Shown here one piece after another: positions 1 to 56,382 of a stretch of 56,382 nt of DNA. Position numbers and translations under genes: made by a program. How positions within the stretch are numbered: position 1 is the first letter of the stretch; each line of letters begins with the position of its first letter. The notes under the pieces were generated by a model. It had not been told where the DNA came from. It did not search any database and was given only the letters and a program-made list of their open reading frames with translations. This stretch comes from Paludisphaera rhizosphaerae (GTDB lineage: Bacteria; Planctomycetota; Planctomycetia; Isosphaerales; Isosphaeraceae): positions 1 to 56,382 of the forward strand of contig NZ_JAALCR010000033.1 in assembly GCF_011065895.1 (NCBI RefSeq), given 5' to 3'.

Positions 1-34
1 AAAATCGCTCTAATCGTCGCGCCCGCCGTAGACT

Positions 35-1720
35 CTACGAAACCGCTCCTAGCACATTAACAAGCGTTGATATCGACGGCGAGAAGAAGTAGCCGCCGCC
101 GGTTGGGATAACCCAGTCGGTCGGGACGCTTACCGTCTGGCTAGGCTGGTCTGCGGCACGCACCCGGAGGAAACGGGCCCCGCCCGCCGACCGGTCCTGG
201 CCGATGATCGGGTCGTGTCCCCCCTGGCCGTTCGGATGCTTGGTGTCGTTGGCCCAGGAGGTTTGGAGAAACGCGAACTGTTCTTCAATCGATGTCTGAT
301 AGCAAACGAAGATGAGTCCCCGGTCCACGGCCGCGAGTTCCGGGTGAGGCGACGGATCGTCCCTATCCAGATCTCCGGGATAAGCCGGTCCGTACGGGAT
401 GCCACGCCGCAGCACAAGTCGAGTGAGCGTGTCGACGAAGCTGCCTTGCTCGGTGATCGTGTCCCGGGGGTTCACTTTACGGATGTGCGCTGAGAATGGG
501 CAAATAACGCCCTTGTCGTCGAGCCGGGAGAGCGGGAAGGTATCGCCCGCGTATCCCAAGTCGGGCGACAGGACCAGTGGAGGAGGCGAATCCCTGACGA
601 ACTGGAAGTAGTTGTCTGCGTGCGGGTCGGCGGCGAGTGCGAGATTCTCGGTGGTCGGGGACCTCATGATCGGAGAGCCGCTCGGCCATCGGCCGACGCA
701 CATGGATGCGAATCGAGTCGCCGTCATCCCGCTGAACCCCGGCGTTCCAGCCAGAGTCGCTGCCGCCGCCCTCACGAACGCCCGGAAGGCCGGGACGTCC
801 TGCCGCAGTCGCCTTAGTACCAGGAACGAACCGTTTCGCGCCCAGGCGGGGCAGGCGTCCGCGAGGGCGAACGGGTCGGCGGGTGGATTGGTGGGGTCGG
901 GAACGAGCGCAGCTGGCGGCTTACGCGGATCGTCGATGCTCTGGCGACGGTATCCGAACACGAACTGGCCGGGCCAGATGAGCGGCCGGCCTGGAGCGGC
1001 GTATTCCGGCTGCCTGGGATCCGGCTGAGGTGATTGCTGGGGATCGATCAACCGAGGCGTGAGAGGCACGGGAGGGATTGTCTGGAGCAACCCCCGAATC
1101 CCTGGCTGTGACACGCCGTCGTTGAATCCGAAGTGCTCGTGACCGACCAGGGGGGACTCGAGCGTCTGCCCCGGTTGCTCCCAGAGGATCTCGATCGAGG
1201 ACGGCATTGTCGACTTCAACTCATCAAGGCGGCTGGCGAGTAGGTCTGGGCTATCACTGGCGACGATGATCAGCATATCGGCTTCGAGGCCGGGCCCGCC
1301 GACGACCCAGCGGTCTGGGTGCCCCTCGGCGGCTGCGTCGGTCGGATCCCCGAGGTCGCCGGATCGGGTTTGCAGCCCATCCTTGAAGTGCTGGTCGGCG
1401 AACTGCTCGACCTCCGCCGGGCTCGTCAAGGACCGCAGGGCAGCCGCCGAGAACGCCAAGTTCATCCACGTAGCAACCAGGCCCTTAGGCTCGAAGCCGA
1501 GCCTACGGCGCATCGACTTATAGAGCCCGTTGAAGTGGGCAACCTCCGCCAGAGTGCTGACCTGAGGAGCAAGCTGCCGGAGCCAGGGTCGGACTGACGC
1601 CACTCCGGGGGGGGTGGCAGGCAGTCGCAGAAATAGAAACGCCTGGAAGTCCTTGTTGAAGCCCCCCAGGATATTGCCCTGGATCTCCTCGGCCTCGAGC
1701 GTCTCTTCCTGAATGTCCAT
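35..1720 (-). CDS. DyP-type (dye-decolorizing) heme peroxidase
   Basis: The 561-residue protein belongs to the DyP peroxidase family, which uses heme and hydrogen peroxide to oxidise dyes, phenolics or other reductants. The family GXXDG motif is present as FGFNDG (residues 197-202) with the distal Asp at 201. The proximal heme-ligand region reads AHIRKVNPRD (His412), and a conserved Arg follows near 439 (RRGIPYGP). The N-terminus starts with EEIQGNILGG, typical of the family, and shows no signal peptide or Tat motif, so a cytoplasmic location is likely. The ATG at 1718-1720 is the start. A minus-strand gene ends 45 bp upstream and probably shares its transcript. Family assignment is firm; the physiological substrate is unknown. 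Confidence 0.93.
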   Translation of the reverse strand: MDIQEETLEAEEIQGNILGGFNKDFQAFLFLRLPATPPGVASVRPWLRQLAPQVSTLAEVAHFNGLYKSMRRRLGFEPKGLVATWMNLAFSAAALRSLTSPAEVEQFADQHFKDGLQTRSGDLGDPTDAAAEGHPDRWVVGGPGLEADMLIIVASDSPDLLASRLDELKSTMPSSIEILWEQPGQTLESPLVGHEHFGFNDGVSQPGIRGLLQTIPPVPLTPRLIDPQQSPQPDPRQPEYAAPGRPLIWPGQFVFGYRRQSIDDPRKPPAALVPDPTNPPADPFALADACPAWARNGSFLVLRRLRQDVPAFRAFVRAAAATLAGTPGFSGMTATRFASMCVGRWPSGSPIMRSPTTENLALAADPHADNYFQFVRDSPPPLVLSPDLGYAGDTFPLSRLDDKGVICPFSAHIRKVNPRDTITEQGSFVDTLTRLVLRRGIPYGPAYPGDLDRDDPSPHPELAAVDRGLIFVCYQTSIEEQFAFLQTSWANDTKHPNGQGGHDPIIGQDRSAGGARFLRVRAADQPSQTVSVPTDWVIPTGGGYFFSPSISTLVNVLGAVS

Positions 1721-1765
1721 GCCGTTAAGTTCCTGGATGAGGCCGAGGAGTTCGGTCGTCGACGA

Positions 1766-2932
1766 TCAGTCGTAGTCAGGCACCTTGGCTCCGCGAAGGA
1801 CTTTGCCCGTGTCGGCTTGTTCGACGGTGGGCGCGGCTGCCATCGCCGGCCCGAAGACGGCCGGGAACAGACCGCACTCGAACGAGGGGTTGGCGAATGT
1901 CCCTTCGCCAGAGACGAGGGCGTACAGGCCGACGCTGATCTGCTCGGCGATCTCGCCGACGTATTCGATGGTTCGGTTGCCGACGCGGATATCTCCCACA
2001 ACGAACCCCTCGGCGGGCGGCACCTCGTAGACCAAGTGCAGGCCCATGGCGGAATCGGTAGGCGAAGCCGCCGGCTTACCCCTGACCAGCCTCCAGTAAT
2101 TTCCCACAGGCGAGCCGTCTGGCTTCTTCCAGCCTCCCGCATTCTTCCAATTCGTCATGTACAGGGCGACCGGATTGCGTAGAGAGATGGCGGCCCCCTG
2201 ACGGGCCTTGTCGTTGACGATCGCGCCGATCTTCGGGTCGCTGGACCGCCCCGGCTCGCCATAGCCGGAGCAGCGGATCAGTTCGTTGCTCTCCGTGATC
2301 GGCGTGCCGTCGTCGCGCTTGCGAAGGATGCACGCCTGAGCGGCGATCTGCACCTCGGCGTACAGGTTGTTGTTCGGTTGGATCAAGTGCACAGCGCCGT
2401 GGGTCGTGTTCCACTTGTTTCGTGGACGATAAGCGCCACCTACGACCAGATCCGATAGGGCGACTTCGTCCTTGTGGGCAGGGTCGACCAGATCCTTATA
2501 GACCTCCAGCAGTCTGGCGGGATCCGTTGTCGCGAGGAAGGCGAAATACTGGGTCGTCTCACACGTGAAGCTCACCCGGGTGATCTTGCCCGCCGGGTCG
2601 CGGATGACGTGCCACTCGAGATACTCGTCTTCGAGCAGGCGGCCGTTGGGTGCTGTGTCGACGGCCTTCCACGCCTGGACGGCCGTAGGAAATTGAGAGC
2701 GGACCAACTTGGGGAATCCCGGCCAGTCGATGACGGGCTCCTCGAACGGCTCGGTGGTCTCCGTTTTGGTTGGGTCATAGAACTGGCTCGTCACGCCGTC
2801 GAAGCCTTGGTTGAAGGCGATACCTTCTTCGAAGTAGCTCGCGACTGCGTCATGCCAGGCGTCGAGCTGCGCCTGAGTCGTGAAGTCGTCGAGAAACGCA
2901 GGGGGCGCGAATCGGTCGTATTTCATGTTCAT
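1766..2932 (-). CDS. Hypothetical protein paired with DyP peroxidase
   Basis: I do not recognise this 388-residue protein. It is acidic to neutral, has no signal peptide or membrane segment, and is rich in aromatic residues (for example WKNAGGWKKPDG and SFTCETTQYFAFL). The ATG at 2930-2932 is preferred, because the open frame upstream of it reads as Arg/Ser-rich sequence unlike a protein. A second ATG lies two codons in; no clear Shine-Dalgarno is seen for either. It lies 45 bp upstream of the DyP gene on the same strand, so the two are probably co-transcribed and may act together, for example as substrate-binding partner or regulator; that role is inference only. Confidence 0.8.
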   Translation of the reverse strand: MNMKYDRFAPPAFLDDFTTQAQLDAWHDAVASYFEEGIAFNQGFDGVTSQFYDPTKTETTEPFEEPVIDWPGFPKLVRSQFPTAVQAWKAVDTAPNGRLLEDEYLEWHVIRDPAGKITRVSFTCETTQYFAFLATTDPARLLEVYKDLVDPAHKDEVALSDLVVGGAYRPRNKWNTTHGAVHLIQPNNNLYAEVQIAAQACILRKRDDGTPITESNELIRCSGYGEPGRSSDPKIGAIVNDKARQGAAISLRNPVALYMTNWKNAGGWKKPDGSPVGNYWRLVRGKPAASPTDSAMGLHLVYEVPPAEGFVVGDIRVGNRTIEYVGEIAEQISVGLYALVSGEGTFANPSFECGLFPAVFGPAMAAAPTVEQADTGKVLRGAKVPDYD

Positions 2933-4087
2933 GCTCGTTGGTCGTGGGGAGGTGAATACCCCGGCGCGGCAGACCTTTCGGCGAGAACGCGGCCGGAGGG
3001 ACACGGTAATCAATGCGTGCCGACGCGTGACGGACCCGAAGCAGGCTCGGCGGTTTGACGGAATCAGGGCGACGACGTCTTCTCGGAGCCACGCCTCGCC
3101 CTCCAGAGATCTCGATGAACTCGAAGCCATGATGTCAGGCCATCTCGCCGAGTCAGACGGAGCCCTGGAGCGATCGCTGATGCGTGCCAGTCGATCGTTC
3201 ATCAGAGGTGTGACGAACTATCAATTGCTGCGACTACCTAGATCATCGAGTCGACCGGGCTTACGGCGTGGGCGATACCCTGAAGACAGATCGCTGCGAG
3301 CCACACTAGAGCCTCCTCGCGGCCGCTCACGCGTTTCGATTAGAGAGAGGGGGCGCGGCCTCTCGCGTCTTAGGATCAACTGATTTGCAGAAGCTGGAGC
3401 TGACCATGTCGCACGATCGATAGGATGTGAATAAATAGATAACGATGATAAAAACGTGTTGATTTGATGGTTTGTATTTTGTGCCTTTTGGCAAATCGCT
3501 CGCCCGAATCAAAGTTGGCCGTCCTTGCCTCGGCCGACGTGATCGAACTCTTGTCGGCTTTGTGCGAAATCGGAGTGTATTTAGACACGTTCGTGGGCGA
3601 AACATCAAGATAAAAACTTGATAATGCGGCGAGGTTGGTTTTAGATTTCTATTCGAGTCCTCGCGGCTATCAACACTCGGTACCCCCCAAAAAACGAGAA
3701 CATCCGGATCTCTGAACTAATCGCTTATCTGGCGCGAACCGCGCGAACGAAGCAGTTCAGTAATGGGAATCATGATGATTTCTTCCGAACGCCTTCACGC
3801 GGCCTTGCGGCCTGCTGTCGAATCCACTGGCCTCCTGTTGATGACGGTTGTGTCGGAATTCGTCAAATCGGGTCGGATCCTGCTGGATCTCCAGAGGTCC
3901 AAAGGCCTGGCGGGAAACGACGGACGTGATTCCGCGGCAATCCATTCTCCATACTTCTGACGGCTGCGAATTCCTGGAGCCGAGATCGGCGGGCCCTGGG
4001 ACCTCGAGGCGTCGAGAGTAAGCTAGAGATTCAATAGGAGGGGCGTTCGCGCTCCGGCTCTTCGATCCTCTCTCGGAGGCTGTTTCG
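2933..4087. other. Intergenic region between divergent genes
   Basis: This 1.15-kb stretch separates the minus-strand hypothetical gene from the plus-strand glycoside hydrolase. I find no convincing gene. The 3420-3660 section is clearly richer in A and T than the surroundings, as expected for promoters or old foreign DNA. A 65-codon plus-strand frame (3763-3960) exists but lacks a ribosome binding site and recognisable sequence. An AGGAGGGG stretch lies about 45 nt upstream of the hydrolase start, too far to act as its ribosome binding site. Confidence 0.5.
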
Positions 4088-6820
4088 ATGAACGCGACGC
4101 GTCTGACCGTCGGTGTCGGTCTACTTGGGCTGAGCTGGCTGTTCCTGAGGGCGGACGTCCACGGGCAGACGATCTGGGTGGAAGCGGAGAAGCCCGAACG
4201 GGCGACGGTGAGCCGGCATCCCTGGTGGTATGACCAGGTCAAGAAGGACCAACTTTCGGGAGGGGATTGGATCTCGAACTGGTCGGATGACAAGGACGGG
4301 GAGCTGGAGTATTCCATCCAGGTTCCGGCGGCGGGTCGGTATGCGTTCTGGGTCCGGGCCAACCCGGTGCAGGCGAAGCTGTCGTATCGGGTCGATAAGG
4401 GGGCCTGGACGCCGATCGACCTGGCGACGGACGTGCTCGACTCGGTGAACGTGGCGGGTGACGGCAAGCCGGATCTGAGGTTCATCGGCTGGAAGAAGGC
4501 CGGCGAACTGGATCTGAAGAAGGGCGTCGTCTCAATCGCCTTCAAGATGAGCAGCGAGAACCACCACCACGGCGCGATGGACGCCTTCGTCCTGACGACC
4601 GAGCCATTCTCGCCCAACGGGACGGCCCGGCCGGGCAAGGTCGCGGCTCCCACGGTCGAGCCCGGGATGTGGCCGTTTCTCCCCGAGCGCGACACGTTCC
4701 GAGCCGACGCCGTGCTCGACCTCCGAGGGCTGAATGAGAAGGTCGCCGGCGAGAGCGGCTTCGTGAAGCTGGCCCCAGACGGCGAGTCGTTCGTCCTGGG
4801 CGACGGCAAGCCCGTGCGGTTCTGGGCCGTGACCACGTACGTTCAGCGCGATCGGTCGGCCGAGGATCTGGCTCACCACGCTCGCTTCCTCGCCAAGCGG
4901 GGCGTGAACATGGTTCGGCTCCACGGGGCCCTTGAACCCAAGGCGAAGGACGCCAAGCTCACCGACGCCGATCCGAAGACGATCGAAGAGGCCTGGAAGC
5001 TTGTGGCGGCGATGAAGAAGGAGGGGATTTATACGACCCTCAGCCCCTACTGGGCCTCAGCCCTCAAGCACATCCCGACGAGTTGGGGGATCGAAGGCTG
5101 GCCGGAGAACCAAGGCGCCGAGGGCTTGCTGTTCTTCAACCCAAGGTTTCAGGAGGGCTATCGCGCCTGGCTCAAGGCCTTGCTGACGCCCCCCAACCCC
5201 TACACGGGGATCCCGCTCGCCAAGGACCCCGCGCTGGCGATCATCCAGCTTCAGAACGAAGACAGCATGCTGTTCTGGACCATGCAGAGCGTGAAGGGGA
5301 GGCAGCTTCAGGTCCTCGGCGAGCAGTTTGGCCAGTGGCTGGCGAAGAAGTACGGCTCGATTGCGGCGGCGTCCAAGGCCTGGGGAGGCGACTCGATGAA
5401 GGAGGACGACTTCGCCCGCGGGGTCGTCGGCATCCACATCGTCTGGGAGTGGACCCAGCCGCGTCAGGGGGGCAAGAAGAAGCGGCTCGACGATCAGCTT
5501 CAGTTCTTCGCCGAGACGATGCACAAGTTCAACGAGGAGACCGCGAAATACCTCCGCGAGGAACTTGGCTGCAATCAGCTCGTCAACGCCGGCAACTGGA
5601 AGACGGCCGACACGACCCTGCTCAACGACGTCGAGCGCTGGAGTTACACGGCCAACGAGGTCATCGCCGTCAACAACTACTACAGCCCCGTCCACATCGG
5701 CCCCGATCGCGGCTGGCGGATCGACAAGGGGGACCGCTTCGTGGACGTTTCCGCGCTCGTCGATCCCCGCGCTCTGCCGCTGAACATCAAGCAGGTCGCC
5801 GGCCATCCGATGATGGTCACGGAGAGCCACTGGGTGCCGCCGCTGGGGTATCAGTCGGAGGGGCCGTTCCTCGTGGCGGCGATGCAGTCGCTGACCGGGG
5901 TGGACGCCTTCTACTGGTTCGGAACCAGCGAGACGGAATGGTCGAACACCGATCGCGCAGAGTGGGACGCGGCCTCGCGGCAGAAATGGGCGATCGCCAC
6001 GCCGATGGTCCTGGGCCAGTTCCCAGCCTCCGCCCTGATCTACCGTCGGGGCTACCTCAAACAGGGTGAGCCGGTGGTGGTCGAGCATCGCTCGCCCGCG
6101 CAGCTCTGGGGACGAGCCGTCCCGCTGATCTCCGAGGATCCGAGCTACGATCCCAACCGCGACAAGGGGGACGCCGCGCGGCGGTCGTCGGTCGCGGGCT
6201 CGGTCGACCCGCTCGCGTTCCTCGCCGGGCCGGTGAAGGTCGTCTATGACTCGGACCCCTCGAAAACGAAGGCGGCCGACCTTGGGAAGCTGATCGACCA
6301 CGACAGGAGAGTCGTGCGGTCAACGAGCGGCGAGATCGCCTGGGCCTACGGCAAGGGGGTCTGCAAGATCGACGCTCCCCAGGCGCAGGGGGCCTCCGGA
6401 TTCCTGAAGTCGGTCTCGCCGATCAAATTCCAGGACGTGACGATCGAATCGAGCGACGAATACGCGACGATCGTTCTGGCGTCGCTGGACGGTCTGCCGA
6501 TCAAGGAGAGTCGGCGAGTTCTCGTCCAGGTAGGGACGCTTGCCAGGCCGACCGGCTGGGCTGACCGCGCGGCGACGTTCCTGGCGGACGACGGCAAGCG
6601 GTTGATCCAGGGGAAGGAGATCGTCTCCACGGGCAAGATGCCCTGGGCGATCAAGGACGCCGACGCCACGCTGCGGATCGCCAACCCCGCGCTGGCGGCC
6701 GCGACCCAACTCGACGTCAACGGGAACCGGGGCCCGGCGCTCCCGACGGAAGCCTCCGGCGGGACCTTCACGCTCAAGTTGCCGAAGGACGCGTTCTATA
6801 TCGTCGTCGAAGCGCGGTGA
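4088..6820 (+). CDS. Exported clan-A-like glycoside hydrolase
   Basis: The 910-residue protein begins with a signal peptide (residues 1-27, hydrophobic core LTVGVGLLGLSWLFL, then DVHGQ). A beta-rich N-terminal module (about 28-175) with many Trp residues resembles a carbohydrate-binding domain. A TIM-barrel-like catalytic region follows (about 200-660). Two carboxylates fit retaining clan-A hydrolases: an Asn-Glu pair in QLQNED (Glu391, acid/base candidate) and MVTESHW (Glu579, nucleophile candidate). The C-terminal part is probably a beta-sandwich. It likely cleaves a polysaccharide outside the cytoplasm. The exact GH family (GH5-, GH42- or GH39-like) cannot be set by eye. It stands alone, with 103 bp before the next gene. 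Confidence 0.8.
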   Translation: MNATRLTVGVGLLGLSWLFLRADVHGQTIWVEAEKPERATVSRHPWWYDQVKKDQLSGGDWISNWSDDKDGELEYSIQVPAAGRYAFWVRANPVQAKLSYRVDKGAWTPIDLATDVLDSVNVAGDGKPDLRFIGWKKAGELDLKKGVVSIAFKMSSENHHHGAMDAFVLTTEPFSPNGTARPGKVAAPTVEPGMWPFLPERDTFRADAVLDLRGLNEKVAGESGFVKLAPDGESFVLGDGKPVRFWAVTTYVQRDRSAEDLAHHARFLAKRGVNMVRLHGALEPKAKDAKLTDADPKTIEEAWKLVAAMKKEGIYTTLSPYWASALKHIPTSWGIEGWPENQGAEGLLFFNPRFQEGYRAWLKALLTPPNPYTGIPLAKDPALAIIQLQNEDSMLFWTMQSVKGRQLQVLGEQFGQWLAKKYGSIAAASKAWGGDSMKEDDFARGVVGIHIVWEWTQPRQGGKKKRLDDQLQFFAETMHKFNEETAKYLREELGCNQLVNAGNWKTADTTLLNDVERWSYTANEVIAVNNYYSPVHIGPDRGWRIDKGDRFVDVSALVDPRALPLNIKQVAGHPMMVTESHWVPPLGYQSEGPFLVAAMQSLTGVDAFYWFGTSETEWSNTDRAEWDAASRQKWAIATPMVLGQFPASALIYRRGYLKQGEPVVVEHRSPAQLWGRAVPLISEDPSYDPNRDKGDAARRSSVAGSVDPLAFLAGPVKVVYDSDPSKTKAADLGKLIDHDRRVVRSTSGEIAWAYGKGVCKIDAPQAQGASGFLKSVSPIKFQDVTIESSDEYATIVLASLDGLPIKESRRVLVQVGTLARPTGWADRAATFLADDGKRLIQGKEIVSTGKMPWAIKDADATLRIANPALAAATQLDVNGNRGPALPTEASGGTFTLKLPKDAFYIVVEAR

Positions 6821-6923
6821 GGAATCGGTTCGGCTTTGCGAGGGGATGAGCCTTGAAATCGATGCCGATTCGGGCGACGCTGGTTGCCTCGTCGTCATGA
6901 ATTCCGAGGGCGGAAGCACGTCC

Positions 6924-8102
6924 ATGCTCAAGCAGATCTTGAAGTGGGCCGCGATCGCGGCGGTCGCGGCCGCCGCGTTGCTCGCGGGATTGGTGTATTA
7001 CGACTCGGTCCAGCGGGCGAAGCTGCCCCCCGGCATTGTGTCCGGCAATGGGCGGATCGAATCGGTCCAGGTGGACGTCGCCGCCAAGTATCCGGGGCGA
7101 GTGATCCGGATCTTCGTCCACGAGGGGGATCTCGTCCGTCCTGGTCAGGTACTCGCGCAGATCGACACCTCGGAGCTGGACGCCCAACTCGCCAGCGGCA
7201 AGGCCAAGATCGCCGAGGGGAACGAGACCGAGGCCAAGATCAAGGCCGACGTCGTCACTCGCGAGGCGGCCGTCCGCTACCAGGACCAGCAGTACATCCG
7301 CGATCGCGAGCTGTTCAGCCGCCGCTTCATCTCGCGCGAGGAGATGGAGCAGACGCAGACGAAGCTCGACATGGCCAGGGCTCAGCTCGACTCGATCAAG
7401 GCCCAACTCCTCGCCAATACGCGGTCGATCGAGGCCGCGACGGCCGACGTCCAGAACACCCAGGCCAAGATCGTCGACTCGACGCTGGTCTCGCCGGTGA
7501 CGGGCCGCGTCCTCTACCGGCTGGCCGAGGAACGCGAGGTTCTCGGCGCCGGCGGCAAGGTGCTGACGCTCGTCAATCTGGACGACGTCTACATGGAGAT
7601 CTACCTCCCCTCGCAGGAGGCCGCCCGAATCGACATCGGCGCCGAGGCCCGGATCCAGCTCGACGTGATGAAGGACTTCGCCGCGCCGGCGAAGGTCACG
7701 TTCATCTCGCCCGAGGCCCAGTTCACGCCCAAGCAGGTTGAGACCCGCTCCGAACGTGACAAGCTGATGTTTCGGGTCAAACTCAAGGTCCCCGATGAGA
7801 TCCTGATTCCCCGAATCGAGCGGATCAAGACCGGAGTGCGGGGCGTGGGCTATGTGAGGATCGACCCGAATACACCCTGGCCGGCGAACCTCGAAGTCCG
7901 CCTTCCGCCTCTGACCCCGACGCCGACGTCGGCGAAGCCGGCTGAGAAGGCCGCGGAACCGGCGAAGCCCCACGATGACGCCAAGAAGGACGAGGCCGCC
8001 AAGCCCGCCCCGGCCGAGGCGCCCAAGGGCGAGCCCGTGTCGACGCCCAAGGTCGAAACACCCCCAGCGCAGCCGGCGGCGGCCGCGAAACCGTCGAACT
8101 GA
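6924..8102 (+). CDS. HlyD-family membrane fusion adaptor (YhiI-like)
   Basis: This is the periplasmic adaptor of the exporter encoded with the next two genes. It has an N-terminal membrane anchor (residues 1-25, LKQILKWAAIAAVAAAALLAG), a lipoyl/barrel-sandwich half (YPGRVIRIFVHEGDLVRPGQ), a long alpha-hairpin (about residues 80-180) and the returning half (SPVTGRVLYRLAEEREVL). The tail after residue 330 is a Pro/Ala/Lys-rich linker, unusual in length. I chose ATG 6924 because GGAAG lies about 8 nt upstream and the anchor starts immediately; in-frame starts at 6897 and 6846 would add 9 or 26 residues. The neighbours match E. coli yhiI-rbbA-yhhJ order, and 22 bp separates it from the next gene. 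Confidence 0.9.
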   Translation: MLKQILKWAAIAAVAAAALLAGLVYYDSVQRAKLPPGIVSGNGRIESVQVDVAAKYPGRVIRIFVHEGDLVRPGQVLAQIDTSELDAQLASGKAKIAEGNETEAKIKADVVTREAAVRYQDQQYIRDRELFSRRFISREEMEQTQTKLDMARAQLDSIKAQLLANTRSIEAATADVQNTQAKIVDSTLVSPVTGRVLYRLAEEREVLGAGGKVLTLVNLDDVYMEIYLPSQEAARIDIGAEARIQLDVMKDFAAPAKVTFISPEAQFTPKQVETRSERDKLMFRVKLKVPDEILIPRIERIKTGVRGVGYVRIDPNTPWPANLEVRLPPLTPTPTSAKPAEKAAEPAKPHDDAKKDEAAKPAPAEAPKGEPVSTPKVETPPAQPAAAAKPSN

Positions 8103-8124
8103 GGCCCGGAGCAGGGGGCGGAGC

Positions 8125-10896
8125 ATGGCGACCGGTGGAGCACCCGTCGCGACGGTCGAGTCCGTCGTCCACGCCTATGACAGGTCCTCGCACGCGCTCG
8201 ACGGCGTGACGGCCGAGTTCCCGTCGGGCTGCATGATCGGGCTCATCGGGCCCGACGGCGTCGGCAAGTCGACGCTGATGGGTCTGATCGCGGGCTCGCG
8301 GAAAGTGCAGGGGGGGAAGGTGCTGGTCCTCGGCGGCGACATCGCCGACGAGAAGCATCGTCGCGCCGTCTGCACGCGGATCGCCTACATGCCCCAGGGG
8401 CTCGGCAAGAACCTGTACCCCGAACTGAGCGTCTACGAGAACATCGACTTCTTCGCCCGGCTGTTCGGTCTCTCGGCCGCCGAGCGCAAGGTCCGCATCC
8501 CCGCACTCCTGGAAGCGACCGGCCTCGGTCCTTTCCCGAATCGACCGGCGGGCAAGCTCTCCGGCGGCATGAAGCAGAAGGTGAGCCTCTGCGGGGCGCT
8601 GATTCATGACCCTGACCTGCTGATCCTCGACGAGCCGACGACGGGCGTCGACCCGCTCTCGCGTCGCCAGTTCTGGACGCTCATCGACACGATCCGCGAA
8701 TCTCGCCCCGGCATGAGCGTGCTGGTCTCCACCGCCTACATGGACGAGGCCCAGCAGTTCGATTGGCTTATGGCCATGAACGCCGGCAAGATCCTGGGGT
8801 CGGGGACCGTCGCCGACGTTCTGAAACGCACCAACTCCGCCGATCTGGAAGAGGCGTTCGTCGCCATGCTCCCCGAGGAGGCTCGCGGAGGCGACCGCAA
8901 GAAGCTGGTGATACCGCCCCGGAAGGACGTCGAGGGGGGCCCGGCGATCGTCGCGCAGCATTTGACGAAGAAGTTCGGCGATTTCACGGCCGTCGACGAC
9001 GTCAGCTTCACGATCCCTCGGGGCGAGATCTTCGGCTTCCTGGGCTCGAACGGCTGCGGCAAGTCGACCACCATGAAGATGCTCACCGGTCTGCTGCCGG
9101 CGACGTCGGGCGAGGCGCTGCTGTTCGGCGAGAAGGTGGAGGCGGGGAGCGTCGAGGTCCGCAAACGCGTCGGCTACATGTCTCAGGCGTTCTCGCTCTA
9201 CGGCGAGCTGACCGTCGATCAGAACCTCTGGCTCCACGCCCGATTGTTCCACCTCCCGCCCGACAAGATGGCCGGCCGGATCGACGAGCTCGTCGATCGT
9301 TTCGGCCTGCGGAAGTACCTCGACCACGGGGCCGAAGCGCTGCCCCTGGGCCTTCGCCAGAGGCTTTCGCTGGCGGTCGCCGTGATTCACAACCCGGAGA
9401 TCCTGATCCTCGACGAGCCCACGTCGGGCGTCGACCCGGTGGCCCGCGACGAGTTCTGGGAGCTGCTCATCGAGCTGTCGCGGAACGAGGCGATCACCAT
9501 CTTCGTGACGACCCACTTCATGAACGAGGCCCTCCGGTGCGACCGGATCTCGCTCATGCACTCCGGCCGGGTGCTCGCCTGCGACGCCCCCCAGACGCTC
9601 ATCGAGGCCCGCAAGGCGCCAGACCTGGAGACGGCCTTCATCGGCTACATCGAAGACGCCATCGGCGCGGGCTCGGAGGCCGGAAAGGACGAGAAGGCCC
9701 GCGAGGCGCTCCGGACGGCGATGTCGTCGCCCTCGGCCCGTGCTTCGACCGAGGCCGGCGGCGAATACTTCAGCCTTGGTCGAATCTCCGCGTTCGCCCG
9801 CCGCGAGACGTTGGAGATTCTCCGCGACCCCGTCCGCCTGGCCTTTGCGTTCGTGGGGTCGGTACTGCTGATGCTCGTCTTCGGCTATGGGATCACGACG
9901 GACGTCGAGAACATCCGCTATGCCTCCTTCGACCAGGACCGGTCCCCCGAGAGCCGCTCGCTCGACGCCGCCTATCCCGCGTCGAAACGCTGGTTCCTGG
10001 AACGGCCGCCCATCCAGTCGCCGGAGTCCGGCGAGGAGCGGCTGAAGGCCAACGACGTCTCGCTGATTTTGGAGATCCCGCCCAACTTCGGCCGCGAGGT
10101 GCTCAAAGGCCAGTCGCCCGAAGTTCACGCGGCGATCGATGGCGCCAGTCCGTTCCGAGCCGAGACGATCCAGCAGTACGCCCAGGGCGTTTACATGACG
10201 CACATGGAGGAGGTCTTCCAGTCTCAGTTCGCCGGCAAGACGACGGCCGTCTCCTCCACCATTCAGCCTCGGTTCCGCTACAACCCCTCGTTCGAGAGCG
10301 TCTACGCCATTGTCCCCAGCGTGCCGCCGATCCTCATGATCCTGATCCCCGCCATCCTCATGGCCGTCAGCGTCGCGCGTGAGAAGGAGCTGGGCTCGAT
10401 CGTCAACTTCTACGTCTCGCCGGCCACGCGGATAGACTTTCTGGTCGGCAAGCAACTGCCGTACATCGCGATCGGGATGATCAACTTCGTGTTGCTGACG
10501 CTGGTGGCCCTGTTCGTCTTCAAGGTGCCGATCAAGGGGAACGCGCTGATGCTCTTCATCTGCGCTCTCTTCTACGTCACGGCGACGACGTCTTTGGGGC
10601 TCTTGATCTCGGGGATCACCGGGTCGCAGGTTGCCGCGGTCTTCGTCACAACGATCGTGACGATGGTCCCGACCACGCAGTTCTCGGGAATGCTCCAGCC
10701 GGTGTCGACCTTGATCGGCGGAGCGCGGGTGGCGGGGACGCTCTGGCCGACGACCTATTACATGCACGCCAGCGTCGGGGCCTTCACCAAGGCCCTCGGC
10801 TCGCGCTTGCTCATGCAGGATGCGGCGATCCTCGCGGTCTTCGTGCCGATCCTCTTGTTCACAGCCGTGGCGCTGCTGCGGCCCCAGGAGGTTTGA
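8125..10896 (+). CDS. RbbA-like fused ABC transporter (two ATPases plus ABC-2 permease)
   Basis: A 923-residue fusion. ATPase domain 1 has Walker A GPDGVGKST (about residue 38), signature LSGGMKQK and Walker B LLILDEP. ATPase domain 2 has Walker A GSNGCGKST (about residue 312), the degenerate signature LPLGLRQRL and Walker B ILILDEP. The C-terminal third (from about 555) is an ABC-2 type permease with a first membrane helix, a large extracytoplasmic loop and five further helices near the end. This is the domain order of E. coli RbbA/YhiH. The substrate is unknown. The start ATG 8125 has GGAG just upstream. It is flanked by its adaptor (22 bp) and by a second permease (6 bp), so the three form one operon. 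Confidence 0.93.
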   Translation: MATGGAPVATVESVVHAYDRSSHALDGVTAEFPSGCMIGLIGPDGVGKSTLMGLIAGSRKVQGGKVLVLGGDIADEKHRRAVCTRIAYMPQGLGKNLYPELSVYENIDFFARLFGLSAAERKVRIPALLEATGLGPFPNRPAGKLSGGMKQKVSLCGALIHDPDLLILDEPTTGVDPLSRRQFWTLIDTIRESRPGMSVLVSTAYMDEAQQFDWLMAMNAGKILGSGTVADVLKRTNSADLEEAFVAMLPEEARGGDRKKLVIPPRKDVEGGPAIVAQHLTKKFGDFTAVDDVSFTIPRGEIFGFLGSNGCGKSTTMKMLTGLLPATSGEALLFGEKVEAGSVEVRKRVGYMSQAFSLYGELTVDQNLWLHARLFHLPPDKMAGRIDELVDRFGLRKYLDHGAEALPLGLRQRLSLAVAVIHNPEILILDEPTSGVDPVARDEFWELLIELSRNEAITIFVTTHFMNEALRCDRISLMHSGRVLACDAPQTLIEARKAPDLETAFIGYIEDAIGAGSEAGKDEKAREALRTAMSSPSARASTEAGGEYFSLGRISAFARRETLEILRDPVRLAFAFVGSVLLMLVFGYGITTDVENIRYASFDQDRSPESRSLDAAYPASKRWFLERPPIQSPESGEERLKANDVSLILEIPPNFGREVLKGQSPEVHAAIDGASPFRAETIQQYAQGVYMTHMEEVFQSQFAGKTTAVSSTIQPRFRYNPSFESVYAIVPSVPPILMILIPAILMAVSVAREKELGSIVNFYVSPATRIDFLVGKQLPYIAIGMINFVLLTLVALFVFKVPIKGNALMLFICALFYVTATTSLGLLISGITGSQVAAVFVTTIVTMVPTTQFSGMLQPVSTLIGGARVAGTLWPTTYYMHASVGAFTKALGSRLLMQDAAILAVFVPILLFTAVALLRPQEV

Positions 10897-10902
10897 AGCG
10901 CC

Positions 10903-12027
10903 GTGGAATCGCTCGTCAACATCTTCTGGCTGGGCGTGAAGGAGCTTCGCAGCCTTCGCAGCGACACCGTGATGGTGCTGTTCGTCGTCTACGCCTTCAC
11001 GTCGGCGATCTACACCCAGGCGACGGGGACCTCGTCCGAGATCAACAACGCCTCGATCGGCTTCGTCGACGAGGACGGCTCGAGCCTTTCGGGCAAGATC
11101 GTCGAGGCCTTCTACCCGCCTCGGTTCAAGAAGCCGGTGCTCATCAGGGCGGACGAGGTCGACGACGCCATGGACTCCGGCCGGCTGATGTTCGTCGTCG
11201 ATATCCCGCCGCAGTATGAGCAGCGCCTTCGCGCGGGGCGGTCGGCGGAGATCATGGTGAACATCGACGCCACGGCGATGCTCCAGGCGAGCATCGGCGC
11301 CGGCTATATCCAGAACATCATCACCGATCAGGTGAGCGAGTTCCTGAGCCGTTCCGACCCGAACTTCCGCTATCCCGTCCGATTGGTGACTCGGCGGGAA
11401 TTCAACCCCAACGGCGACACCTCCTGGTTCAACAGCATCGTCGCCCTGATCAACCAGATCACGCTGTTGACGACGGTCCTCACCGGCGCGGCTCTGATCC
11501 GAGAACGCGAGCACGGGACGATCGAACACCTGCTGGTGATGCCGCTGACGGCCTTCGAGATCGCCATGGCCAAGATCTGGGCCAACGCCCTGGTGATTCT
11601 GGTTGCGGTGACGGCCTCGCTGATCCTGATCGTCCGGTTGATCCTCCAGGTGCCCGTGGCGGGCTCGCCCTGGCTGTTCATGACGGGGGTCGTGCTCTAC
11701 CTCTTCTTCGCGACGGCGCTGGGCGTTTTCCTGGGGACCATCGCGCGCACGATGGCCCAGTTCGCGCTCCTGATCATCCTGCTGCTGATCGTGCTCCAGT
11801 TGCTGTCGGGGGGACAGACCCCCATCGAGAGCCAGCCGCCCGCGCTGCAGAAGCTGACGTTCTTCCTGCCGTCGCGGCACTTCGTCAGCTTCTCGCAGGC
11901 GATCATCTACCGGGGCGCAGGGATTGAGGCCGTCTGGCCGAACTTCCTGATGGTCGCCCTCATCGGCGCGGGCTGCTTCGTCTACGCCCTGAATCGGTTC
12001 CGGGCGTCGATCTCGCTCAGCCGCTGA
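10903..12027 (+). CDS. ABC-2 type permease (YhhJ-like)
   Basis: A 374-residue inner-membrane permease with one N-terminal helix, a large extracytoplasmic domain (about 50-170) and a C-terminal bundle of five helices including LLIILLLIVLQLLSGG. This is the architecture of YhhJ and other ABC-2 proteins that partner RbbA-like ATPases. It starts at GTG 10903, with AGGAGG overlapping the end of the previous gene as ribosome binding site. The motif IREREHGTIEHLLVMP is the conserved cytoplasmic loop of ABC-2 permeases. Its 3' end overlaps the convergent ATPase gene by 11 bp. Confidence 0.92.
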   Translation: MESLVNIFWLGVKELRSLRSDTVMVLFVVYAFTSAIYTQATGTSSEINNASIGFVDEDGSSLSGKIVEAFYPPRFKKPVLIRADEVDDAMDSGRLMFVVDIPPQYEQRLRAGRSAEIMVNIDATAMLQASIGAGYIQNIITDQVSEFLSRSDPNFRYPVRLVTRREFNPNGDTSWFNSIVALINQITLLTTVLTGAALIREREHGTIEHLLVMPLTAFEIAMAKIWANALVILVAVTASLILIVRLILQVPVAGSPWLFMTGVVLYLFFATALGVFLGTIARTMAQFALLIILLLIVLQLLSGGQTPIESQPPALQKLTFFLPSRHFVSFSQAIIYRGAGIEAVWPNFLMVALIGAGCFVYALNRFRASISLSR

Positions 12028-12898
12028 CCCCGGCCGGCACGGCGTCCGGAGGGAGGGGGGCCGGCGCGGTCTTCATGGACTCGGCGTAAGCCTTGACGAT
12101 CTCATGGACCGGGCCGTCCGCGACGATCTGGCCTCTCTGGAGCCAGACGGCGCGGTCGCAGAGGTCGCGGACCGTCCCCAGGTCGTGGGAGACCAGGACG
12201 ACGGCGTGGGACCGACCCATCAGGTCGCGGATCCGCTCCTTGGCCTTGGAGCGGAAGACGGCGTCGCCGACGCCGAGCGTCTCGTCGACGAGGAGGATCT
12301 CGGGATCGATCTCCGTCGCCACGGCGAACGCCAGCCGTGCGGTCATGCCGCTGGAATAGTACTTCAGCGGCTTGTCGGCGAACTCGCGCAGACCGGTGAA
12401 TTCGTGAATGCCGTCGATCTTCGCGAGCATCTGCTGCCGAGTGAAGCCGAGCATCGCCCCGTTGAGCAGGATGTTGTCGTGCCCGGTGAGTTCCCAGTTG
12501 AACCCGGCGCCCATCTCGATCAAGGGCGCGACCCGGCCGCGAACCTCGACCGTCCCCGAGGTCGGCGGGTAGATCCTCGCCAGCATCCGGAGCAACGTGC
12601 TCTTGCCGGCGCCGTTGGAGCCGACGATGCCGATGCGCTCGCCGTGGCGGATCCGCAGGTTGATCCCCTGGAGCGCCCAGAACGCGGAGTTGGGCACGAT
12701 CCGCTCGCGGCGGAGGATCAGGTCCAGGGCCGCTCGCTTGAGCGTGTACATCCTGTCCGAGTAGTTCACGAACCGCAGCGAGACGTCGCGAAGCTCGACG
12801 AGCGGTTCGGCCGAAGCGTCGTCCCCGGAGTCCCTGCGCAATTCACGGCCCTCAGAGTCGGAAAACCATTTTGTCTTCGTTGGACTTGAAGGCGGCAT
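12017..12898 (-). CDS. Wzt-like polysaccharide ABC exporter, ATP-binding subunit
   Basis: The 293-residue ATPase has Walker A GSNGAGKST, the signature KYYSSGMTARL and Walker B PEILLVDE, followed by LGVGDAVFRSKAKERI. These features are typical of TagH/Wzt-type ATPases that export O-antigen or teichoic-acid-like chains with a Wzm permease. The N-terminal extension contains LVELRDVSLRF and a region on assembling the ATPase next to the permease. No C-terminal carbohydrate-binding domain is present, so this is the short form. Start at ATG 12896-12898 overlaps the permease gene by 47 bp, which indicates translational coupling. It ends in an 11-bp convergent overlap with the YhhJ-like gene. Confidence 0.9.
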   Translation of the reverse strand: MPPSSPTKTKWFSDSEGRELRRDSGDDASAEPLVELRDVSLRFVNYSDRMYTLKRAALDLILRRERIVPNSAFWALQGINLRIRHGERIGIVGSNGAGKSTLLRMLARIYPPTSGTVEVRGRVAPLIEMGAGFNWELTGHDNILLNGAMLGFTRQQMLAKIDGIHEFTGLREFADKPLKYYSSGMTARLAFAVATEIDPEILLVDETLGVGDAVFRSKAKERIRDLMGRSHAVVLVSHDLGTVRDLCDRAVWLQRGQIVADGPVHEIVKAYAESMKTAPAPLPPDAVPAGVSG

Positions 12899-13724
12899 AG
12901 CCGATCCCCAGACTGACGCACGCGAGCGCGGCGGCGGCCAGCACCATGCTGAGCTGCGGCCAACGCCCGTAGCACAGAACGTCGTGGAAAATCTCAATGA
13001 AATAGTAGGCCGGGTTGAGCTTGAACAGCCACTGGCGATTCTCGAACCGAGTGACCGGGTAGATGATCGGGGTGGCGAAGTACCAGGCCTGAATGAACAC
13101 CCCCACCAGGTGGCCGCAATCACGGAAGAACGTGTTGGCCGTCGCCACCAGCAGGCTGAGTCCCAGCGTGAAAGCGCAAATGAGGGTGATCGCGACCGGC
13201 AGGAACAGCATCGCCGGCGAGGGCCTTGCGCCCAGCGGAATCAGGATCAGGAACAGGGCGGTGAGCGAGAAGATCCCCGTCGTCAGGTTGATCAACACCC
13301 GGACCAGCGGAAAGACCAGCTTGGGGATGTAGATCTTCTTGATGAGTCCTTCGTTCTGGATAATGCAGACGGCGGACTCGGTGACCGATCCGGCCATGAT
13401 CCCCCAGGGGATCATCCCGGCCAGCAGATACAGGGTGTAACTGCCGCCGGCGCTGGAGTCGACGGGCATCAAGGTCGAGAACACGACGGAGAGGACCGCC
13501 ATCATCAGCAGCGGGTTGATGAGCGTCCAAAGGAAGCCCATGACCGAGCGCTGATAGCGGACCCGCAGCTCCGTCTGGACCATGTTCTGGACGACCGGCC
13601 AGAATCGAGTGAGTTCCGTCCGATCTTCGATGAACCGTCGCCGCCAGACGCGGGACGGACGCGAAGCAGGGGCCGCGGGAAAGGTTTCAACGGCCTCGGT
13701 CGTCGGTTCGCTGCGGACGTCCAT
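12852..13724 (-). CDS. Wzm-like polysaccharide ABC exporter permease
   Basis: A 290-residue ABC-2 permease with six predicted membrane helices, the first at LWTLINPLLMMAVLSVVFS and the last near the C-terminus. The N-terminal cytoplasmic helix region contains LRVRYQRSVMGFLW, a hallmark of O-antigen/teichoic-acid exporters. It partners the ATPase encoded immediately downstream with a 47-bp overlap. It probably moves an undecaprenyl-linked or lipid-linked glycan across the inner membrane. Start is ATG 13722-13724; a GTG two codons upstream is an alternative. There are no glycosyltransferase genes beside it in this window. Confidence 0.92.
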   Translation of the reverse strand: MDVRSEPTTEAVETFPAAPASRPSRVWRRRFIEDRTELTRFWPVVQNMVQTELRVRYQRSVMGFLWTLINPLLMMAVLSVVFSTLMPVDSSAGGSYTLYLLAGMIPWGIMAGSVTESAVCIIQNEGLIKKIYIPKLVFPLVRVLINLTTGIFSLTALFLILIPLGARPSPAMLFLPVAITLICAFTLGLSLLVATANTFFRDCGHLVGVFIQAWYFATPIIYPVTRFENRQWLFKLNPAYYFIEIFHDVLCYGRWPQLSMVLAAAALACVSLGIGYAAFKSNEDKMVFRL

Positions 13725-13842
13725 GTTCACGAGCCATCCGTCTCCGTGGTCGAATCCGGGGCGAAGTCCATCCGCCCGCTCGGGCCCGACCGGGGGGGAT
13801 CTTACGACGAACCCGCGGGACGCGGAAGATCAACCGGGCTGG

Positions 13843-15711
13843 TCAATCGCTGTCGTCCCGGGGCGTGACCGCTCGAACCCCGACCCGCGCCGCCAGCCGG
13901 ATCCGCTCGCGATTGGTCATGTCGCCGATGTACTTACGCCGCAAGGCGTTGAGCCATCGCAGCTCACGGCCTTCGTAGCTGACGATCACATGCGTCAGGA
14001 TCGGGCCGGCGAGGCCGAACGTCCGCTGGAGGCCGGCGGGCACGTCGGCGTTGCAGGCGATCTGGTTGTAACCGACCCCCACGGCGGCGGCGAAGGCCGC
14101 GTAGTCGATCCGGGCGATCTCGGTGGCCGTCGTGCGGCGATAGACCGGCTCCTGGAGCATCTGCATGTAGTGGTAGGCACCGTCGTCGAGGACGAAGAAC
14201 TTGACCGGCAGCCCCAGTCGGGCGGCCGACGACATCTCCATCGCCGACATCAGGAAGCAGCCGTCCCCCGTCACGCAGACGACCTGGCGGTCAGGCCGAA
14301 CGCGCTGGGCGCCGATCGCCGCTGGGATCGCCCAGCCCATGCTCTGGTTGTCGCTGGGGGTGAAGTATCGCCGCACGCCCTGAACCTCGACCGTCTCCGA
14401 CGCCCAGTGCGTGGACGCCGTGACGTCAACGAAGATCAACTCCTCCGGCCCCAGCGAGCAGCGGAGCTGGCTGAGGAAGTACATCGGGTCGACGGCCTCA
14501 TTAATCTGCTGGGTCCGCGCCAGGCAGCGGTCGACGTTCCGGAGGTTCTGAATTCGCCCCCAAAGCGCCGGATCGGGGGGGCGGCGCAGCGTCCCGGCCT
14601 CGCCGAGCAGACGATCGAGAAAGACCCGAGAGTCCGAGACGAGGCAATGGCTCGTTGTGACGTTCTTGCCGAGGTTGTCCGGGTTGATGTCGACGTGGAC
14701 GACGGGGATCTCCGGCACCGCGTAATTGGCCGTGGAGACCTCGCTGTAACGGACGCCGACAGCCAGCACCAGGTCGACGTCCTTGAACGCCTTCTCCGCG
14801 GCGCGGGTCCCTTGCTTGCCGTATCCCCAGCCGACGGCCAGGGGGTGGCCGTCGGGGATGACCCCCTTGCCGCTGACCGAGGTGGCGACCGGCGCCTGGA
14901 GCATCTCCGCGACGGCCGCCAGCGACGGCGCGGCCTCGATGCAGCCCGCCCCCGCATAGATCCCGATCCGCTTCGACCGGTCGCGAAGGTGGCAGACCAC
15001 CTGCTGATAGGCCCCCTCGTCGAACGGGACGGGCATCGGCGGCGGCGGCGGCTGGTCGTAGTCCCAGACCTCGGTGAAGAAGGGGTAAGGGATGACGACC
15101 CCCACCGGCCCCGGCTCTCCGGAACGGGCCAGGCGGAAGGCGTGGAAGAGGGTTCCCGGGATCTCCGCCTGATGCCGGACGACGAACGTCGCTTTCACGA
15201 CCGGTCGCAGCAGAGCCTCATTGGCCAGGCCGTGGACCTGGCCGATCGGCGCTCCGGCCGAGCGGTCGATGTCGGTGATGACCGCGACGAGGGGGACGCT
15301 GTCGTAAAGCGCCTCGCCCAGTCCGGTCAGGCAGTTGGTGAGGCCGGGACCGGGGACGACGGAGAAGACCCCCGTGCGGCCCGTGGCTCGCGACGAGGCG
15401 TCGGCCATGACGCTGGCCGAGAACTCGTGGGCGACGAGCATGTAGGGGACTTCGTACGCCTTCAGGGCGTCCCAGAACTCATTGTTCTGCGCCCCCGGGA
15501 TGCCGAAGACGCACGGAGTGCACTCGCAGCGGATGGCGGCGGCGGCGGCCTGGGCGCCCGTCATCCGGCCTCGGACGCCGTCGCGATGGGCGTAACGGCC
15601 TAACTCCACAGGGCCCGCCGCCACGGGTTCCTGGGCGGCCACGGCCGCTGCGGCGCCCGCCGCGACGGCCGCCGTCTCCAGCGCCCGACGGCGGTTGAGT
15701 TTCGGCGTCAT
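13843..15711 (-). CDS. Thiamine-diphosphate-dependent enzyme with Tat-like leader
   Basis: The 622-residue protein has the three-domain fold of the acetolactate synthase/pyruvate decarboxylase superfamily: PYR domain with catalytic Glu in VAHEFSAS, a central domain, and a PP domain with GDGCFLMSAMEM. The ThDP-motif end that is usually NN here reads VLDDGAYHY. The N-terminus MTPKLNRRRALETAAVAAG, followed by an Ala-rich stretch, resembles a twin-arginine signal, which is unusual for this family. The start ATG 15709-15711 has AAGGAG 8 nt upstream. Substrate unknown; a decarboxylase or carboligase is likely. It reads away from the downstream Wzm permease with about 118 bp between them. Confidence 0.85.
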   Translation of the reverse strand: MTPKLNRRRALETAAVAAGAAAAVAAQEPVAAGPVELGRYAHRDGVRGRMTGAQAAAAAIRCECTPCVFGIPGAQNNEFWDALKAYEVPYMLVAHEFSASVMADASSRATGRTGVFSVVPGPGLTNCLTGLGEALYDSVPLVAVITDIDRSAGAPIGQVHGLANEALLRPVVKATFVVRHQAEIPGTLFHAFRLARSGEPGPVGVVIPYPFFTEVWDYDQPPPPPMPVPFDEGAYQQVVCHLRDRSKRIGIYAGAGCIEAAPSLAAVAEMLQAPVATSVSGKGVIPDGHPLAVGWGYGKQGTRAAEKAFKDVDLVLAVGVRYSEVSTANYAVPEIPVVHVDINPDNLGKNVTTSHCLVSDSRVFLDRLLGEAGTLRRPPDPALWGRIQNLRNVDRCLARTQQINEAVDPMYFLSQLRCSLGPEELIFVDVTASTHWASETVEVQGVRRYFTPSDNQSMGWAIPAAIGAQRVRPDRQVVCVTGDGCFLMSAMEMSSAARLGLPVKFFVLDDGAYHYMQMLQEPVYRRTTATEIARIDYAAFAAAVGVGYNQIACNADVPAGLQRTFGLAGPILTHVIVSYEGRELRWLNALRRKYIGDMTNRERIRLAARVGVRAVTPRDDSD

Positions 15712-15896
15712 GCTCCGACTCCTTCGGAAGAGATCCTCCCCGCCGAGGTGCGGCCCGTATCCTCGGGACGACCTCATCGCGCAGGTCCTGCGAGACCTTC
15801 TTATCGGCGTGAGCCCCCCGTTGGGTCGTCCCCTGATCCGTCGATCCGACAGGCGTTTCAGGGCTTGTCGCGAATGACCCTTACGATCCGTCCAAT

Positions 15897-16727
15897 TTAT
15901 CGCGAAGACGGACCGAGGAACGGTGCGAGGACCTCCCGACGATAGCGGGAACGGTCCTCACGGATCTTCTTGATGCATTCAAGGACGATCGGCCCCGTGT
16001 AGCCGATCGCGTCCAGGGCGGCGAACCAGGAGGGCCAGTCGATCGTCCCCTGGCCGGGGGGATGGTGGGAGTCGTGGCGGCCGTCGTTGTCGTGGACGTG
16101 CGTTGAGGCCAGCAGCCGCCCGGCGGCGAGCGTTTCCGAGGCGGCGTCGGCCGCAATATGGGCGTGGGCGACGTCGAGAGTCAGGCCCAACTCGTTCCGA
16201 TTCAACTCCTGGACGAGTTCGGCCAGGTCGGCCATGCGGCTGCCGGGGTTGACTCCGGGAGGCATGTTTTCGACGGCGACGATGATTCCCGTCCCCTCCG
16301 CGTGGTCGGCCAGAGTGGACAGAGCCTGGGCCAGGGCGTCGCGGCGGGCGTCGAATTCGGCGCGGTCGGAAAACCCGCCGGGGTGGACGACCAGCACCGT
16401 TCCGCCAGCTTCCGCCAGCCAGTCGACGCAGCGGCGGAGGTCGTCGACCGATGCTTCATGGACGGCCTGGGTCGTCGAGCCCATGTCGACGCGCGGGGCG
16501 AGGATCGACTCGCCTCCCCAGCAGCCGTGGGCGCTGTGGATGGTGAGACCGCGATCGGCGACGGCCTGGCGCAACAGCCGAGGATCGGGGAGTTCTTTCC
16601 AACGGGGGAGGATTTCCAGAACCTCGGCGCCGATCCACTCGGCCAGGTCCAGCTCCGCGTCGAGGCTGAGCTTCGGATAGCCGTAAACGATCATCGTCCC
16701 CAGCACGCGCCCGGCCACGTTCGCCAT
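15897..16727 (-). CDS. Sugar phosphate isomerase/epimerase-like TIM barrel
   Basis: The 276-residue protein belongs to the AP-endonuclease-2/xylose-isomerase-like TIM-barrel superfamily. Metal-binding positions fit VAVENMPPG (Glu), LTLDVAHAH (Asp, His), STHVHDNDG (His) and IVLECIKKI (Glu). The reaction is probably isomerisation or epimerisation of a sugar or sugar acid. It has no signal peptide. The start chosen is ATG 16725-16727 with GAAGG directly adjacent; MIVYGYPK 11 codons in is an alternative with GGGGA upstream. It is divergent from the FabZ-like gene. Confidence 0.85.
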   Translation of the reverse strand: MANVAGRVLGTMIVYGYPKLSLDAELDLAEWIGAEVLEILPRWKELPDPRLLRQAVADRGLTIHSAHGCWGGESILAPRVDMGSTTQAVHEASVDDLRRCVDWLAEAGGTVLVVHPGGFSDRAEFDARRDALAQALSTLADHAEGTGIIVAVENMPPGVNPGSRMADLAELVQELNRNELGLTLDVAHAHIAADAASETLAAGRLLASTHVHDNDGRHDSHHPPGQGTIDWPSWFAALDAIGYTGPIVLECIKKIREDRSRYRREVLAPFLGPSSR

Positions 16728-16985
16728 CCTTCGCGGTCTCCCCGATCGGCCTGCTGAGGACGTCTCGGTGGGTGGTGATACCTCTTGTCGAACCGTCCGC
16801 TGCGAGTCATGATAGCAGCGGAACGGTTCCCGACCACCGCTACGCCCACGGTCGATCACGCCAGAGGGGTTTGGAGGGGCCTCCCAATGGACCTCCAACC
16901 GGCCGGCGATCTCGCGCGGGCCCCCAGCCGGGGGGGCGACGCCGCGCTGAACGTCAGAATGAGAGTCGAGAAAGGACTGCCGCGC

Positions 16986-17474
16986 ATGCCTCCCGCGCCT
17001 CTGGTGGACCCTGCCACGATTGATACGTCGAAGGTCCTCCTCGACCTTGAGCAGATCCGCCAGGTCAACCCTCAGCGCTTCGAGATGGAGCAGCTCACGG
17101 CGATCGTCTCGATCGATCAGGAGAACAAGCTGATCATCGGCTACAAGGACGTTGAGGCCGACGAGTTCTGGGTCCGCGGCCACATGCCCGGCTATCCGCT
17201 CCTCCCCGGCGTTCTCATGTGCGAGGCCGCGGCGCAGCTCGCAAGCTGCTACTGCGTTTCGACCCACCTGATCCAGGAGGGGTTCGTCGGCTTCGGCGGA
17301 ATGGAAGACGTGCGCTTTCGCGGCCAGGTGAAACCGGGCGACCGGCTTGTGCTGGTCGGCCATGCGACGCGGCTCCATCGTCGACAGACCATCTTCAACG
17401 TCCAGGGCTTCGTCGACGGCAACATGGTTTTCCACGGCCGGATGATCGGGGTCAACCTTTCGCAGCAAGATTAA
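16986..17474 (+). CDS. FabZ-like 3-hydroxyacyl-ACP dehydratase
   Basis: The 162-residue hot-dog-fold protein carries the FabZ active-site signature GHMPGYPLLPGVLMCEAAAQ, with the catalytic His and Glu in their usual places. FabZ removes water from 3-hydroxyacyl-ACP in fatty acid elongation. The length and the short N-terminal extension fit the bacterial enzyme or a FabA/FabZ paralogue. I chose ATG 16986 because AAGGA lies 9 nt upstream and the conserved domain begins soon after; open frame continues further upstream. The following trmB gene starts 26 bp later. Confidence 0.88.
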   Translation: MPPAPLVDPATIDTSKVLLDLEQIRQVNPQRFEMEQLTAIVSIDQENKLIIGYKDVEADEFWVRGHMPGYPLLPGVLMCEAAAQLASCYCVSTHLIQEGFVGFGGMEDVRFRGQVKPGDRLVLVGHATRLHRRQTIFNVQGFVDGNMVFHGRMIGVNLSQQD

Positions 17475-17500
17475 CCCAACTGACCGCGATCCCGACCCCC

Positions 17501-18154
17501 ATGACACGCCCCCGCGCCGACCTCGACGTTTCCTCCGTCTTCCTCGACCCCGCGGCCTTCCCCGGCGACGACCCCCTGAGCTGGAACGCCCTCTTCGGCG
17601 ACGACGGGCCGGTCGTCCTGGAGATCGGCTCGGGCAAGGGCCTGTTCCTGGCCAACGCCGCGCAGGCCCGTCCCGATCACCGGTTCTTCGGGATCGAGAT
17701 CGCCAAGAAGTACGCCCGGCTCGCCGCGGAGCGAGTCGTGAAGGCGGGGCTGTCGAACGTCCGGCTCTGGCCGGGAGACGCCGGCCACCTGATGGCCAAA
17801 CGCGTCGTCCCCGGCAGCCTGCGCGAGGTCCACGTCTACTTCCCCGACCCCTGGTGGAAGAAGCGCCACCGCAAGCGCCGGGTGTTCAACGAGAAGCTCG
17901 TCGATTCGATCGCCAAAGCCCTGACGCCCGGCGGCGAACTGCACGTCGCCACCGACGTCGAGGAATACTTCGGCGTGATCCGTGAACTCGTCGGAGCCGA
18001 CACCCGCTTCACCGAGATCGACCCGCCCGCGCTGGGCGATCCCGAGCACGATCACGACTACCTGACGAACTTCGAGCGGAAGTACCGCATCGAAGGTCGT
18101 CCGGTATATCGGTCGAGCTATCGGCTTCAGGAAGCCGTGACGGCCGTCTCGTAG
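17501..18154 (+). CDS. trmB: tRNA (guanine-N7-)-methyltransferase TrmB
   Basis: The 217-residue protein methylates G46 in the variable loop of tRNAs using S-adenosylmethionine. It shows the SAM-binding motif [12 protein letters not shown], the family block [11 protein letters not shown] and the signature [15 protein letters not shown], which is diagnostic. The C-terminal SSYRLQE is also typical. ATG 17501 is the first in-frame start beyond the FabZ stop, though no strong ribosome binding site is visible. The last 28 bp overlap the convergent purF gene. Confidence 0.95.
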
Positions 18155-19722
18155 GCCCGCCTGCGTTCGTTGGCGCCGGCGGCTTCGGGGTTGCACTCGA
18201 TCTGGTAGAGGTCGCGGCCGGTATCGGTCGGGTACTGGCCGGTGATGCAGGCCCGGCAGAGGCGGTCGGGGGCCAGGCTGACGGAGCGGGCGATGGCGTC
18301 GACGGGGAGGTAGCGCAGACTGTCGGCGCCGAGCTCGCGGGCCATCTGGTCCTGCGCTTCCTCGGTGAGCAGGATGCGCTCGCCGTCCATCTCGGCGAAC
18401 CGGGTTGCGAACAACTCATCGCGGGTGGACATGTCGATCCCGTAATAGCACGGGGCGACGATCGGCGGGCAGGCGACGCGAAGGTGGATTTCGCGGGCGC
18501 GGCCGCGGTCGCGGATCTCGCGGACGAGGGCCCGCATGGTCGTCGACCGGACGATGCTGTCCTCGACGAGCAGGACCCGCTTGCCGGCCAGAACCTCGGG
18601 CAGGGGTGTGTACTTGAGGCGGGCCTTGGCGGCGCGGTCGGCGGTGCCTTCGATGAAGGTTCGGCCGACGTAGCGGTTGCGCATCAGGCCCTCGACCGAG
18701 GGGACGCCCAGCGAGAAGGCCATGGCATCCGCCGCGGCCTTGGCTGTGTCGGGGACGGGGACGACGATGGTCCCTTCGTCCAGCGGCACCGTCTCCATCC
18801 GGGCCAGTTCCTTGCCCAGCCCGGCTCGGCTGAGGTAGACCGAGCGGTCGTCGAGCGTGCTGGCGACGTTGGCGAAGTAGATCCACTCGAAGAAGCAGTG
18901 AGCCTGCTTGGGCGAGGGGGCGTAGCGCTCGATCCGGACGCCCTCGGCGTTGGCGATGGCGATCGTCCCGGGCTCCAGCGAGCGGATCTTCTGGAAGCCG
19001 AGGTTGGCCAGGGGGACGCTCTCGCTGGCGACGGCGAACAGCGGGCCGCTTTCGGCGATGCAGAGCGGCCGGAAGCCCAGCGGGTCGCGGGCGACGATCA
19101 ACTCGCCGTGGGCTGTGACCAGAACAATGTTGTATGCGCCGTCGAACCACTCCGAGAGCCGGCGGAAGATGCCGACCCAGTCGGGGTCGACGTCCTCCGT
19201 TTGCAGCTCGTAGGACAGCGCGTGCATGATGATTTCGGTGTCGGTATCGCGCTTAAGGTGGTAGTCGCCCTTGGAGAGCAGCTCTTCTTTGAGCTGTTTG
19301 TAGTTGGCGAGCTGGCCATTGAAGGCGAAAGCGAACCATTTGGTCCGGCGGCCGTGGTCGCGTTCGAAGGGCTGCGCATTGTAGCGGTCGTCGCCGCCGC
19401 AGGTGGCGTAGCGGACGTGGCCGATGGCGACCGTGCCGTCGACCCCTTGCATGATCGTCTCGAACTCGGACTTGTGGTTGAGGCGGAAGGCCTCGGCCAC
19501 GGTCCCCAGTTCCTTATGGACCTTGATGAGCGCGTTGCGGTCGGCTCGATAGCTGGCCATCCCCGCGGCGAGCTGGCCGCGGTTCTGCATATCCAGCAGC
19601 ATTCTTGGTACAAGACGCGCCACGCTGTTGGCGTCGCCTGGAATCGGCGCCATCGGCGAGACGGCGGCCCCCGGAGCATGGAACACCGCCGCTACGCCGC
19701 ACTCGTGGTGAAGCTCGCCCAT
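18127..19722 (-). CDS. purF: Amidophosphoribosyltransferase PurF
   Basis: The 531-residue enzyme makes phosphoribosylamine from PRPP and glutamine, the first step of purine synthesis. The N-terminal nucleophile Cys lies at residue 8 ([11 protein letters not shown]), so a short propeptide would be removed. The glutaminase half continues to about 245. The PRPP loop is [13 protein letters not shown]. Cysteines in [10 protein letters not shown] and RLCRACITG fit the 4Fe-4S ligands of the B. subtilis-type enzyme. Start is ATG 19720-19722. It ends in a 28-bp overlap with trmB and is divergent from proB. Confidence 0.95.
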
Positions 19723-19825
19723 AGGGTGGGATTTCCTCTGTCCGGCCTGGAGGGAAGACCGGCGACTGAGTCGGGATCGATCAAGGAGTGACGGATCGCA
19801 CGAAACCTAGACCGGATGTATTCGT

Positions 19826-19854
19826 CTAGGCCGTCGCCGTCTCTTGATTATAAT
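19826..19854 (+). promoter_or_regulatory. Possible promoter for proB
   Basis: A perfect TATAAT lies at 19849-19854 in the purF-proB divergent region, but the matching -35 position (about 19826-19831) is poor. Transcription rightward to proB would leave a leader of about 145 nt. Confidence 0.4.
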
Positions 19855-20006
19855 GGGGACCGCGGTCTCATACAACCTTCACGGAACGGGTCGTGGGGAA
19901 ATCGGGCAGCACGACGAGGGGAAACGGACGACTCCTCCCAGCCCATCGAGAGGCCGCGGTCGCGGGCCGGCGACGATCGCCGAGGGCCCGGAGAGAGGGC
20001 CTTGCC

Positions 20007-21227
20007 TTGAAGACGAAGACCGACGCCGGCGTCCGCGCCCGGCCCTGGACCACGCGCATCGTCGGGGATCCTTCGCGCCCGCACGTCGCGACCCGCGACC
20101 TCGTCCGCGACGAGGTGGTCGTTTCGTCGCAGACCTGGGTCGTCAAGGTGGGGACCAGCGTCCTGGCCGGCCGCGACGGCCGGCTCGACATGGACCGCAT
20201 CGACCACCTGGCCGAACAACTCTGCCGAGTGATGGACTCCGGCCGGAAGGTCGCCCTGGTCAGCTCGGGAGCCGTCGGCGCGGGGATCGGCCGCCTCGGG
20301 CTCAAGGGGAGGCCGGACAACCTCCGTCAGCTTCAGGCCGCCGCCGCCATCGGCCAGTCGCACTTGATGCGATGTTATGATGAAGGTATGCGCAAGCGAG
20401 GGCGTAACGCCGCTCAGCTTCTCCTGACGCATGAGGACTTTGACGGCCGGGGCCGCTATCTGAACATGCGGAACACGCTCCACGCTCTCTTCGAGTGGGG
20501 CGCGGTCCCGATCATCAACGAGAACGACACGATCAGCGTCGACGAGATCAAGTTCGGCGACAACGACCGGCTCGCCGCGATGGTGGCCAACCTCCTCCAG
20601 GCGCAGCTCCTGGTGATCCTGAGCGTGGTCGACGGCCTTTACCTGACCGATCCGGCCAAGCCCGGACCGGCGGAGGTCGTCTCGTGCGTTCAGAAGATCG
20701 ACGACGAGGTGCTCTCACTGGCTTGCGGCGGCAAGAGCGCGCTGGGAACCGGCGGCATGCAGAGCAAGCTGGCCTCCGCGCGGCTGGTCACGCAGGCCGG
20801 GGGCTCGGTCGTGATCGCCTCCGGGACGCGGCCCGATCCGTTGACGCGGATCCTCGCCGGCGAGGAGGTGGGGACGCTCTTCCTCGCTCACGGCAACAAC
20901 CACCGCGCCCGCAAGCGATGGATCGGACTGACGGCCCGCCCTCGCGGCCGGCTGGTGGTGGACGCCGGCGCTCGCAAGGCGCTGGAGACCGGGTCGAAGA
21001 GCCTGCTGGCCATCGGCGTCGTCGAGGTCGAAGGGGACTTCGAGAAGGGGGACGTCGTCTCCGTCGTCGACCCCGAGGGCCGCGAGTTCGCCCGCGGCCT
21101 GTCCAATTACGGCGCCGAGGACGCCCGCGTCGTCCGGGGGCGGCACACGCTCGAAGCGCGGACCTTGCTCGGTCCGTCGAACTACGACGAGATCGTTCAC
21201 CGTGACAACCTCGTGCTGATCGTCTGA
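20007..21227 (+). CDS. proB: Glutamate 5-kinase ProB
   Basis: ProB phosphorylates glutamate in the first step of proline synthesis. The amino-acid kinase domain shows WVVKVGTSVLAG, VALVSSGAVGAG, PIINENDTIS and FGDNDRLAA. A C-terminal PUA domain (from about residue 285, RARKRWIGLTARPRG) is present, as in full-length bacterial enzymes. No ATG fits the N-terminus; TTG 20007 is preferred because GGAGAGAGGG lies 7 nt upstream, giving 406 residues. GTG 19893 or GTG 20116 are alternatives. There is no proA next to it. Confidence 0.92.
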   Translation: MKTKTDAGVRARPWTTRIVGDPSRPHVATRDLVRDEVVVSSQTWVVKVGTSVLAGRDGRLDMDRIDHLAEQLCRVMDSGRKVALVSSGAVGAGIGRLGLKGRPDNLRQLQAAAAIGQSHLMRCYDEGMRKRGRNAAQLLLTHEDFDGRGRYLNMRNTLHALFEWGAVPIINENDTISVDEIKFGDNDRLAAMVANLLQAQLLVILSVVDGLYLTDPAKPGPAEVVSCVQKIDDEVLSLACGGKSALGTGGMQSKLASARLVTQAGGSVVIASGTRPDPLTRILAGEEVGTLFLAHGNNHRARKRWIGLTARPRGRLVVDAGARKALETGSKSLLAIGVVEVEGDFEKGDVVSVVDPEGREFARGLSNYGAEDARVVRGRHTLEARTLLGPSNYDEIVHRDNLVLIV

Positions 21228-21446
21228 GTCGCCGCGACCGGCTGAACCTGCCGTTGCGAGGGTCGCGGGGAGTTCATGCGCTCACGCGCTGGCACGCCGC
21301 GCGCCGATGATCCACGACGGGTCGGGCCGACTCGGCGCGCGTGCGGGGCCTTCTCGCGGGGGGGCTCCGGGGCGTACAATACGATTTGACGTCGCGTCGA
21401 CGTCGTCTGCCCGTCCCCGGCGTTCCGATCGGTGGAGAGGCCCGTC

Positions 21447-22283
21447 ATGATCCCGTCCTGCTCGCGCGACCGCGTCGCCCGACGCCCTAGCGTCCGGCCG
21501 ATCCTCGCATTCCTGGCAGCCTCGGTTCTCGTCGGCGAGGCCCACGCTCAGGGCTACGGCCCGGATCCGTTCCGCCCGTACAACTCTCAGTACGATCCCT
21601 ACGTCTTCGGCGTCGCCCCGGGCGCTCTGGACGGCGTCGGCAATCCCTCGATCAATCGCGCCGGGATCCGCAACGCCAATCAGTTCCGCAGCGTCGTGAA
21701 CGAGTTGAACGGCATCGGCGTCGGCAACCGCCATGACCAGGTCAACCGCCGCTACGACACGGAGTACGGTCGGATCTACCGACCCAACGCCAAGACCGAC
21801 AAGAACTCCGACTACGAGACTCAGCGAGCCCAGGCGGCCGACCTCTATTTCCGCTACCTCCGCGAGAAGGACCCTCGCAAGAGGGCGCAACTGCTCCGCG
21901 AGTACAACAAGGCCCAGAGCGAAACGTCGCGAGACCTTGCCGCCAGCCCCAACTCCAGGAACGCACGACGGCGGTCGTCGGACACCACTCCCTCGCTGGG
22001 CGGGACCGGCGCCGCCCGCCGAGCCGCCGACCGCGACGCCGATCACGCCCCGCCGCCTCCGGATTCCGTCCAGCGAGGGCCGAGCGCCGGTGCGCGAGAG
22101 GACCTCGCTCCGCCTCCTCCGGACTCCGTGGGACGCGGATCCTTCTCCTCTCGCCCTGGCGCGCGACGCCCCAAGCCGATCGCCCCCGGCGACGAGCCGA
22201 TCGGCGCGACTCCGTCGGAGGTTCTCGAACGCGCCACCCGCTCGGGAGGCTCGTCCGCCCCGCCGCCGCCGCCGCTTCCGTGA
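21447..22283 (+). CDS. Proline-rich secreted hypothetical protein
   Basis: The 278-residue protein has a signal peptide ending AHAQG (hydrophobic core ILAFLAASVLVG). A Tyr/Asn/Arg-rich region follows, then a basic low-complexity stretch and a Pro-rich tail with two copies of APPPPDSV followed by RG within three residues. No catalytic domain is recognised. It may be a cell-surface or periplasmic structural protein typical of planctomycetes; that is inference. ATG 21447 has GGAGAGG about 8 nt upstream. A TACAAT at 21375-21380 may be its -10 element. Confidence 0.75.
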   Translation: MIPSCSRDRVARRPSVRPILAFLAASVLVGEAHAQGYGPDPFRPYNSQYDPYVFGVAPGALDGVGNPSINRAGIRNANQFRSVVNELNGIGVGNRHDQVNRRYDTEYGRIYRPNAKTDKNSDYETQRAQAADLYFRYLREKDPRKRAQLLREYNKAQSETSRDLAASPNSRNARRRSSDTTPSLGGTGAARRAADRDADHAPPPPDSVQRGPSAGAREDLAPPPPDSVGRGSFSSRPGARRPKPIAPGDEPIGATPSEVLERATRSGGSSAPPPPPLP

Positions 22284-22315
22284 GGTCGCGCACGGCCTCG
22301 GAAATCTCTAGCCCG

Positions 22316-22343
22316 TTGACGGTGAAGATTCTGGCCTTACAAT
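22316..22343 (+). promoter_or_regulatory. Probable promoter of the nuo operon
   Basis: TTGACG (22316-22321) and TACAAT (22338-22343) are separated by 16 nt, a good sigma-70-type match. Transcription would begin near 22350, leaving an untranslated leader of about 215 nt before nuoA. I see no riboswitch-like structure in the leader. Confidence 0.6.
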
Positions 22344-22565
22344 TGGGCCGTTCTTGAGACGCGTTCATAATGCGGATCGCCGCAGGCGACCCCGGTCGAA
22401 CCCTTGTCCACTCCGTTCGACCTTGCCCGACGGCGAACCAGTCGGCGACGTGCCTCCCGGCGAAGTCGCCCCGCGAATGAATCGCGTCTTTTTTCGGGCG
22501 GGACTTTGTGAAACCCTTCACAAGGTCGTCCGCTCCGACTCTCGCGTAGGGACCGTCCTGAGACG

Positions 22566-22994
22566 ATGACCACCAATTTCACGCCGATCTTCCTGTTCCT
22601 GGCGATCGCCGTCTTCACCGGGGTGAGCATGCTCGCCCTGAGTGCGTTGCTGGGACCGTCCAAGAAGACGACGATCAAGCAGATGCCCTACGAGTCGGGC
22701 ATGGACCCCATCGGCGACGCCCGCCAGCGGTTCGACGTCCGGTTCTACCTGGTCGCGATCGCCTTCCTGCTTTTCGACGTCGAATTGCTGTACCTCTATC
22801 CCTGGGCCGTCGCTCAGTGGAGCGCCGACCCGGCCGTGGCTGCGGCAGTGACGCCTCCGGGCGCGACGCCGGCCCTCGCGGGCGTGCCGCCGATCTTCCG
22901 AGGAATGGTCTTCTGGGAGATCATGGTCTTCGTGGTCATCCTCGCGGCGGCTTTCGCCTACGCCTGGAAGAAGGGGGTCTTCGAATGGCGTTGA
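22566..22994 (+). CDS. nuoA: NADH-quinone oxidoreductase subunit A
   Basis: A 142-residue membrane subunit with three helices. It carries the conserved YESGMDPIGDARQRFDVRFY block and FDVELLYLYPWA. It is part of the proton-pumping membrane arm of complex I, next to NuoJ, NuoK and NuoH. Start ATG 22566 follows a long leader. The gene overlaps nuoB by 10 bp. An Ala/Pro-rich loop (about 95-112) is longer than in E. coli. Confidence 0.95.
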   Translation: MTTNFTPIFLFLAIAVFTGVSMLALSALLGPSKKTTIKQMPYESGMDPIGDARQRFDVRFYLVAIAFLLFDVELLYLYPWAVAQWSADPAVAAAVTPPGATPALAGVPPIFRGMVFWEIMVFVVILAAAFAYAWKKGVFEWR

Positions 22995-23665
22995 ACACCT
23001 CGCGATCGGGGTCGGAACTGGTCGTCACCCCCGCCGATCAGCCTGAAGTTCCCGAAAACGTCTTTCTGACGACGATGGACTCGGTCGTGAGCTGGTGCCG
23101 CAAGCACAGCCTTTGGCCGATGCCCTTCGCGACCGCCTGCTGCGGGATCGAGCTGATGGCCGTCGGCGCCAGCCGATTCGACCTGGCCCGCTTCGGGGCC
23201 GAGGTCATGCGGTTCAGCCCCCGCCAGTGCGACCTGATGATCGTCGCCGGCCGGGTATCGATGAAAATGATGCCCGTGCTCCAGCGGATCTGGCTCCAGA
23301 TGCCTGAGCCCAAGTGGTGCATCAGCATGGGCGCCTGCGCCAGCACCGGCGGCATCTTCGACACCTACGCGGTGGTGCAGGGGATCGACCGGTTCATCCC
23401 GGTGGACGTTTACATCCCCGGCTGCCCCCCGCGGCCTGAGCAGATCCTCCGGGCCGTGATGGACATTCAGGCCAAGGTGCAGAAGGGGGGCACGACCTTC
23501 GGCAACGAAGGGCTGCCCGAGCTTCGCGCCCGTGAGAAGTACGTCCTCGCTCAGCGCGAGGCCGCCCCCGGAACCGGCATCGCCGACGAGCGCGGGGACG
23601 AGGACCGCTACGGCTACCGCATCCCCGGCGGACCGTCGCAGCTCGGACTCGAGGAGACCCGATGA
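22985..23665 (+). CDS. nuoB: NADH-quinone oxidoreductase subunit B
   Basis: A 226-residue subunit holding iron-sulfur cluster N2, which hands electrons to quinone. Ligand cysteines are seen in FATACCGIELMA, MGACASTGG and YIPGCPPRPEQ. The C-terminal tail of about 50 residues is hydrophilic and longer than in E. coli. ATG 22985 overlaps the nuoA stop, and the stop overlaps the nuoC start as ATGA, so translation is coupled. Confidence 0.97.
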   Translation: MALNTSRSGSELVVTPADQPEVPENVFLTTMDSVVSWCRKHSLWPMPFATACCGIELMAVGASRFDLARFGAEVMRFSPRQCDLMIVAGRVSMKMMPVLQRIWLQMPEPKWCISMGACASTGGIFDTYAVVQGIDRFIPVDVYIPGCPPRPEQILRAVMDIQAKVQKGGTTFGNEGLPELRAREKYVLAQREAAPGTGIADERGDEDRYGYRIPGGPSQLGLEETR

Positions 23666-24210
23666 GCGCCGCTCCCACGACCGAACCCGCCGTGCCTTCC
23701 GCCGCGAGTGAGGCGATCCTCACTCAGCTCAACGCAGCGATCGCCGACGCCGCTCCCTGCGTGACCCGCTTCCGCGACAACATCCGGATCTTCGTGGCCC
23801 CCGATCGGCTGATCGAAGTGCTCACCGCGCTCAAGGAAAAGTGCGGCTGCGCCTTTCTTTCCGAGCTGGGCGGAGCCGACTACCTGAAGTATCCCGGCGC
23901 CCGCAAGGGCCCTCGGTTCGAGGTCCACTACGTTCTCCGCAACCTGGACACGATGGGATTCGTCGTCGTCAAGGCGGGCGTGGACGATCCCGATCCGACC
24001 CTCCCTTCGGTCTACGGCCTCTGGCCGGGATGCGACTGGATGGAGCGCGAGGTTTTCGACATGTACGGCATCCGGTTCGAGGGGCACCCCGACCTCCGCC
24101 GGATCCTGATGCCCGACGAGTTCGTCGCCTTCCCTCTCCGGAAGGACTACCCGTTGCGAGGCCGCGGCGAACGCCACAACTTCCCCCGGCTGACCCGCGA
24201 AGAGTCCTGA
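23662..24210 (+). CDS. nuoC: NADH-quinone oxidoreductase subunit C
   Basis: A 182-residue peripheral-arm subunit of complex I. The family signature is present as EREVFDMYGIRFEGHPDLRR followed by LMPDEF and PLRKDYPLRGRGER. It is separate from NuoD, not fused as in E. coli. It starts at the ATGA overlap with nuoB. Around 60 bp separates it from nuoD. Confidence 0.96.
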   Translation: MSAAPTTEPAVPSAASEAILTQLNAAIADAAPCVTRFRDNIRIFVAPDRLIEVLTALKEKCGCAFLSELGGADYLKYPGARKGPRFEVHYVLRNLDTMGFVVVKAGVDDPDPTLPSVYGLWPGCDWMEREVFDMYGIRFEGHPDLRRILMPDEFVAFPLRKDYPLRGRGERHNFPRLTREES

Positions 24211-24270
24211 TCCGTTTCCGCCCCCGGAACGACGACCGTCCCCATTCACGCGAGGCCCGAGAGAGACGTT

Positions 24271-25491
24271 ATGCCGGTCAACCTGCTCGACGAGCCCGAA
24301 CTGGACAGCGAGGCCAAGCAGGCCACCTGGACCCTGAACTTCGGCCCCCAGCATCCGGCCACGCACACCACGCTGCGCCTGATCCTGGAGCTGGACGGCG
24401 AGCGGATCGTCAAGGCGACGCCGCACATTGGCTACCTGCACTCGGGCTTCGAGAAGCTCGGCGAGCACCTGAACTACAACCAGTACGTCACGATCGTCGA
24501 CCGTAAGAACTACATCAGCCCACCGATGAACGAGGTGGCCTGGCATCACACGGTCGAAAAACTGCTGGGCGTCGAACTGACCCCCCGGTGTCAGTACATC
24601 CGGGTCATCATCGGCGAGCTGGGTCGGATCTCCGACCACCTCCTCTGCACGGGGGCCGCGGCGCTCGACCTGGGGGCGTTCACCGCGTTCCTCTACGCGT
24701 TCAACCTCCGCGAGCAGATCTACGACGTCTACGAGGAGATGTCGGGCTATCGCTTCCATCCCGGCTACACGCGGGTCGGCGGCGTGCTCTACGACTTCAA
24801 CGATCGCGTCCTGGACAGGATCAAGCGAGTGCTGACCTCGTTTGTGAAGGTCTACTCGGACATGAGCAAGCTCCTCTTCCGCAACCGGATCTTCCTGGAC
24901 CGGATGCGGGGGGTCGGCAAGCTCAGCAAGGCCGACGCGATCGGGATGTCCTGCACGGGCCCCGTGGCCCGGGCCAGCGGCGTTCACGTCGACCTGCGGA
25001 AAGACGCCCCCTACCTGGCGTACCCCGAGTTCGACTTCGAGGTTCCCTACTGCGAGGAAGGGGACTGCTGGGCTCGCTTCATGGTCCGCATGGAGGAGAT
25101 GAAGCAGAGCGTCCGGATCATCGAGCAGGCGATGGCCAAGCTGCCGAGCGGGCCGGTGAACCTGCCGATCGCCGAGAAGCTGAACATCCCCGACAAGGCG
25201 ACGACCTACAACAGCATGGAAGGCCTGATCCAGCACTTCGAGCTGGTCATGCCCAACCGCGGGTTCGAGTCGCCCGTGGACGAGGTGTATGCGGCCGTCG
25301 AGGGCCCCAACGGCGAGCTGGGTTATTACCTGGTGGCCGACGGGACCGAGTTCGGCTGGCGGGTCCGCACCCGGCCCCCCTCGTTCATCCACTTCTCGGT
25401 CTTCCCGCACATCATCAAGAACCACATGCTCGCCGATATCGTGGCTGTGCTCGGTAGCCTGAGCATCATCGCCGCCGAGCTCGACCGTTGA
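24271..25491 (+). CDS. nuoD: NADH-quinone oxidoreductase subunit D
   Basis: A 406-residue 49-kDa-type subunit that forms the quinone site with NuoB. The N-terminal block FGPQHPATHTTLRL contains the conserved His pair, and HIGYLHSGFEKLGE and the C-terminal DPVMGEVDR-equivalent region (LGSLSIIAAELDR) fit the family. ATG 24271 follows GAGAGA. The stop overlaps a TTG that could start nuoE. Confidence 0.97.
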   Translation: MPVNLLDEPELDSEAKQATWTLNFGPQHPATHTTLRLILELDGERIVKATPHIGYLHSGFEKLGEHLNYNQYVTIVDRKNYISPPMNEVAWHHTVEKLLGVELTPRCQYIRVIIGELGRISDHLLCTGAAALDLGAFTAFLYAFNLREQIYDVYEEMSGYRFHPGYTRVGGVLYDFNDRVLDRIKRVLTSFVKVYSDMSKLLFRNRIFLDRMRGVGKLSKADAIGMSCTGPVARASGVHVDLRKDAPYLAYPEFDFEVPYCEEGDCWARFMVRMEEMKQSVRIIEQAMAKLPSGPVNLPIAEKLNIPDKATTYNSMEGLIQHFELVMPNRGFESPVDEVYAAVEGPNGELGYYLVADGTEFGWRVRTRPPSFIHFSVFPHIIKNHMLADIVAVLGSLSIIAAELDR

Positions 25492-25511
25492 CCGCGAGGG
25501 ACACCCGACCG

Positions 25512-26051
25512 ATGCCAGCCGAAGCCCCGTCCCGCCCGCCGCAGAAGATCGCGATCCTCACGGAGCCGCTGAAGGAGAAGATTTGCGCCCTCTTCCCGCG
25601 GTACCCGAGCAAGCGGGCCGTGACCCTGCCGGCGCTGCACATGGTTCATGAGCACCTCCGTTGCGTGCCGATCCAGGCCATGGCCGAGATCGCCGAACTA
25701 CTGGAGATCTCGCCGGCGGAAGTCCACGACACGATGAGCTTCTACGGGTTCTTCCCTCAGGCCCCCATCGGCGACGTCCGGGTGTGGGTCTGCCGGTCGA
25801 TCTCGTGCATGCTCCGCGGCGGCGACGAACTGCTGGAGCACGCCTGCAAGCGGCTTTCGATCCACCCCGGCGAGACGACGCCCGACGGCAAGATCACCGT
25901 CGAGTTCGCCGAGTGCCTGGGGATTTGCGACCACGCCCCCGCCGCCCTGGCCGACGACGGCCGGGTCTACGGACCGCTCGACGAGGCGGGGGTCGACGCC
26001 ATGCTCGACGAGTTGAAGAAGGGCCGCAAGGACGAGGCCCCGCATATCTGA
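25512..26051 (+). CDS. nuoE: NADH-quinone oxidoreductase subunit E
   Basis: A 179-residue thioredoxin-like subunit with a 2Fe-2S cluster (N1a). The four ligands lie in VWVCRSISC and AECLGICDHAP. It sits beside NuoF in the NADH-dehydrogenase module. I chose ATG 25512 with GAGGGA upstream; a TTG at 25488 overlapping the nuoD stop would add eight residues. Confidence 0.96.
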   Translation: MPAEAPSRPPQKIAILTEPLKEKICALFPRYPSKRAVTLPALHMVHEHLRCVPIQAMAEIAELLEISPAEVHDTMSFYGFFPQAPIGDVRVWVCRSISCMLRGGDELLEHACKRLSIHPGETTPDGKITVEFAECLGICDHAPAALADDGRVYGPLDEAGVDAMLDELKKGRKDEAPHI

Positions 26052-26113
26052 CGCGGCCGGCGCCGCCCGCAAACGACCGTCCGACCGCCGAAGACCCTGG
26101 AGAACCGACGACC

Positions 26114-27526
26114 GTGGCCACGTTCGAACCCGTTTTGACCCGCAACTGGAACGTCCCCGACGCCCGTACGCTCAAGGTCTACGAGTCGCGCGGGGGCTAC
26201 CAGTCGGCGCGCAAGGCGCTCACGACGATGGACCCCGACGCCGTCGTCAACGTCGTCAAGGACTCCGAGCTTCGGGGCCGAGGCGGCGCGGGCTTCCCCT
26301 GCGGCCTCAAGTGGACCTTCCTGCCGAAGGACCGCAAAGAGACCCTGATGTGCGTCAACGGCGACGAGAGCGAGCCGGCGACGTTCAACAACCGCTACCT
26401 CCTGGAACGCGACCCGCACATGTTCCTGGAGGGGATCCTCATCTCCTGCTTCGCCACCCGGGCGTCGACGGCCTACGTCTACCTCCGGTTCGAGTACATC
26501 AACGCCTACAAGATCATGGAGCAGGCGATCGAGGAGGCCCGCGCGGCGGGGCACCTCGGCAAGAACATCTACGGCACCGGCTTCAACCTGGACGTTTGGC
26601 TGCACCGCGGGGCGGGCGCCTACATCTGCGGCGAGGAGACCGGGCTGATCGAAAGCCTCGAAGGCAAGCGAGGCTGGCCTCGGATCAAGCCGCCGTTCCC
26701 GGCCATCGAGGGCGCCTTCCGCAAGCCGACGGTCGTCAACAACATTGAGACCCTCTGCTGCGTCCCGCACATCATCGAGCGGGGGGCGAACTGGTTCAAG
26801 TCGATCGGCACGCCCAAGAGCTACGGGCCCAAGCTGTACACGGTCTCCGGCCACGTCGAGAAGCAGGTCTGCGTCGAGCTGCCGCTGGGCGTGACCACCC
26901 GCCAGTTGATCGACGACCACGCCGGCGGCGTCTGGAAGGGCCGCAAGGCCAAGGCAGCCGTCCCCGGCGGCATCAGCATGGGTCTGCTGTCGGCCGACGA
27001 GTTGGACGTTCCGCTCGACTTCGAGAGCCTCCGCAAGCCGGGCTGCCTGGGACTCGGGACTGCGGCCGTCACGGTCATCGACGACCACACGCCGATCATC
27101 GACTATCTGGTCAACACGGCCCGCTTCTTCGCCCACGAGAGCTGCGGCCAGTGCACCCCCTGTCGTGAGGGGACCGGCTGGATGAACAAGACGATCCACC
27201 GCATCAAGAACGGCGGCGGGCGGATCGAAGACCTCGACGTGATGCTCCACCTGGCGAACAACCTGGGAATCATCCCGGGGACCACGATCTGCGGCCTCGC
27301 CGATGGTGCCGCCTGGCCGATCAAGAACGCCGTGGCCAAGTTCCGCGGCGAGCTGGAAGAGTACATCCGGACCCACCAGACCCCCGGCGCAGGCCCCACG
27401 CCCTTGCAGCTTGACATCGCCGCCGGCCGCAAGGTCGACCTGGTGACCATCGGGAACGCGATCGCAGCGCCGACGGCTCCGCCGCCGGCCGCAGCCCTCC
27501 ACTCACCCGGGCGGCCCTCCGCCTGA
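26114..27526 (+). CDS. nuoF: NADH-quinone oxidoreductase subunit F (NADH/FMN-binding)
   Basis: A 470-residue subunit that oxidises NADH through FMN and cluster N3. The glycine-rich GRGGAGFPCGLKW site, the FMN/NADH region CVNGDESEPATFNN, the block GAGAYICGEETGLIESLEG and the 4Fe-4S ligands ESCGQCTPCREGTGW are all present. It starts at GTG 26114, with GGAG about 11 nt upstream. The C-terminus ends in an Ala/Pro-rich tail. Confidence 0.97.
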   Translation: MATFEPVLTRNWNVPDARTLKVYESRGGYQSARKALTTMDPDAVVNVVKDSELRGRGGAGFPCGLKWTFLPKDRKETLMCVNGDESEPATFNNRYLLERDPHMFLEGILISCFATRASTAYVYLRFEYINAYKIMEQAIEEARAAGHLGKNIYGTGFNLDVWLHRGAGAYICGEETGLIESLEGKRGWPRIKPPFPAIEGAFRKPTVVNNIETLCCVPHIIERGANWFKSIGTPKSYGPKLYTVSGHVEKQVCVELPLGVTTRQLIDDHAGGVWKGRKAKAAVPGGISMGLLSADELDVPLDFESLRKPGCLGLGTAAVTVIDDHTPIIDYLVNTARFFAHESCGQCTPCREGTGWMNKTIHRIKNGGGRIEDLDVMLHLANNLGIIPGTTICGLADGAAWPIKNAVAKFRGELEEYIRTHQTPGAGPTPLQLDIAAGRKVDLVTIGNAIAAPTAPPPAAALHSPGRPSA

Positions 27527-27596
27527 TCGACGGCCGCAGCCACTGCCGCGAGCCTTCCCTACGAACGCACACGAGCCCCCTGGACCCGAACGAACG

Positions 27597-29342
27597 ATGG
27601 CCACCATCATCATCAACGGCGAGGAACACGAGATCCCCGAAGGGGAGAAGCTCAACGCCATCCAGATGGCGAAGCGGGTCGGGGTCGAAATCCCGTACTA
27701 CTGCTGGCACCCGGCCCTCTCCGTCGTCGCCAACTGCCGGATGTGCGAGGTCGAGGTCGGCCAGAAGGACCCGAAGACCGGCGAGATCAAGATGCTGCCC
27801 AAGCTCGTCCCCGGCTGCCAGACGCCGGCCAAGGACGGGACGGTCCTCGTCACGAACAGCGACAAGGTCCAAGAGCATCAGCGGATGATCATGGAACTCC
27901 TCCTGATCAACCACCCGCTCGACTGCCCCGTCTGCGACCAGGCGGGCGAGTGCGGCCTGCAGGACTACAGCTACGCCCACGGGCAGGCGAACCACCGCTT
28001 CGTCGAGGAGCGGATCGTCAACCCCAAGAAGGACGTCTCCGACCTGATCCAGTTGAACCAGGACCGGTGCATCATGTGCACCCGCTGCGTCCGGTTCACC
28101 CGCGAGATCACCCAGACGGCCGAACTTCAGGTCATGCGTCGCGGCAACCACGCCGAGATCGCCACCTTCCCGGGCGTCACCCTCGACGACAACCCGCTGG
28201 CTGGCAACGTCGTCGACCTCTGCCCGGTCGGCGCCCTGCTGGACAAGGACTTCCTTCACAAGCAGCGCGTTTGGTTCCTCAGCAAGCACGACTCGATCTG
28301 CACCGGCTGCTCCGGCGGCTGCAACATCAGCGTCGAGGAGAACAAGGGGAAGGTCTGGCGGGTCAAGCCCCGGAACAATCCCCACGTTAACGACTACTGG
28401 ATCTGCGACAACAGCCGGTACGGCTACAAGGCCGGCGCAGCTCCTGACGACGTCATCCCCGGCATGTTCGTCCTCGACAAAAGCGGCGACCACGTTCAGA
28501 CGCCCATCGACGAGGCTCTCCGCCGCGTCGTCCGGGGCCTGCGGAACGCGGTCGTCGACGGCAAGGCGGTCGCCGGCGTCCTCTCGCCGTTCCTGACGGT
28601 CGAAGAAGCGTACCTCATGGCTCGCTACCTCAAGGACGTGACCACCAGCTCGGTCCTGGCTCTCGGTCCCGTTCCCGTCAAGGGCGAGGATCGGACGTTC
28701 GCCCCCGACAAGACCAAGGGCCGTTCGGGCGACACCACGTTCCTGGTCCCCCGGCCGTTCACCATCCACGCCGAGAAGGCCCCCAACGCCCGGGGCGTTC
28801 GGGCCGTCGTCGAGAACTCCCAGGGCTCAGTCGTCGACTACGCCGATCTGCTCAAGAAGATCGAGGCCGGCGAGGTGGGCGCCCTGTACGTGACGGGCGG
28901 CTATCCCGAGGACTGGATCGACGAGGCCACGGCCGCGATGATCCGGGAGAAGGTCGGCTTCATCGTCGTGCAGGATTCGCGGGTCTCGGCCCTGGCTCAC
29001 AAGGCTGACGTCGTGCTGGCCGGCGGAACTTACGCCGAGAAGGCCGGGTCCTACGTCAACTGCGACAACCGGCTCCAGTACGCGGGGGCTTCCCTGCCTC
29101 CTCGCGACGGCTCGCTGCCGGACCTCGACCTGTTCGGCGTCCTGCTCGATCGGCCGGGCCCGGTCCGGTCGGGCGAGGTGCTCGCCGAGGTGGCCGAGGC
29201 GATCCCGGCGTTCGCGGCGGTGAAGGGGGGCGTCGTCCCCAAGTACGGCGTCGTACTCGGCGGCGAGGCGGCCCCGGAGAACGGCCAACCGCCGTTCGTC
29301 GACGCCTGGTTCACGCCGATGGGCGCTGCGAAGTCGCGCTGA
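27597..29342 (+). CDS. nuoG: NADH-quinone oxidoreductase subunit G
   Basis: A 581-residue subunit with the 2Fe-2S domain (YYCWHPALSVVANCRMC), the HxxxC 4Fe-4S site (NHPLDCPVCDQAGECGLQDY), a CIMCTRCVRF ferredoxin-like site, and CTGCSGGCNI, which begins the molybdopterin-oxidoreductase-like region. At 581 residues it is much shorter than E. coli NuoG (about 900), with a reduced C-terminal domain. That is common for compact forms. ATG 27597 is the start. Confidence 0.95.
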   Translation: MATIIINGEEHEIPEGEKLNAIQMAKRVGVEIPYYCWHPALSVVANCRMCEVEVGQKDPKTGEIKMLPKLVPGCQTPAKDGTVLVTNSDKVQEHQRMIMELLLINHPLDCPVCDQAGECGLQDYSYAHGQANHRFVEERIVNPKKDVSDLIQLNQDRCIMCTRCVRFTREITQTAELQVMRRGNHAEIATFPGVTLDDNPLAGNVVDLCPVGALLDKDFLHKQRVWFLSKHDSICTGCSGGCNISVEENKGKVWRVKPRNNPHVNDYWICDNSRYGYKAGAAPDDVIPGMFVLDKSGDHVQTPIDEALRRVVRGLRNAVVDGKAVAGVLSPFLTVEEAYLMARYLKDVTTSSVLALGPVPVKGEDRTFAPDKTKGRSGDTTFLVPRPFTIHAEKAPNARGVRAVVENSQGSVVDYADLLKKIEAGEVGALYVTGGYPEDWIDEATAAMIREKVGFIVVQDSRVSALAHKADVVLAGGTYAEKAGSYVNCDNRLQYAGASLPPRDGSLPDLDLFGVLLDRPGPVRSGEVLAEVAEAIPAFAAVKGGVVPKYGVVLGGEAAPENGQPPFVDAWFTPMGAAKSR

Positions 29343-29415
29343 TTGAGAAGAGGCGGAGCAGGGCGGACGTGATCGATCACCATACGGCTCGGGACGAAGC
29401 GGCGAGGAAGGCGAT

Positions 29416-30480
29416 ATGACGATCTGGGTGTTGATCGGGATCCTCATCAAGATCCTGGTCATTGTCGGAATCACGCAGGGGACGGTGGCCTACCTGATCC
29501 TGGTCGAGCGGAAGATCGCCGCCTGGGCCCAGGACCGGATCGGCCCGAACCGCTGCGGTCGGACGCTCGGCGTCCCGTTCGCCCTCATCCAGCCTCTGGC
29601 GGACGGCGCCAAGATGCTGCTTAAAGAAGACGTGATCCCGAAGTACGTCACCAAGCCGCTCTACCTGCTGGCCCCCTGGATCGCCATCGTGACGGCGATG
29701 ATCGGCTTCGCCGTCGTGCCGTTCGGGCCGACCGGGCCGGAGCAGATCATCGACTTTCAGCTCGCCCCCAACGTCGACATCGGCATTCTCTACGTGCTGG
29801 CCGTCGGCAGTCTGGCGGTCTATGGCGTGATCCTGGCCGGCTGGGCGTCGAACAACAAGTACTCGTTCATCGGCGGCCTGCGGTCGAGCGCCCAGCTCAT
29901 CAGCTATGAGATCCCCCTGGGGCTGTCGATCCTGGGCATGGTCCTGATCGCCGGCTCGCTCGACCTGAGCAAGATCATCAACTGGCAGACCCAGAAGTTC
30001 TACGGCATCCCCTGCTGGGGCGTCCTTGCCCAGCCCCTCGGATTCATTCTGTTCTTCACGAGTGCGTTCGCCGAAACGAACCGCCTGCCTTTCGACTTGC
30101 CGGAGTCCGAACAAGAGCTCGTCGGCGGGTTCCACACCGAATACTCGGCGATGAAGTTCGGTATGTTCTTCCTCGGCGAATATCTCCACGTGATCACGGT
30201 TAGCTTCATCACCGTGATCCTCTTCTTCGGTGGGTGGGATTTCCCGTACCTGACCTACCCAGAGCAGACGGCGTGGTACTGGACGATCCTCAAAGTGGCG
30301 GTGATCACCATCAAGGTGATGATCGCGATCATCTTCATCATGTGGATCCGCTGGACGCTCCCCCGCTTCCGCTACGACCAACTGATGGACCTGGCCTGGA
30401 AGTCGATGATCCCGCTGGCCCTGATCAACCTGGTGGCGACGGCCGCGATCGTGCAACTGGTCCGGACGTACTGGAGCTGA
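29416..30480 (+). CDS. nuoH: NADH-quinone oxidoreductase subunit H
   Basis: A 354-residue membrane subunit that links the quinone site to the proton channels. It shows RIGPNRCGRTLG near residue 40, the family signature LRSSAQLISYEIPLGLS, and FAETNRLPFDLPESEQELVG. About eight membrane helices are predicted. GGAAGG precedes ATG 29416. Confidence 0.97.
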   Translation: MTIWVLIGILIKILVIVGITQGTVAYLILVERKIAAWAQDRIGPNRCGRTLGVPFALIQPLADGAKMLLKEDVIPKYVTKPLYLLAPWIAIVTAMIGFAVVPFGPTGPEQIIDFQLAPNVDIGILYVLAVGSLAVYGVILAGWASNNKYSFIGGLRSSAQLISYEIPLGLSILGMVLIAGSLDLSKIINWQTQKFYGIPCWGVLAQPLGFILFFTSAFAETNRLPFDLPESEQELVGGFHTEYSAMKFGMFFLGEYLHVITVSFITVILFFGGWDFPYLTYPEQTAWYWTILKVAVITIKVMIAIIFIMWIRWTLPRFRYDQLMDLAWKSMIPLALINLVATAAIVQLVRTYWS

Positions 30481-30482
30481 AC

Positions 30483-31067
30483 GTGCGACTCGACGACCCC
30501 AAGCTGAAGAAGATCGAACCGCCCCGGTTGTCGCTGGCCGACCGGTTCTTCCTGCCGCAGGTGGCGGCCGGCCTGCTGGTGACCGGCAAGCACATCCTGG
30601 ACGTCCTGATCAAAGACACGGCCATCACCGTGCAGTACCCCGAGGTGCAGCACGTCCCCAGCCCGGTCTACCGAGGCGTCCACCGTCTGAACAAGGACGA
30701 GGAAGGGCGGCCCAAGTGCGTCGCCTGCATGCTCTGCGCCACGGCCTGCCCGGCGCACTGCATCGACATCGTCGGCGCGACGGCCCCGGAATCCTGGCCC
30801 GACCGCGAGAAGTACCCGGAGAGCTTCGTCATCGACGAACTCCGCTGCATCTACTGCGGGATGTGCGAGGAAGCCTGCCCCGTCGAAGCCATCGAGCTGA
30901 CCGGCCTGTACGACCTCACCGGCCTGTCTCGCGAGGAGATGATCTTCGACAAGACGAAGCTCCTTTCCGTCTTCGACGTGACCCGCGACGCCGAGCCGAT
31001 GAAGTTCACCACGCCGCCGCCGGCCGGAACGGGGCCGACCCAGGCGCTCGAATCCCCGGTCAGCTGA
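30483..31067 (+). CDS. nuoI: NADH-quinone oxidoreductase subunit I
   Basis: A 194-residue ferredoxin-like subunit with two 4Fe-4S clusters (N6a, N6b): CVACMLCATACPAHC and CIYCGMCEEACPVEA. It starts at GTG 30483, two bases after the nuoH stop. The C-terminal tail is Pro/Thr-rich and probably disordered. Confidence 0.97.
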   Translation: MRLDDPKLKKIEPPRLSLADRFFLPQVAAGLLVTGKHILDVLIKDTAITVQYPEVQHVPSPVYRGVHRLNKDEEGRPKCVACMLCATACPAHCIDIVGATAPESWPDREKYPESFVIDELRCIYCGMCEEACPVEAIELTGLYDLTGLSREEMIFDKTKLLSVFDVTRDAEPMKFTTPPPAGTGPTQALESPVS

Positions 31068-31121
31068 CCCGACCCGCAGTCTGATCGACCGATCGACCAC
31101 TAGACCAGGCGACGAAGTCCC

Positions 31122-32012
31122 ATGAACGGTTCCATGATTCTCGCGACGATCGGAGTCGTCCTCGGAGCAACCGGGACGTACATTCTGCTGCCGCACAGCC
31201 GCGGCGACGTCAAGTCGCGGAACAACTACATCCTGGGCGGCGTCCTGGCCGGGCTGGGCCTGATCGGCTTCCTGTTGCTCCTGACGCCCCCAGACGTCTC
31301 GCCGAACCCCGCGCCGGCGGACTTCTCGTCGCTCGGCATGATGATCACCGGCGCGTGCTTCTACCTGTTCGCCGCCGGAGCGATCGGGACGGCCGTGATG
31401 ACGGTGACCAGCCGCAACCCGGTCTACAGCGCCCTCTGGTTCACGGGCGTGATCGTGTCGACGGCCGGCCTGTTCCTGCTGATCGACGCCCAGTTCCTCG
31501 CGGCGGGTACGGTCATCGTTTACGCCGGAGCGATCATCGTCACGTTCCTGTTCGTGATCATGCTGGCCCAGATGGAAGGCAAGGCCGTCTACGACCGCGC
31601 GGCGAAGACGCCCGGTCGGGCGGTGTTCACTTCCTTCCTGCTGCTCTGGAGCCTGATGTACTGCCTGGCCGTGGTGCCGGGTTCTCATCGTCCCCCGACC
31701 GCCGGCGCCAACGATCCGCTTGAGGACCGCCTCCGCCGCGGTCGCGAACTGGCCGAGTATTACCGAGGCAAGGGGCCGATTGAGACCAAACTGGTCCTGG
31801 AGCGGGCCCTCAGGCCGACCTCCTCGCTCTTCTTCGACGGCGATCACCAGAAGCCCAAGCCCAACGTCGCCGGCCTGGGCGAGGCGCTCTACGCCGACCA
31901 CCTGCTGACGGTCGAAATGGCCGGCGCGATTCTGTTCGCCGCGCTGATCGCCGCCGTCCTGATCGCCAATCCCAAGCCCCTGCGGCCGGTCGACGCTCCG
32001 ACCGAGGCCTGA
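31122..32012 (+). CDS. nuoJ: NADH-quinone oxidoreductase subunit J
   Basis: A 296-residue membrane subunit with five predicted helices. FLLIDAQFLAAGTVIVYAGA and VTFLFVIMLAQ match the conserved core around the pi-bulge helix. It is longer than E. coli NuoJ (about 185) because of an extra N-terminal helix pair and a hydrophilic loop near residues 190-250 before the last helix. Confidence 0.93.
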   Translation: MNGSMILATIGVVLGATGTYILLPHSRGDVKSRNNYILGGVLAGLGLIGFLLLLTPPDVSPNPAPADFSSLGMMITGACFYLFAAGAIGTAVMTVTSRNPVYSALWFTGVIVSTAGLFLLIDAQFLAAGTVIVYAGAIIVTFLFVIMLAQMEGKAVYDRAAKTPGRAVFTSFLLLWSLMYCLAVVPGSHRPPTAGANDPLEDRLRRGRELAEYYRGKGPIETKLVLERALRPTSSLFFDGDHQKPKPNVAGLGEALYADHLLTVEMAGAILFAALIAAVLIANPKPLRPVDAPTEA

Positions 32013-32043
32013 CCCCAGCCCCAGGAACCAGACGGACGAAGCC

Positions 32044-32511
32044 ATGATCGACCTGTTCACAAGCCAGCTCCTGACCAACTACCTCCTGGTGGGCGCGGCG
32101 CTCTTCGCGCTGGGGATGCTGGGGTTCATCTCCCGGCGGAACATGATCGTGATGTTCCTGTCGGCCGAAATGATGCTTCAGGGCGTAGCCCTGTCGCTGG
32201 TGGCCTTCGGCCGCTACCACGGCAACTGGACGGGCCAGATCTTCACGATCGTGATCCTGACCGTGGCGGCCTGCGAGGCCTCGATCGCCATGGCCCTGAT
32301 CGTGATCCTGTACAACCGGCGGTCGTCGCTCGACGTGACCCTCTGGCAGGACGTTCGCGAGCCCGGCCTGGAGCCGTCCGACCTGGCCGAGGAAGCCGCC
32401 GAGGCCGCTCCGCTGGAGCCCGTCGCCGGTCCCGAGTCGTACCCTCACCTGACCCCCGCCGGCGTCGAGCCGGCCCACCCGATGAAGCCCTGGACCGAGC
32501 GCCGCAGCTGA
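32044..32511 (+). CDS. nuoK: NADH-quinone oxidoreductase subunit K
   Basis: The first 100 residues are a normal three-helix NuoK with the conserved FLSAEMMLQGVALS (membrane Glu) and LTVAACEASIAMALIVILY. A C-terminal extension of about 50 residues, rich in Glu, Pro and Ala, is unusual since NuoK is normally about 100 residues. ATG 32044 is the start. Confidence 0.95.
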   Translation: MIDLFTSQLLTNYLLVGAALFALGMLGFISRRNMIVMFLSAEMMLQGVALSLVAFGRYHGNWTGQIFTIVILTVAACEASIAMALIVILYNRRSSLDVTLWQDVREPGLEPSDLAEEAAEAAPLEPVAGPESYPHLTPAGVEPAHPMKPWTERRS

Positions 32512-32555
32512 GAGCGGGCGAAGCGAGAACCTAGAGGAAGAAGAGGAGCCGCGTC

Positions 32556-34601
32556 GTGGGTTTCTTCGTGTCGAACATCTGGCTGATCCCGTTCTTGCCG
32601 CTGCTAGGCGGCTTGATCGCGGGGTTCGGCGCGCGTCGGTTCAAGATCGACCCCTTCATTCCGGTCGCGCTGGGCGTGGGCCTGGCGTTCCTGGTCTCGC
32701 TGGGCGCCTGGGTCTCGGCCGACGCGGAGAAGACCGTGCTGGTCTCCAAGTGGATCCAGGCCGGCTCCCTCTCGGTGCCGCTGGAGTTCCGCGTCGACGG
32801 CCTGACGACGCTGATGCTCTCCATGGTCACGTTCGTCTCGACCCTGGTGATCGTCTTCGCCTCCGGCTACATGCACGGCGACCCGTCGTACCCGCGGTTC
32901 TTCGCGTTGATCGGCATGTTCGTCTTCTCGATGACCGGGCTGGTCCTCTCGAACAATTACCTGCTGACCTATGCCTTCTGGGAAGGCGTGGGCGTCTGCA
33001 GCTACCTCCTCATCGGCTTCTGGCACGCGAAGCCCTCGGCCTCCGCGGCGGCGATGAAGGCCTTCATGATCAACCGGGTCGGCGACGTCGGCTTCGCACT
33101 GGCGATCTTCTGGCTCTGGACGATCGTCCCGAATCATGACCTGAGCTATCAGAACGTGCTGGCTGAGTCGACGCTGCACGGCCTCTCGGACGCGGCCAGG
33201 ATCGGCATCCCGCTCCTCCTCTTCTGGGCGGCGACCGCCAAGTCGGCCCAGATCCCGCTCTATGTCTGGCTGCCGGACGCGATGGAAGGCCCGACGCCCG
33301 TCTCGGCCCTCATCCACGCCGCGACGATGGTCACGGCCGGCGTCTACCTGATCGCCCGGTCAACCCCGCTGGTCGCCCTGGCCCCGGAGGTGCAACTGCT
33401 CATCTCCATCACAGGCTGTGCGACGGCCCTGCTGGCGGCCCTGATCGCCCTGACGCAGAACGACCTCAAGCGGGTGATGGCCTACTCGACGGTCAGCCAG
33501 CTCGGTTACATGTTCATGGCTTTGGGGGCCGGCGTCGGCTCGGTGGCCAAGCTTGCGGTGGTCGCCGCGATGTTCCACCTCTTCACTCACGCCTTCTTCA
33601 AGGCCCTGCTGTTCCTCGCATCCGGCAGCGTGATGCACGCGATGGGCGACGTGATCGACATGCGACGATTCCGCGGTCTGCGGCATCGGCTTCCGATCAC
33701 CTGCGCGACCTTCGCCGTCGGTGGACTGGCTCTCGCGGGCATCGTGCCGACGGCCGGGTTCTTCAGCAAGGACGAGATCCTGCTGGCTCTGGAATCCGCC
33801 CCGCACGCCGCCCATGAGATCCACTTTGAATACGGCTGGGTCTACAAGGTGATTTACTGGATCGCCATCTTCACGGCGTTCATGACGGCCTTCTACACCT
33901 TCCGGGCGTTCTTCATGACCTTCTGGGGCCCCGAGAAGCTCCCCAGCCCGGACGATCCGGAGGCCCTGGAGCTTGTCGACGCCCACGCCGCCCACGGTCA
34001 TGGTCATGGTCATGACGATCATGGTCACGGCCATGGCGAGGCCCACGGTCACGGCGGTCACGAGATCGGCGTCGAGTCGCCGCCGATCATGACCTACCCC
34101 CTGATGATCCTCGCCGGGTGCGCGGTCCTCGTCGGCATGGCCTTCGGCCCGACCGGTTGGTTCGAGGGGCACTTGCACCACACGCTCGGCTTTGAGGGGC
34201 TCGGCGGCGGCGAGCACGCCTTCAGTTGGGGAACGGCGATCATCAGCACGCTCGCGGCGCTGGCGGGCATTGCCATGGCTTATGGCATGTACGCCGAGCC
34301 CAGCCCGCTCCCGTCTCGGATCGCGACCACGATCAAGCCTCTCTACAAGGCGTCGCTCGGCAAGTTCTACATCGACGAGATCTACCAGGCGACCGTGCTC
34401 AAGGCGGTGACGGCTCTGGCGGCGATCTCGCGGATGCTGGACGTCAAGCTGGTCGACGGGATCGTCCAGGGAGTGGCCAAGCTGCCGCGAACGGCGGCCC
34501 GCGAGGTCCTCTCGAAGTATCAGAACGGCCTGATCCAGTTCTACGCAGCAGCCTCGGCGCTGAGCATCGTTCTGCTGCTCTGGGTGCTGCTCTTCACCTG
34601 A
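32556..34601 (+). CDS. nuoL: NADH-quinone oxidoreductase subunit L
   Basis: A 681-residue antiporter-like proton-pump subunit. The proton-antiporter core is seen in TYAFWEGVGVCSYLLIGFW, PLYVWLPDAMEGPTPVSALI and the loop LTQNDLKRVMAYSTVSQLGY. A His-rich loop lies at about residues 476-506 (HGHGHGHDDHGHGHGEAHGH), before the C-terminal helices and the lateral helix. It starts at GTG 32556 with GAGGAG upstream. Confidence 0.96.
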   Translation: MGFFVSNIWLIPFLPLLGGLIAGFGARRFKIDPFIPVALGVGLAFLVSLGAWVSADAEKTVLVSKWIQAGSLSVPLEFRVDGLTTLMLSMVTFVSTLVIVFASGYMHGDPSYPRFFALIGMFVFSMTGLVLSNNYLLTYAFWEGVGVCSYLLIGFWHAKPSASAAAMKAFMINRVGDVGFALAIFWLWTIVPNHDLSYQNVLAESTLHGLSDAARIGIPLLLFWAATAKSAQIPLYVWLPDAMEGPTPVSALIHAATMVTAGVYLIARSTPLVALAPEVQLLISITGCATALLAALIALTQNDLKRVMAYSTVSQLGYMFMALGAGVGSVAKLAVVAAMFHLFTHAFFKALLFLASGSVMHAMGDVIDMRRFRGLRHRLPITCATFAVGGLALAGIVPTAGFFSKDEILLALESAPHAAHEIHFEYGWVYKVIYWIAIFTAFMTAFYTFRAFFMTFWGPEKLPSPDDPEALELVDAHAAHGHGHGHDDHGHGHGEAHGHGGHEIGVESPPIMTYPLMILAGCAVLVGMAFGPTGWFEGHLHHTLGFEGLGGGEHAFSWGTAIISTLAALAGIAMAYGMYAEPSPLPSRIATTIKPLYKASLGKFYIDEIYQATVLKAVTALAAISRMLDVKLVDGIVQGVAKLPRTAAREVLSKYQNGLIQFYAAASALSIVLLLWVLLFT

Positions 34602-34654
34602 GATCCACGGACTGCACGCGAAGGCGACGAACAAGCGGCGAAGGCTTTCTGAGG

Positions 34655-36316
34655 ATGGTTTCGATGGCGATACTGTTGGCGGTCACCGTGTTCCTCCCTC
34701 TGCTCGGCGCGCTGGCGCTGGTGCTGACGCCCGGGCTTGACCAGGGGGCGGCCCGCAAGATCGCGCTCGGCTTCACCGTCGCGACCTTCGCGGCCTGTTT
34801 GGCGCTCCTTGCGGGCTTCGAGTCGTCGGTGACGACGCCGCAGTTCGCCGCCGGTCCCGACGCCGGCCCTTACGGCTGGTCGTGGATCGGTCGACCCGAC
34901 GTCCGGTTCGCCCTGGGCCTGGACGGGATCTCGATCTGGCTGTTCGTGCTGACCGGCCTGCTGATGATCACCGGCGTCTTCGCTTCGTGGGAGTCGATCA
35001 AGGATCGGTCCCCGTTGTACTACGCCTTCCTGCTGTCGCTGGAAACGGGCCTGCTGGGGCTCTTCGCCTCGCTGGACGTGGTCCTCTTCTACATCTTCTT
35101 CGAGTTCACCCTGATCCCGTTGTTCTTCATCATCGGGCTCTGGGGCGGACCGGATCGGCACCGGGCCTCGGTCTACTTCTTCCTGTACACGCTGGCCGGC
35201 AGCCTGCTGACCCTGCTGGGGGTCATCGCCCTGGTCGTCGTCCACATGCAGTACACGCCGGAGCATCGGCTCACCTTCTCGATCCCCGAGCTGACCCAGG
35301 GGCTGGCCGCTCTTCAGTGGGACGAATGGTACAAGACGGACTCCTGGGCGAGCCCGCAGGTCGCCATCTTCCTGCTGCTGCTGGCCGGGTTCGCAATCAA
35401 GGTGCCGCTCTTCCCGTTCCACACGTGGCTCCCGCTGGCCCACGTCGAGGCGCCGACGGCGGGCTCGATCGTCCTGGCCGGCGTGCTGCTGAAGGTCGGC
35501 AGCTACGGCCTCCTGCGATTCAACATGGCCATGACTCCCCTCGGGGCGCAGGCCCTCTTCCCGCTGCTGGCGACGCTCTGCGTGGCGGGGATCATCTACG
35601 GGGCCCTCGCCGCCCTGGCCCAGAGCGACATGAAGCGGTTGGTGGCCTATAGCTCGGTCAGCCACATGGGCTTCATCGTGCTGGGCATGCTGGCGATGAA
35701 CGACACCGGCCTGAACGGGTCGGTCATCCAGATGGTCAACCACGGCCTGACGACCGGTGCCCTGTTCGCCTGCGTGGGCATCCTCTACGACCGCTATCAC
35801 ACCCGAGAGATGGGCCAGTTGGGCGGGATGTGGGAGAAGTTCCCGCTGCTGGCCTTCTTCTTCATCTTCTCCTCGATGGGCGCTGCGGCGCTGCCGGGGC
35901 TGAATGGATTCGTCGGCGAGTTCCCGATTCTCTCGGGGATGTTCGCGGTGAGTTGGAAGACGGCCGCCCTGGCGACGACCGGCATGGTTCTGGGCGCCTT
36001 CTACCTGCTCCTGATGATCCGTCGGGTCATCTTCGGACCGCTCGTCGAGCCCGGCGGTCACGACGATCACGGCCACGGCCACGCCGAGGTCCCGCCGATC
36101 GCCTGGTACGAGATCGCCGGACTGGCCCCGCTCATGGCCCTGATCCTCTACATCGGCCTCTTCCCCGAGCCCTTCTTCTCCCGGATTCGTCCGGCGGTCG
36201 AGGTCGTGGATCGGATCGGGCGTTCCGAGGCGCTCACGGCGGCGAAGGTCGCCGCGGCTCCCCCAGTCGCCACTCGCGGCGAGGCCGTCTCCATGACGGC
36301 GTCCGAGGCCCGCTGA
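34655..36316 (+). CDS. nuoM: NADH-quinone oxidoreductase subunit M
   Basis: A 553-residue antiporter-like subunit. Conserved parts include FYIFFEFTLIPLFFIIGLWG (membrane Glu), PFHTWLPLAHVEAPTAGS and AQSDMKRLVAYSSVSHMGF. A short His-rich loop (GGHDDHGHGHAE) lies before the last helix, echoing the one in NuoL. ATG 34655 is preferred, with ATG 34664 possible. Confidence 0.96.
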   Translation: MVSMAILLAVTVFLPLLGALALVLTPGLDQGAARKIALGFTVATFAACLALLAGFESSVTTPQFAAGPDAGPYGWSWIGRPDVRFALGLDGISIWLFVLTGLLMITGVFASWESIKDRSPLYYAFLLSLETGLLGLFASLDVVLFYIFFEFTLIPLFFIIGLWGGPDRHRASVYFFLYTLAGSLLTLLGVIALVVVHMQYTPEHRLTFSIPELTQGLAALQWDEWYKTDSWASPQVAIFLLLLAGFAIKVPLFPFHTWLPLAHVEAPTAGSIVLAGVLLKVGSYGLLRFNMAMTPLGAQALFPLLATLCVAGIIYGALAALAQSDMKRLVAYSSVSHMGFIVLGMLAMNDTGLNGSVIQMVNHGLTTGALFACVGILYDRYHTREMGQLGGMWEKFPLLAFFFIFSSMGAAALPGLNGFVGEFPILSGMFAVSWKTAALATTGMVLGAFYLLLMIRRVIFGPLVEPGGHDDHGHGHAEVPPIAWYEIAGLAPLMALILYIGLFPEPFFSRIRPAVEVVDRIGRSEALTAAKVAAAPPVATRGEAVSMTASEAR

Positions 36317-36384
36317 CTCCAAACTTCGTACCGACGCGGCAAGACACGAACGCCCGACGCACACGCTAACACGGAAAGCCGGAG

Positions 36385-37977
36385 ATGACCCCCGAACTCG
36401 CCTACGAGACGGTCAAGCAGACGCTCCAGGTCCTGTCGCCCGAGATCCTTCTGCTGCTCGTGGCCATGGCGATGATGACGGCCGCACCCTTCGTCCGCGT
36501 CTCGCGGAACGGCTGGTGCGGCGCGGCCGCGGCCGGGCTGGTTGTCAGCCTGCTCGCCCTGTTCGCCTCCAGCGACGTCCATCCCGACCCGTTCGTCGGC
36601 TCGGTCGTGAACGACGCCATGTCGTTTTACGTTCGCCTGTTCGTCATTCTCACCGGCTTCGTGCTGCTCGGCCTGGCTCACCGCGAACCCCCTGAGGACC
36701 GCTCGGCCGAATTCTTCGGGTCGCTCCTGATGATCCAGGCCGGCGCGATGCTCGTCGGGGTCTCGAACGACCTGATTCTGCTGTTCGTCGGCCTCGAACT
36801 GGTCAGCATCCCGACTTACCTGCTGCTCTACCTCTCGCGGCGGACGGCGTCGACCCAGGAAGCGGCGACGAAGTACTTCTTCCTGAGCATCTTCGCCTCG
36901 GGACTACTGCTCTACGGGATGACCTTTCTCTACGGGCTGACCGGTACGACGAACCTGAAGGCCCTCGCCGTGCTGACCGACCTGCCGTACGTCCCTCACC
37001 TGTGGGTCGGCCTGGTCGCCGTGGTGTTCATGATCGCCGGCCTGAGCTTCCGGGTCGCGGCCGTCCCGCTTCACTTCTACGCCCCAGACGTGTACCAGGG
37101 CTCGCCTATCGTGATCGCGGCTTTGCTGTCGTGGATCCCCAAGGCGGTCGGCTTTCTGGCGATGATCCGGGCTTTGACTTCGGTCCTCGCCTTCAAGGGG
37201 ATGGAAGACGAGTTGGTTCACAAGACCGTCTTGCTCTGCTGGATCATCGCCGCCGCCACGATGACCCTGGGGAACGCCGTCGCCTTGCTCCAGACCGACC
37301 TCAAGCGACTGCTGGCCTACTCCTCGATCGCCCACGCCGGCTACCTGATGGTGGGGATCACGGCGGCCTTCGCCGGCGGGGCGCGTGCGTCCGCCATGTA
37401 CAACGGCGTCGAGGGCATTCTCTTCTACCTGGCGGCCTACGCGTTGATGACGTTGGGGGCCTTCGGCGTGATCCTGGCACTGCGAAAGGCCGACGGCCGG
37501 CCGATCACGACGATCGACGAACTGTCCGGTCTGGGATGGACCCGTCCCGTGGTCGCCCTTGGGATGACGATCTGCCTTCTCAGCCTCCTCGGGTTCCCGT
37601 TCTTCGCCGGGTTCTGGGGCAAGTTCCAGATCTTCGCCGCGGCACTTTCCGCCAGCACCGGCGACGACGCCCGGCCGATGCAGGCCCTGGCGGTCATCGG
37701 CATGCTTAACGCGGCGGTCGGAGCCTACTACTACCTGAGGATCGTCGTCCTGATGTTCTTCGGGGAATCTCGCGAGCCGCTCTCGCTGGGGGGGGGCTGG
37801 CCCGTCGCCGTGGCGACCGGTGCCTGCGCCGTGCTGTCGCTGCTTTTCGGGCTTTACCCGGCCCCGATCTCGCGACTCTGCCATGAGGCGGCGGTGGCGG
37901 CCAACACTCGGCCCGTCGTCGAGCCGGCGGTGGCCGGCGCGCAGGTCGCGCCGACGGGCGTGGCGGTCCAGAACTGA
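36385..37977 (+). CDS. nuoN: NADH-quinone oxidoreductase subunit N
   Basis: A 530-residue antiporter-like subunit, the last gene of the operon. It has LLFVGLELVSIPTYLLLYLS, PLHFYAPDVYQGSPIVIAAL and LLQTDLKRLLAYSSIAHAGY. It completes all 14 subunits in A-N order with no insertion. The stop is 19 bp from the end of the convergent VanZ-like gene. Confidence 0.96.
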   Translation: MTPELAYETVKQTLQVLSPEILLLLVAMAMMTAAPFVRVSRNGWCGAAAAGLVVSLLALFASSDVHPDPFVGSVVNDAMSFYVRLFVILTGFVLLGLAHREPPEDRSAEFFGSLLMIQAGAMLVGVSNDLILLFVGLELVSIPTYLLLYLSRRTASTQEAATKYFFLSIFASGLLLYGMTFLYGLTGTTNLKALAVLTDLPYVPHLWVGLVAVVFMIAGLSFRVAAVPLHFYAPDVYQGSPIVIAALLSWIPKAVGFLAMIRALTSVLAFKGMEDELVHKTVLLCWIIAAATMTLGNAVALLQTDLKRLLAYSSIAHAGYLMVGITAAFAGGARASAMYNGVEGILFYLAAYALMTLGAFGVILALRKADGRPITTIDELSGLGWTRPVVALGMTICLLSLLGFPFFAGFWGKFQIFAAALSASTGDDARPMQALAVIGMLNAAVGAYYYLRIVVLMFFGESREPLSLGGGWPVAVATGACAVLSLLFGLYPAPISRLCHEAAVAANTRPVVEPAVAGAQVAPTGVAVQN

Positions 37978-37996
37978 CCGACGCCGTTCTTCGGCC

Positions 37997-38404
37997 TCAG
38001 ACTTCGCTGACGGCGGTGGTCGCGACCTGCGGCGACCGCCGTTCTTCGATTCGAACCCACTGCTTGTAGATCCAGCCGCCGAGAAAGACGCCCAGCATAT
38101 CGAAGAGGCCGTCGTCCAGCCGGGCGTCTCGATTGACGAACGCCGTGAGCTGGCCCAGTTCCGTAACGACAGTCAGCGCGAGCCCGCCGAGGATGATCGG
38201 CAGGAATCGCTTGGGCGATGGTGCGGCCTTCAGCCAGAGGAAGGCGAACACCACGAACAGACCGGCGTGGACCAGCTTGTCGAAGTTCGGGATCTCGAAA
38301 AGCCGGGTTTCGTCCCCCACCTTGTTGACGACGCCGCGAGGCGTCCAGCAGAGCGCCGCGATCAGAATCGTCCATCCCACCGCCGCGTACCACCACTTGC
38401 GCAT
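37997..38404 (-). CDS. VanZ-like membrane protein
   Basis: The 135-residue protein has four predicted membrane segments (WTILIAALCW, LVHAGLFVVFAFLWL, LPIILGGLALTVVTELGQL, LDDGLFDMLGVFLGGWIY). The motif FDKLVHAGLF and the TELGQ...RDARLDDGLFDMLG pattern are typical of VanZ-family proteins. Function in this organism is unknown. Three ATGs occur in a row at the start; the third (38404) has GAGGG at a good distance. Confidence 0.85.
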   Translation of the reverse strand: MRKWWYAAVGWTILIAALCWTPRGVVNKVGDETRLFEIPNFDKLVHAGLFVVFAFLWLKAAPSPKRFLPIILGGLALTVVTELGQLTAFVNRDARLDDGLFDMLGVFLGGWIYKQWVRIEERRSPQVATTAVSEV

Positions 38405-38635
38405 CATCATCCCTCGCGGGTTCTGTCGACCGAACGGGCGTCGTCCGCCAGGATATTCTAATCATAGGGCGTGGCGAACGCCCCCGCAGTCGCTCTCGGA
38501 GGTTTCTCTCGTTTTGCGCGAACATCCTCCGGAGGTCATGCGTCTTCCTGGGTGTTCGCGGACGAGAGCGACGGGCCGAGAGCCGGGCGGGCAGCCTGGG
38601 CGGCACGACGAGATCGTCCCCAACGGAGCCGAGTC

Positions 38636-38752
38636 ATGGACTCGCAGCGTTCGCAACAAACGAGGAATTTCGGCCAGGGCCTACGCCGGTCGCCCGTCGC
38701 GAACGCGAAATGGGCGAGCCCGCGCCTCGGCCTGCCCCTCTCGCGACGCTGA
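38636..38752 (+). CDS. Possible small basic peptide, 38 aa
   Basis: An ATG at 38636 with GGAG seven bases upstream opens a 38-codon frame. The product is strongly basic (nine Arg or Lys), starting MDSQRSQQTRNFGQG and ending in LSRR. A strong hairpin begins 34 bp after the stop. The spacing of start site and hairpin is what makes it plausible; nothing else supports it. It could be a leader peptide or simply chance. Confidence 0.25.
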   Translation: MDSQRSQQTRNFGQGLRRSPVANAKWASPRLGLPLSRR

Positions 38753-38785
38753 GCATCGATCGACCCTCCAACTCTGGAGCCGATC

Positions 38786-38815
38786 GAGGCCCGGCCGTCG
38801 CAGACGCCGGGCCTC
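38786..38815 (+). terminator. Strong GC hairpin before the tRNA array
   Basis: GAGGCCCGG (38786-38794) pairs with CCGGGCCTC (38807-38815), and CGTC/GACG extends the stem inside with one bulge. The following bases TTGCATTT are only partly U-rich. It could end transcription before tRNA-Phe or act as an attenuator. Confidence 0.45.
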
Positions 38816-38835
38816 TTGCATTTCATGCTTCCCAC

Positions 38836-38907
38836 GGGTCGGTAGCTGAGACAGTGTAGCGCCGCGTTGAAGCCGCGGAGACGTGGATTCGAGCGCCACC
38901 CGACCCA
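38836..38907 (+). tRNA. tRNA-Phe (GAA)
   Basis: Acceptor arms GGGTCGG/CCGACCC, anticodon loop TTGAAGC on a CCGCG/CGCGG stem and T-loop TTCGAGC form a cloverleaf. One A-G mismatch closes the T stem. No CCA is encoded. First gene of the array. Confidence 0.88.
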
Positions 38908-38960
38908 TCGATACGAAGGCGCCCTCGCGAAGGGTGGGCGTCGAAGGACCGCGCACGCTT

Positions 38961-39031
38961 GGCCCGTTCGTCTATCGGCAGGACGCCGCCCTTTCAAGGC
39001 GGCGAGGAGGGTTCGACTCCCTCACGGGCTG
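38961..39031 (+). tRNA. tRNA-Glu (TTC)
   Basis: Acceptor GGCCCGT/ACGGGCT has a G1-U72 wobble. Anticodon loop CTTTCAA on CCGCC/GGCGG, T arm GAGGG/CCCTC. No encoded CCA; CT follows the discriminator G. Confidence 0.93.
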
Positions 39032-39054
39032 CTCGGAGTCGGGGTTTGCGCCAT

Positions 39055-39127
39055 ACGACCGGAGCGACTGGGGGCGCGGGCGGTCTCCAAAACCGCCGTC
39101 TCGCGGGTTCGAATCCTGCCGGTCGTG
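39055..39127 (+). tRNA. tRNA-Trp (CCA)
   Basis: Acceptor ACGACCG/CGGTCGT, anticodon loop CTCCAAA on GCGGT/ACCGC, T-loop TTCGAAT. No encoded CCA; CT follows the discriminator. Confidence 0.93.
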
Positions 39128-39148
39128 CTGTCGGATGAATGATCGTAA

Positions 39149-39222
39149 CGGGACGTGGGAAAGCCTGGGAATCCGCCTGCCTTGGGAGCAGGAGAGCGTC
39201 GGTTCAAATCCGACCGTCCCGA
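39149..39222 (+). tRNA. tRNA-Pro (TGG), integration site of the element
   Basis: Acceptor CGGGACG/CGTCCCG, anticodon loop CTTGGGA on CCTGC/GCAGG, T-loop TTCAAAT. Everything from the first base of the anticodon loop (39181) is duplicated at 53351-53396, so the 3' part now present came with the integrated element and restores an intact tRNA. Confidence 0.95.
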
Positions 39223-39226
39223 CTGG
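39181..39226 (+). repeat. attL, 46-bp direct repeat (left copy)
   Basis: It begins CTTGGGAGCAGG and ends GTCCCGACTGG, and is identical to 53351-53396. It covers the tRNA-Pro anticodon loop to four bases past the discriminator. Tyrosine recombinases often cross over in an anticodon loop. Confidence 0.95.
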
Positions 39227-39248
39227 TAACAGATTGAAGCAATTGGAC

Positions 39249-39278
39249 TTGCGTGAATGGTGGTCAGGCGTGTACAAT
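39249..39278 (+). promoter_or_regulatory. Possible integrase promoter
   Basis: TACAAT (39273-39278) has TTGCGT 18 nt upstream (39249-39254). The start codon of the integrase is 40 nt downstream of the -10 box. Confidence 0.45.
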
Positions 39279-39317
39279 GATGGAATGCGGTAGACTACCG
39301 AATTCCGGAGATACGCC

Positions 39318-40499
39318 ATGTCCGCAAAGCCCCCATCCTATCGCTTGCATCGGGCCTCTGGTCAGGCCATCGTGACCATCGATCGGCGAGACCACTACCT
39401 CGGGAAACACGGCACGCCGGAGAGCAAGCGAGCTTACGACCGGCTCGTCTCCGAATGGCTGGCCAACGGCCGGCGTCTGCCGGATGGCGACGTTCTCCCA
39501 ATCTTCTCGCTGATGCGGCGATACCTCGAACACATCAGCGGCCGTTACGAGTCGAACGAGCCGGAGCTCATCAAATCGGCGCTCCGGCCGCTGTTCGATC
39601 TTTACGGCGACACGCCAGCGGCCGAGTTCGGGCCGCTGGCGTTGGAGGTCGTGCGCGAACGGATCCGCGCCAACGGCCACGTGCGGAGTCAGGTTAACCG
39701 CCGGGTTCGAGCGATCGTCAGGATGTTCCGCTGGGGCGTCTCTCGACAGTTGGTGCCATCGTCGACCTGGGAGGCGTTGCGGTCGCTGGAAGGGCTCAGG
39801 CGAGGTGAGCCCGGGACGCGAGAGGGCGACCCCGTGCGGCCTGTGGCTGACGTCGACGTCGACGCCGTGCTGCCTCATGTCAGTCGCCAGGTACGGGCGA
39901 TGATCGATCTTCAGCGGCTCACAGGTGCCAGGCCCGGCGAAGTCTGCATCATGCGGACGTGTGACGTCGACGCCACGGGAGCCGTGTGGACGTATACGCC
40001 GGAGCATCACAAGACCGAGCATCACGGTAAGCGTCGGACGATCTACATCGGGCCGAAGGCGCAGGCGGTGTTACGGCCGTGGCTGAGATCCAACGGCTAC
40101 GCGTACCTGTTCAGTCCTCGGCATGCAGAACTCGAACGCCTCGCGATGATGGCGGAGGCGAGAGGCGGACGGGTTCAACCTTCCCAGGTCGATCGTTCGT
40201 CCGCTGGCCGCATGGTGGCTCTGGGCGGCTATTACATGACTGAGGTCTATCGACTGGCGATCCGTCGAGCCGTCGACACGGAGAACGCCTTGCGTCGCGA
40301 GAAGGATGGAGACAAGGCGAAGCTCGTGGGCATGTGGTCGCCGAACCAGCTTCGTCACAGCGCCGCGACGAAGATCCGCCGCGAGCTAGGCATCGACGTC
40401 GCGCAAGTGATCCTCGGCCACAGTTCGCCAGCGATCACGGAAATCTACGCCGAGGTCGATGAAGCCAAGGCCGTCGCCGCGATGCAGCGGATGGGGTGA
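39318..40499 (+). CDS. Tyrosine recombinase (integrase)
   Basis: The 393-residue protein has an N-terminal arm/core-binding half (1-170) and a catalytic half. RLTGARPGEV contains the first Arg (205), SPNQLRHSAAT the second Arg (346), ILGHSS the His (368) and EIYAEVD the nucleophile Tyr (377). The HxxR His position is Asn343 here, a conservative-looking but non-standard choice. It should catalyse integration at the adjacent tRNA-Pro attB and excision of the element. ATG 39318 has CCGGAG seven nt upstream. A GC hairpin follows the stop. Confidence 0.95.
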   Translation: MSAKPPSYRLHRASGQAIVTIDRRDHYLGKHGTPESKRAYDRLVSEWLANGRRLPDGDVLPIFSLMRRYLEHISGRYESNEPELIKSALRPLFDLYGDTPAAEFGPLALEVVRERIRANGHVRSQVNRRVRAIVRMFRWGVSRQLVPSSTWEALRSLEGLRRGEPGTREGDPVRPVADVDVDAVLPHVSRQVRAMIDLQRLTGARPGEVCIMRTCDVDATGAVWTYTPEHHKTEHHGKRRTIYIGPKAQAVLRPWLRSNGYAYLFSPRHAELERLAMMAEARGGRVQPSQVDRSSAGRMVALGGYYMTEVYRLAIRRAVDTENALRREKDGDKAKLVGMWSPNQLRHSAATKIRRELGIDVAQVILGHSSPAITEIYAEVDEAKAVAAMQRMG

Positions 40500-40535
40500 G
40501 AGGGTGCGTTGATTCGCCATATCCTTGGCTGCGAA

Positions 40536-40558
40536 GGGGGCCCGTTCTATGGGCCCCC
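40536..40558 (+). terminator. Terminator-like hairpin after the integrase
   Basis: GGGGGCCC (40536-40543) pairs with GGGCCCCC (40551-40558) around a 7-nt loop, followed by CCTGTCTTCT. It lies 37 bp after the integrase stop and also ahead of the convergent leftward genes. Confidence 0.6.
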
Positions 40559-40641
40559 CCTGTCTTCTCGCTAGACGATGGGTTGGTCTTCTTGGCGTCG
40601 GCGATCGTCGCAATCTACGGAGAGCGCAAGCCCAGCCGTAG

Positions 40642-41241
40642 TCATCGGATCACAATATGCATGATGCCTTCTTTATGCGTAATGCCAGTAGTCAGAACGT
40701 AAAGCGATTTGTCAGAGAGATAGGCGACGTCTTCCATGTTGAGGGCTCCCGGACGCCGATCTTGGACTTTGTGGCTGCCTCCCGCGATCTGGGTTTTCCA
40801 CCCCTCTGACGTGTCTACGAGCGTATAGGTGACTTTGAACACCGCCATTAGCATGTCTGGCTTCGGGGTGGCGAAATTCAGTGTAACGATGCTCCCTTTC
40901 TTCGTGTCTTCCCACATCACCACGACGGTATCGGCATCCCCGGGATGGATCAACGGCGGTATCTTCGTTGCAAAAACATTGTTGAGTTCACATGAATTAA
41001 TGTAAACGACCTTGTCGAGATGGTTCGTTATCGTGATCACGAGCGACCTGAAGGCGGTTTTCTCGGCGCTGATGTAAGTATTGATGGCGCTGATGCCTGC
41101 GTCGATCAGTTGTACGACAACGGCGCTAAGTGCGACCGCGACGCTCGGGTCGATGGATGGTGATTCCGCCGACATCTTCGAGAGGAGTTCACCGCTAGTC
41201 TGGTCGTCGGGTTTCAAAGGCGAGGGTGATCCTGTCGACAT
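40642..41241 (-). CDS. Hypothetical accessory (cargo) protein
   Basis: I do not recognise this 199-residue protein. A hydrophobic helix lies at about residues 35-60 (VAVALSAVVVQLIDAGISA), then a beta-rich domain with ITITNHLDKVVYI and VFKVTYTLVDTSEGWKT. The beta domain has some feel of small pore-forming or aegerolysin-like folds, but this is weak. Codon use looks less GC-rich than its neighbours, consistent with recent acquisition. ATG 41241 has GGAGG eight nt upstream. It is last in the leftward block and may be cargo expressed from the integrated state. Confidence 0.7.
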   Translation of the reverse strand: MSTGSPSPLKPDDQTSGELLSKMSAESPSIDPSVAVALSAVVVQLIDAGISAINTYISAEKTAFRSLVITITNHLDKVVYINSCELNNVFATKIPPLIHPGDADTVVVMWEDTKKGSIVTLNFATPKPDMLMAVFKVTYTLVDTSEGWKTQIAGGSHKVQDRRPGALNMEDVAYLSDKSLYVLTTGITHKEGIMHIVIR

Positions 41242-41385
41242 TCCGGGTTCCTCCAATCAGGGGGGCCGTGTGAAGACGTGGGGATGTGATTCGGGACTCA
41301 CTGCATCTCGCTGCGGACACCGAAGGTGGCAGGGGCTATCGCGGATGACGCCAGAGGCGCGCGCCAGTTCAGCGGGGGAGAAGAC

Positions 41386-41601
41386 TCAACGTCGAGGAGC
41401 CCGGAACGACAGCGATACGATCGAGTCGAGGGCGATCGTCTGAGTATGCCCATCGCCTAGATCCACTCGCACGACGTCGACGCCGGGACAGGTCAACATC
41501 TCCGGGCGGTCGACGCGGGTCGACCTGCCGTCCATCGTGTTGATCGCGAACGGCCGGAATGGGTCCATCTTCAAGGCGGATCGGATCGTCTCGGCGGTCA
41601 T
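41386..41601 (-). CDS. Small hypothetical protein, paralogue of next gene
   Basis: A 71-residue protein starting MTAETIRSALKMDPFRPF. It shares the layout of the 84-residue neighbour: a helix, then a PFxPFxxxxxxG block, then a beta-rich tail ending in I/V-S-L-S-F. I know this as a recurrent small family in planctomycetes by impression only; its function is unknown. ATG 41601 follows the neighbour's stop by three bases, so the two are co-translated. Confidence 0.7.
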   Translation of the reverse strand: MTAETIRSALKMDPFRPFAINTMDGRSTRVDRPEMLTCPGVDVVRVDLGDGHTQTIALDSIVSLSFRAPRR

Positions 41602-41604
41602 GGC

Positions 41605-41859
41605 TCAGTCCTCCGCCGATTGCTCGCGGACCTGGCCGGCGGCGGCGGGCTCGTCGTATTCGATGCCAGCCAGCATCGCGACGTCCAGGACACGCACGCC
41701 GCCCCTTTCGCGGGGATAGATCGTCACCGAACGCTTGCCCTTGGGCAGGGCAGCGAACTCGGGATGGTGCAGATGGATCCACTCCCCGCTAGGGAGAATG
41801 ACGCTGAACGGCTGAAACGGACTGGCGTGGATCGCCTCGTAAAGATCCTCAGTACGCAT
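41605..41859 (-). CDS. Small hypothetical protein, paralogue of previous gene
   Basis: An 84-residue protein with MRTEDLYEAIHASPFQPFSV at its N-terminus and a beta-rich middle. The repeated pattern (helix, PFxPF, G, beta strands) shows it is a duplicate of the gene downstream. ATG 41859 (or GTG 41862) has GAGGAG upstream. Function unknown. Confidence 0.7.
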   Translation of the reverse strand: MRTEDLYEAIHASPFQPFSVILPSGEWIHLHHPEFAALPKGKRSVTIYPRERGGVRVLDVAMLAGIEYDEPAAAGQVREQSAED

Positions 41860-41898
41860 CACCTATGCCTCCTCACGTCCCGTCGTCGGCTTCAGACG

Positions 41899-41924
41899 AC
41901 CTTTTGGCAAAAATGCCAAAAGGT
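41899..41924. repeat. Perfect 11-bp palindrome with AAAA loop
   Basis: ACCTTTTGGCA (41899-41909) and TGCCAAAAGGT (41914-41924) are perfect inverted repeats around AAAA. It lies just after the stop of the minus-strand RHH gene, so it could be a terminator, but it also belongs to the set of palindromes scattered through the element. Confidence 0.8.
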
Positions 41925-41932
41925 AGCGGCGG

Positions 41933-42151
41933 CTATCGCGGCGGCGGTTCCTCGGCAAACCCTCGCGACCTCAGATACTCAACAAGGGCGGCGTCAACAA
42001 GCTTCGAGGTGTCCGTTCGGCAGAACACAGCCCCTCGGTCGACCCACCCACGCCACTCAAGGTTTCCCTTGATCGTGAGGGCGACCGGCCGTCTCGCCGG
42101 CCCGATAGACTCTGCCTTGGCTTTCCGCTTGGCCACCAGCGTTGTCCTCAT
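41933..42151 (-). CDS. Ribbon-helix-helix-like small DNA-binding protein
   Basis: A 72-residue protein with a basic N-terminus (MRTTLVAKRKAKAES), a short strand (PVALTIKGN) and two helices (EWRGWVDRGAVF, KLVDAALVEYLRSRGF), which fits a CopG/RHH-type regulator. It reads away from the rightward operon that starts after the 42253-42294 control region, a common arrangement for a repressor. ATG 42149-42151 is preferred over the longer frame. Assignment is by pattern only. Confidence 0.65.
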   Translation of the reverse strand: MRTTLVAKRKAKAESIGPARRPVALTIKGNLEWRGWVDRGAVFCRTDTSKLVDAALVEYLRSRGFAEEPPPR

Positions 42152-42252
42152 GGCGGTCTCCGTGGTCCTAAACGCGGACGCCAGTGTAATCCAGGTCTCT
42201 CCACGGTACAACCAGGGGTGATACTTGGCAACCCTCTCGGTGCGTCAAAAAT

Positions 42253-42294
42253 ACATACCTGGGTATTGACCTCGGTATGTACCTGGTGATAGTG
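42253..42294 (+). promoter_or_regulatory. Promoter with operator-like repeats for the rightward operon
   Basis: TTGACC (42266-42271) is followed 16 nt later by GATAGT (42288-42293). The -35 is flanked by an inverted repeat, ACATACC (42253-42259) and GGTATGT (42274-42280), and TACCTGG occurs twice (42256-42262 and 42280-42286). This looks like a regulator site overlapping a promoter. The next gene starts 120 nt downstream. Confidence 0.55.
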
Positions 42295-42415
42295 TCGCTG
42301 CAACATGGGGATGTAGAAGAGCAACCCCATGTTGATCAAGACAACGGGCCGAGAAGGTGCGGCCAACACCCTCCCGGCCCTTGGAAAGCCCCCTGATAGC
42401 ACCAGGAGATTCCCC

Positions 42416-43027
42416 ATGGAGATGCTACGTCATCCCTCGATCGAGGGCAAAGCCCCCGCGCGCTCTGAGGCTGCCGCCCGTTTTGTCAATTTTGACAAAA
42501 CGATGGCCGACGCCGACGCCGGTGTCAAAAGTGACACCGCTCGCTCTGCGGCGGTTTGTCGAGGAGTTGTTTTCAACTCCTCGACAAAAGCTGACTCCCG
42601 AGATGGTGAAACCGCCATCTCGGGAAAGGCCGCAGCCGATGCCATCAGTTTCTCGCCGCTGGCGCTTCGCCAGTTCGTGGAGGCGTTCGTCGAGGCTGGG
42701 CGCCTGACGGAGGCGGTCGAGGAGATTCAGGGTGAAAGCTGCCCCTCGCCGGTTCAGTACACGGGCGTTGGCGATGCGTTGCGGGTGGCGTGCCGGATTG
42801 CTGCGGGCCGTCCCGCGTGGAAGCGGTTCGATGATGAGCACGTCGTCGACGTCGACGGCTGGCGTGTGGTCGTGACTCCGTCCGACGACGTCGGGGGGTT
42901 GGCTCCGGAGGATATCGCCGTCGAGCGCATCGACGACGATGATCCGGCCGCATGGCCGTGCTGGACGGACCAGAGCCGTTGGACGATCAGCGACGCGGAC
43001 GCGGAGAAGGGGGTGGCACGTGGATAA
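42416..43027 (+). CDS. Hypothetical protein carrying embedded palindromes
   Basis: The 203-residue frame starts at ATG 42416 with AGGAG seven nt upstream. Its first 70 codons run through five palindromes (42434-42625) and read as low-complexity sequence. From about residue 75 it looks like a normal protein (FSPLALRQFVEAFVEAG, then VACRIAAGRPAWKRF and WRVVVTPSDDVGG). A similar segment, VTPLALRRFVEELF, is encoded in another frame at 42531-42572, so this region may be a duplication broken by frameshift. It overlaps the next gene at GTGGATAA, suggesting coupled translation. Function unknown. Confidence 0.55.
   Translation: MEMLRHPSIEGKAPARSEAAARFVNFDKTMADADAGVKSDTARSAAVCRGVVFNSSTKADSRDGETAISGKAAADAISFSPLALRQFVEAFVEAGRLTEAVEEIQGESCPSPVQYTGVGDALRVACRIAAGRPAWKRFDDEHVVDVDGWRVVVTPSDDVGGLAPEDIAVERIDDDDPAAWPCWTDQSRWTISDADAEKGVARG
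42434..42625. repeat. Cluster of five palindromes inside a coding region
   Basis: CCCTCGATCGAGGG (42434-42447, perfect). CGTTTTGTCAA/TTGACAAAACG (42479-42502, loop TT). CGGTGTCA/TGACACCG (42520-42539, loop AAAG). TTTGTCGAGGAGTTG/CAACTCCTCGACAAA (42555-42588, loop TTTT). TCCCGAGATGG/CCATCTCGGGA (42596-42625, 8-nt loop). All five lie within 192 bp of the same gene, with stems of 7-15 bp and no mismatches. Confidence 0.9.
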
Positions 43028-43409
43028 GCCCATCGCCATGCGTCCTGGGAGTCTGGTTCTTCGTGCGGCGGCGGGTGAGTACCGGGAGTGTCTGAAGCGG
43101 TTCCGGCCGGGCACGGCGGCTCCGATGATACCGTTGGGCGAGACCGAGGAAGAGAAGGCGGAGGCCGTGCGGAATCGCGACTGCATCGGCCAGCTTCTGG
43201 CCTACGCGTTGATGCAGGTTCACGGCTACTCGCACGACGACATTCCGGAGGCGGCGATCGCGGCCGAGGTCTGCGGCCTTCTCGTGGTGTACGACCCCGC
43301 AGACGGTCTTGAAAGTGGCGTTGACGTCCACGTCGTGGACCTGGACCGCGTCATCGGTTTCGGCAAGACGGCCGCTGCCGGGCGAGGGAAGGGGGCCAGC
43401 CGTGCGTAA
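43020..43409 (+). CDS. Hypothetical protein of the rightward operon
   Basis: A 129-residue protein beginning at GTG 43020, which overlaps the stop of the previous gene; ATG 43038 is an alternative. It contains PMIPLGETEEEKAEAVRNRD and a helix AAIAAEVCGLLVVYDPADG. No domain recognised. It shares a 4-gene coupled string with its neighbours (each start overlaps or nearly overlaps the preceding stop). Confidence 0.6.
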   Translation: MDKPIAMRPGSLVLRAAAGEYRECLKRFRPGTAAPMIPLGETEEEKAEAVRNRDCIGQLLAYALMQVHGYSHDDIPEAAIAAEVCGLLVVYDPADGLESGVDVHVVDLDRVIGFGKTAAAGRGKGASRA

Positions 43410-43761
43410 CGATCGCGGCCTCAGTGAGGCGAACAAGCGGAGGCTGGAGCGGGCGGCGTTGAAGATCGGCAAGGCAATCCTCGCAGGGGTGCCGTTGAAC
43501 GGTATCCCGGGGCTCGCGAGCGAGGGTAAGGAGCCGAATCCTCGATTCGGCAAATTTGCCGAGTCGAGAGCGACCCCGTTCCGTTCTCACGTCATCGCCG
43601 GATTCCGGACCCCGGAGACCCCGGCCGAGCTGCTGGAGCTACTCCGCATCGTCATCGACACGACCACGCCGTTGCTCGCTTACCCAGGACGCGACGCCAG
43701 TGAACTGGAGATCGCGTTTGAGGACGGCAGGCTCGCGACGATTCGGGTGGAGACTGCGTGA
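43402..43761 (+). CDS. Hypothetical protein with an in-frame palindrome
   Basis: A 119-residue protein from GTG 43402, overlapping the previous stop by eight bases. The N-terminus is helical and basic (LSEANKRRLERAALKIGKAI). A palindrome at 43541-43568 is read in frame as RFGKFAESR. The C-terminal half (ELLELLRIVIDTTTPL) is likely globular. Function unknown. Confidence 0.6.
   Translation: MRNDRGLSEANKRRLERAALKIGKAILAGVPLNGIPGLASEGKEPNPRFGKFAESRATPFRSHVIAGFRTPETPAELLELLRIVIDTTTPLLAYPGRDASELEIAFEDGRLATIRVETA
43541..43568. repeat. 28-bp palindrome, copy 1
   Basis: CTCGATTCGGCAAA (43541-43554) and TTTGCCGAGTCGAG (43555-43568) pair with a single T-G wobble and no loop. It is nearly identical to the palindrome at 47471-47498. 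It sits in frame within a coding region. Confidence 0.9.
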
Positions 43762-43771
43762 ACTTCGCAAA

Positions 43772-43803
43772 TCCTCGATTGGGAATTTTTTCCCAATCGA
43801 GGG
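43772..43803. repeat. Palindrome with TTTT loop
   Basis: CCTCGATTGGGAA (43773-43785) pairs with TTCCCAATCGAGG (43790-43802) around TTTT, ten bases after a stop codon. It shares AATCCTCGATT with the 43541 palindrome. It may end the upstream transcript. Confidence 0.85.
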
Positions 43804-43906
43804 ATGAAGGACTGCGGGTCTGATCATCGGGACAAACCGGGGATGACGTGTTAACATCGATGGTCATGCGTCCAGGTGTTGGCTTGCTTACGAGGGAGGG
43901 CTTGCG

Positions 43907-44212
43907 ATGGACGAGAATCCGAACGACTTGCTGACGACGGCGGAGGTCGGTGCCGTCATCAACCGCGCGACTTACATGGTGGCTCAGTACATCAACTGGC
44001 ACGGGCTTCCGGCGACGCGGAGGAGCCACCGGTTGTACGTCCGCAGGTCCGACCTGGACGCGTGGCGGCAGCGGCCGGACATCGCGGAGATGCTGCGGAG
44101 GGGCGATGCCGCCAAGGGCGTCGGCCCGACTCCGGCCGAGCGGCGTGAGGCGAAGTCGGCTGCGATGCTGGCTGAGGCCCTTGGACATCCGGCGACGGCG
44201 TCCGGGGCGTGA
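43907..44212 (+). CDS. Excisionase-like HTH DNA-binding protein
   Basis: A 101-residue protein with a MerR/AlpA-type winged-helix N-terminus: LLTTAEVGAVINRA, then a recognition region and the wing strand HRLYVRRSDLDAW. This is the fold of excisionases and small phage regulators (HTH_17-like). It may direct excision of the element with the integrase, or control the rightward operon. The C-terminal half is Ala-rich and helical. ATG 43907 has GAGGG upstream. A terminator-like hairpin lies after it. Confidence 0.75.
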   Translation: MDENPNDLLTTAEVGAVINRATYMVAQYINWHGLPATRRSHRLYVRRSDLDAWRQRPDIAEMLRRGDAAKGVGPTPAERREAKSAAMLAEALGHPATASGA

Positions 44213-44244
44213 GTCGATCCGCTGGGTGAACCTGGATTCCGGGC

Positions 44245-44281
44245 ACGAGGCCGTTGGGAGACCTGCGGCCTCGTTTCGTTT
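44245..44281 (+). terminator. Rho-independent terminator
   Basis: ACGAGGCC (44245-44252) pairs with GGCCTCGT (44267-44274) around a 14-nt loop, followed by TTTCGTTT. It separates the excisionase-like gene from the ParB-like gene. Confidence 0.7.
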
Positions 44282-44297
44282 ACGGGGGGTGTATTCC

Positions 44298-45488
44298 GTG
44301 CGAGTTCTGGGCAGCGAAGACCCTGCGGCGTTCGTGGATGCGAGGAAGCCGGGAGAGTCTCGGCCGTGGGATGGCTCCGACCTGGAGTTCCACGAACTCT
44401 GCACGATGTTTCCGCCGATGGACGGCGAAGCGTTCGCGATGCTTGTGGAGAGCGTCCGTAAGCATGGGCCGACGCGAACGGTCGTGCTCCATGAGGGGAA
44501 GATACTCGACGGACGCCACGCTTACCGCGCCTATCGCGAGGTTGGCGTGGAGTTCAAAGTCCGCGACTGGAACGGCGAGTACGGCACACCGCTCGATTAC
44601 GTGCTGGCTGAGAATCTCGTGCGTCGCGACTTGACCAAGAGCCAGCGCGCGGCATTGGCGGTAGAGGTTAAGCGGCGAAGGAACGAGGAGTATCAGGGCA
44701 ATAGCATCGCGAACCTAAATCGGGAGGGGAGGATTCCGAAGGCTTGTCGAGTTGTCAATGTTGACAACTCGACAAGCGACGCGCGCGGTGAGGTAGCAAA
44801 AGCATTGAATGTTTCCGCCGGATACATTCATGCGGCCGAGAAGGTGGCGGAAGCATCGCCGGAGACGTTCGAGCAAGTCAAGCGAGGTGAGGTGACACTT
44901 CAAAAGGCCAGAGAGGATCTTGGCCTTGCCAAGCCGAAGAAATCCAAGCCGGCTCCGGCTCCGGCTGATTCCGGACTCGTCACCGTCAACGGCGAACGCA
45001 AGTATGACGAAGGCGTTGAGCGTGCGAGAGCGGCTGGTGTGATCCCGGCCGGCGTCGCCGTCACCGTCGAAGATCCCGGCGACGAAGCCGGAGACGTCAT
45101 CCAGGCCGTTCGCGAGGAACAGGCTGAGGAAGCGGCGAAGGTCGACGACCTGACCGACGACGAATGGATTGCACGTCTGCCGCTGGCGTCGGTTCTCACG
45201 GGCGTCTCGCTGACGCGGTTCCGGATGGACGCGCTGTTCTTCCGGGCCTTCGAGCAAAAGATGCGGGGGTCGCTCAAGGCGTTCTACGGCAAGGCGGCGA
45301 AGGCTTATTACAAGGGCTCGTTCCGTGGCGTCGTCGGCTACGGCATCGAGCGGCTGCTTAGGGTTGAGCCTCCCGACCGCTGGCGGAAGTGCCCGCCCAC
45401 GGACAAGGGCGGATGCGATGGCAAGGGGACGGTGCCCATCGTCGGCGAGTGCGGCCTGTGCAAAGGCCGGGGATACTTGGCGCGCTGA
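44298..45488 (+). CDS. ParB/RepB-like nuclease-fold protein with C-terminal zinc motif
   Basis: The 396-residue protein has a ParB N-terminal fold: HELCTMFPPM, VLHEGKILDGRHAYRAYREV (GRHRY-like), then LAENLVRRDLTKSQRAALAV, which resembles the ParB ENxxRxxLTxxE region, and a helix-turn-helix (VAKALNVSAGYIHAAEKV). A palindrome (44742-44777) adds about 12 residues in frame before the HTH. The C-terminus holds four Cys as CxxxxxxxC...CxxC in a DnaJ-like GKG/GRG setting (about residues 368-393). It may bind element DNA for replication or regulation. Start at GTG 44298 has GGGGGG upstream. Confidence 0.75.
   Translation: MRVLGSEDPAAFVDARKPGESRPWDGSDLEFHELCTMFPPMDGEAFAMLVESVRKHGPTRTVVLHEGKILDGRHAYRAYREVGVEFKVRDWNGEYGTPLDYVLAENLVRRDLTKSQRAALAVEVKRRRNEEYQGNSIANLNREGRIPKACRVVNVDNSTSDARGEVAKALNVSAGYIHAAEKVAEASPETFEQVKRGEVTLQKAREDLGLAKPKKSKPAPAPADSGLVTVNGERKYDEGVERARAAGVIPAGVAVTVEDPGDEAGDVIQAVREEQAEEAAKVDDLTDDEWIARLPLASVLTGVSLTRFRMDALFFRAFEQKMRGSLKAFYGKAAKAYYKGSFRGVVGYGIERLLRVEPPDRWRKCPPTDKGGCDGKGTVPIVGECGLCKGRGYLAR
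44742..44777. repeat. Perfect 17-bp stem palindrome inside the ParB-like gene
   Basis: GCTTGTCGAGTTGTCAA (44742-44758) and TTGACAACTCGACAAGC (44761-44777) are perfect inverted repeats with a TG loop. At 36 bp it inserts exactly 12 codons and leaves the frame open. It shares TTGTCGAG and TTGTCAA with palindromes in 42479-42588. Confidence 0.92.
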
Positions 45489-45497
45489 TCAGCGCAT

Positions 45498-45538
45498 GAA
45501 AAAGCCCCCGTCAGACCCGGGCAAGGCCTGACGGGGGC
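45498..45538 (-). terminator. Rho-independent terminator for leftward transcription
   Basis: GCCCCCGTCAG (45504-45514) pairs with CTGACGGGGGC (45528-45538). On the minus strand the stem is followed by TTTTTC, the expected terminator arrangement. On the plus strand no U-tract follows, although it may still slow transcription. No leftward gene is recognised upstream of it. Confidence 0.6.
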
Positions 45539-45579
45539 GGAGATCCTTGGGGCGTCCCGTCGTCGTTCACACGCGAGAC

Positions 45580-46950
45580 ATGCTCATGATATCAAACGGC
45601 GAGTGCGATGACAAGTGCCACTCGACTCGGATCGCGCTGGATGCGGCGATCGAGTATGCACGCGCCGGGTTCCGGGTTGTTCCATGCCATCCGAGGGCGA
45701 AGGAACCGGCGATCGCGGGGTGGCAGCATCGGGCGACGGATGACGAGCGGATGGTCCGGCACTGGTTCGAGAATGGACCGTATCGGAACGTCGCGCTGCT
45801 GATGGGGGGCGGAGTCTTCGCCGTGGACCTGGACGGCGACGAAGGTGTTGAGTCCTGGGGGCGGCTCGTTCACGGCCGGAAGGTTCCGTGCACGGCGACG
45901 GCGGCGACGGGCGGAGGCGGCTGGCACTACTTGTTCCGGACCACACAGAAGATCGCTCCGCGCGTGGGCGTTGAGACTGGCGTCGACATCCGGGGCGACG
46001 GCTCGATCATCGTCGTCGCCCCTAGCATCCACCCAGAGACCGGCAACGCCTATCGTTGGGTCTACCACCCGGGCGACGTCGCCATCGCTCTCGCTCCCGG
46101 ATGGCTGCTGGACCGGATCCACGATCGGGAGGCGGTGACATCAGATCTTGTGCGACCGCCGGCGATGCCGACTCATGACCGGCCGTGCGAGGACGTCGAC
46201 GCGCTTGCGGCCAAGGTCATCGACCGATTCCCCGTGCAGCGGCTCCATAGCAGGAACGCGAGGATGCTGAGGGCGACGGCGTTCCTGATCGGCCAGAACT
46301 ACCGGCTCGACGTCGTGGCAGCGGCCCTTGAACGCTGGTGGCTTCACTTCTACGTCGGGGGAACCATTGGCACGGACCCGCGCGAAGCTCCAGGGATGAT
46401 CGGCCAGACGATCGAGTCCATGGTCAAGGCTGGGAATATCCGCTTAGCCAGCGCCGGCGTCGACCACGAGGCCGCAATCAGGGCGGTTGAACTGACGCCT
46501 GCGCTGGCTCAGATCGTCAGTTCAACACCCAATGTAACTCCTATAGGTATGGGGGGAGAGAAGCCAATACCTAAGGAGTTACATCCCCTCCGGTCCGAGA
46601 ACGATCGTTGGTTCCTCGAGGCGTTGGGAGTCCACTTCACCTATGAGCGCGGGAGGAGCGAAGGCGACCGGCTGAAGGCCACCAACGGTCAGCTTCGGAA
46701 CATCATCCGCGACCGGCACAGTGTCGTGCTGAATCCGAACCAGATGGAGCGTCTGAAGCGTAGATACATCACGCGACCTGGGAAGCCGGCTGAACGTTGG
46801 GAAGCGGCGGTTCAGGTTGCGACCGGCGACAGTTCAGGCAAGACGTGTGAGTTCGAGTTGACCGGGCTGCTGGAGTTGCTTGATCCCAGGCCGACGGATG
46901 CGGCCGTTCCCTCGGAGGAATCACCGTGTCCGATATCGGTTGCCTCGTGA
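45580..46950 (+). CDS. Bifunctional DNA primase/polymerase (Prim-Pol-like) replication protein
   Basis: A 456-residue protein. The N-terminal 210 residues fit the Prim-Pol family of plasmids and phages: YARAGFRVVPCHPRAKEPA, the catalytic acidic motif VFAVDLDGDEG, GGGWHYLFRT, and DIRGDGSIIVVAPSIHPETG. The C-terminal half is probably a helical region without a recognisable helicase. It likely primes element replication. A palindrome at 46533-46583 lies within its coding sequence. Start is ATG 45580 or 45586; no good ribosome binding site is visible. Its stop overlaps the next gene. Confidence 0.8.
   Translation: MLMISNGECDDKCHSTRIALDAAIEYARAGFRVVPCHPRAKEPAIAGWQHRATDDERMVRHWFENGPYRNVALLMGGGVFAVDLDGDEGVESWGRLVHGRKVPCTATAATGGGGWHYLFRTTQKIAPRVGVETGVDIRGDGSIIVVAPSIHPETGNAYRWVYHPGDVAIALAPGWLLDRIHDREAVTSDLVRPPAMPTHDRPCEDVDALAAKVIDRFPVQRLHSRNARMLRATAFLIGQNYRLDVVAAALERWWLHFYVGGTIGTDPREAPGMIGQTIESMVKAGNIRLASAGVDHEAAIRAVELTPALAQIVSSTPNVTPIGMGGEKPIPKELHPLRSENDRWFLEALGVHFTYERGRSEGDRLKATNGQLRNIIRDRHSVVLNPNQMERLKRRYITRPGKPAERWEAAVQVATGDSSGKTCEFELTGLLELLDPRPTDAAVPSEESPCPISVAS
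46533..46583. repeat. Imperfect inverted repeat inside the primase gene
   Basis: TGTAACTCCT (46533-46542) pairs with AGGAGTTACA (46574-46583), and GGTAT pairs with ATACC inside, with a small bulge and a purine-rich loop. It is less compact than the other palindromes. Confidence 0.75.
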
Positions 46951-47201
46951 AGTCGCGGGCCAAGCGGAAGCGTCGAGCCGGGCGACGGAAGCCCAACGCA
47001 CGCGGGAAGGCCGCTATCCCCTCGCTGGCGGCGTTGGCCGCTGCCGAGTTGTACGAACTGCCGTTCGGCAAGTGGAAGGGCTACAGCCTCGCCCAGGTGT
47101 TCGAGCGAGACTCAGGCTACGTGGAGTGGCTCGCGCGTGAGGTGAAAGCCATGGCCGGTGAGATGGCACGTGCTTACGTGGCAGGCCGAGCGACCCTGTG
47201 A
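46926..47201 (+). CDS. Small basic protein with PFGKWKG motif
   Basis: A 91-residue protein starting at GTG 46926, overlapping the primase stop. The N-terminus is very basic (KSRAKRKRRAGRRKPNARG). The core LPFGKWKGYSLAQVFERD followed by GYVEWLAREV matches the small domain seen in ExoX-type nuclease tails and DUF3820 proteins, often linked to nucleic acids. It may bind DNA in replication. Function not established. Confidence 0.65.
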   Translation: MSDIGCLVKSRAKRKRRAGRRKPNARGKAAIPSLAALAAAELYELPFGKWKGYSLAQVFERDSGYVEWLAREVKAMAGEMARAYVAGRATL

Positions 47202-47543
47202 CGATGCTCCCGACGTCGAGCGACGACGACGCGATAGAGCGGATGCCAGGGGCCTTGCAGGGCAACCCAAGTGAGGCGAGCCAGCGGCGGGACGGGGAAG
47301 GCGACCCCATGGCGAAAACCACAAGCCGCGATCGCGAGCAAAATATGTTTGGGGCAAACGACTCCAGACCGCCACACTCACGGCGACCATGTTTTTGCGT
47401 CGTATTGGCACCCCTAATTGCGACGCGAGACCAATTGCACCATTGGTTCCCGCCCAAAAAGCGACCGGCTCTCGATTCGGCAAATTTGCCAAGTCGAGAG
47501 CCTACGTGTGATTGACGCTCCAACCTCCCTGGAGAACGCAGCG
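47202..47543. other. Stretch without a convincing gene
   Basis: A weak frame starts at GTG 47198 or ATG 47204 but its product lacks any family feature. Most of what is visible is the palindrome at 47467-47502 and a shorter inverted repeat ACCAAT/ATTGGT near 47430. Confidence 0.45.
47467..47502. repeat. 36-bp palindrome, copy 2
   Basis: GGCTCTCGATTCGGCAAA (47467-47484) pairs with TTTGCCAAGTCGAGAGCC (47485-47502) with one T-G wobble and one C-A mismatch. The central 28 bases differ at one position from the palindrome at 43541-43568. Confidence 0.9.
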
Positions 47544-47750
47544 ATGTTCATCGACCGAGACGGCGAAGGCGTGGCGACGTACGGCCTCATGAAGTTCGAC
47601 CGCGAGTCGGTCGAACGCGCCAGGGACGTCGCAATGGTTGCCATGCACCGCCAGGGCGTGCCGTTGCGGGTCGTCGGCCAGTTCTTCGGATTGCCCAAGT
47701 CGACCGCTGGCGACCGCATCAGGGCCGCTGAGGCGCGGGGGCTGGTCTGA
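47544..47750 (+). CDS. Small HTH-type protein
   Basis: A 68-residue protein from ATG 47544 with GGAG nine nt upstream. The C-terminal half reads VPLRVVGQFFGLPKSTAGDRIRAAEARG, a helix-turn-helix with a recognition helix PKSTAGDRI. It may control the late (capsid) genes that begin 185 bp downstream. The frame could extend upstream. Confidence 0.65.
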   Translation: MFIDRDGEGVATYGLMKFDRESVERARDVAMVAMHRQGVPLRVVGQFFGLPKSTAGDRIRAAEARGLV

Positions 47751-47935
47751 CTCCGCTCGCTCCCGATCCTCCCGTTCCGCTGAATAATCGGCGATTCCAC
47801 GCGCGCTGATTCGTGCAACGCAACGCCAAGCGCATATCTACTAGACAGTCGGTGTACGGATGGATATTATATACGAGATATGAAACGGCATCTGCCGACG
47901 TCTAGACGCTTTCACGAGACAACGGGAGTTGAGCG

Positions 47936-48319
47936 ATGCAGGTCAAGATGCTCCGGGATTACGTTCTTCCTGACGGTCAGCCGGTATCAGATGGAAACAT
48001 CGTGGTCGTCAACGAAGAGCTTGGCCACAAGCTGGCGAGGTTCGGCGTCGCTCGGCCTTTTCTCCGCTGTCGCGTGAAGGAGGCTGGGACCATCCTTCGG
48101 CGGTGGTGTGACGTCGGCGACGTCGCCGAGACCACCTCCGACGACGACGGCCGGCTTGAATACGAGACGGCGGTTCGCGGCCTGAGGACGGCGCGGTTGG
48201 GGGTCAATCAAGAGATCACGGCCGGCGAGACCAAGGTTATTCGGGCTGACATTGCCGTCGACATGGTCATCGCCGGCTGCGTTGAGTTCGCGGAACTGCC
48301 GGCAGGCGCTGTGAGCTAA
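47936..48319 (+). CDS. Hypothetical protein upstream of the capsid gene
   Basis: A 127-residue protein with no signal peptide or membrane segment. It contains a beta-rich region (VLPDGQPVSDGNIVVVNEELG) and a tail ADIAVDMVIAGCVEF. ATG 47936 has GGGAG upstream. It lies 54 bp before the major capsid gene; a head-assembly role such as scaffold or decoration is possible from position only. Confidence 0.65.
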   Translation: MQVKMLRDYVLPDGQPVSDGNIVVVNEELGHKLARFGVARPFLRCRVKEAGTILRRWCDVGDVAETTSDDDGRLEYETAVRGLRTARLGVNQEITAGETKVIRADIAVDMVIAGCVEFAELPAGAVS

Positions 48320-48373
48320 GGGCGGGGGCGGGGCGAGGACGACGCGTTCCAGGTGAGGCGAAAGGGGGCGAGC

Positions 48374-49486
48374 ATGGCGGTTCTGCGAATGGCCAGCGGC
48401 AAGGCGATCGAGTACACACCGCGAACCTACTCGTTCGCGAGGGCGTTTCGGGCTGCCGAATTCGCCGTTGGGGTTGATCCCCCGGGATTCGAGGGCGACG
48501 TCGCCAGGGCGATCGACGAGACGACGGGCGAAGCGAGGCGACGGCGCGGCGGCTTCAGCGTGCCGATCAGCATGATGCAGGTGAGCCGTCGCAACCTGGA
48601 CGCGACGTCTTTCGACTCGGCGATTCCCCTGGTCGTCGCGCCGCCGGCCGAGTTCACGGACGTGCTCCGATCGAAATCCGTTCTCGGGGCGATGGGCGCT
48701 CGGTTCGTCAGCTTGTACGGCGGCGGTCAGCCCACGGCCATTCCGAAGAAGACGAGCGGAGCCACGGCGGCTTGGGTCGGCGACGGCGGAACCATTCCCG
48801 ACAGTGACATTGAGTTCGCCAGCGACCCCAGCGCCAAGGCGTTGCAGACTGTCGGCGCTCGCGTGAACATCTCGCGTCTGGCGTGGCAGGCGATGGACGA
48901 CGATCTCGTCAGCTACTTCGTCGGCGAGTTGGCTGAGGCTCTGGCCGTCGAGGTCGATCGGGCGTCGCTGGTAGGCGCTGGCGGTCTGGAGCCGACTGGC
49001 CTGTTCAACCTGGGTGCCGTCCCCACCGTGGCGATCGGGCCAAACGGCGGAGCCTTGACCCGGGCGAAGGCTGTTGAGGCGATGAGGACGGTGCACGCGG
49101 CCAACGGCGACGCCCCGGTTGCGGCGCGGATGGGCTGGGTGACGAATCCGGCGGTGGAGGAGAAGCTTCGGAACACGGACGCTTCCACCGGGAACTCCGG
49201 CGCGTGGCTGTGGTCGGACTCTGACCGCATCGTTGGCAGACCCGCAATCGCGACCACGAGCGTTCCAAGCGGCTACGCCAAGGGCTCGGGAACGGGGCTC
49301 AGCGGCCTCGTCTACGGGAATTGGGCAGACGTCGTCGTCAACCTCAGTCCCTCCATCAGGATGATCGTCGACACCTACAGCGTCGCCGCCAACGGCGGGG
49401 CGCGGATATCGGCGTTCCTGGACGTGAAGATCACGTTCCGGCACCTGGAGTCATTCGCAGTCTTCAAAGACGTCGCTACGGTCTGA
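48374..49486 (+). CDS. HK97-family phage major capsid protein
   Basis: The 370-residue protein has the HK97 capsid fold. Markers are the N-terminal region that the prohead protease may trim, the E-loop/P-domain block QPTAIPKKTSGATAAWVGDG, ALAVEVDRASLVGAGGLEPT, the P-domain helix VGARVNISRLAWQAMDD, and the A-domain end TFRHLESFAVFKDVATV. It would form the icosahedral shell. The start ATG 48374 follows a G-rich ribosome binding site. Typical phages place portal and protease before the capsid gene; here the protease comes after it and no portal is present. Confidence 0.9.
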   Translation: MAVLRMASGKAIEYTPRTYSFARAFRAAEFAVGVDPPGFEGDVARAIDETTGEARRRRGGFSVPISMMQVSRRNLDATSFDSAIPLVVAPPAEFTDVLRSKSVLGAMGARFVSLYGGGQPTAIPKKTSGATAAWVGDGGTIPDSDIEFASDPSAKALQTVGARVNISRLAWQAMDDDLVSYFVGELAEALAVEVDRASLVGAGGLEPTGLFNLGAVPTVAIGPNGGALTRAKAVEAMRTVHAANGDAPVAARMGWVTNPAVEEKLRNTDASTGNSGAWLWSDSDRIVGRPAIATTSVPSGYAKGSGTGLSGLVYGNWADVVVNLSPSIRMIVDTYSVAANGGARISAFLDVKITFRHLESFAVFKDVATV

Positions 49487-49541
49487 CGACCGCCAGCGTC
49501 TGGGCTCGGAATCCGGGGCGTCGGGTGGGAGGACGAGGGAC

Positions 49542-50267
49542 GTGGATCAATATCGGCGGGTTTGCGGAGGGACTCTGGCGCTTCGGAGCGGCGCCGGCGG
49601 ACGTCAGGCGTTCCGAGGATACGCGGTCGTCTTCAACGAATGGACGACGCTGTCGGAGGACGATCGGATCGTCCAACGCGAGGTCATCCGACCGGGGGCG
49701 TTCCGCAACGCGTTGGCGGCGAAACAGGACGTTCGAGCGCTCATCGACCACAACCCAACGCTCGTGCTCGGCCGCACGAAGGCGGGAACTCTCCGGCTCC
49801 GTGAGGATCTTCGCGGGCTCGCCGTGGAGATCGATCCTCCCGACACGCAGGCGGGAAGGGACATCGCCGTGAGCCTGAATCGCGGCGACGTCTCTCAAAT
49901 GTCGTTCGCGTTCCTGCCGCGCAAGGGCGGTTGGGATAGGGTTGTCCGCGATGAAGGCGGTCGCACGATCGTCGAAGACTCGATCAGGGACGCAGACCTA
50001 TTCGACGTCTCGATCGTGACTTACCCGGCTTACGAGGGAACGTCGATCGGCGTTCGCGGCGGAATCCTGAGCCTGGAAGAAGCCCGCCGCTGGCTGGCGA
50101 CGAGCCAGGCAGGGGGCAAGGCCGGGTCCAGGTTCGACCCGAAGCGGCCGTTCAAGAAATCCAGTCCCGAGTTCCAGGCGTGGATGGCAGACGCTGGCAA
50201 GCGTCTGAAGGCTCTGGAGGCTCGCGCGTGGGATTCCAAGCGTCGGGCGTTGGGGGGTGGACGATGA
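49542..50267 (+). CDS. HK97-family prohead protease
   Basis: The 241-residue serine-protease-fold enzyme matures the phage shell by trimming capsid precursors. It has FRGYAVVFNEW, VREVIRPGAFRNAL-type sequence (here REVIRPGAFRNAL), DHNPTLVLGRT (catalytic His region), VSQMSFAFLPRKG (Ser) and DVSIVTYPAYEGTSIG. The start is GTG 49542 with GGACGAGGG upstream. Its last four bases form an ATGA overlap with the next gene. It is 56 bp after the capsid gene, reversed compared with most phages. Confidence 0.9.
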   Translation: MDQYRRVCGGTLALRSGAGGRQAFRGYAVVFNEWTTLSEDDRIVQREVIRPGAFRNALAAKQDVRALIDHNPTLVLGRTKAGTLRLREDLRGLAVEIDPPDTQAGRDIAVSLNRGDVSQMSFAFLPRKGGWDRVVRDEGGRTIVEDSIRDADLFDVSIVTYPAYEGTSIGVRGGILSLEEARRWLATSQAGGKAGSRFDPKRPFKKSSPEFQAWMADAGKRLKALEARAWDSKRRALGGGR

Positions 50268-50503
50268 CCCCAACCGTTATCCGACGTCGGCCGGTCTGCG
50301 GCCGCTGCGGCTCGTGCATCGTCGAACGCGAGAGCGGATGCGTCGTGAGCGTCATCGGCCGCGATCCACGCCTCTTGGCGTCGTCGACGCTCTGCGACGA
50401 CTGCTCTGAACGCCTCGCCGAATGGCTGGGTGCCAGGACGCTGCGATCGGCCGAGACGCCTCGCACGGCGGTCGTCGATCCACGGCGTTTCGAGTCCCGT
50501 TGA
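50264..50503 (+). CDS. Small zinc-ribbon-like protein
   Basis: A 79-residue protein with paired cysteines CGRCGSC near the N-terminus and CDDC about 35 residues later, the layout of a zinc ribbon. It begins in an ATGA overlap with the protease gene. Function unknown; similar tiny zinc proteins are frequent in phage structural operons. Confidence 0.6.
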   Translation: MTPTVIRRRPVCGRCGSCIVERESGCVVSVIGRDPRLLASSTLCDDCSERLAEWLGARTLRSAETPRTAVVDPRRFESR

Positions 50504-50522
50504 CATCGCGGAGCAACGCGCC

Positions 50523-51188
50523 ATGGGCCTGGAAGCGATCGAGAATCGACACGCCGCATCGACTGCGGCTCTGGACGTCCGGTGCCTGAACGCCTACCAG
50601 CGGCACCAGTCGTTTGCGAAGGCGGCGAGGGCCGTGGGCGTGACGCTGGCGTTCTGCCGTGCGGCCGTCGAGCGTGCGAGCCAGGTCGAGACCAGGGCTC
50701 CGGCCCCGACCCGGCTGCGGCTCACGAGGCCGGAGCCGGCCGCTGTCGACGACGGCGTGAGCCCGTCTGAGGAACGTGGGTGGGTTCGGGACGTCTTCAA
50801 GTACGGCATGACGCTCGCGGACGTCGCCGACGCCGCTGGCGTGACCATCGACCGTGTGAAGCGGGGCGTTGCCGCCGCTCGCGCCCGGGGCGTGGACCTG
50901 GGCGACGTCCGACAGTGGGTTCCGGATGCGGAGCCGTTGTTCCCGATCGACTCGTTCACGCCTCAGAGCACGTGTCCTCACCATGGGCCGATAGCTTCTG
51001 GGTGGCGAGTCTGCTGCATGGTCTGCCATGCGTCGGGGCTCGACGACAGGCCGGAGCTAAAGATCAGCCGCAGGACGGTGCCACGGCATGCGGCTGCGAA
51101 GGATCCGACGTCGGAAGTACGAACCAATCACAAGAGGGCGGGGACTCGGCGCGAGCGTCGGGCAGCGATGAAAGGCGGTGCCGTATGA
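50523..51188 (+). CDS. HTH-containing phage-like protein
   Basis: A 221-residue protein from ATG 50523 with GGAG upstream. Two helix-turn-helix-like stretches are visible: FAKAARAVGVTLAFCRAAVE and YGMTLADVADAAGVTIDRVK. The tail has CPHHGPIASGWRVCCMVC, a possible zinc site, and a basic C-terminus. It might act as a regulator or a small-terminase-like packaging factor; neither is established. Confidence 0.6.
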   Translation: MGLEAIENRHAASTAALDVRCLNAYQRHQSFAKAARAVGVTLAFCRAAVERASQVETRAPAPTRLRLTRPEPAAVDDGVSPSEERGWVRDVFKYGMTLADVADAAGVTIDRVKRGVAAARARGVDLGDVRQWVPDAEPLFPIDSFTPQSTCPHHGPIASGWRVCCMVCHASGLDDRPELKISRRTVPRHAAAKDPTSEVRTNHKRAGTRRERRAAMKGGAV

Positions 51189-51385
51189 ACCAGGCAGCGA
51201 AATGGACGCCGGAGCGGATCGAGAACGCGAGGCTCTCGCTGTTGGTCCGCATGACGAACCAGGGCCTCACCTATCGAGCCATCGGCCAGGTTCTTGGGAT
51301 CTCTCCGTCGACGGTCTGTCGGACGCTTCAGGCGATGCCTCCGGCAAAACGGATCGAGCTGGAGTCGCTCGACTGGCGGGTGTGA
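51185..51385 (+). CDS. Small HTH protein
   Basis: A 66-residue protein starting in an ATGA overlap with the previous gene. It is mostly one helix-turn-helix, LTYRAIGQVLGISPSTVCRT, as in small sigma-like or recombination-directionality proteins. It precedes the tape-measure-like gene by 44 bp. Confidence 0.65.
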   Translation: MNQAAKWTPERIENARLSLLVRMTNQGLTYRAIGQVLGISPSTVCRTLQAMPPAKRIELESLDWRV

Positions 51386-51429
51386 GTTCGGTCCTGAACT
51401 GAGGTGGATCAAGTGCAAGGGGGTGGCTG

Positions 51430-53091
51430 ATGGCGACGATCGGCAATATCAACGTCGGTATGGTGCTAGACGCGTCCGGGTTCGCCCGGGGGCTCGGCGA
51501 GGCGGGCGCTGAGGTCAAAGGGTTCCAGGGAAACGTGGTTGGCCTGGGGTCGACGCTCAGGGGACTCGCCGTTGGATTCGGCGCGCTGAAGGTTGGAACG
51601 TTCCTGTTCGACGCAGCGAAGCAAGCGGCTCACGCGCAAGAGGCGATCAATTCGCTCAGCATCGTCTTCGGCGACGAGGCCGGCAAGATGCAGATGTTCG
51701 CCAGCGACATGGCGAAGAGCTTCAACGTCGGCGTGAACTCGATGCTGGATGCTCAGAACCAAATCGGGAGCATCTTCCAGGGGGCGGGGTTCAAGGGTGG
51801 CGACGTCAAGGATATGACCGAGGGCCTGACGAAGATCGCCATGGACATGGCGCGTCTCAAGGATACATCGTTCGAATTGAGCAAGGATAAATTCCTGTCG
51901 GGGCTGTCTGGAGAACAGGAGCCGCTGAAGGCGTTCGGCATCGTCTTCGACGAGGCTACGGTGAAGGCCAAGGGCCTCGAGATGGGGCTCGGGGGCCTGG
52001 GTCACGAGTTGACGGCTCAGGAGAAGGTTCTAGCGCGATACGCCATCTTCGTCGACAAGACCAAGTTCGCAATGGGCACGGCGGCTCGCGAGGCGACGGG
52101 GGCTGCGGCCCAATTCGAGTCGCTGGGCGGGGCCTGGGAAAATCTGTCCGTCACTATTGGCGAGACGTTCGCTCCGGCTCTGGGGAATTTCCTGGGAGAC
52201 CTGTCAACGGGCTTGATGACCGTCGACAAGCTGTGGAAGGACAATGAGGCTTCAGCGACGACGTGGTTGACCGGCCTGACGGCGAATCTGGGGGTGGCGA
52301 CGACGGGTATGGGGGCGTTAGCCGAATCAGTCGGCCTCGTCGGCGACTCGATCGAAGGCGTCGGCGTCATGGTCAAGGACATGCAGGCGAAGACGACATG
52401 GGGAATCGGCAAGGGGGCCGGATTGCTGGGCTGGATCATTGGTGAGAACGACAGAACGCTGGCTGACGGCGGCTTCCTCAACAAGTTCGGAGTCGGCGAT
52501 TTCTTGAAGGTGTTCGGCGAGGATCTCGATCGACTATCCGACGAACAATCCGGCAAGCTTGGAGAGGCACTGATCGGACCGGCCTTCTCGGAGCGGATCA
52601 AGAATTCGTTCGACGAGATTCGGGCTGAAGCCGAGCGAACTCGCCAGGCCCTCGCGAGCAAGCCGATCCTGATTCCGATGCTGCCGCAGCGCATCATGAC
52701 GAAGATGCAGCCGATGCCGCTGGGCATGGGCATGGCTCAACTCGCCACTGGATTCCCTGGCCAGATGGGTATGGGAGGCCTGGGAGCGATCGGCGGTATG
52801 GGTGCCATGGCGATGGGGGCGAACAACCTCATCAACGCGGGCATGGGCGGCGCGATCGGGCTGACCAACCCCCTGTCCAACTCCCCGATGTTCAGCGCGG
52901 CCTATCGCCGTGGATCGGCCGAAGCCGCGTCGGCTGAGACACGCCTACGCTACGGCGGCGGTAAGAACGACGTCGCCAACAACACGCGGCGTACGGCCGT
53001 CGCCGTCGAGAAGATCGCGACGAAACAAGAGCGTGAGGCGTCGAAGGCTCAGGCGTCCATCGACATGGCAACCCGGCTCGACTGGAGTTGA
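51430..53091 (+). CDS. Tape-measure-like phage protein
   Basis: The 553-residue protein resembles phage tail tape-measure or minor-tail proteins: an N-terminal coiled/alpha region, ANINSLSIVFGDEAGKM-type sequence (here INSLSIVFGDEAGKM), LTAQEKVLARYAIFVDKT, repeated Gly/Met-rich hydrophobic segments near 420-490, and a basic C-terminus. Tape measures set tail length, yet no tail tube, sheath or assembly chaperone genes accompany it. It may instead be used in particle assembly or be a leftover. GGGGG precedes ATG 51430. A strong terminator lies 73 bp after the stop. Confidence 0.75.
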   Translation: MATIGNINVGMVLDASGFARGLGEAGAEVKGFQGNVVGLGSTLRGLAVGFGALKVGTFLFDAAKQAAHAQEAINSLSIVFGDEAGKMQMFASDMAKSFNVGVNSMLDAQNQIGSIFQGAGFKGGDVKDMTEGLTKIAMDMARLKDTSFELSKDKFLSGLSGEQEPLKAFGIVFDEATVKAKGLEMGLGGLGHELTAQEKVLARYAIFVDKTKFAMGTAAREATGAAAQFESLGGAWENLSVTIGETFAPALGNFLGDLSTGLMTVDKLWKDNEASATTWLTGLTANLGVATTGMGALAESVGLVGDSIEGVGVMVKDMQAKTTWGIGKGAGLLGWIIGENDRTLADGGFLNKFGVGDFLKVFGEDLDRLSDEQSGKLGEALIGPAFSERIKNSFDEIRAEAERTRQALASKPILIPMLPQRIMTKMQPMPLGMGMAQLATGFPGQMGMGGLGAIGGMGAMAMGANNLINAGMGGAIGLTNPLSNSPMFSAAYRRGSAEAASAETRLRYGGGKNDVANNTRRTAVAVEKIATKQEREASKAQASIDMATRLDWS

Positions 53092-53163
53092 TTCAAGAGC
53101 CGCCAGCGAGGTCATCGAGAAGGCTGACGGAATCGATGGGGCATCCCGCTTCCGACGCCACCA

Positions 53164-53189
53164 ACCCCGCTTCGCCAGCGGGGTTTTTT
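53164..53189 (+). terminator. Strong rho-independent terminator
   Basis: ACCCCGC (53164-53170) pairs with GCGGGGT (53178-53184) around a 7-nt loop, followed by a run of T to 53189. It ends the late operon, 73 bp after the tape-measure-like stop. Confidence 0.9.
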
Positions 53190-53350
53190 CATGCGCGGCA
53201 CGAACCTCGAAACAGCGTCGGTAGTCTACTGGTTGAACACTCGATACTCGACCGAATCACGAGAATACCGCGTGTTTTCGTTATGGCAGTGAATACGCAA
53301 GGTGTTTGATTTCAATGGCTTATACCGTTGTACGTGTACAGATAGACCCT

Positions 53351-53396
53351 CTTGGGAGCAGGAGAGCGTCGGTTCAAATCCGACCGTCCCGACTGG
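53351..53396 (+). repeat. attR, 46-bp direct repeat (right copy)
   Basis: Identical to 39181-39226. The sequence to its left is element DNA, so this copy is only a tRNA-Pro fragment without its 5' half. Confidence 0.95.
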
Positions 53397-53424
53397 ATGA
53401 AATCTTGATGAACGGAGGATGAGC

Positions 53425-53499
53425 ATGACTCAACGCCGCGACCGCGACCGCTGGAAACGCCGACTCCCGCAATTCGGCCGAAACGGGGTCGTGGTGTAA
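53425..53499 (+). CDS. Possible 24-aa leader peptide
   Basis: ATG 53425 has a perfect GGAGG six bases upstream. The frame encodes 24 residues rich in Arg, starting MTQRRDRDRWKRR, and stops inside tRNA-Lys(TTT). It may be a chance frame. The ribosome binding site is unusually strong for a non-coding gap. Confidence 0.2.
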   Translation: MTQRRDRDRWKRRLPQFGRNGVVV

Positions 53500-53556
53500 C
53501 GGTCGCACATCGGCCTTTTAAGCCGGGAGGTGGGGGTTCAAATCCCTCCGGCCCCA
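53485..53556 (+). tRNA. tRNA-Lys (TTT)
   Basis: Acceptor GGGGTCG/CGGCCCC, anticodon loop CTTTTAA, T arm GGGGG/CCCTC. First array gene right of the element. No encoded CCA. Confidence 0.92.
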
Positions 53557-53570
53557 TGACGAAGCAAGTC

Positions 53571-53641
53571 CGGCCCGCAGCTCCGAGGCGGAGCCCCCGG
53601 CCGATAACCGGGAGGGGGAGGTTCGAGTCCTCCCGGGCCGA
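53571..53641 (+). tRNA. tRNA-Ile (GAT), with C at position 33
   Basis: Acceptor CGGCCCG/CGGGCCG, anticodon stem CCCGG/CCGGG. The loop CCGATAA has C instead of the near-universal U at position 33. The D loop is only five bases long. Function is uncertain. Confidence 0.75.
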
Positions 53642-53651
53642 TCGAAACGAC

Positions 53652-53724
53652 GGGACCAAAGTGCTAGCGGCAGCATCCCTGGCTCTTAACCAGGCGGGTG
53701 AGGGTTCGAGCCCCTCTGGTCCCA
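53652..53724 (+). tRNA. tRNA-Lys (CTT)
   Basis: Acceptor GGGACCA/TGGTCCC, anticodon loop CTCTTAA on CCTGG/CCAGG. CT follows the discriminator A. Confidence 0.92.
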
Positions 53725-53741
53725 CTCGGCGAAAACGAAAC

Positions 53742-53813
53742 GCACTGGGGGTCCGACCGGACGGACGCCGCCCTCGTAAGGCGGAGGAGCGGGTTCGACT
53801 CCCGCCCGGTGCT
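53742..53813 (+). tRNA. tRNA-Thr (CGT)
   Basis: Acceptor GCACTGG/CCGGTGC, loop CTCGTAA on CCGCC/GGCGG, T arm GCGGG/CCCGC. Confidence 0.92.
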
Positions 53814-53884
53814 CTCGGCTCTTTGACAACCCGGCGTCGGCGAACGAATGAACGAATGATGTCACGATCGATCGACCGAAAGAC

Positions 53885-53955
53885 GCGCCCATGATGTAAC
53901 GGAAGCCTACCGTCTTGCCATGGCGGACGCGCGGGTTCGACTCCCGCTGGGCGCT
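53885..53955 (+). tRNA. tRNA-Gly (GCC)
   Basis: Acceptor GCGCCCA/TGGGCGC, loop TTGCCAT. The anticodon stem CCGTC/GGCGG has one T-G wobble. Confidence 0.92.
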
Positions 53956-53992
53956 CTCCTTTCCTCAGATCGTCGCGAACGAAATATGCAGA

Positions 53993-54073
53993 TCCAGGGT
54001 GGCGAAACGGTAGCCGCACTCCACTGTTAATGGAGCGCCCTCGGGCGTGGGGGTTCAAATCCCTCCCCTGGAG
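53993..54073 (+). tRNA. tRNA with Asn anticodon (GTT) and long variable arm
   Basis: Acceptor TCCAGGG/CCCTGGA, loop CTGTTAA on CTCCA/TGGAG. The variable region is a 13-nt stem-loop (CGCCC/GGGCG), as in Ser, Leu or Tyr tRNAs and not normal for Asn. 81 nt long. Confidence 0.82.
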
Positions 54074-54088
54074 CTGAGCGAGCGATAC

Positions 54089-54172
54089 GGAAGGGCAAGC
54101 CGACCGGCGACGGCGTCCGACTCGAACTCGGGTGAGCGATGAGCCTTGGGGGTTCGACTCCCTCCCCTTCCG
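54089..54172 (+). tRNA. tRNA-Ser (CGA)
   Basis: Acceptor GGAAGGG/CCCTTCC, loop CTCGAAC, long variable arm and discriminator G, as expected for Ser. Confidence 0.9.
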
Positions 54173-54182
54173 CTGGATGATT

Positions 54183-54253
54183 GCGTCCCTGGCCGAGCGG
54201 TCAGGCCCCGGCTTCCCACGCCGGACAGGCGGGTTCGACTCCCGCGGGGCGCT
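54183..54253 (+). tRNA. tRNA-Gly (CCC)
   Basis: Acceptor GCGTCCC/GGGGCGC with a T-G pair, loop TTCCCAC on CCGGC/GCCGG. Only one base separates it from tRNA-Gln(TTG). Confidence 0.9.
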
Positions 54254-54254
54254 C

Positions 54255-54325
54255 TCGGGAATCGGCCAACGGCAGGCCCCCTGATTTTGGCTCAGGCAAT
54301 GGAGGTTCGAATCCTTCTTCCCGAA
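54255..54325 (+). tRNA. tRNA-Gln (TTG)
   Basis: Acceptor TCGGGAA/TTCCCGA, loop TTTTGGC on CCTGA/TCAGG. It abuts tRNA-Gln(CTG) with no spacer, so processing must cut precisely between them. Confidence 0.9.
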
Positions 54326-54399
54326 TCCGGGGCGGTCGCGGCTGGTCGCGACGCCAGGCTCTGAACCTGGAGGCGTTGGTTCGATTCCAGCCCCCGGAA
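54326..54399 (+). tRNA. tRNA-Gln (CTG)
   Basis: Acceptor TCCGGGG/CCCCGGA, loop CTCTGAA on CCAGG/CCTGG, T arm GTTGG/CCAGC. Confidence 0.92.
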
Positions 54400-54402
54400 C
54401 TG

Positions 54403-54505
54403 AGAGTCCGTCCCACGAGGGCCGGGGACTGTCCCAATTTTGCGAAGTTTGCGAAGCAAAATGGGACTGTCCCCCTCTCCCCGAAGCCCTGTTGGGACGG
54501 ACTCT
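54403..54505. repeat. REP/MITE-like nested palindrome within the array
   Basis: A perfect 13-bp terminal inverted repeat (AGAGTCCGTCCCA at 54403, TGGGACGGACTCT at 54493) encloses AGGGC/GCCCT and an inner hairpin of GGGGACTGTCCC type around 54424-54474. The element is 103 bp with no open frame, and lies between tRNA-Gln and tRNA-Leu. Confidence 0.85.
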
Positions 54506-54518
54506 GATCGGATCGTAC

Positions 54519-54592
54519 GGCTCGGTAGGCAACTGGAAGACCACTCTCGTTCAGACCGAGAGATGCTGAGGGTTCGAATCCCTCCTGAGCCA
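54519..54592 (+). tRNA. tRNA with Leu anticodon (CAG) but short variable arm
   Basis: Acceptor GGCTCGG/CTGAGCC, loop TTCAGAC on TCTCG/CGAGA, T arm GAGGG/CCCTC. The variable region is only 6 nt, whereas bacterial Leu tRNAs normally have a long arm. Confidence 0.8.
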
Positions 54593-54603
54593 TCGCGAAG
54601 TAC

Positions 54604-54678
54604 GCCCTTGTGGAGCAGCCCGGAGTGCTCGCCGCTCTGTCGAAGCGGAGGCCGCGGGTTCAAATCCCGCCGGGGGCG
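54604..54678 (+). tRNA. tRNA-Asp (GTC)
   Basis: Acceptor GCCCTTG/CGGGGGC with two T-G pairs, loop CTGTCGA on CCGCT/AGCGG, T-loop TTCAAAT. Confidence 0.9.
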
Positions 54679-54721
54679 CTGGCTTGATCGGTTCGGTGTA
54701 TCGGAGAGCTTTCATGCAAGA

Positions 54722-54791
54722 CCCAGGCGCGGCCGGCGCCCGGCCGTCCCTCATGAGGACGGACCTCCCGGATCGACACCGGGGCCTGGGA
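54722..54791 (+). tRNA. tRNA-Met or tRNA-Ile2 (CAT)
   Basis: Acceptor CCCAGGC/GCCTGGG, loop CTCATGA on CGTCC/GGACG. The T-loop reads ATCGACA in place of TTCRANN. A CAT anticodon can be Met or lysidine-modified Ile, and sequence alone does not decide. Two bases separate it from the next tRNA. Confidence 0.75.
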
Positions 54792-54793
54792 CT

Positions 54794-54862
54794 CGCGGGC
54801 GGACCGGCGTCCTCCCCGGTCTCATAAGCCGGGAGCGATGGGTTCGACTCCCATGCCCGCAA
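54794..54862 (+). tRNA. Initiator-like tRNA-fMet (CAT)
   Basis: The acceptor CGCGGGC/GCCCGCA has a C1:A72 mismatch, the mark of bacterial initiator tRNA. Loop CTCATAA on CCGGT/GCCGG. Only two of the three G:C pairs next to the loop are kept (the third is T-G). The D arm is shortened. Confidence 0.78.
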
Positions 54863-54878
54863 TGCTCGTTCGTGATAC

Positions 54879-54952
54879 GGCACGGTAGGCAAACCGGCAA
54901 AGCCGCCAGGTCGAGAATCTGGTGCCTGTGGGTTCGACTCCCACCCGTGCTA
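54879..54952 (+). tRNA. tRNA with Leu anticodon (GAG), short variable arm
   Basis: Acceptor GGCACGG/CCGTGCT with G1-U72, loop TCGAGAA on CCAGG/TCTGG, so position 33 is C and the anticodon reads GAG. The variable arm is 5 nt. A different anticodon frame is conceivable. Confidence 0.7.
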
Positions 54953-54968
54953 CTCCGTTTCAAGCGAC

Positions 54969-55040
54969 CGTCCCGTGGTCCAACGGCTACGACTCCTGTC
55001 TTACAAACAGGAAACGGGGGTTCGATTCCCTCCGGGACGA
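54969..55040 (+). tRNA. tRNA-Val (TAC)
   Basis: Acceptor CGTCCCG/CGGGACG, loop CTTACAA on CCTGT/ACAGG. Confidence 0.92.
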
Positions 55041-55079
55041 CTGGCGAGGCTCCTCATGGATTGAGACCTTCGCCGAGAT

Positions 55080-55151
55080 GGGCGGCTGGTCCAACGGGAA
55101 GACGCCTGGTTTGCACCCAGGAGATCGGGGTTCGATTCCCCGGCCGGTCCA
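55080..55151 (+). tRNA. tRNA-Ala (TGC), irregular acceptor
   Basis: Loop TTTGCAC on CCTGG/CCAGG, T arm CGGGG/CCCCG. The acceptor GGGCGGC pairs with GCCGGTCC only if one G is bulged; that arrangement yields G3-U70, the Ala identity pair. Otherwise a G-G mismatch results. Confidence 0.78.
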
Positions 55152-55173
55152 CTGGTTCGATTCGAGGAACGAC

Positions 55174-55259
55174 GGAAGGCAGCCGGATACGGTTGGCCGG
55201 GCCTCTTTGCTAAAGAGTGCGCTCAGATGGGCGTGAGGGTTCGAATCCCTCGCCTTCCG
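55174..55259 (+). tRNA. tRNA-Ser (GCT)
   Basis: Acceptor GGAAGGC/GCCTTCC, loop TTGCTAA, long variable arm (CGCTCAGATGGGCG), discriminator G. Confidence 0.9.
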
Positions 55260-55267
55260 CTGTATTG

Positions 55268-55340
55268 GTCCTGGTGGTGAAACGGACGATCACACCTCGC
55301 TTCTAACGAGGCGTTCCGGGTTCGAATCCCGGCCGGGACG
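55268..55340 (+). tRNA. tRNA-Arg (TCT)
   Basis: Acceptor GTCCTGG/CCGGGAC, loop CTTCTAA on CCTCG/CGAGG, T arm CCGGG/CCCGG. Confidence 0.92.
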
Positions 55341-55362
55341 TCGAGGAGAGCGATCACACGAC

Positions 55363-55446
55363 GGAAGGGCCACCCGATCGGCGACGGGACCCGCTTGGAC
55401 GGCGGGCGAGCGACGAGCCTTGCGGGTTCGACTCCCGCCCCTTCCG
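55363..55446 (+). tRNA. tRNA-Ser (GGA)
   Basis: Acceptor GGAAGGG/CCCTTCC, loop TTGGACG on CCCGC/GCGGG, long variable arm, discriminator G. Its ends match those of tRNA-Ser(CGA). Confidence 0.9.
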
Positions 55447-55472
55447 CCTCGGCTGGATCAAGAGCAGGCAGA

Positions 55473-55525
55473 GCCCTCGGGGTGTGCCGGATTCGCACGC
55501 GACCCTCCGAAGGTCAAATCCGCCG
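55473..55525 (+). pseudogene. tRNA-Arg (CCG) remnant
   Basis: The stretch matches the 5' two thirds of the intact tRNA-Arg(CCG) gene at 55689, including the CTCCGAA loop and GTGCCGGAT D-arm region. It then loses the variable loop and the 5' T stem (GGTCAAATC follows the anticodon stem) and has no matching acceptor strand. Probably non-functional after a deletion. Confidence 0.65.
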
Positions 55526-55599
55526 TTCTCTGTGTGGAGTTCGTGGCGCATAAGTCGTTACTATTTAGGTCCTTGTGGAGATTATGAGAAATCGACAAT

Positions 55600-55669
55600 G
55601 TTCCTGAATTCCCGGATTTTGTTCCTAAATCACCCCCCTCGACGGGGATTCAGGAACAAATTCAGGAAC
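55600..55669. repeat. Nested inverted repeat, REP/MITE-like
   Basis: GTTCCTGAATT (55600-55610) pairs with AATTCAGGAAC (55659-55669). Inside, TTGTTCCTAAATC pairs with GATTCAGGAACAA with one mismatch. GTTCCT occurs twice and its complement twice. The unit lies between the tRNA-Arg remnant and intact tRNA-Arg(CCG). Confidence 0.8.
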
Positions 55670-55688
55670 ACGGACAATCGTCCTAGGA

Positions 55689-55759
55689 GCCCCCAGAGCG
55701 TGCCGGATGCGCGCGGCCCTCCGAAGGCCGAGGACCAGGTTCGACTCCTGGTGGGGGCA
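55689..55759 (+). tRNA. tRNA-Arg (CCG)
   Basis: Acceptor GCCCCCA/TGGGGGC, loop CTCCGAA on CGGCC/GGCCG, T arm CCAGG/CCTGG. Confidence 0.92.
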
Positions 55760-55764
55760 TCGTC

Positions 55765-55837
55765 GTCCTCGGAGTGTGAGGGATCCGCACCCAGCCCTGC
55801 GAAGGCTGTAGACCAGGTTCGACTCCTGGCGAGGACG
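55765..55837 (+). tRNA. tRNA-Arg (GCG)
   Basis: Acceptor GTCCTCG/CGAGGAC, loop CTGCGAA on CAGCC/GGCTG. Most bacteria decode CGY with ACG (inosine), so a GCG anticodon is uncommon. Last array gene. Confidence 0.88.
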
Positions 55838-55975
55838 CTCAAGAGGGCGGGGAGCCGCATGGATGGGACCGCCGAATTTCACGCCCTAGCACGAAATTGG
55901 TTGTAAACTTCCCGACGAGCCGACTTTGGCTCCAGGGTCGCTGCAACCGGGCGAATGGGTCGAAGGGGCACCGCG

Positions 55976-56382
55976 ATGCCTGAGTCGGAGTCAGCGAGAT
56001 CCGGCGGGCTGAAAATCCTCCTAGGGTTCGCCGTCGCCTTCGTCCTGGGCGGATACTTCAGCGTCCGGACTCCGTTCCTCTCGACGTTCTTCGGGGGCCT
56101 CAGCCCCATCGCGCTGGGCACGCGAGAGACGATCACGCGCCTCGAACGCGCCAGATCCGAGGCGGAAGGCCGCTGCAGCATCGTACAACTCGTCCTGGCC
56201 GGAAGCCGCGACCTCCATAGAAAGGTGGAGGGTCGCAGGCTGTATCTGGCCGCGAAGGTCGAGGCCGACGCGTTGATCGCGTCGTTCTCGGCGACCCTGC
56301 TTTGCGGCATTGATGAGAAGGAACTGGCCGCACTTCAGGAGATGGGGAAGACCGCCGAAGGACAGGTAAGGTCTTTCATCGT
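55976..56382 (+). CDS. Membrane-anchored hypothetical protein (3' truncated by window)
   Basis: An ATG at 55976 with AAGGGG nine bases upstream opens a frame that runs to the end of the window (135 codons seen). It has one membrane helix (LLGFAVAFVLGG) and then a Glu/Arg-rich helical stretch (TRLERARSEAEGRC), possibly a coiled coil. It lies 138 bp after the last tRNA. Function unknown. Confidence 0.7.
   Translation, partial: MPESESARSGGLKILLGFAVAFVLGGYFSVRTPFLSTFFGGLSPIALGTRETITRLERARSEAEGRCSIVQLVLAGSRDLHRKVEGRRLYLAAKVEADALIASFSATLLCGIDEKELAALQEMGKTAEGQVRSFI

What the first reader, a model, noticed from the sequence alone, without database searches (positions are those of the whole stretch)
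42434..42625. Five perfect palindromes within 192 bp of one gene
Stems of 7-15 bp with short loops follow one another inside the first part of a coding region, and the frame stays open. In the fourth palindrome the left arm (TTTGTCGAGGAGTTG) also encodes FVEEL of a recognisable motif in another frame, so the right arm looks like an inverted copy of existing coding sequence. This suggests either repeated template-switch events or insertion of small palindromic elements, as with the Rickettsia palindromic elements that enter genes. They could also be binding sites or structured RNA.
Basis: partly seen in the sequence, partly recalled or inferred. Interest (0 to 1): 0.82.

Follow-up and report, generated by a model that had tools for sequence, protein, structure and literature searches.

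The report
Phage regulators encoding their own binding sites
The five palindromes are real, and they led to a wider pattern: many phage ParB-like DNA-binding proteins carry, inside their own gene just before the DNA-reading part, a perfect palindrome that is most likely the very site the protein binds.

Summary
In detail: five perfect palindromes (104 paired bases) lie in 192 bp. No 192-bp window in 400 kb of chromosome has more than three, and none of 2000 synonymous shuffles reaches five. They sit in a roughly 60-residue stretch absent from three paralogues. Rickettsia-like elements are unlikely: the three modules searched occur in the 8-Mb genome only in this prophage.

The key is a sixth palindrome, inside the prophage's ParB-like gene (44742-44777). 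Its core TGTCA-N4-TGACA recurs in two of the five and nowhere else in the window. It encodes residues 126-137, in a disordered loop ending at the helix-turn-helix (HTH). Of 152 non-redundant, mostly viral ParB-like genes, 76 have a palindrome in this loop, against 16 of 3040 synonymous shuffles and 2 of 1378 other windows. Sequences differ; position is fixed. Recognition-helix residue 297 goes with palindrome base 6 (Ala-A 9/10, Gln-G 7/8, Arg-C 5/6).

I conclude that the palindrome is the protein's own binding site, and that part of the reported cluster is extra sites for it. Binding was not measured. A parS inside its own gene is known (SCP2 ParT); my searches did not show this fixed, family-wide arrangement.

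The parts
42416..43027 (+). gene of unknown function (203 aa) whose 5' part holds the five palindromes; AGGAG upstream of the start as in a paralogue
   Evidence: no Pfam or PHROG hit
42434..42447 (.). palindrome 1, CCCTCGA^TCGAGGG
42479..42502 (.). palindrome 2, CGTTTTGTCAA(tt)TTGACAAAACG; contains the ParB-gene core TTGTCAA-NN-TTGACAA
42520..42539 (.). palindrome 3, CGGTGTCA(aaag)TGACACCG; contains TGTCA-N4-TGACA
42555..42588 (.). palindrome 4, TTTGTCGAGGAGTTG(tttt)CAACTCCTCGACAAA; outer arms TTGTCGAG shared with the ParB-gene palindrome, same codon phase
42596..42625 (.). palindrome 5, TCCCGAGATGG(8)CCATCTCGGGA
44301..45488 (+). ParB-like gene (frame open from 43935; start codon not settled): ParB N-domain, low-confidence loop, HTH, further C-terminal part
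   Evidence: PHROG ParB-like partition protein 2.6e-11; Foldseek best hits Spo0J, then ParB, Noc, KorB, at modest TM-scores
44742..44777 (.). palindrome inside the ParB-like gene, GCTTGTCGAGTTGTCAA(tg)TTGACAACTCGACAAGC; encodes model residues 126-137 at the end of the low-confidence loop, next to the HTH
44778..44855 (+). HTH: helix 138-147 and recognition helix 151-163 of the model (model residue 1 = 44367); alignment columns 294 and 297 are residues 152 and 155
41899..41924 (.). palindrome ACCTTTTGGCA(aaaa)TGCCAAAAGGT, between likely genes
43541..43568 (.). palindrome CTCGATTCGGCAAA^TTTGCCGAGTCGAG (1 mismatch) inside the open frame ending at 43761; near copy at 47467
43773..43802 (.). palindrome CCTCGATTGGGAA(tttt)TTCCCAATCGAGG just after the stop at 43761
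47467..47502 (.). palindrome GGCTCTCGATTCGGCAAA^TTTGCCAAGTCGAGAGCC (2 mismatches)
39149..39223 (+). tRNA-Pro beside the integrase, likely left edge of the element
39318..40499 (+). phage integrase of the element
45547..46950 (+). Prim-Pol (primase/polymerase) gene after the ParB-like gene
   Evidence: Pfam PF09250 3.1e-36
48353..53091 (+). phage structural genes: major head protein 48353-49486, head protease 49542-50267, tape measure 51430-53091

Best explanation
Many phage and prophage ParB-like proteins of this family encode their own DNA-binding site inside their own gene. The gene has a ParB N-domain, then a loop, then a ParB-type HTH. The loop is disordered and free in protein sequence, so the DNA that encodes it can hold a perfect palindrome of about 20-40 bp. 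Shown: the position is fixed, the palindrome is far beyond what the protein sequence demands, its sequence differs between genes, and two recognition-helix residues go with particular bases of it. Inferred: the HTH dimer binds this palindrome, as ParB binds parS, which would let the protein load on its own gene and regulate or mark the element. Also inferred: because HTH and site sit in one short stretch, one recombination event swaps specificity and target together. In the window's prophage (Paludisphaera, inferred) the ParB-like gene has such a site (44742-44777). A third shares the outer arms. The roles of palindromes 1 and 5 are not explained.
For: Position and excess: 18 of 30 palindromes of score 22 or more in 85 loci (880 kb) fall in the ParB-like domain, all 18 starting 102-129 residues from the domain start. 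First set: score 16 or more in 35 of 84 genes, 14 of 2100 synonymous shuffles, 3 of 412 other windows. Enlarged set: 76 of 152, 16 of 3040, 2 of 1378; score 20 or more: 43, 7, 0. Without the genes fetched by palindrome or used as starting cases: 71 of 145 and 38 of 145. Loop: the palindrome encodes model residues 126-137; pLDDT is below 50 at 126-135; the first HTH helix starts at 138. Specificity: with 45 representatives below 60% identity, column 297 against half-site base 6 gives A to A 9/10, Q to G 7/8, R to C 5/6, S to C 3/3; column 294 R goes with G4 in 31/34 and C5 in 33/34. Nearest neighbour by HTH predicts base 6 in 28/45, by N-domain in 12/45. In one clade of 12, Ala297 goes with a TTTGCA right arm (6 of 7; the seventh, L087, has CTGCA), Ile/Val297 with TTTGCC (5/5). 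Cassette: genes L103/L105/L107 are near identical outside a divergent palindrome+HTH segment. Element: TTGTCAA-N0-4-TTGACAA occurs twice in 8 Mb, in palindrome 2 and the ParB-like gene. A second prophage-like region in the genome (contig 20) has its own motif GATTCA-N4-TGAATC in the loop and at three places between likely genes. Precedent: SCP2 ParT binds an 18-bp inverted repeat inside its own coding sequence (PMC12260392, section read).
Against: No binding was measured. About half the family has no clear palindrome (e.g. L086 Thalassoglobus). Three named phages have none in the loop at score 16; one of them has a hairpin elsewhere in the gene. In other phages the site does not recur near the gene: 2 extra copies for 76 genes in their own sequences, below the control rate. 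Arms reach 16-24 bp in some members, more than an HTH dimer needs. The HTH and the loop are physically linked, so part of their association could be co-inheritance; the region after the HTH associates about as well (partial Mantel 0.14 against 0.15), and some N-domain columns reach z 4.9. The residue code was found and tested on one data set. It has exceptions: Glu297 goes with C 4 times and G 5 times; in four of the five Ile/Val genes the left arm has T, not C, at the matching half-site base; Gly294, present in the window protein, goes with several different half-sites. Palindromes 1, 4 and 5 of the cluster lack the ParB core.
Confidence: 0.7

Rival explanations
1. Mobile palindromic elements, like Rickettsia palindromic elements, insert in frame wherever a protein tolerates them; the ParB loop is just a tolerant place.
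For: The reported cluster is an insertion relative to three paralogues. Similar palindromes sit in another gene of two viral contigs (L201, L203).
Against: The three modules searched are not repeated in the genome outside the prophage. Outside ParB domains only 12 strong palindromes in 880 kb, though phage proteins have many loops. Recognition-helix residues go with the bases.
Confidence: 0.1
2. The palindromes act as hairpins in mRNA or single-stranded DNA (translation pause, bypass, priming site for the Prim-Pol).
For: The cluster folds strongly as RNA (z -9.9), as any palindrome would. Arms of 16-24 bp exceed the need of an HTH. A primase gene follows the ParB-like gene.
Against: Mismatches in imperfect members: G-T 2, A-C 8, other 24 (3, 3 and 10 in the first set), no sign of G-U tolerance. 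Most have no loop at all (54 of 76). HTH covariation is unexplained.
Confidence: 0.08
3. The site is a replication origin inside the initiator gene, as lambda ori inside O; the ParB-like protein is an initiator rather than a partition or regulatory protein.
For: Same layout: a DNA-binding protein with its site in its own gene. Prim-Pol gene follows in the window. Lambda ori lies in O (PMC4488673, passages).
Against: One palindrome rather than iterons with an A-T tract. Of 63 members 11, 8 and 3 hit three methyltransferase families; no replication domain is among the listed families.
Confidence: 0.12

Closest known systems
parS inside parT of plasmid SCP2 (Streptomyces), PMC12260392
   Same: A ParB-like protein binds an 18-bp inverted repeat inside its own coding sequence, shown by ChIP-seq and BLI.
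   Different: One plasmid; ParT lacks the CTPase fold. Where in the gene the site lies relative to the HTH was not compared here (the accession tried was not held).
ParB/parS and Noc/NBS
   Same: ParB fold and HTH; palindromic sites; parS-359 of B. subtilis lies inside parB (PMC4442127, one passage). Recognition-helix residues set base preference: ParB R173 contacts guanine 1 of parS (PMC7383237, passages). Columns 294 and 297 lie in the matching helix, but by the profile alignment to Spo0J column 294 falls one residue after that Arg, so the contacts need not be the same.
   Different: Chromosomal ParB has one widely shared site (recalled). Here each gene tends to have its own site, carried in the loop before the HTH.
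lambda ori inside gene O
   Same: Binding site inside the gene of the protein that binds it.
   Different: Four 19-bp iterons and an A-T tract (PMC4488673, passages); different protein.
Rickettsia palindromic elements
   Same: Palindromic DNA adding residues in frame.
   Different: Those are a dispersed repeat family (recalled); here no genome-wide repeat of the modules searched, and the position is tied to an HTH.

Membership tests
ParB family (window gene 44301-45488) | ParB N-domain fold followed by HTH | tested here: met
   Foldseek best hit Spo0J 1vz0 (E 7.8e-5, TM-score 0.40), then ParB, Noc, KorB; PHROG ParB-like 2.6e-11. Pfam gives no hit up to E 0.1 for this protein; ParB_N is hit by 17 of 63 family members.
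ParB family (window gene 44301-45488) | CTP binding and hydrolysis | not testable with these tools
   needs biochemistry
ParABS partition system | parA partner gene | tested here: inconclusive
   none among the proteins scanned; not every ORF of the element was scanned
ParB with cognate site in its own gene (as SCP2 ParT) | inverted repeat inside the gene beyond protein constraint | tested here: met
   window palindrome score 34.3
ParB with cognate site in its own gene (as SCP2 ParT) | the protein binds that repeat | not testable with these tools
   only indirect: residue-base association
Rickettsia palindromic elements | dispersed repeat family across the genome | tested here: not met
   three modules found only in the prophage; only short DNA matches in 45 genomes
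Rickettsia palindromic elements | in-frame insertion against uninterrupted homologues | tested here: met
   cluster in gene 42416-43027 against three paralogues
structured RNA | match to a known RNA family | tested here: not met
   only the tRNA
structured RNA | tolerance of G-U pairs | tested here: inconclusive
   G-T 2, A-C 8; 3 and 3; small numbers

The most novel reading that the evidence does not exclude
A whole family of phage ParB-like proteins is self-addressed: the reading head and its address lie in one short, hypervariable cassette, so a phage can change specificity and target in one recombination step, and the binding site of each protein can be read from its own gene. The reported cluster would then be an array of such addresses placed in another gene of the element.
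Probability: 0.6. Interest if true: 0.9.

Novelty: new variant of a known kind. Interest (0 to 1): 0.8.

Why it matters
If right, many uncharacterised phage DNA-binding proteins come with their target sequence written in their own gene. That would give a large natural data set for the protein-DNA recognition code of the ParB fold, and would explain how such proteins change specificity without losing their site. It also gives a directly testable role to phage ParB-like and ParB-methyltransferase proteins, whose function is open.

Tried and rejected
Further copies of the loop site near the gene as a general rule: rejected. For 76 genes only 2 extra copies in their own sequences (one in the window), below the control rate; 9-nt half-sites in the first set were not enriched either. 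Only the two prophages of the window's genome showed several sites. RNA hairpins: see rivals. Terminators: the scan of 41800-45000 lists none of the perfect palindromes. Rfam: only the tRNA. Three complete named phages with ParB-like genes have no loop palindrome at score 16. A broad 15-sequence alignment was too diverse to search with. Single-protein searches found no relative in genome contigs and one in viral contigs. The first gene's protein has relatives only in its own genome among 148 and none in viral contigs. A match of column 294 to ParB R173 was considered and dropped: the alignment puts it one residue off.

Bias to know: of the 152 genes, L188, L189, L202 and L217 were fetched by palindrome patterns, and W, L055 and L056 are the starting cases. 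Without these seven: 71 of 145 at score 16 and 38 of 145 at score 20. L189 and L202 also sit in the residue code test, in the Glu and Gly rows, not in the Ala, Gln or Arg rows. L200 came from the pattern too but was found independently. The loop borders come from an alignment and can miss: L188 has a 26-bp palindrome before its HTH but scores 6.4. Dropped before the count: 29 of 181 genes, as more than 97% identical in the domain or with a domain under 140 residues.

Full report
What is there. The window is contig 33 of an 8.05-Mb genome. A same-genus genome (G004) has a 43,840-base contig that matches one of Paludisphaera soli JC670 by length and match position, so the genus is inferred to be Paludisphaera (Planctomycetes). 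The palindromes lie in a prophage-like element beside tRNA-Pro 39149-39223, with an integrase (39318-40499), a ParB-like gene, a Prim-Pol gene, and head, protease and tape-measure genes up to about 53.1 kb. Its exact ends were not determined.

The observation. All five palindromes have perfect arms and stand at the stated coordinates. Five in 192 bp with 104 paired bases exceeds every window in 400 kb of the same genome (maximum 3 and 54) and 2000 synonymous shuffles of the gene (maximum 4 and 60). More palindromes of the kind occur at 41899, 43541, 43773, 44742 and 47467.

Insertion. The gene 42416-43027 has three relatives in the same genome and none in the other 147 genomes searched. They begin MVRH or MVRP, like MEMLRH here, but reach the shared core about 60 residues sooner. 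The missing stretch is the palindrome cluster. No palindrome was found around the starts of two of them; the third has only a GC-rich hairpin in its upstream flank. Apart from itself the cluster's DNA gave only short matches in 45 family genomes.

The sixth palindrome. TTGTCAA-N0-4-TTGACAA occurs twice in the whole genome: in palindrome 2 and inside the ParB-like gene at 44752. TGTCA-N4-TGACA occurs three times in the window (palindromes 2 and 3 and the ParB-like gene; 0 expected) and not in the 400 kb of other genome sequence. Palindrome 4 shares the outer arms TTGTCGAG/CTCGACAA with the ParB-gene palindrome; this pair, with 6-36 bases between, occurs nowhere else in the genome. Palindromes 2, 3 and 4 are read in the same codon phase as the ParB-gene palindrome: FVNFDK, GVKSDT and CRGVVFNSST against CRVVNVDNST.

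Relatives. The ParB-like gene has a 76% relative on contig 20 of the same genome and a 58% relative in G004. Both have an inverted repeat at the same place, of other sequence: CCCGAAGATTCA(aaaa)TGAATCATCGGG with one mismatch, and ATCGAGTTACCAA(ga)TTGGTAACTCGAT. Contig 20 carries three more copies of its own motif, between likely genes; with the perfect arms searched for, the motif occurs nowhere else in the genome.

The wider family. Alignment searches brought 16 loci from named genomes and 80 from viral contigs, then 80 more viral loci, some already held. In 85 loci with 880 kb, 30 palindromes score 22 or more; 18 lie in the ParB-like domain, and all 18 start 102-129 residues from the domain start. 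For 152 non-redundant genes the loop before the HTH reaches score 16 in 76, against 16 of 3040 synonymous shuffles and 2 of 1378 other windows of the same genes; at score 20 the numbers are 43, 7 and 0. Without the seven genes fetched by palindrome or used as starting cases they are 71 and 38 of 145. The sequences differ widely: 37 of 54 loopless ones contain CAAATTTG, and L116 has a 48-bp palindrome of another kind. Of 63 members scanned, 17 hit ParB_N, 11 MT-A70, 8 N6_N4_Mtase and 3 Dam; these sets may overlap.

Structure. An AlphaFold2 model of the window protein (mean pLDDT 85.6) has a confident ParB N-domain and HTH with a low-confidence stretch between (ten-residue means 57, 48 and 56 for 111-140). 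Residues 126-135 are below pLDDT 50, and the palindrome encodes 126-137, ending where the first HTH helix begins at 138. Foldseek ranks Spo0J 1vz0 first (E 7.8e-5, TM-score 0.40) and also finds ParB, Noc and KorB. A profile of five relatives finds Noc (4.7e-8) and Spo0J (4.4e-6) in the PDB.

HTH and palindrome vary together. Counting bases outward from the centre, column 294 of the HTH alignment is Arg in 34 of 45 representatives; base 4 is then G in 31 and base 5 is C in 33. Column 297 goes with base 6: Ala with A 9/10, Gln with G 7/8, Arg with C 5/6, Ser with C 3/3, Glu with C 4 and G 5. Both columns lie in the recognition helix of the model (residues 152 and 155). Leaving one out, column 297 predicts base 6 in 24 of 38 cases (permutation P 0.004), while columns 293, 295 and 298 do not (P 0.4 or more). 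The nearest relative by HTH predicts base 6 in 28 of 45, by N-domain in 12 of 45. Within one clade of 12 genes, Ala297 goes with a TTTGCA right arm in 6 of 7 (the seventh, L087, is off by one base nearer the centre) and Ile/Val297 with TTTGCC in 5 of 5; in four of these five the left arm does not match at that base. L102 and L217, 27% and 21% identical to the window domain, share with it Gly at 294 and the half-site TTGACA. Other proteins with Gly294, including the two nearest relatives, have other half-sites. The link could in part be co-inheritance of neighbouring DNA; that two single columns stand out speaks for contact.

Cassettes. L103, L105 and L107 are nearly identical over alignment columns 1-300 and mostly over 650-1100. 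They diverge strongly in the segment with the palindrome and HTH; L107 also diverges at its 3' end. Between L103 and L107 the outer arms GGAAGGTT stay, and the inner arms change on both sides.

Reading. Binding, regulation and partition are inferred. The literature seen: SCP2 ParT binds an inverted repeat in its own coding sequence (PMC12260392: section 7 read, passages of others); parS-359 lies in B. subtilis parB (PMC4442127, one passage); lambda ori lies in O (PMC4488673, passages); ParB R173 contacts guanine 1 of parS (PMC7383237, passages); the authors of a repABC study discuss parS sites within coding sequences (PMC9040568, passages). A survey of the ParB fold reports phage methyltransferase fusions; its main text holds no word beginning 'palindrom' and no 'inverted repeat' (PMC12704722, passages). 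The arrangement described here did not appear in the listings of searches; most subscription papers and all preprints are not covered.

Limits. Half the family lacks a clear palindrome, sites rarely recur elsewhere, arms can be longer than an HTH needs, and the code was found and tested on the same data. Palindromes 1 and 5 remain unexplained.

Noticed in passing
window 53485-55838: 22 tRNA genes in a row on one strand, just right of the prophage tape-measure gene; 4 more at the left, 38836-39223.
   Followed up: no
window 42252-42281: Imperfect inverted repeat TACATACCTGGGT/ACCTCGGTATGTA beside two promoter-like matches upstream of the gene with the cluster; could be a repressor operator.
   Followed up: no
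window 42530-42612: Another frame reads TPLALRRFVEELF..LTPEMV, resembling SPLALRQFVEAFVEAGRLTEAV downstream: perhaps a duplicated gene fragment inside the insertion.
   Followed up: partly
L201 766-781 and L203 3963-3978: Similar viral proteins (protease-like by eye, no family search) with palindromes AAAGGTGGCAAATTTGCCACCTTT and AATGTGGCAAATTTGCCACATT: coupled changes on both arms change two residues at once (GEKVANLPPL, GENVANLPHL), outside any ParB-like gene.
   Followed up: partly
L050 879-1706: Four different palindromes within 0.9 kb in and beside a ParB-like gene of another genome of the same class, reminiscent of the reported cluster.
   Followed up: no
L154 5335 and L056 10958-10985: The core GTTACCAA(ga)TTGGTAAC appears in the loop of the G004 ParB-like gene and, in a viral contig, close to the start of its ParB-like frame.
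   Followed up: no
L055 18994-19039 and L072 14310-14351 (contig 20): Copies of the contig 20 motif extend outward by 9 and 7 bp of different but self-complementary sequence; a binding core alone does not explain these extended arms.
   Followed up: partly
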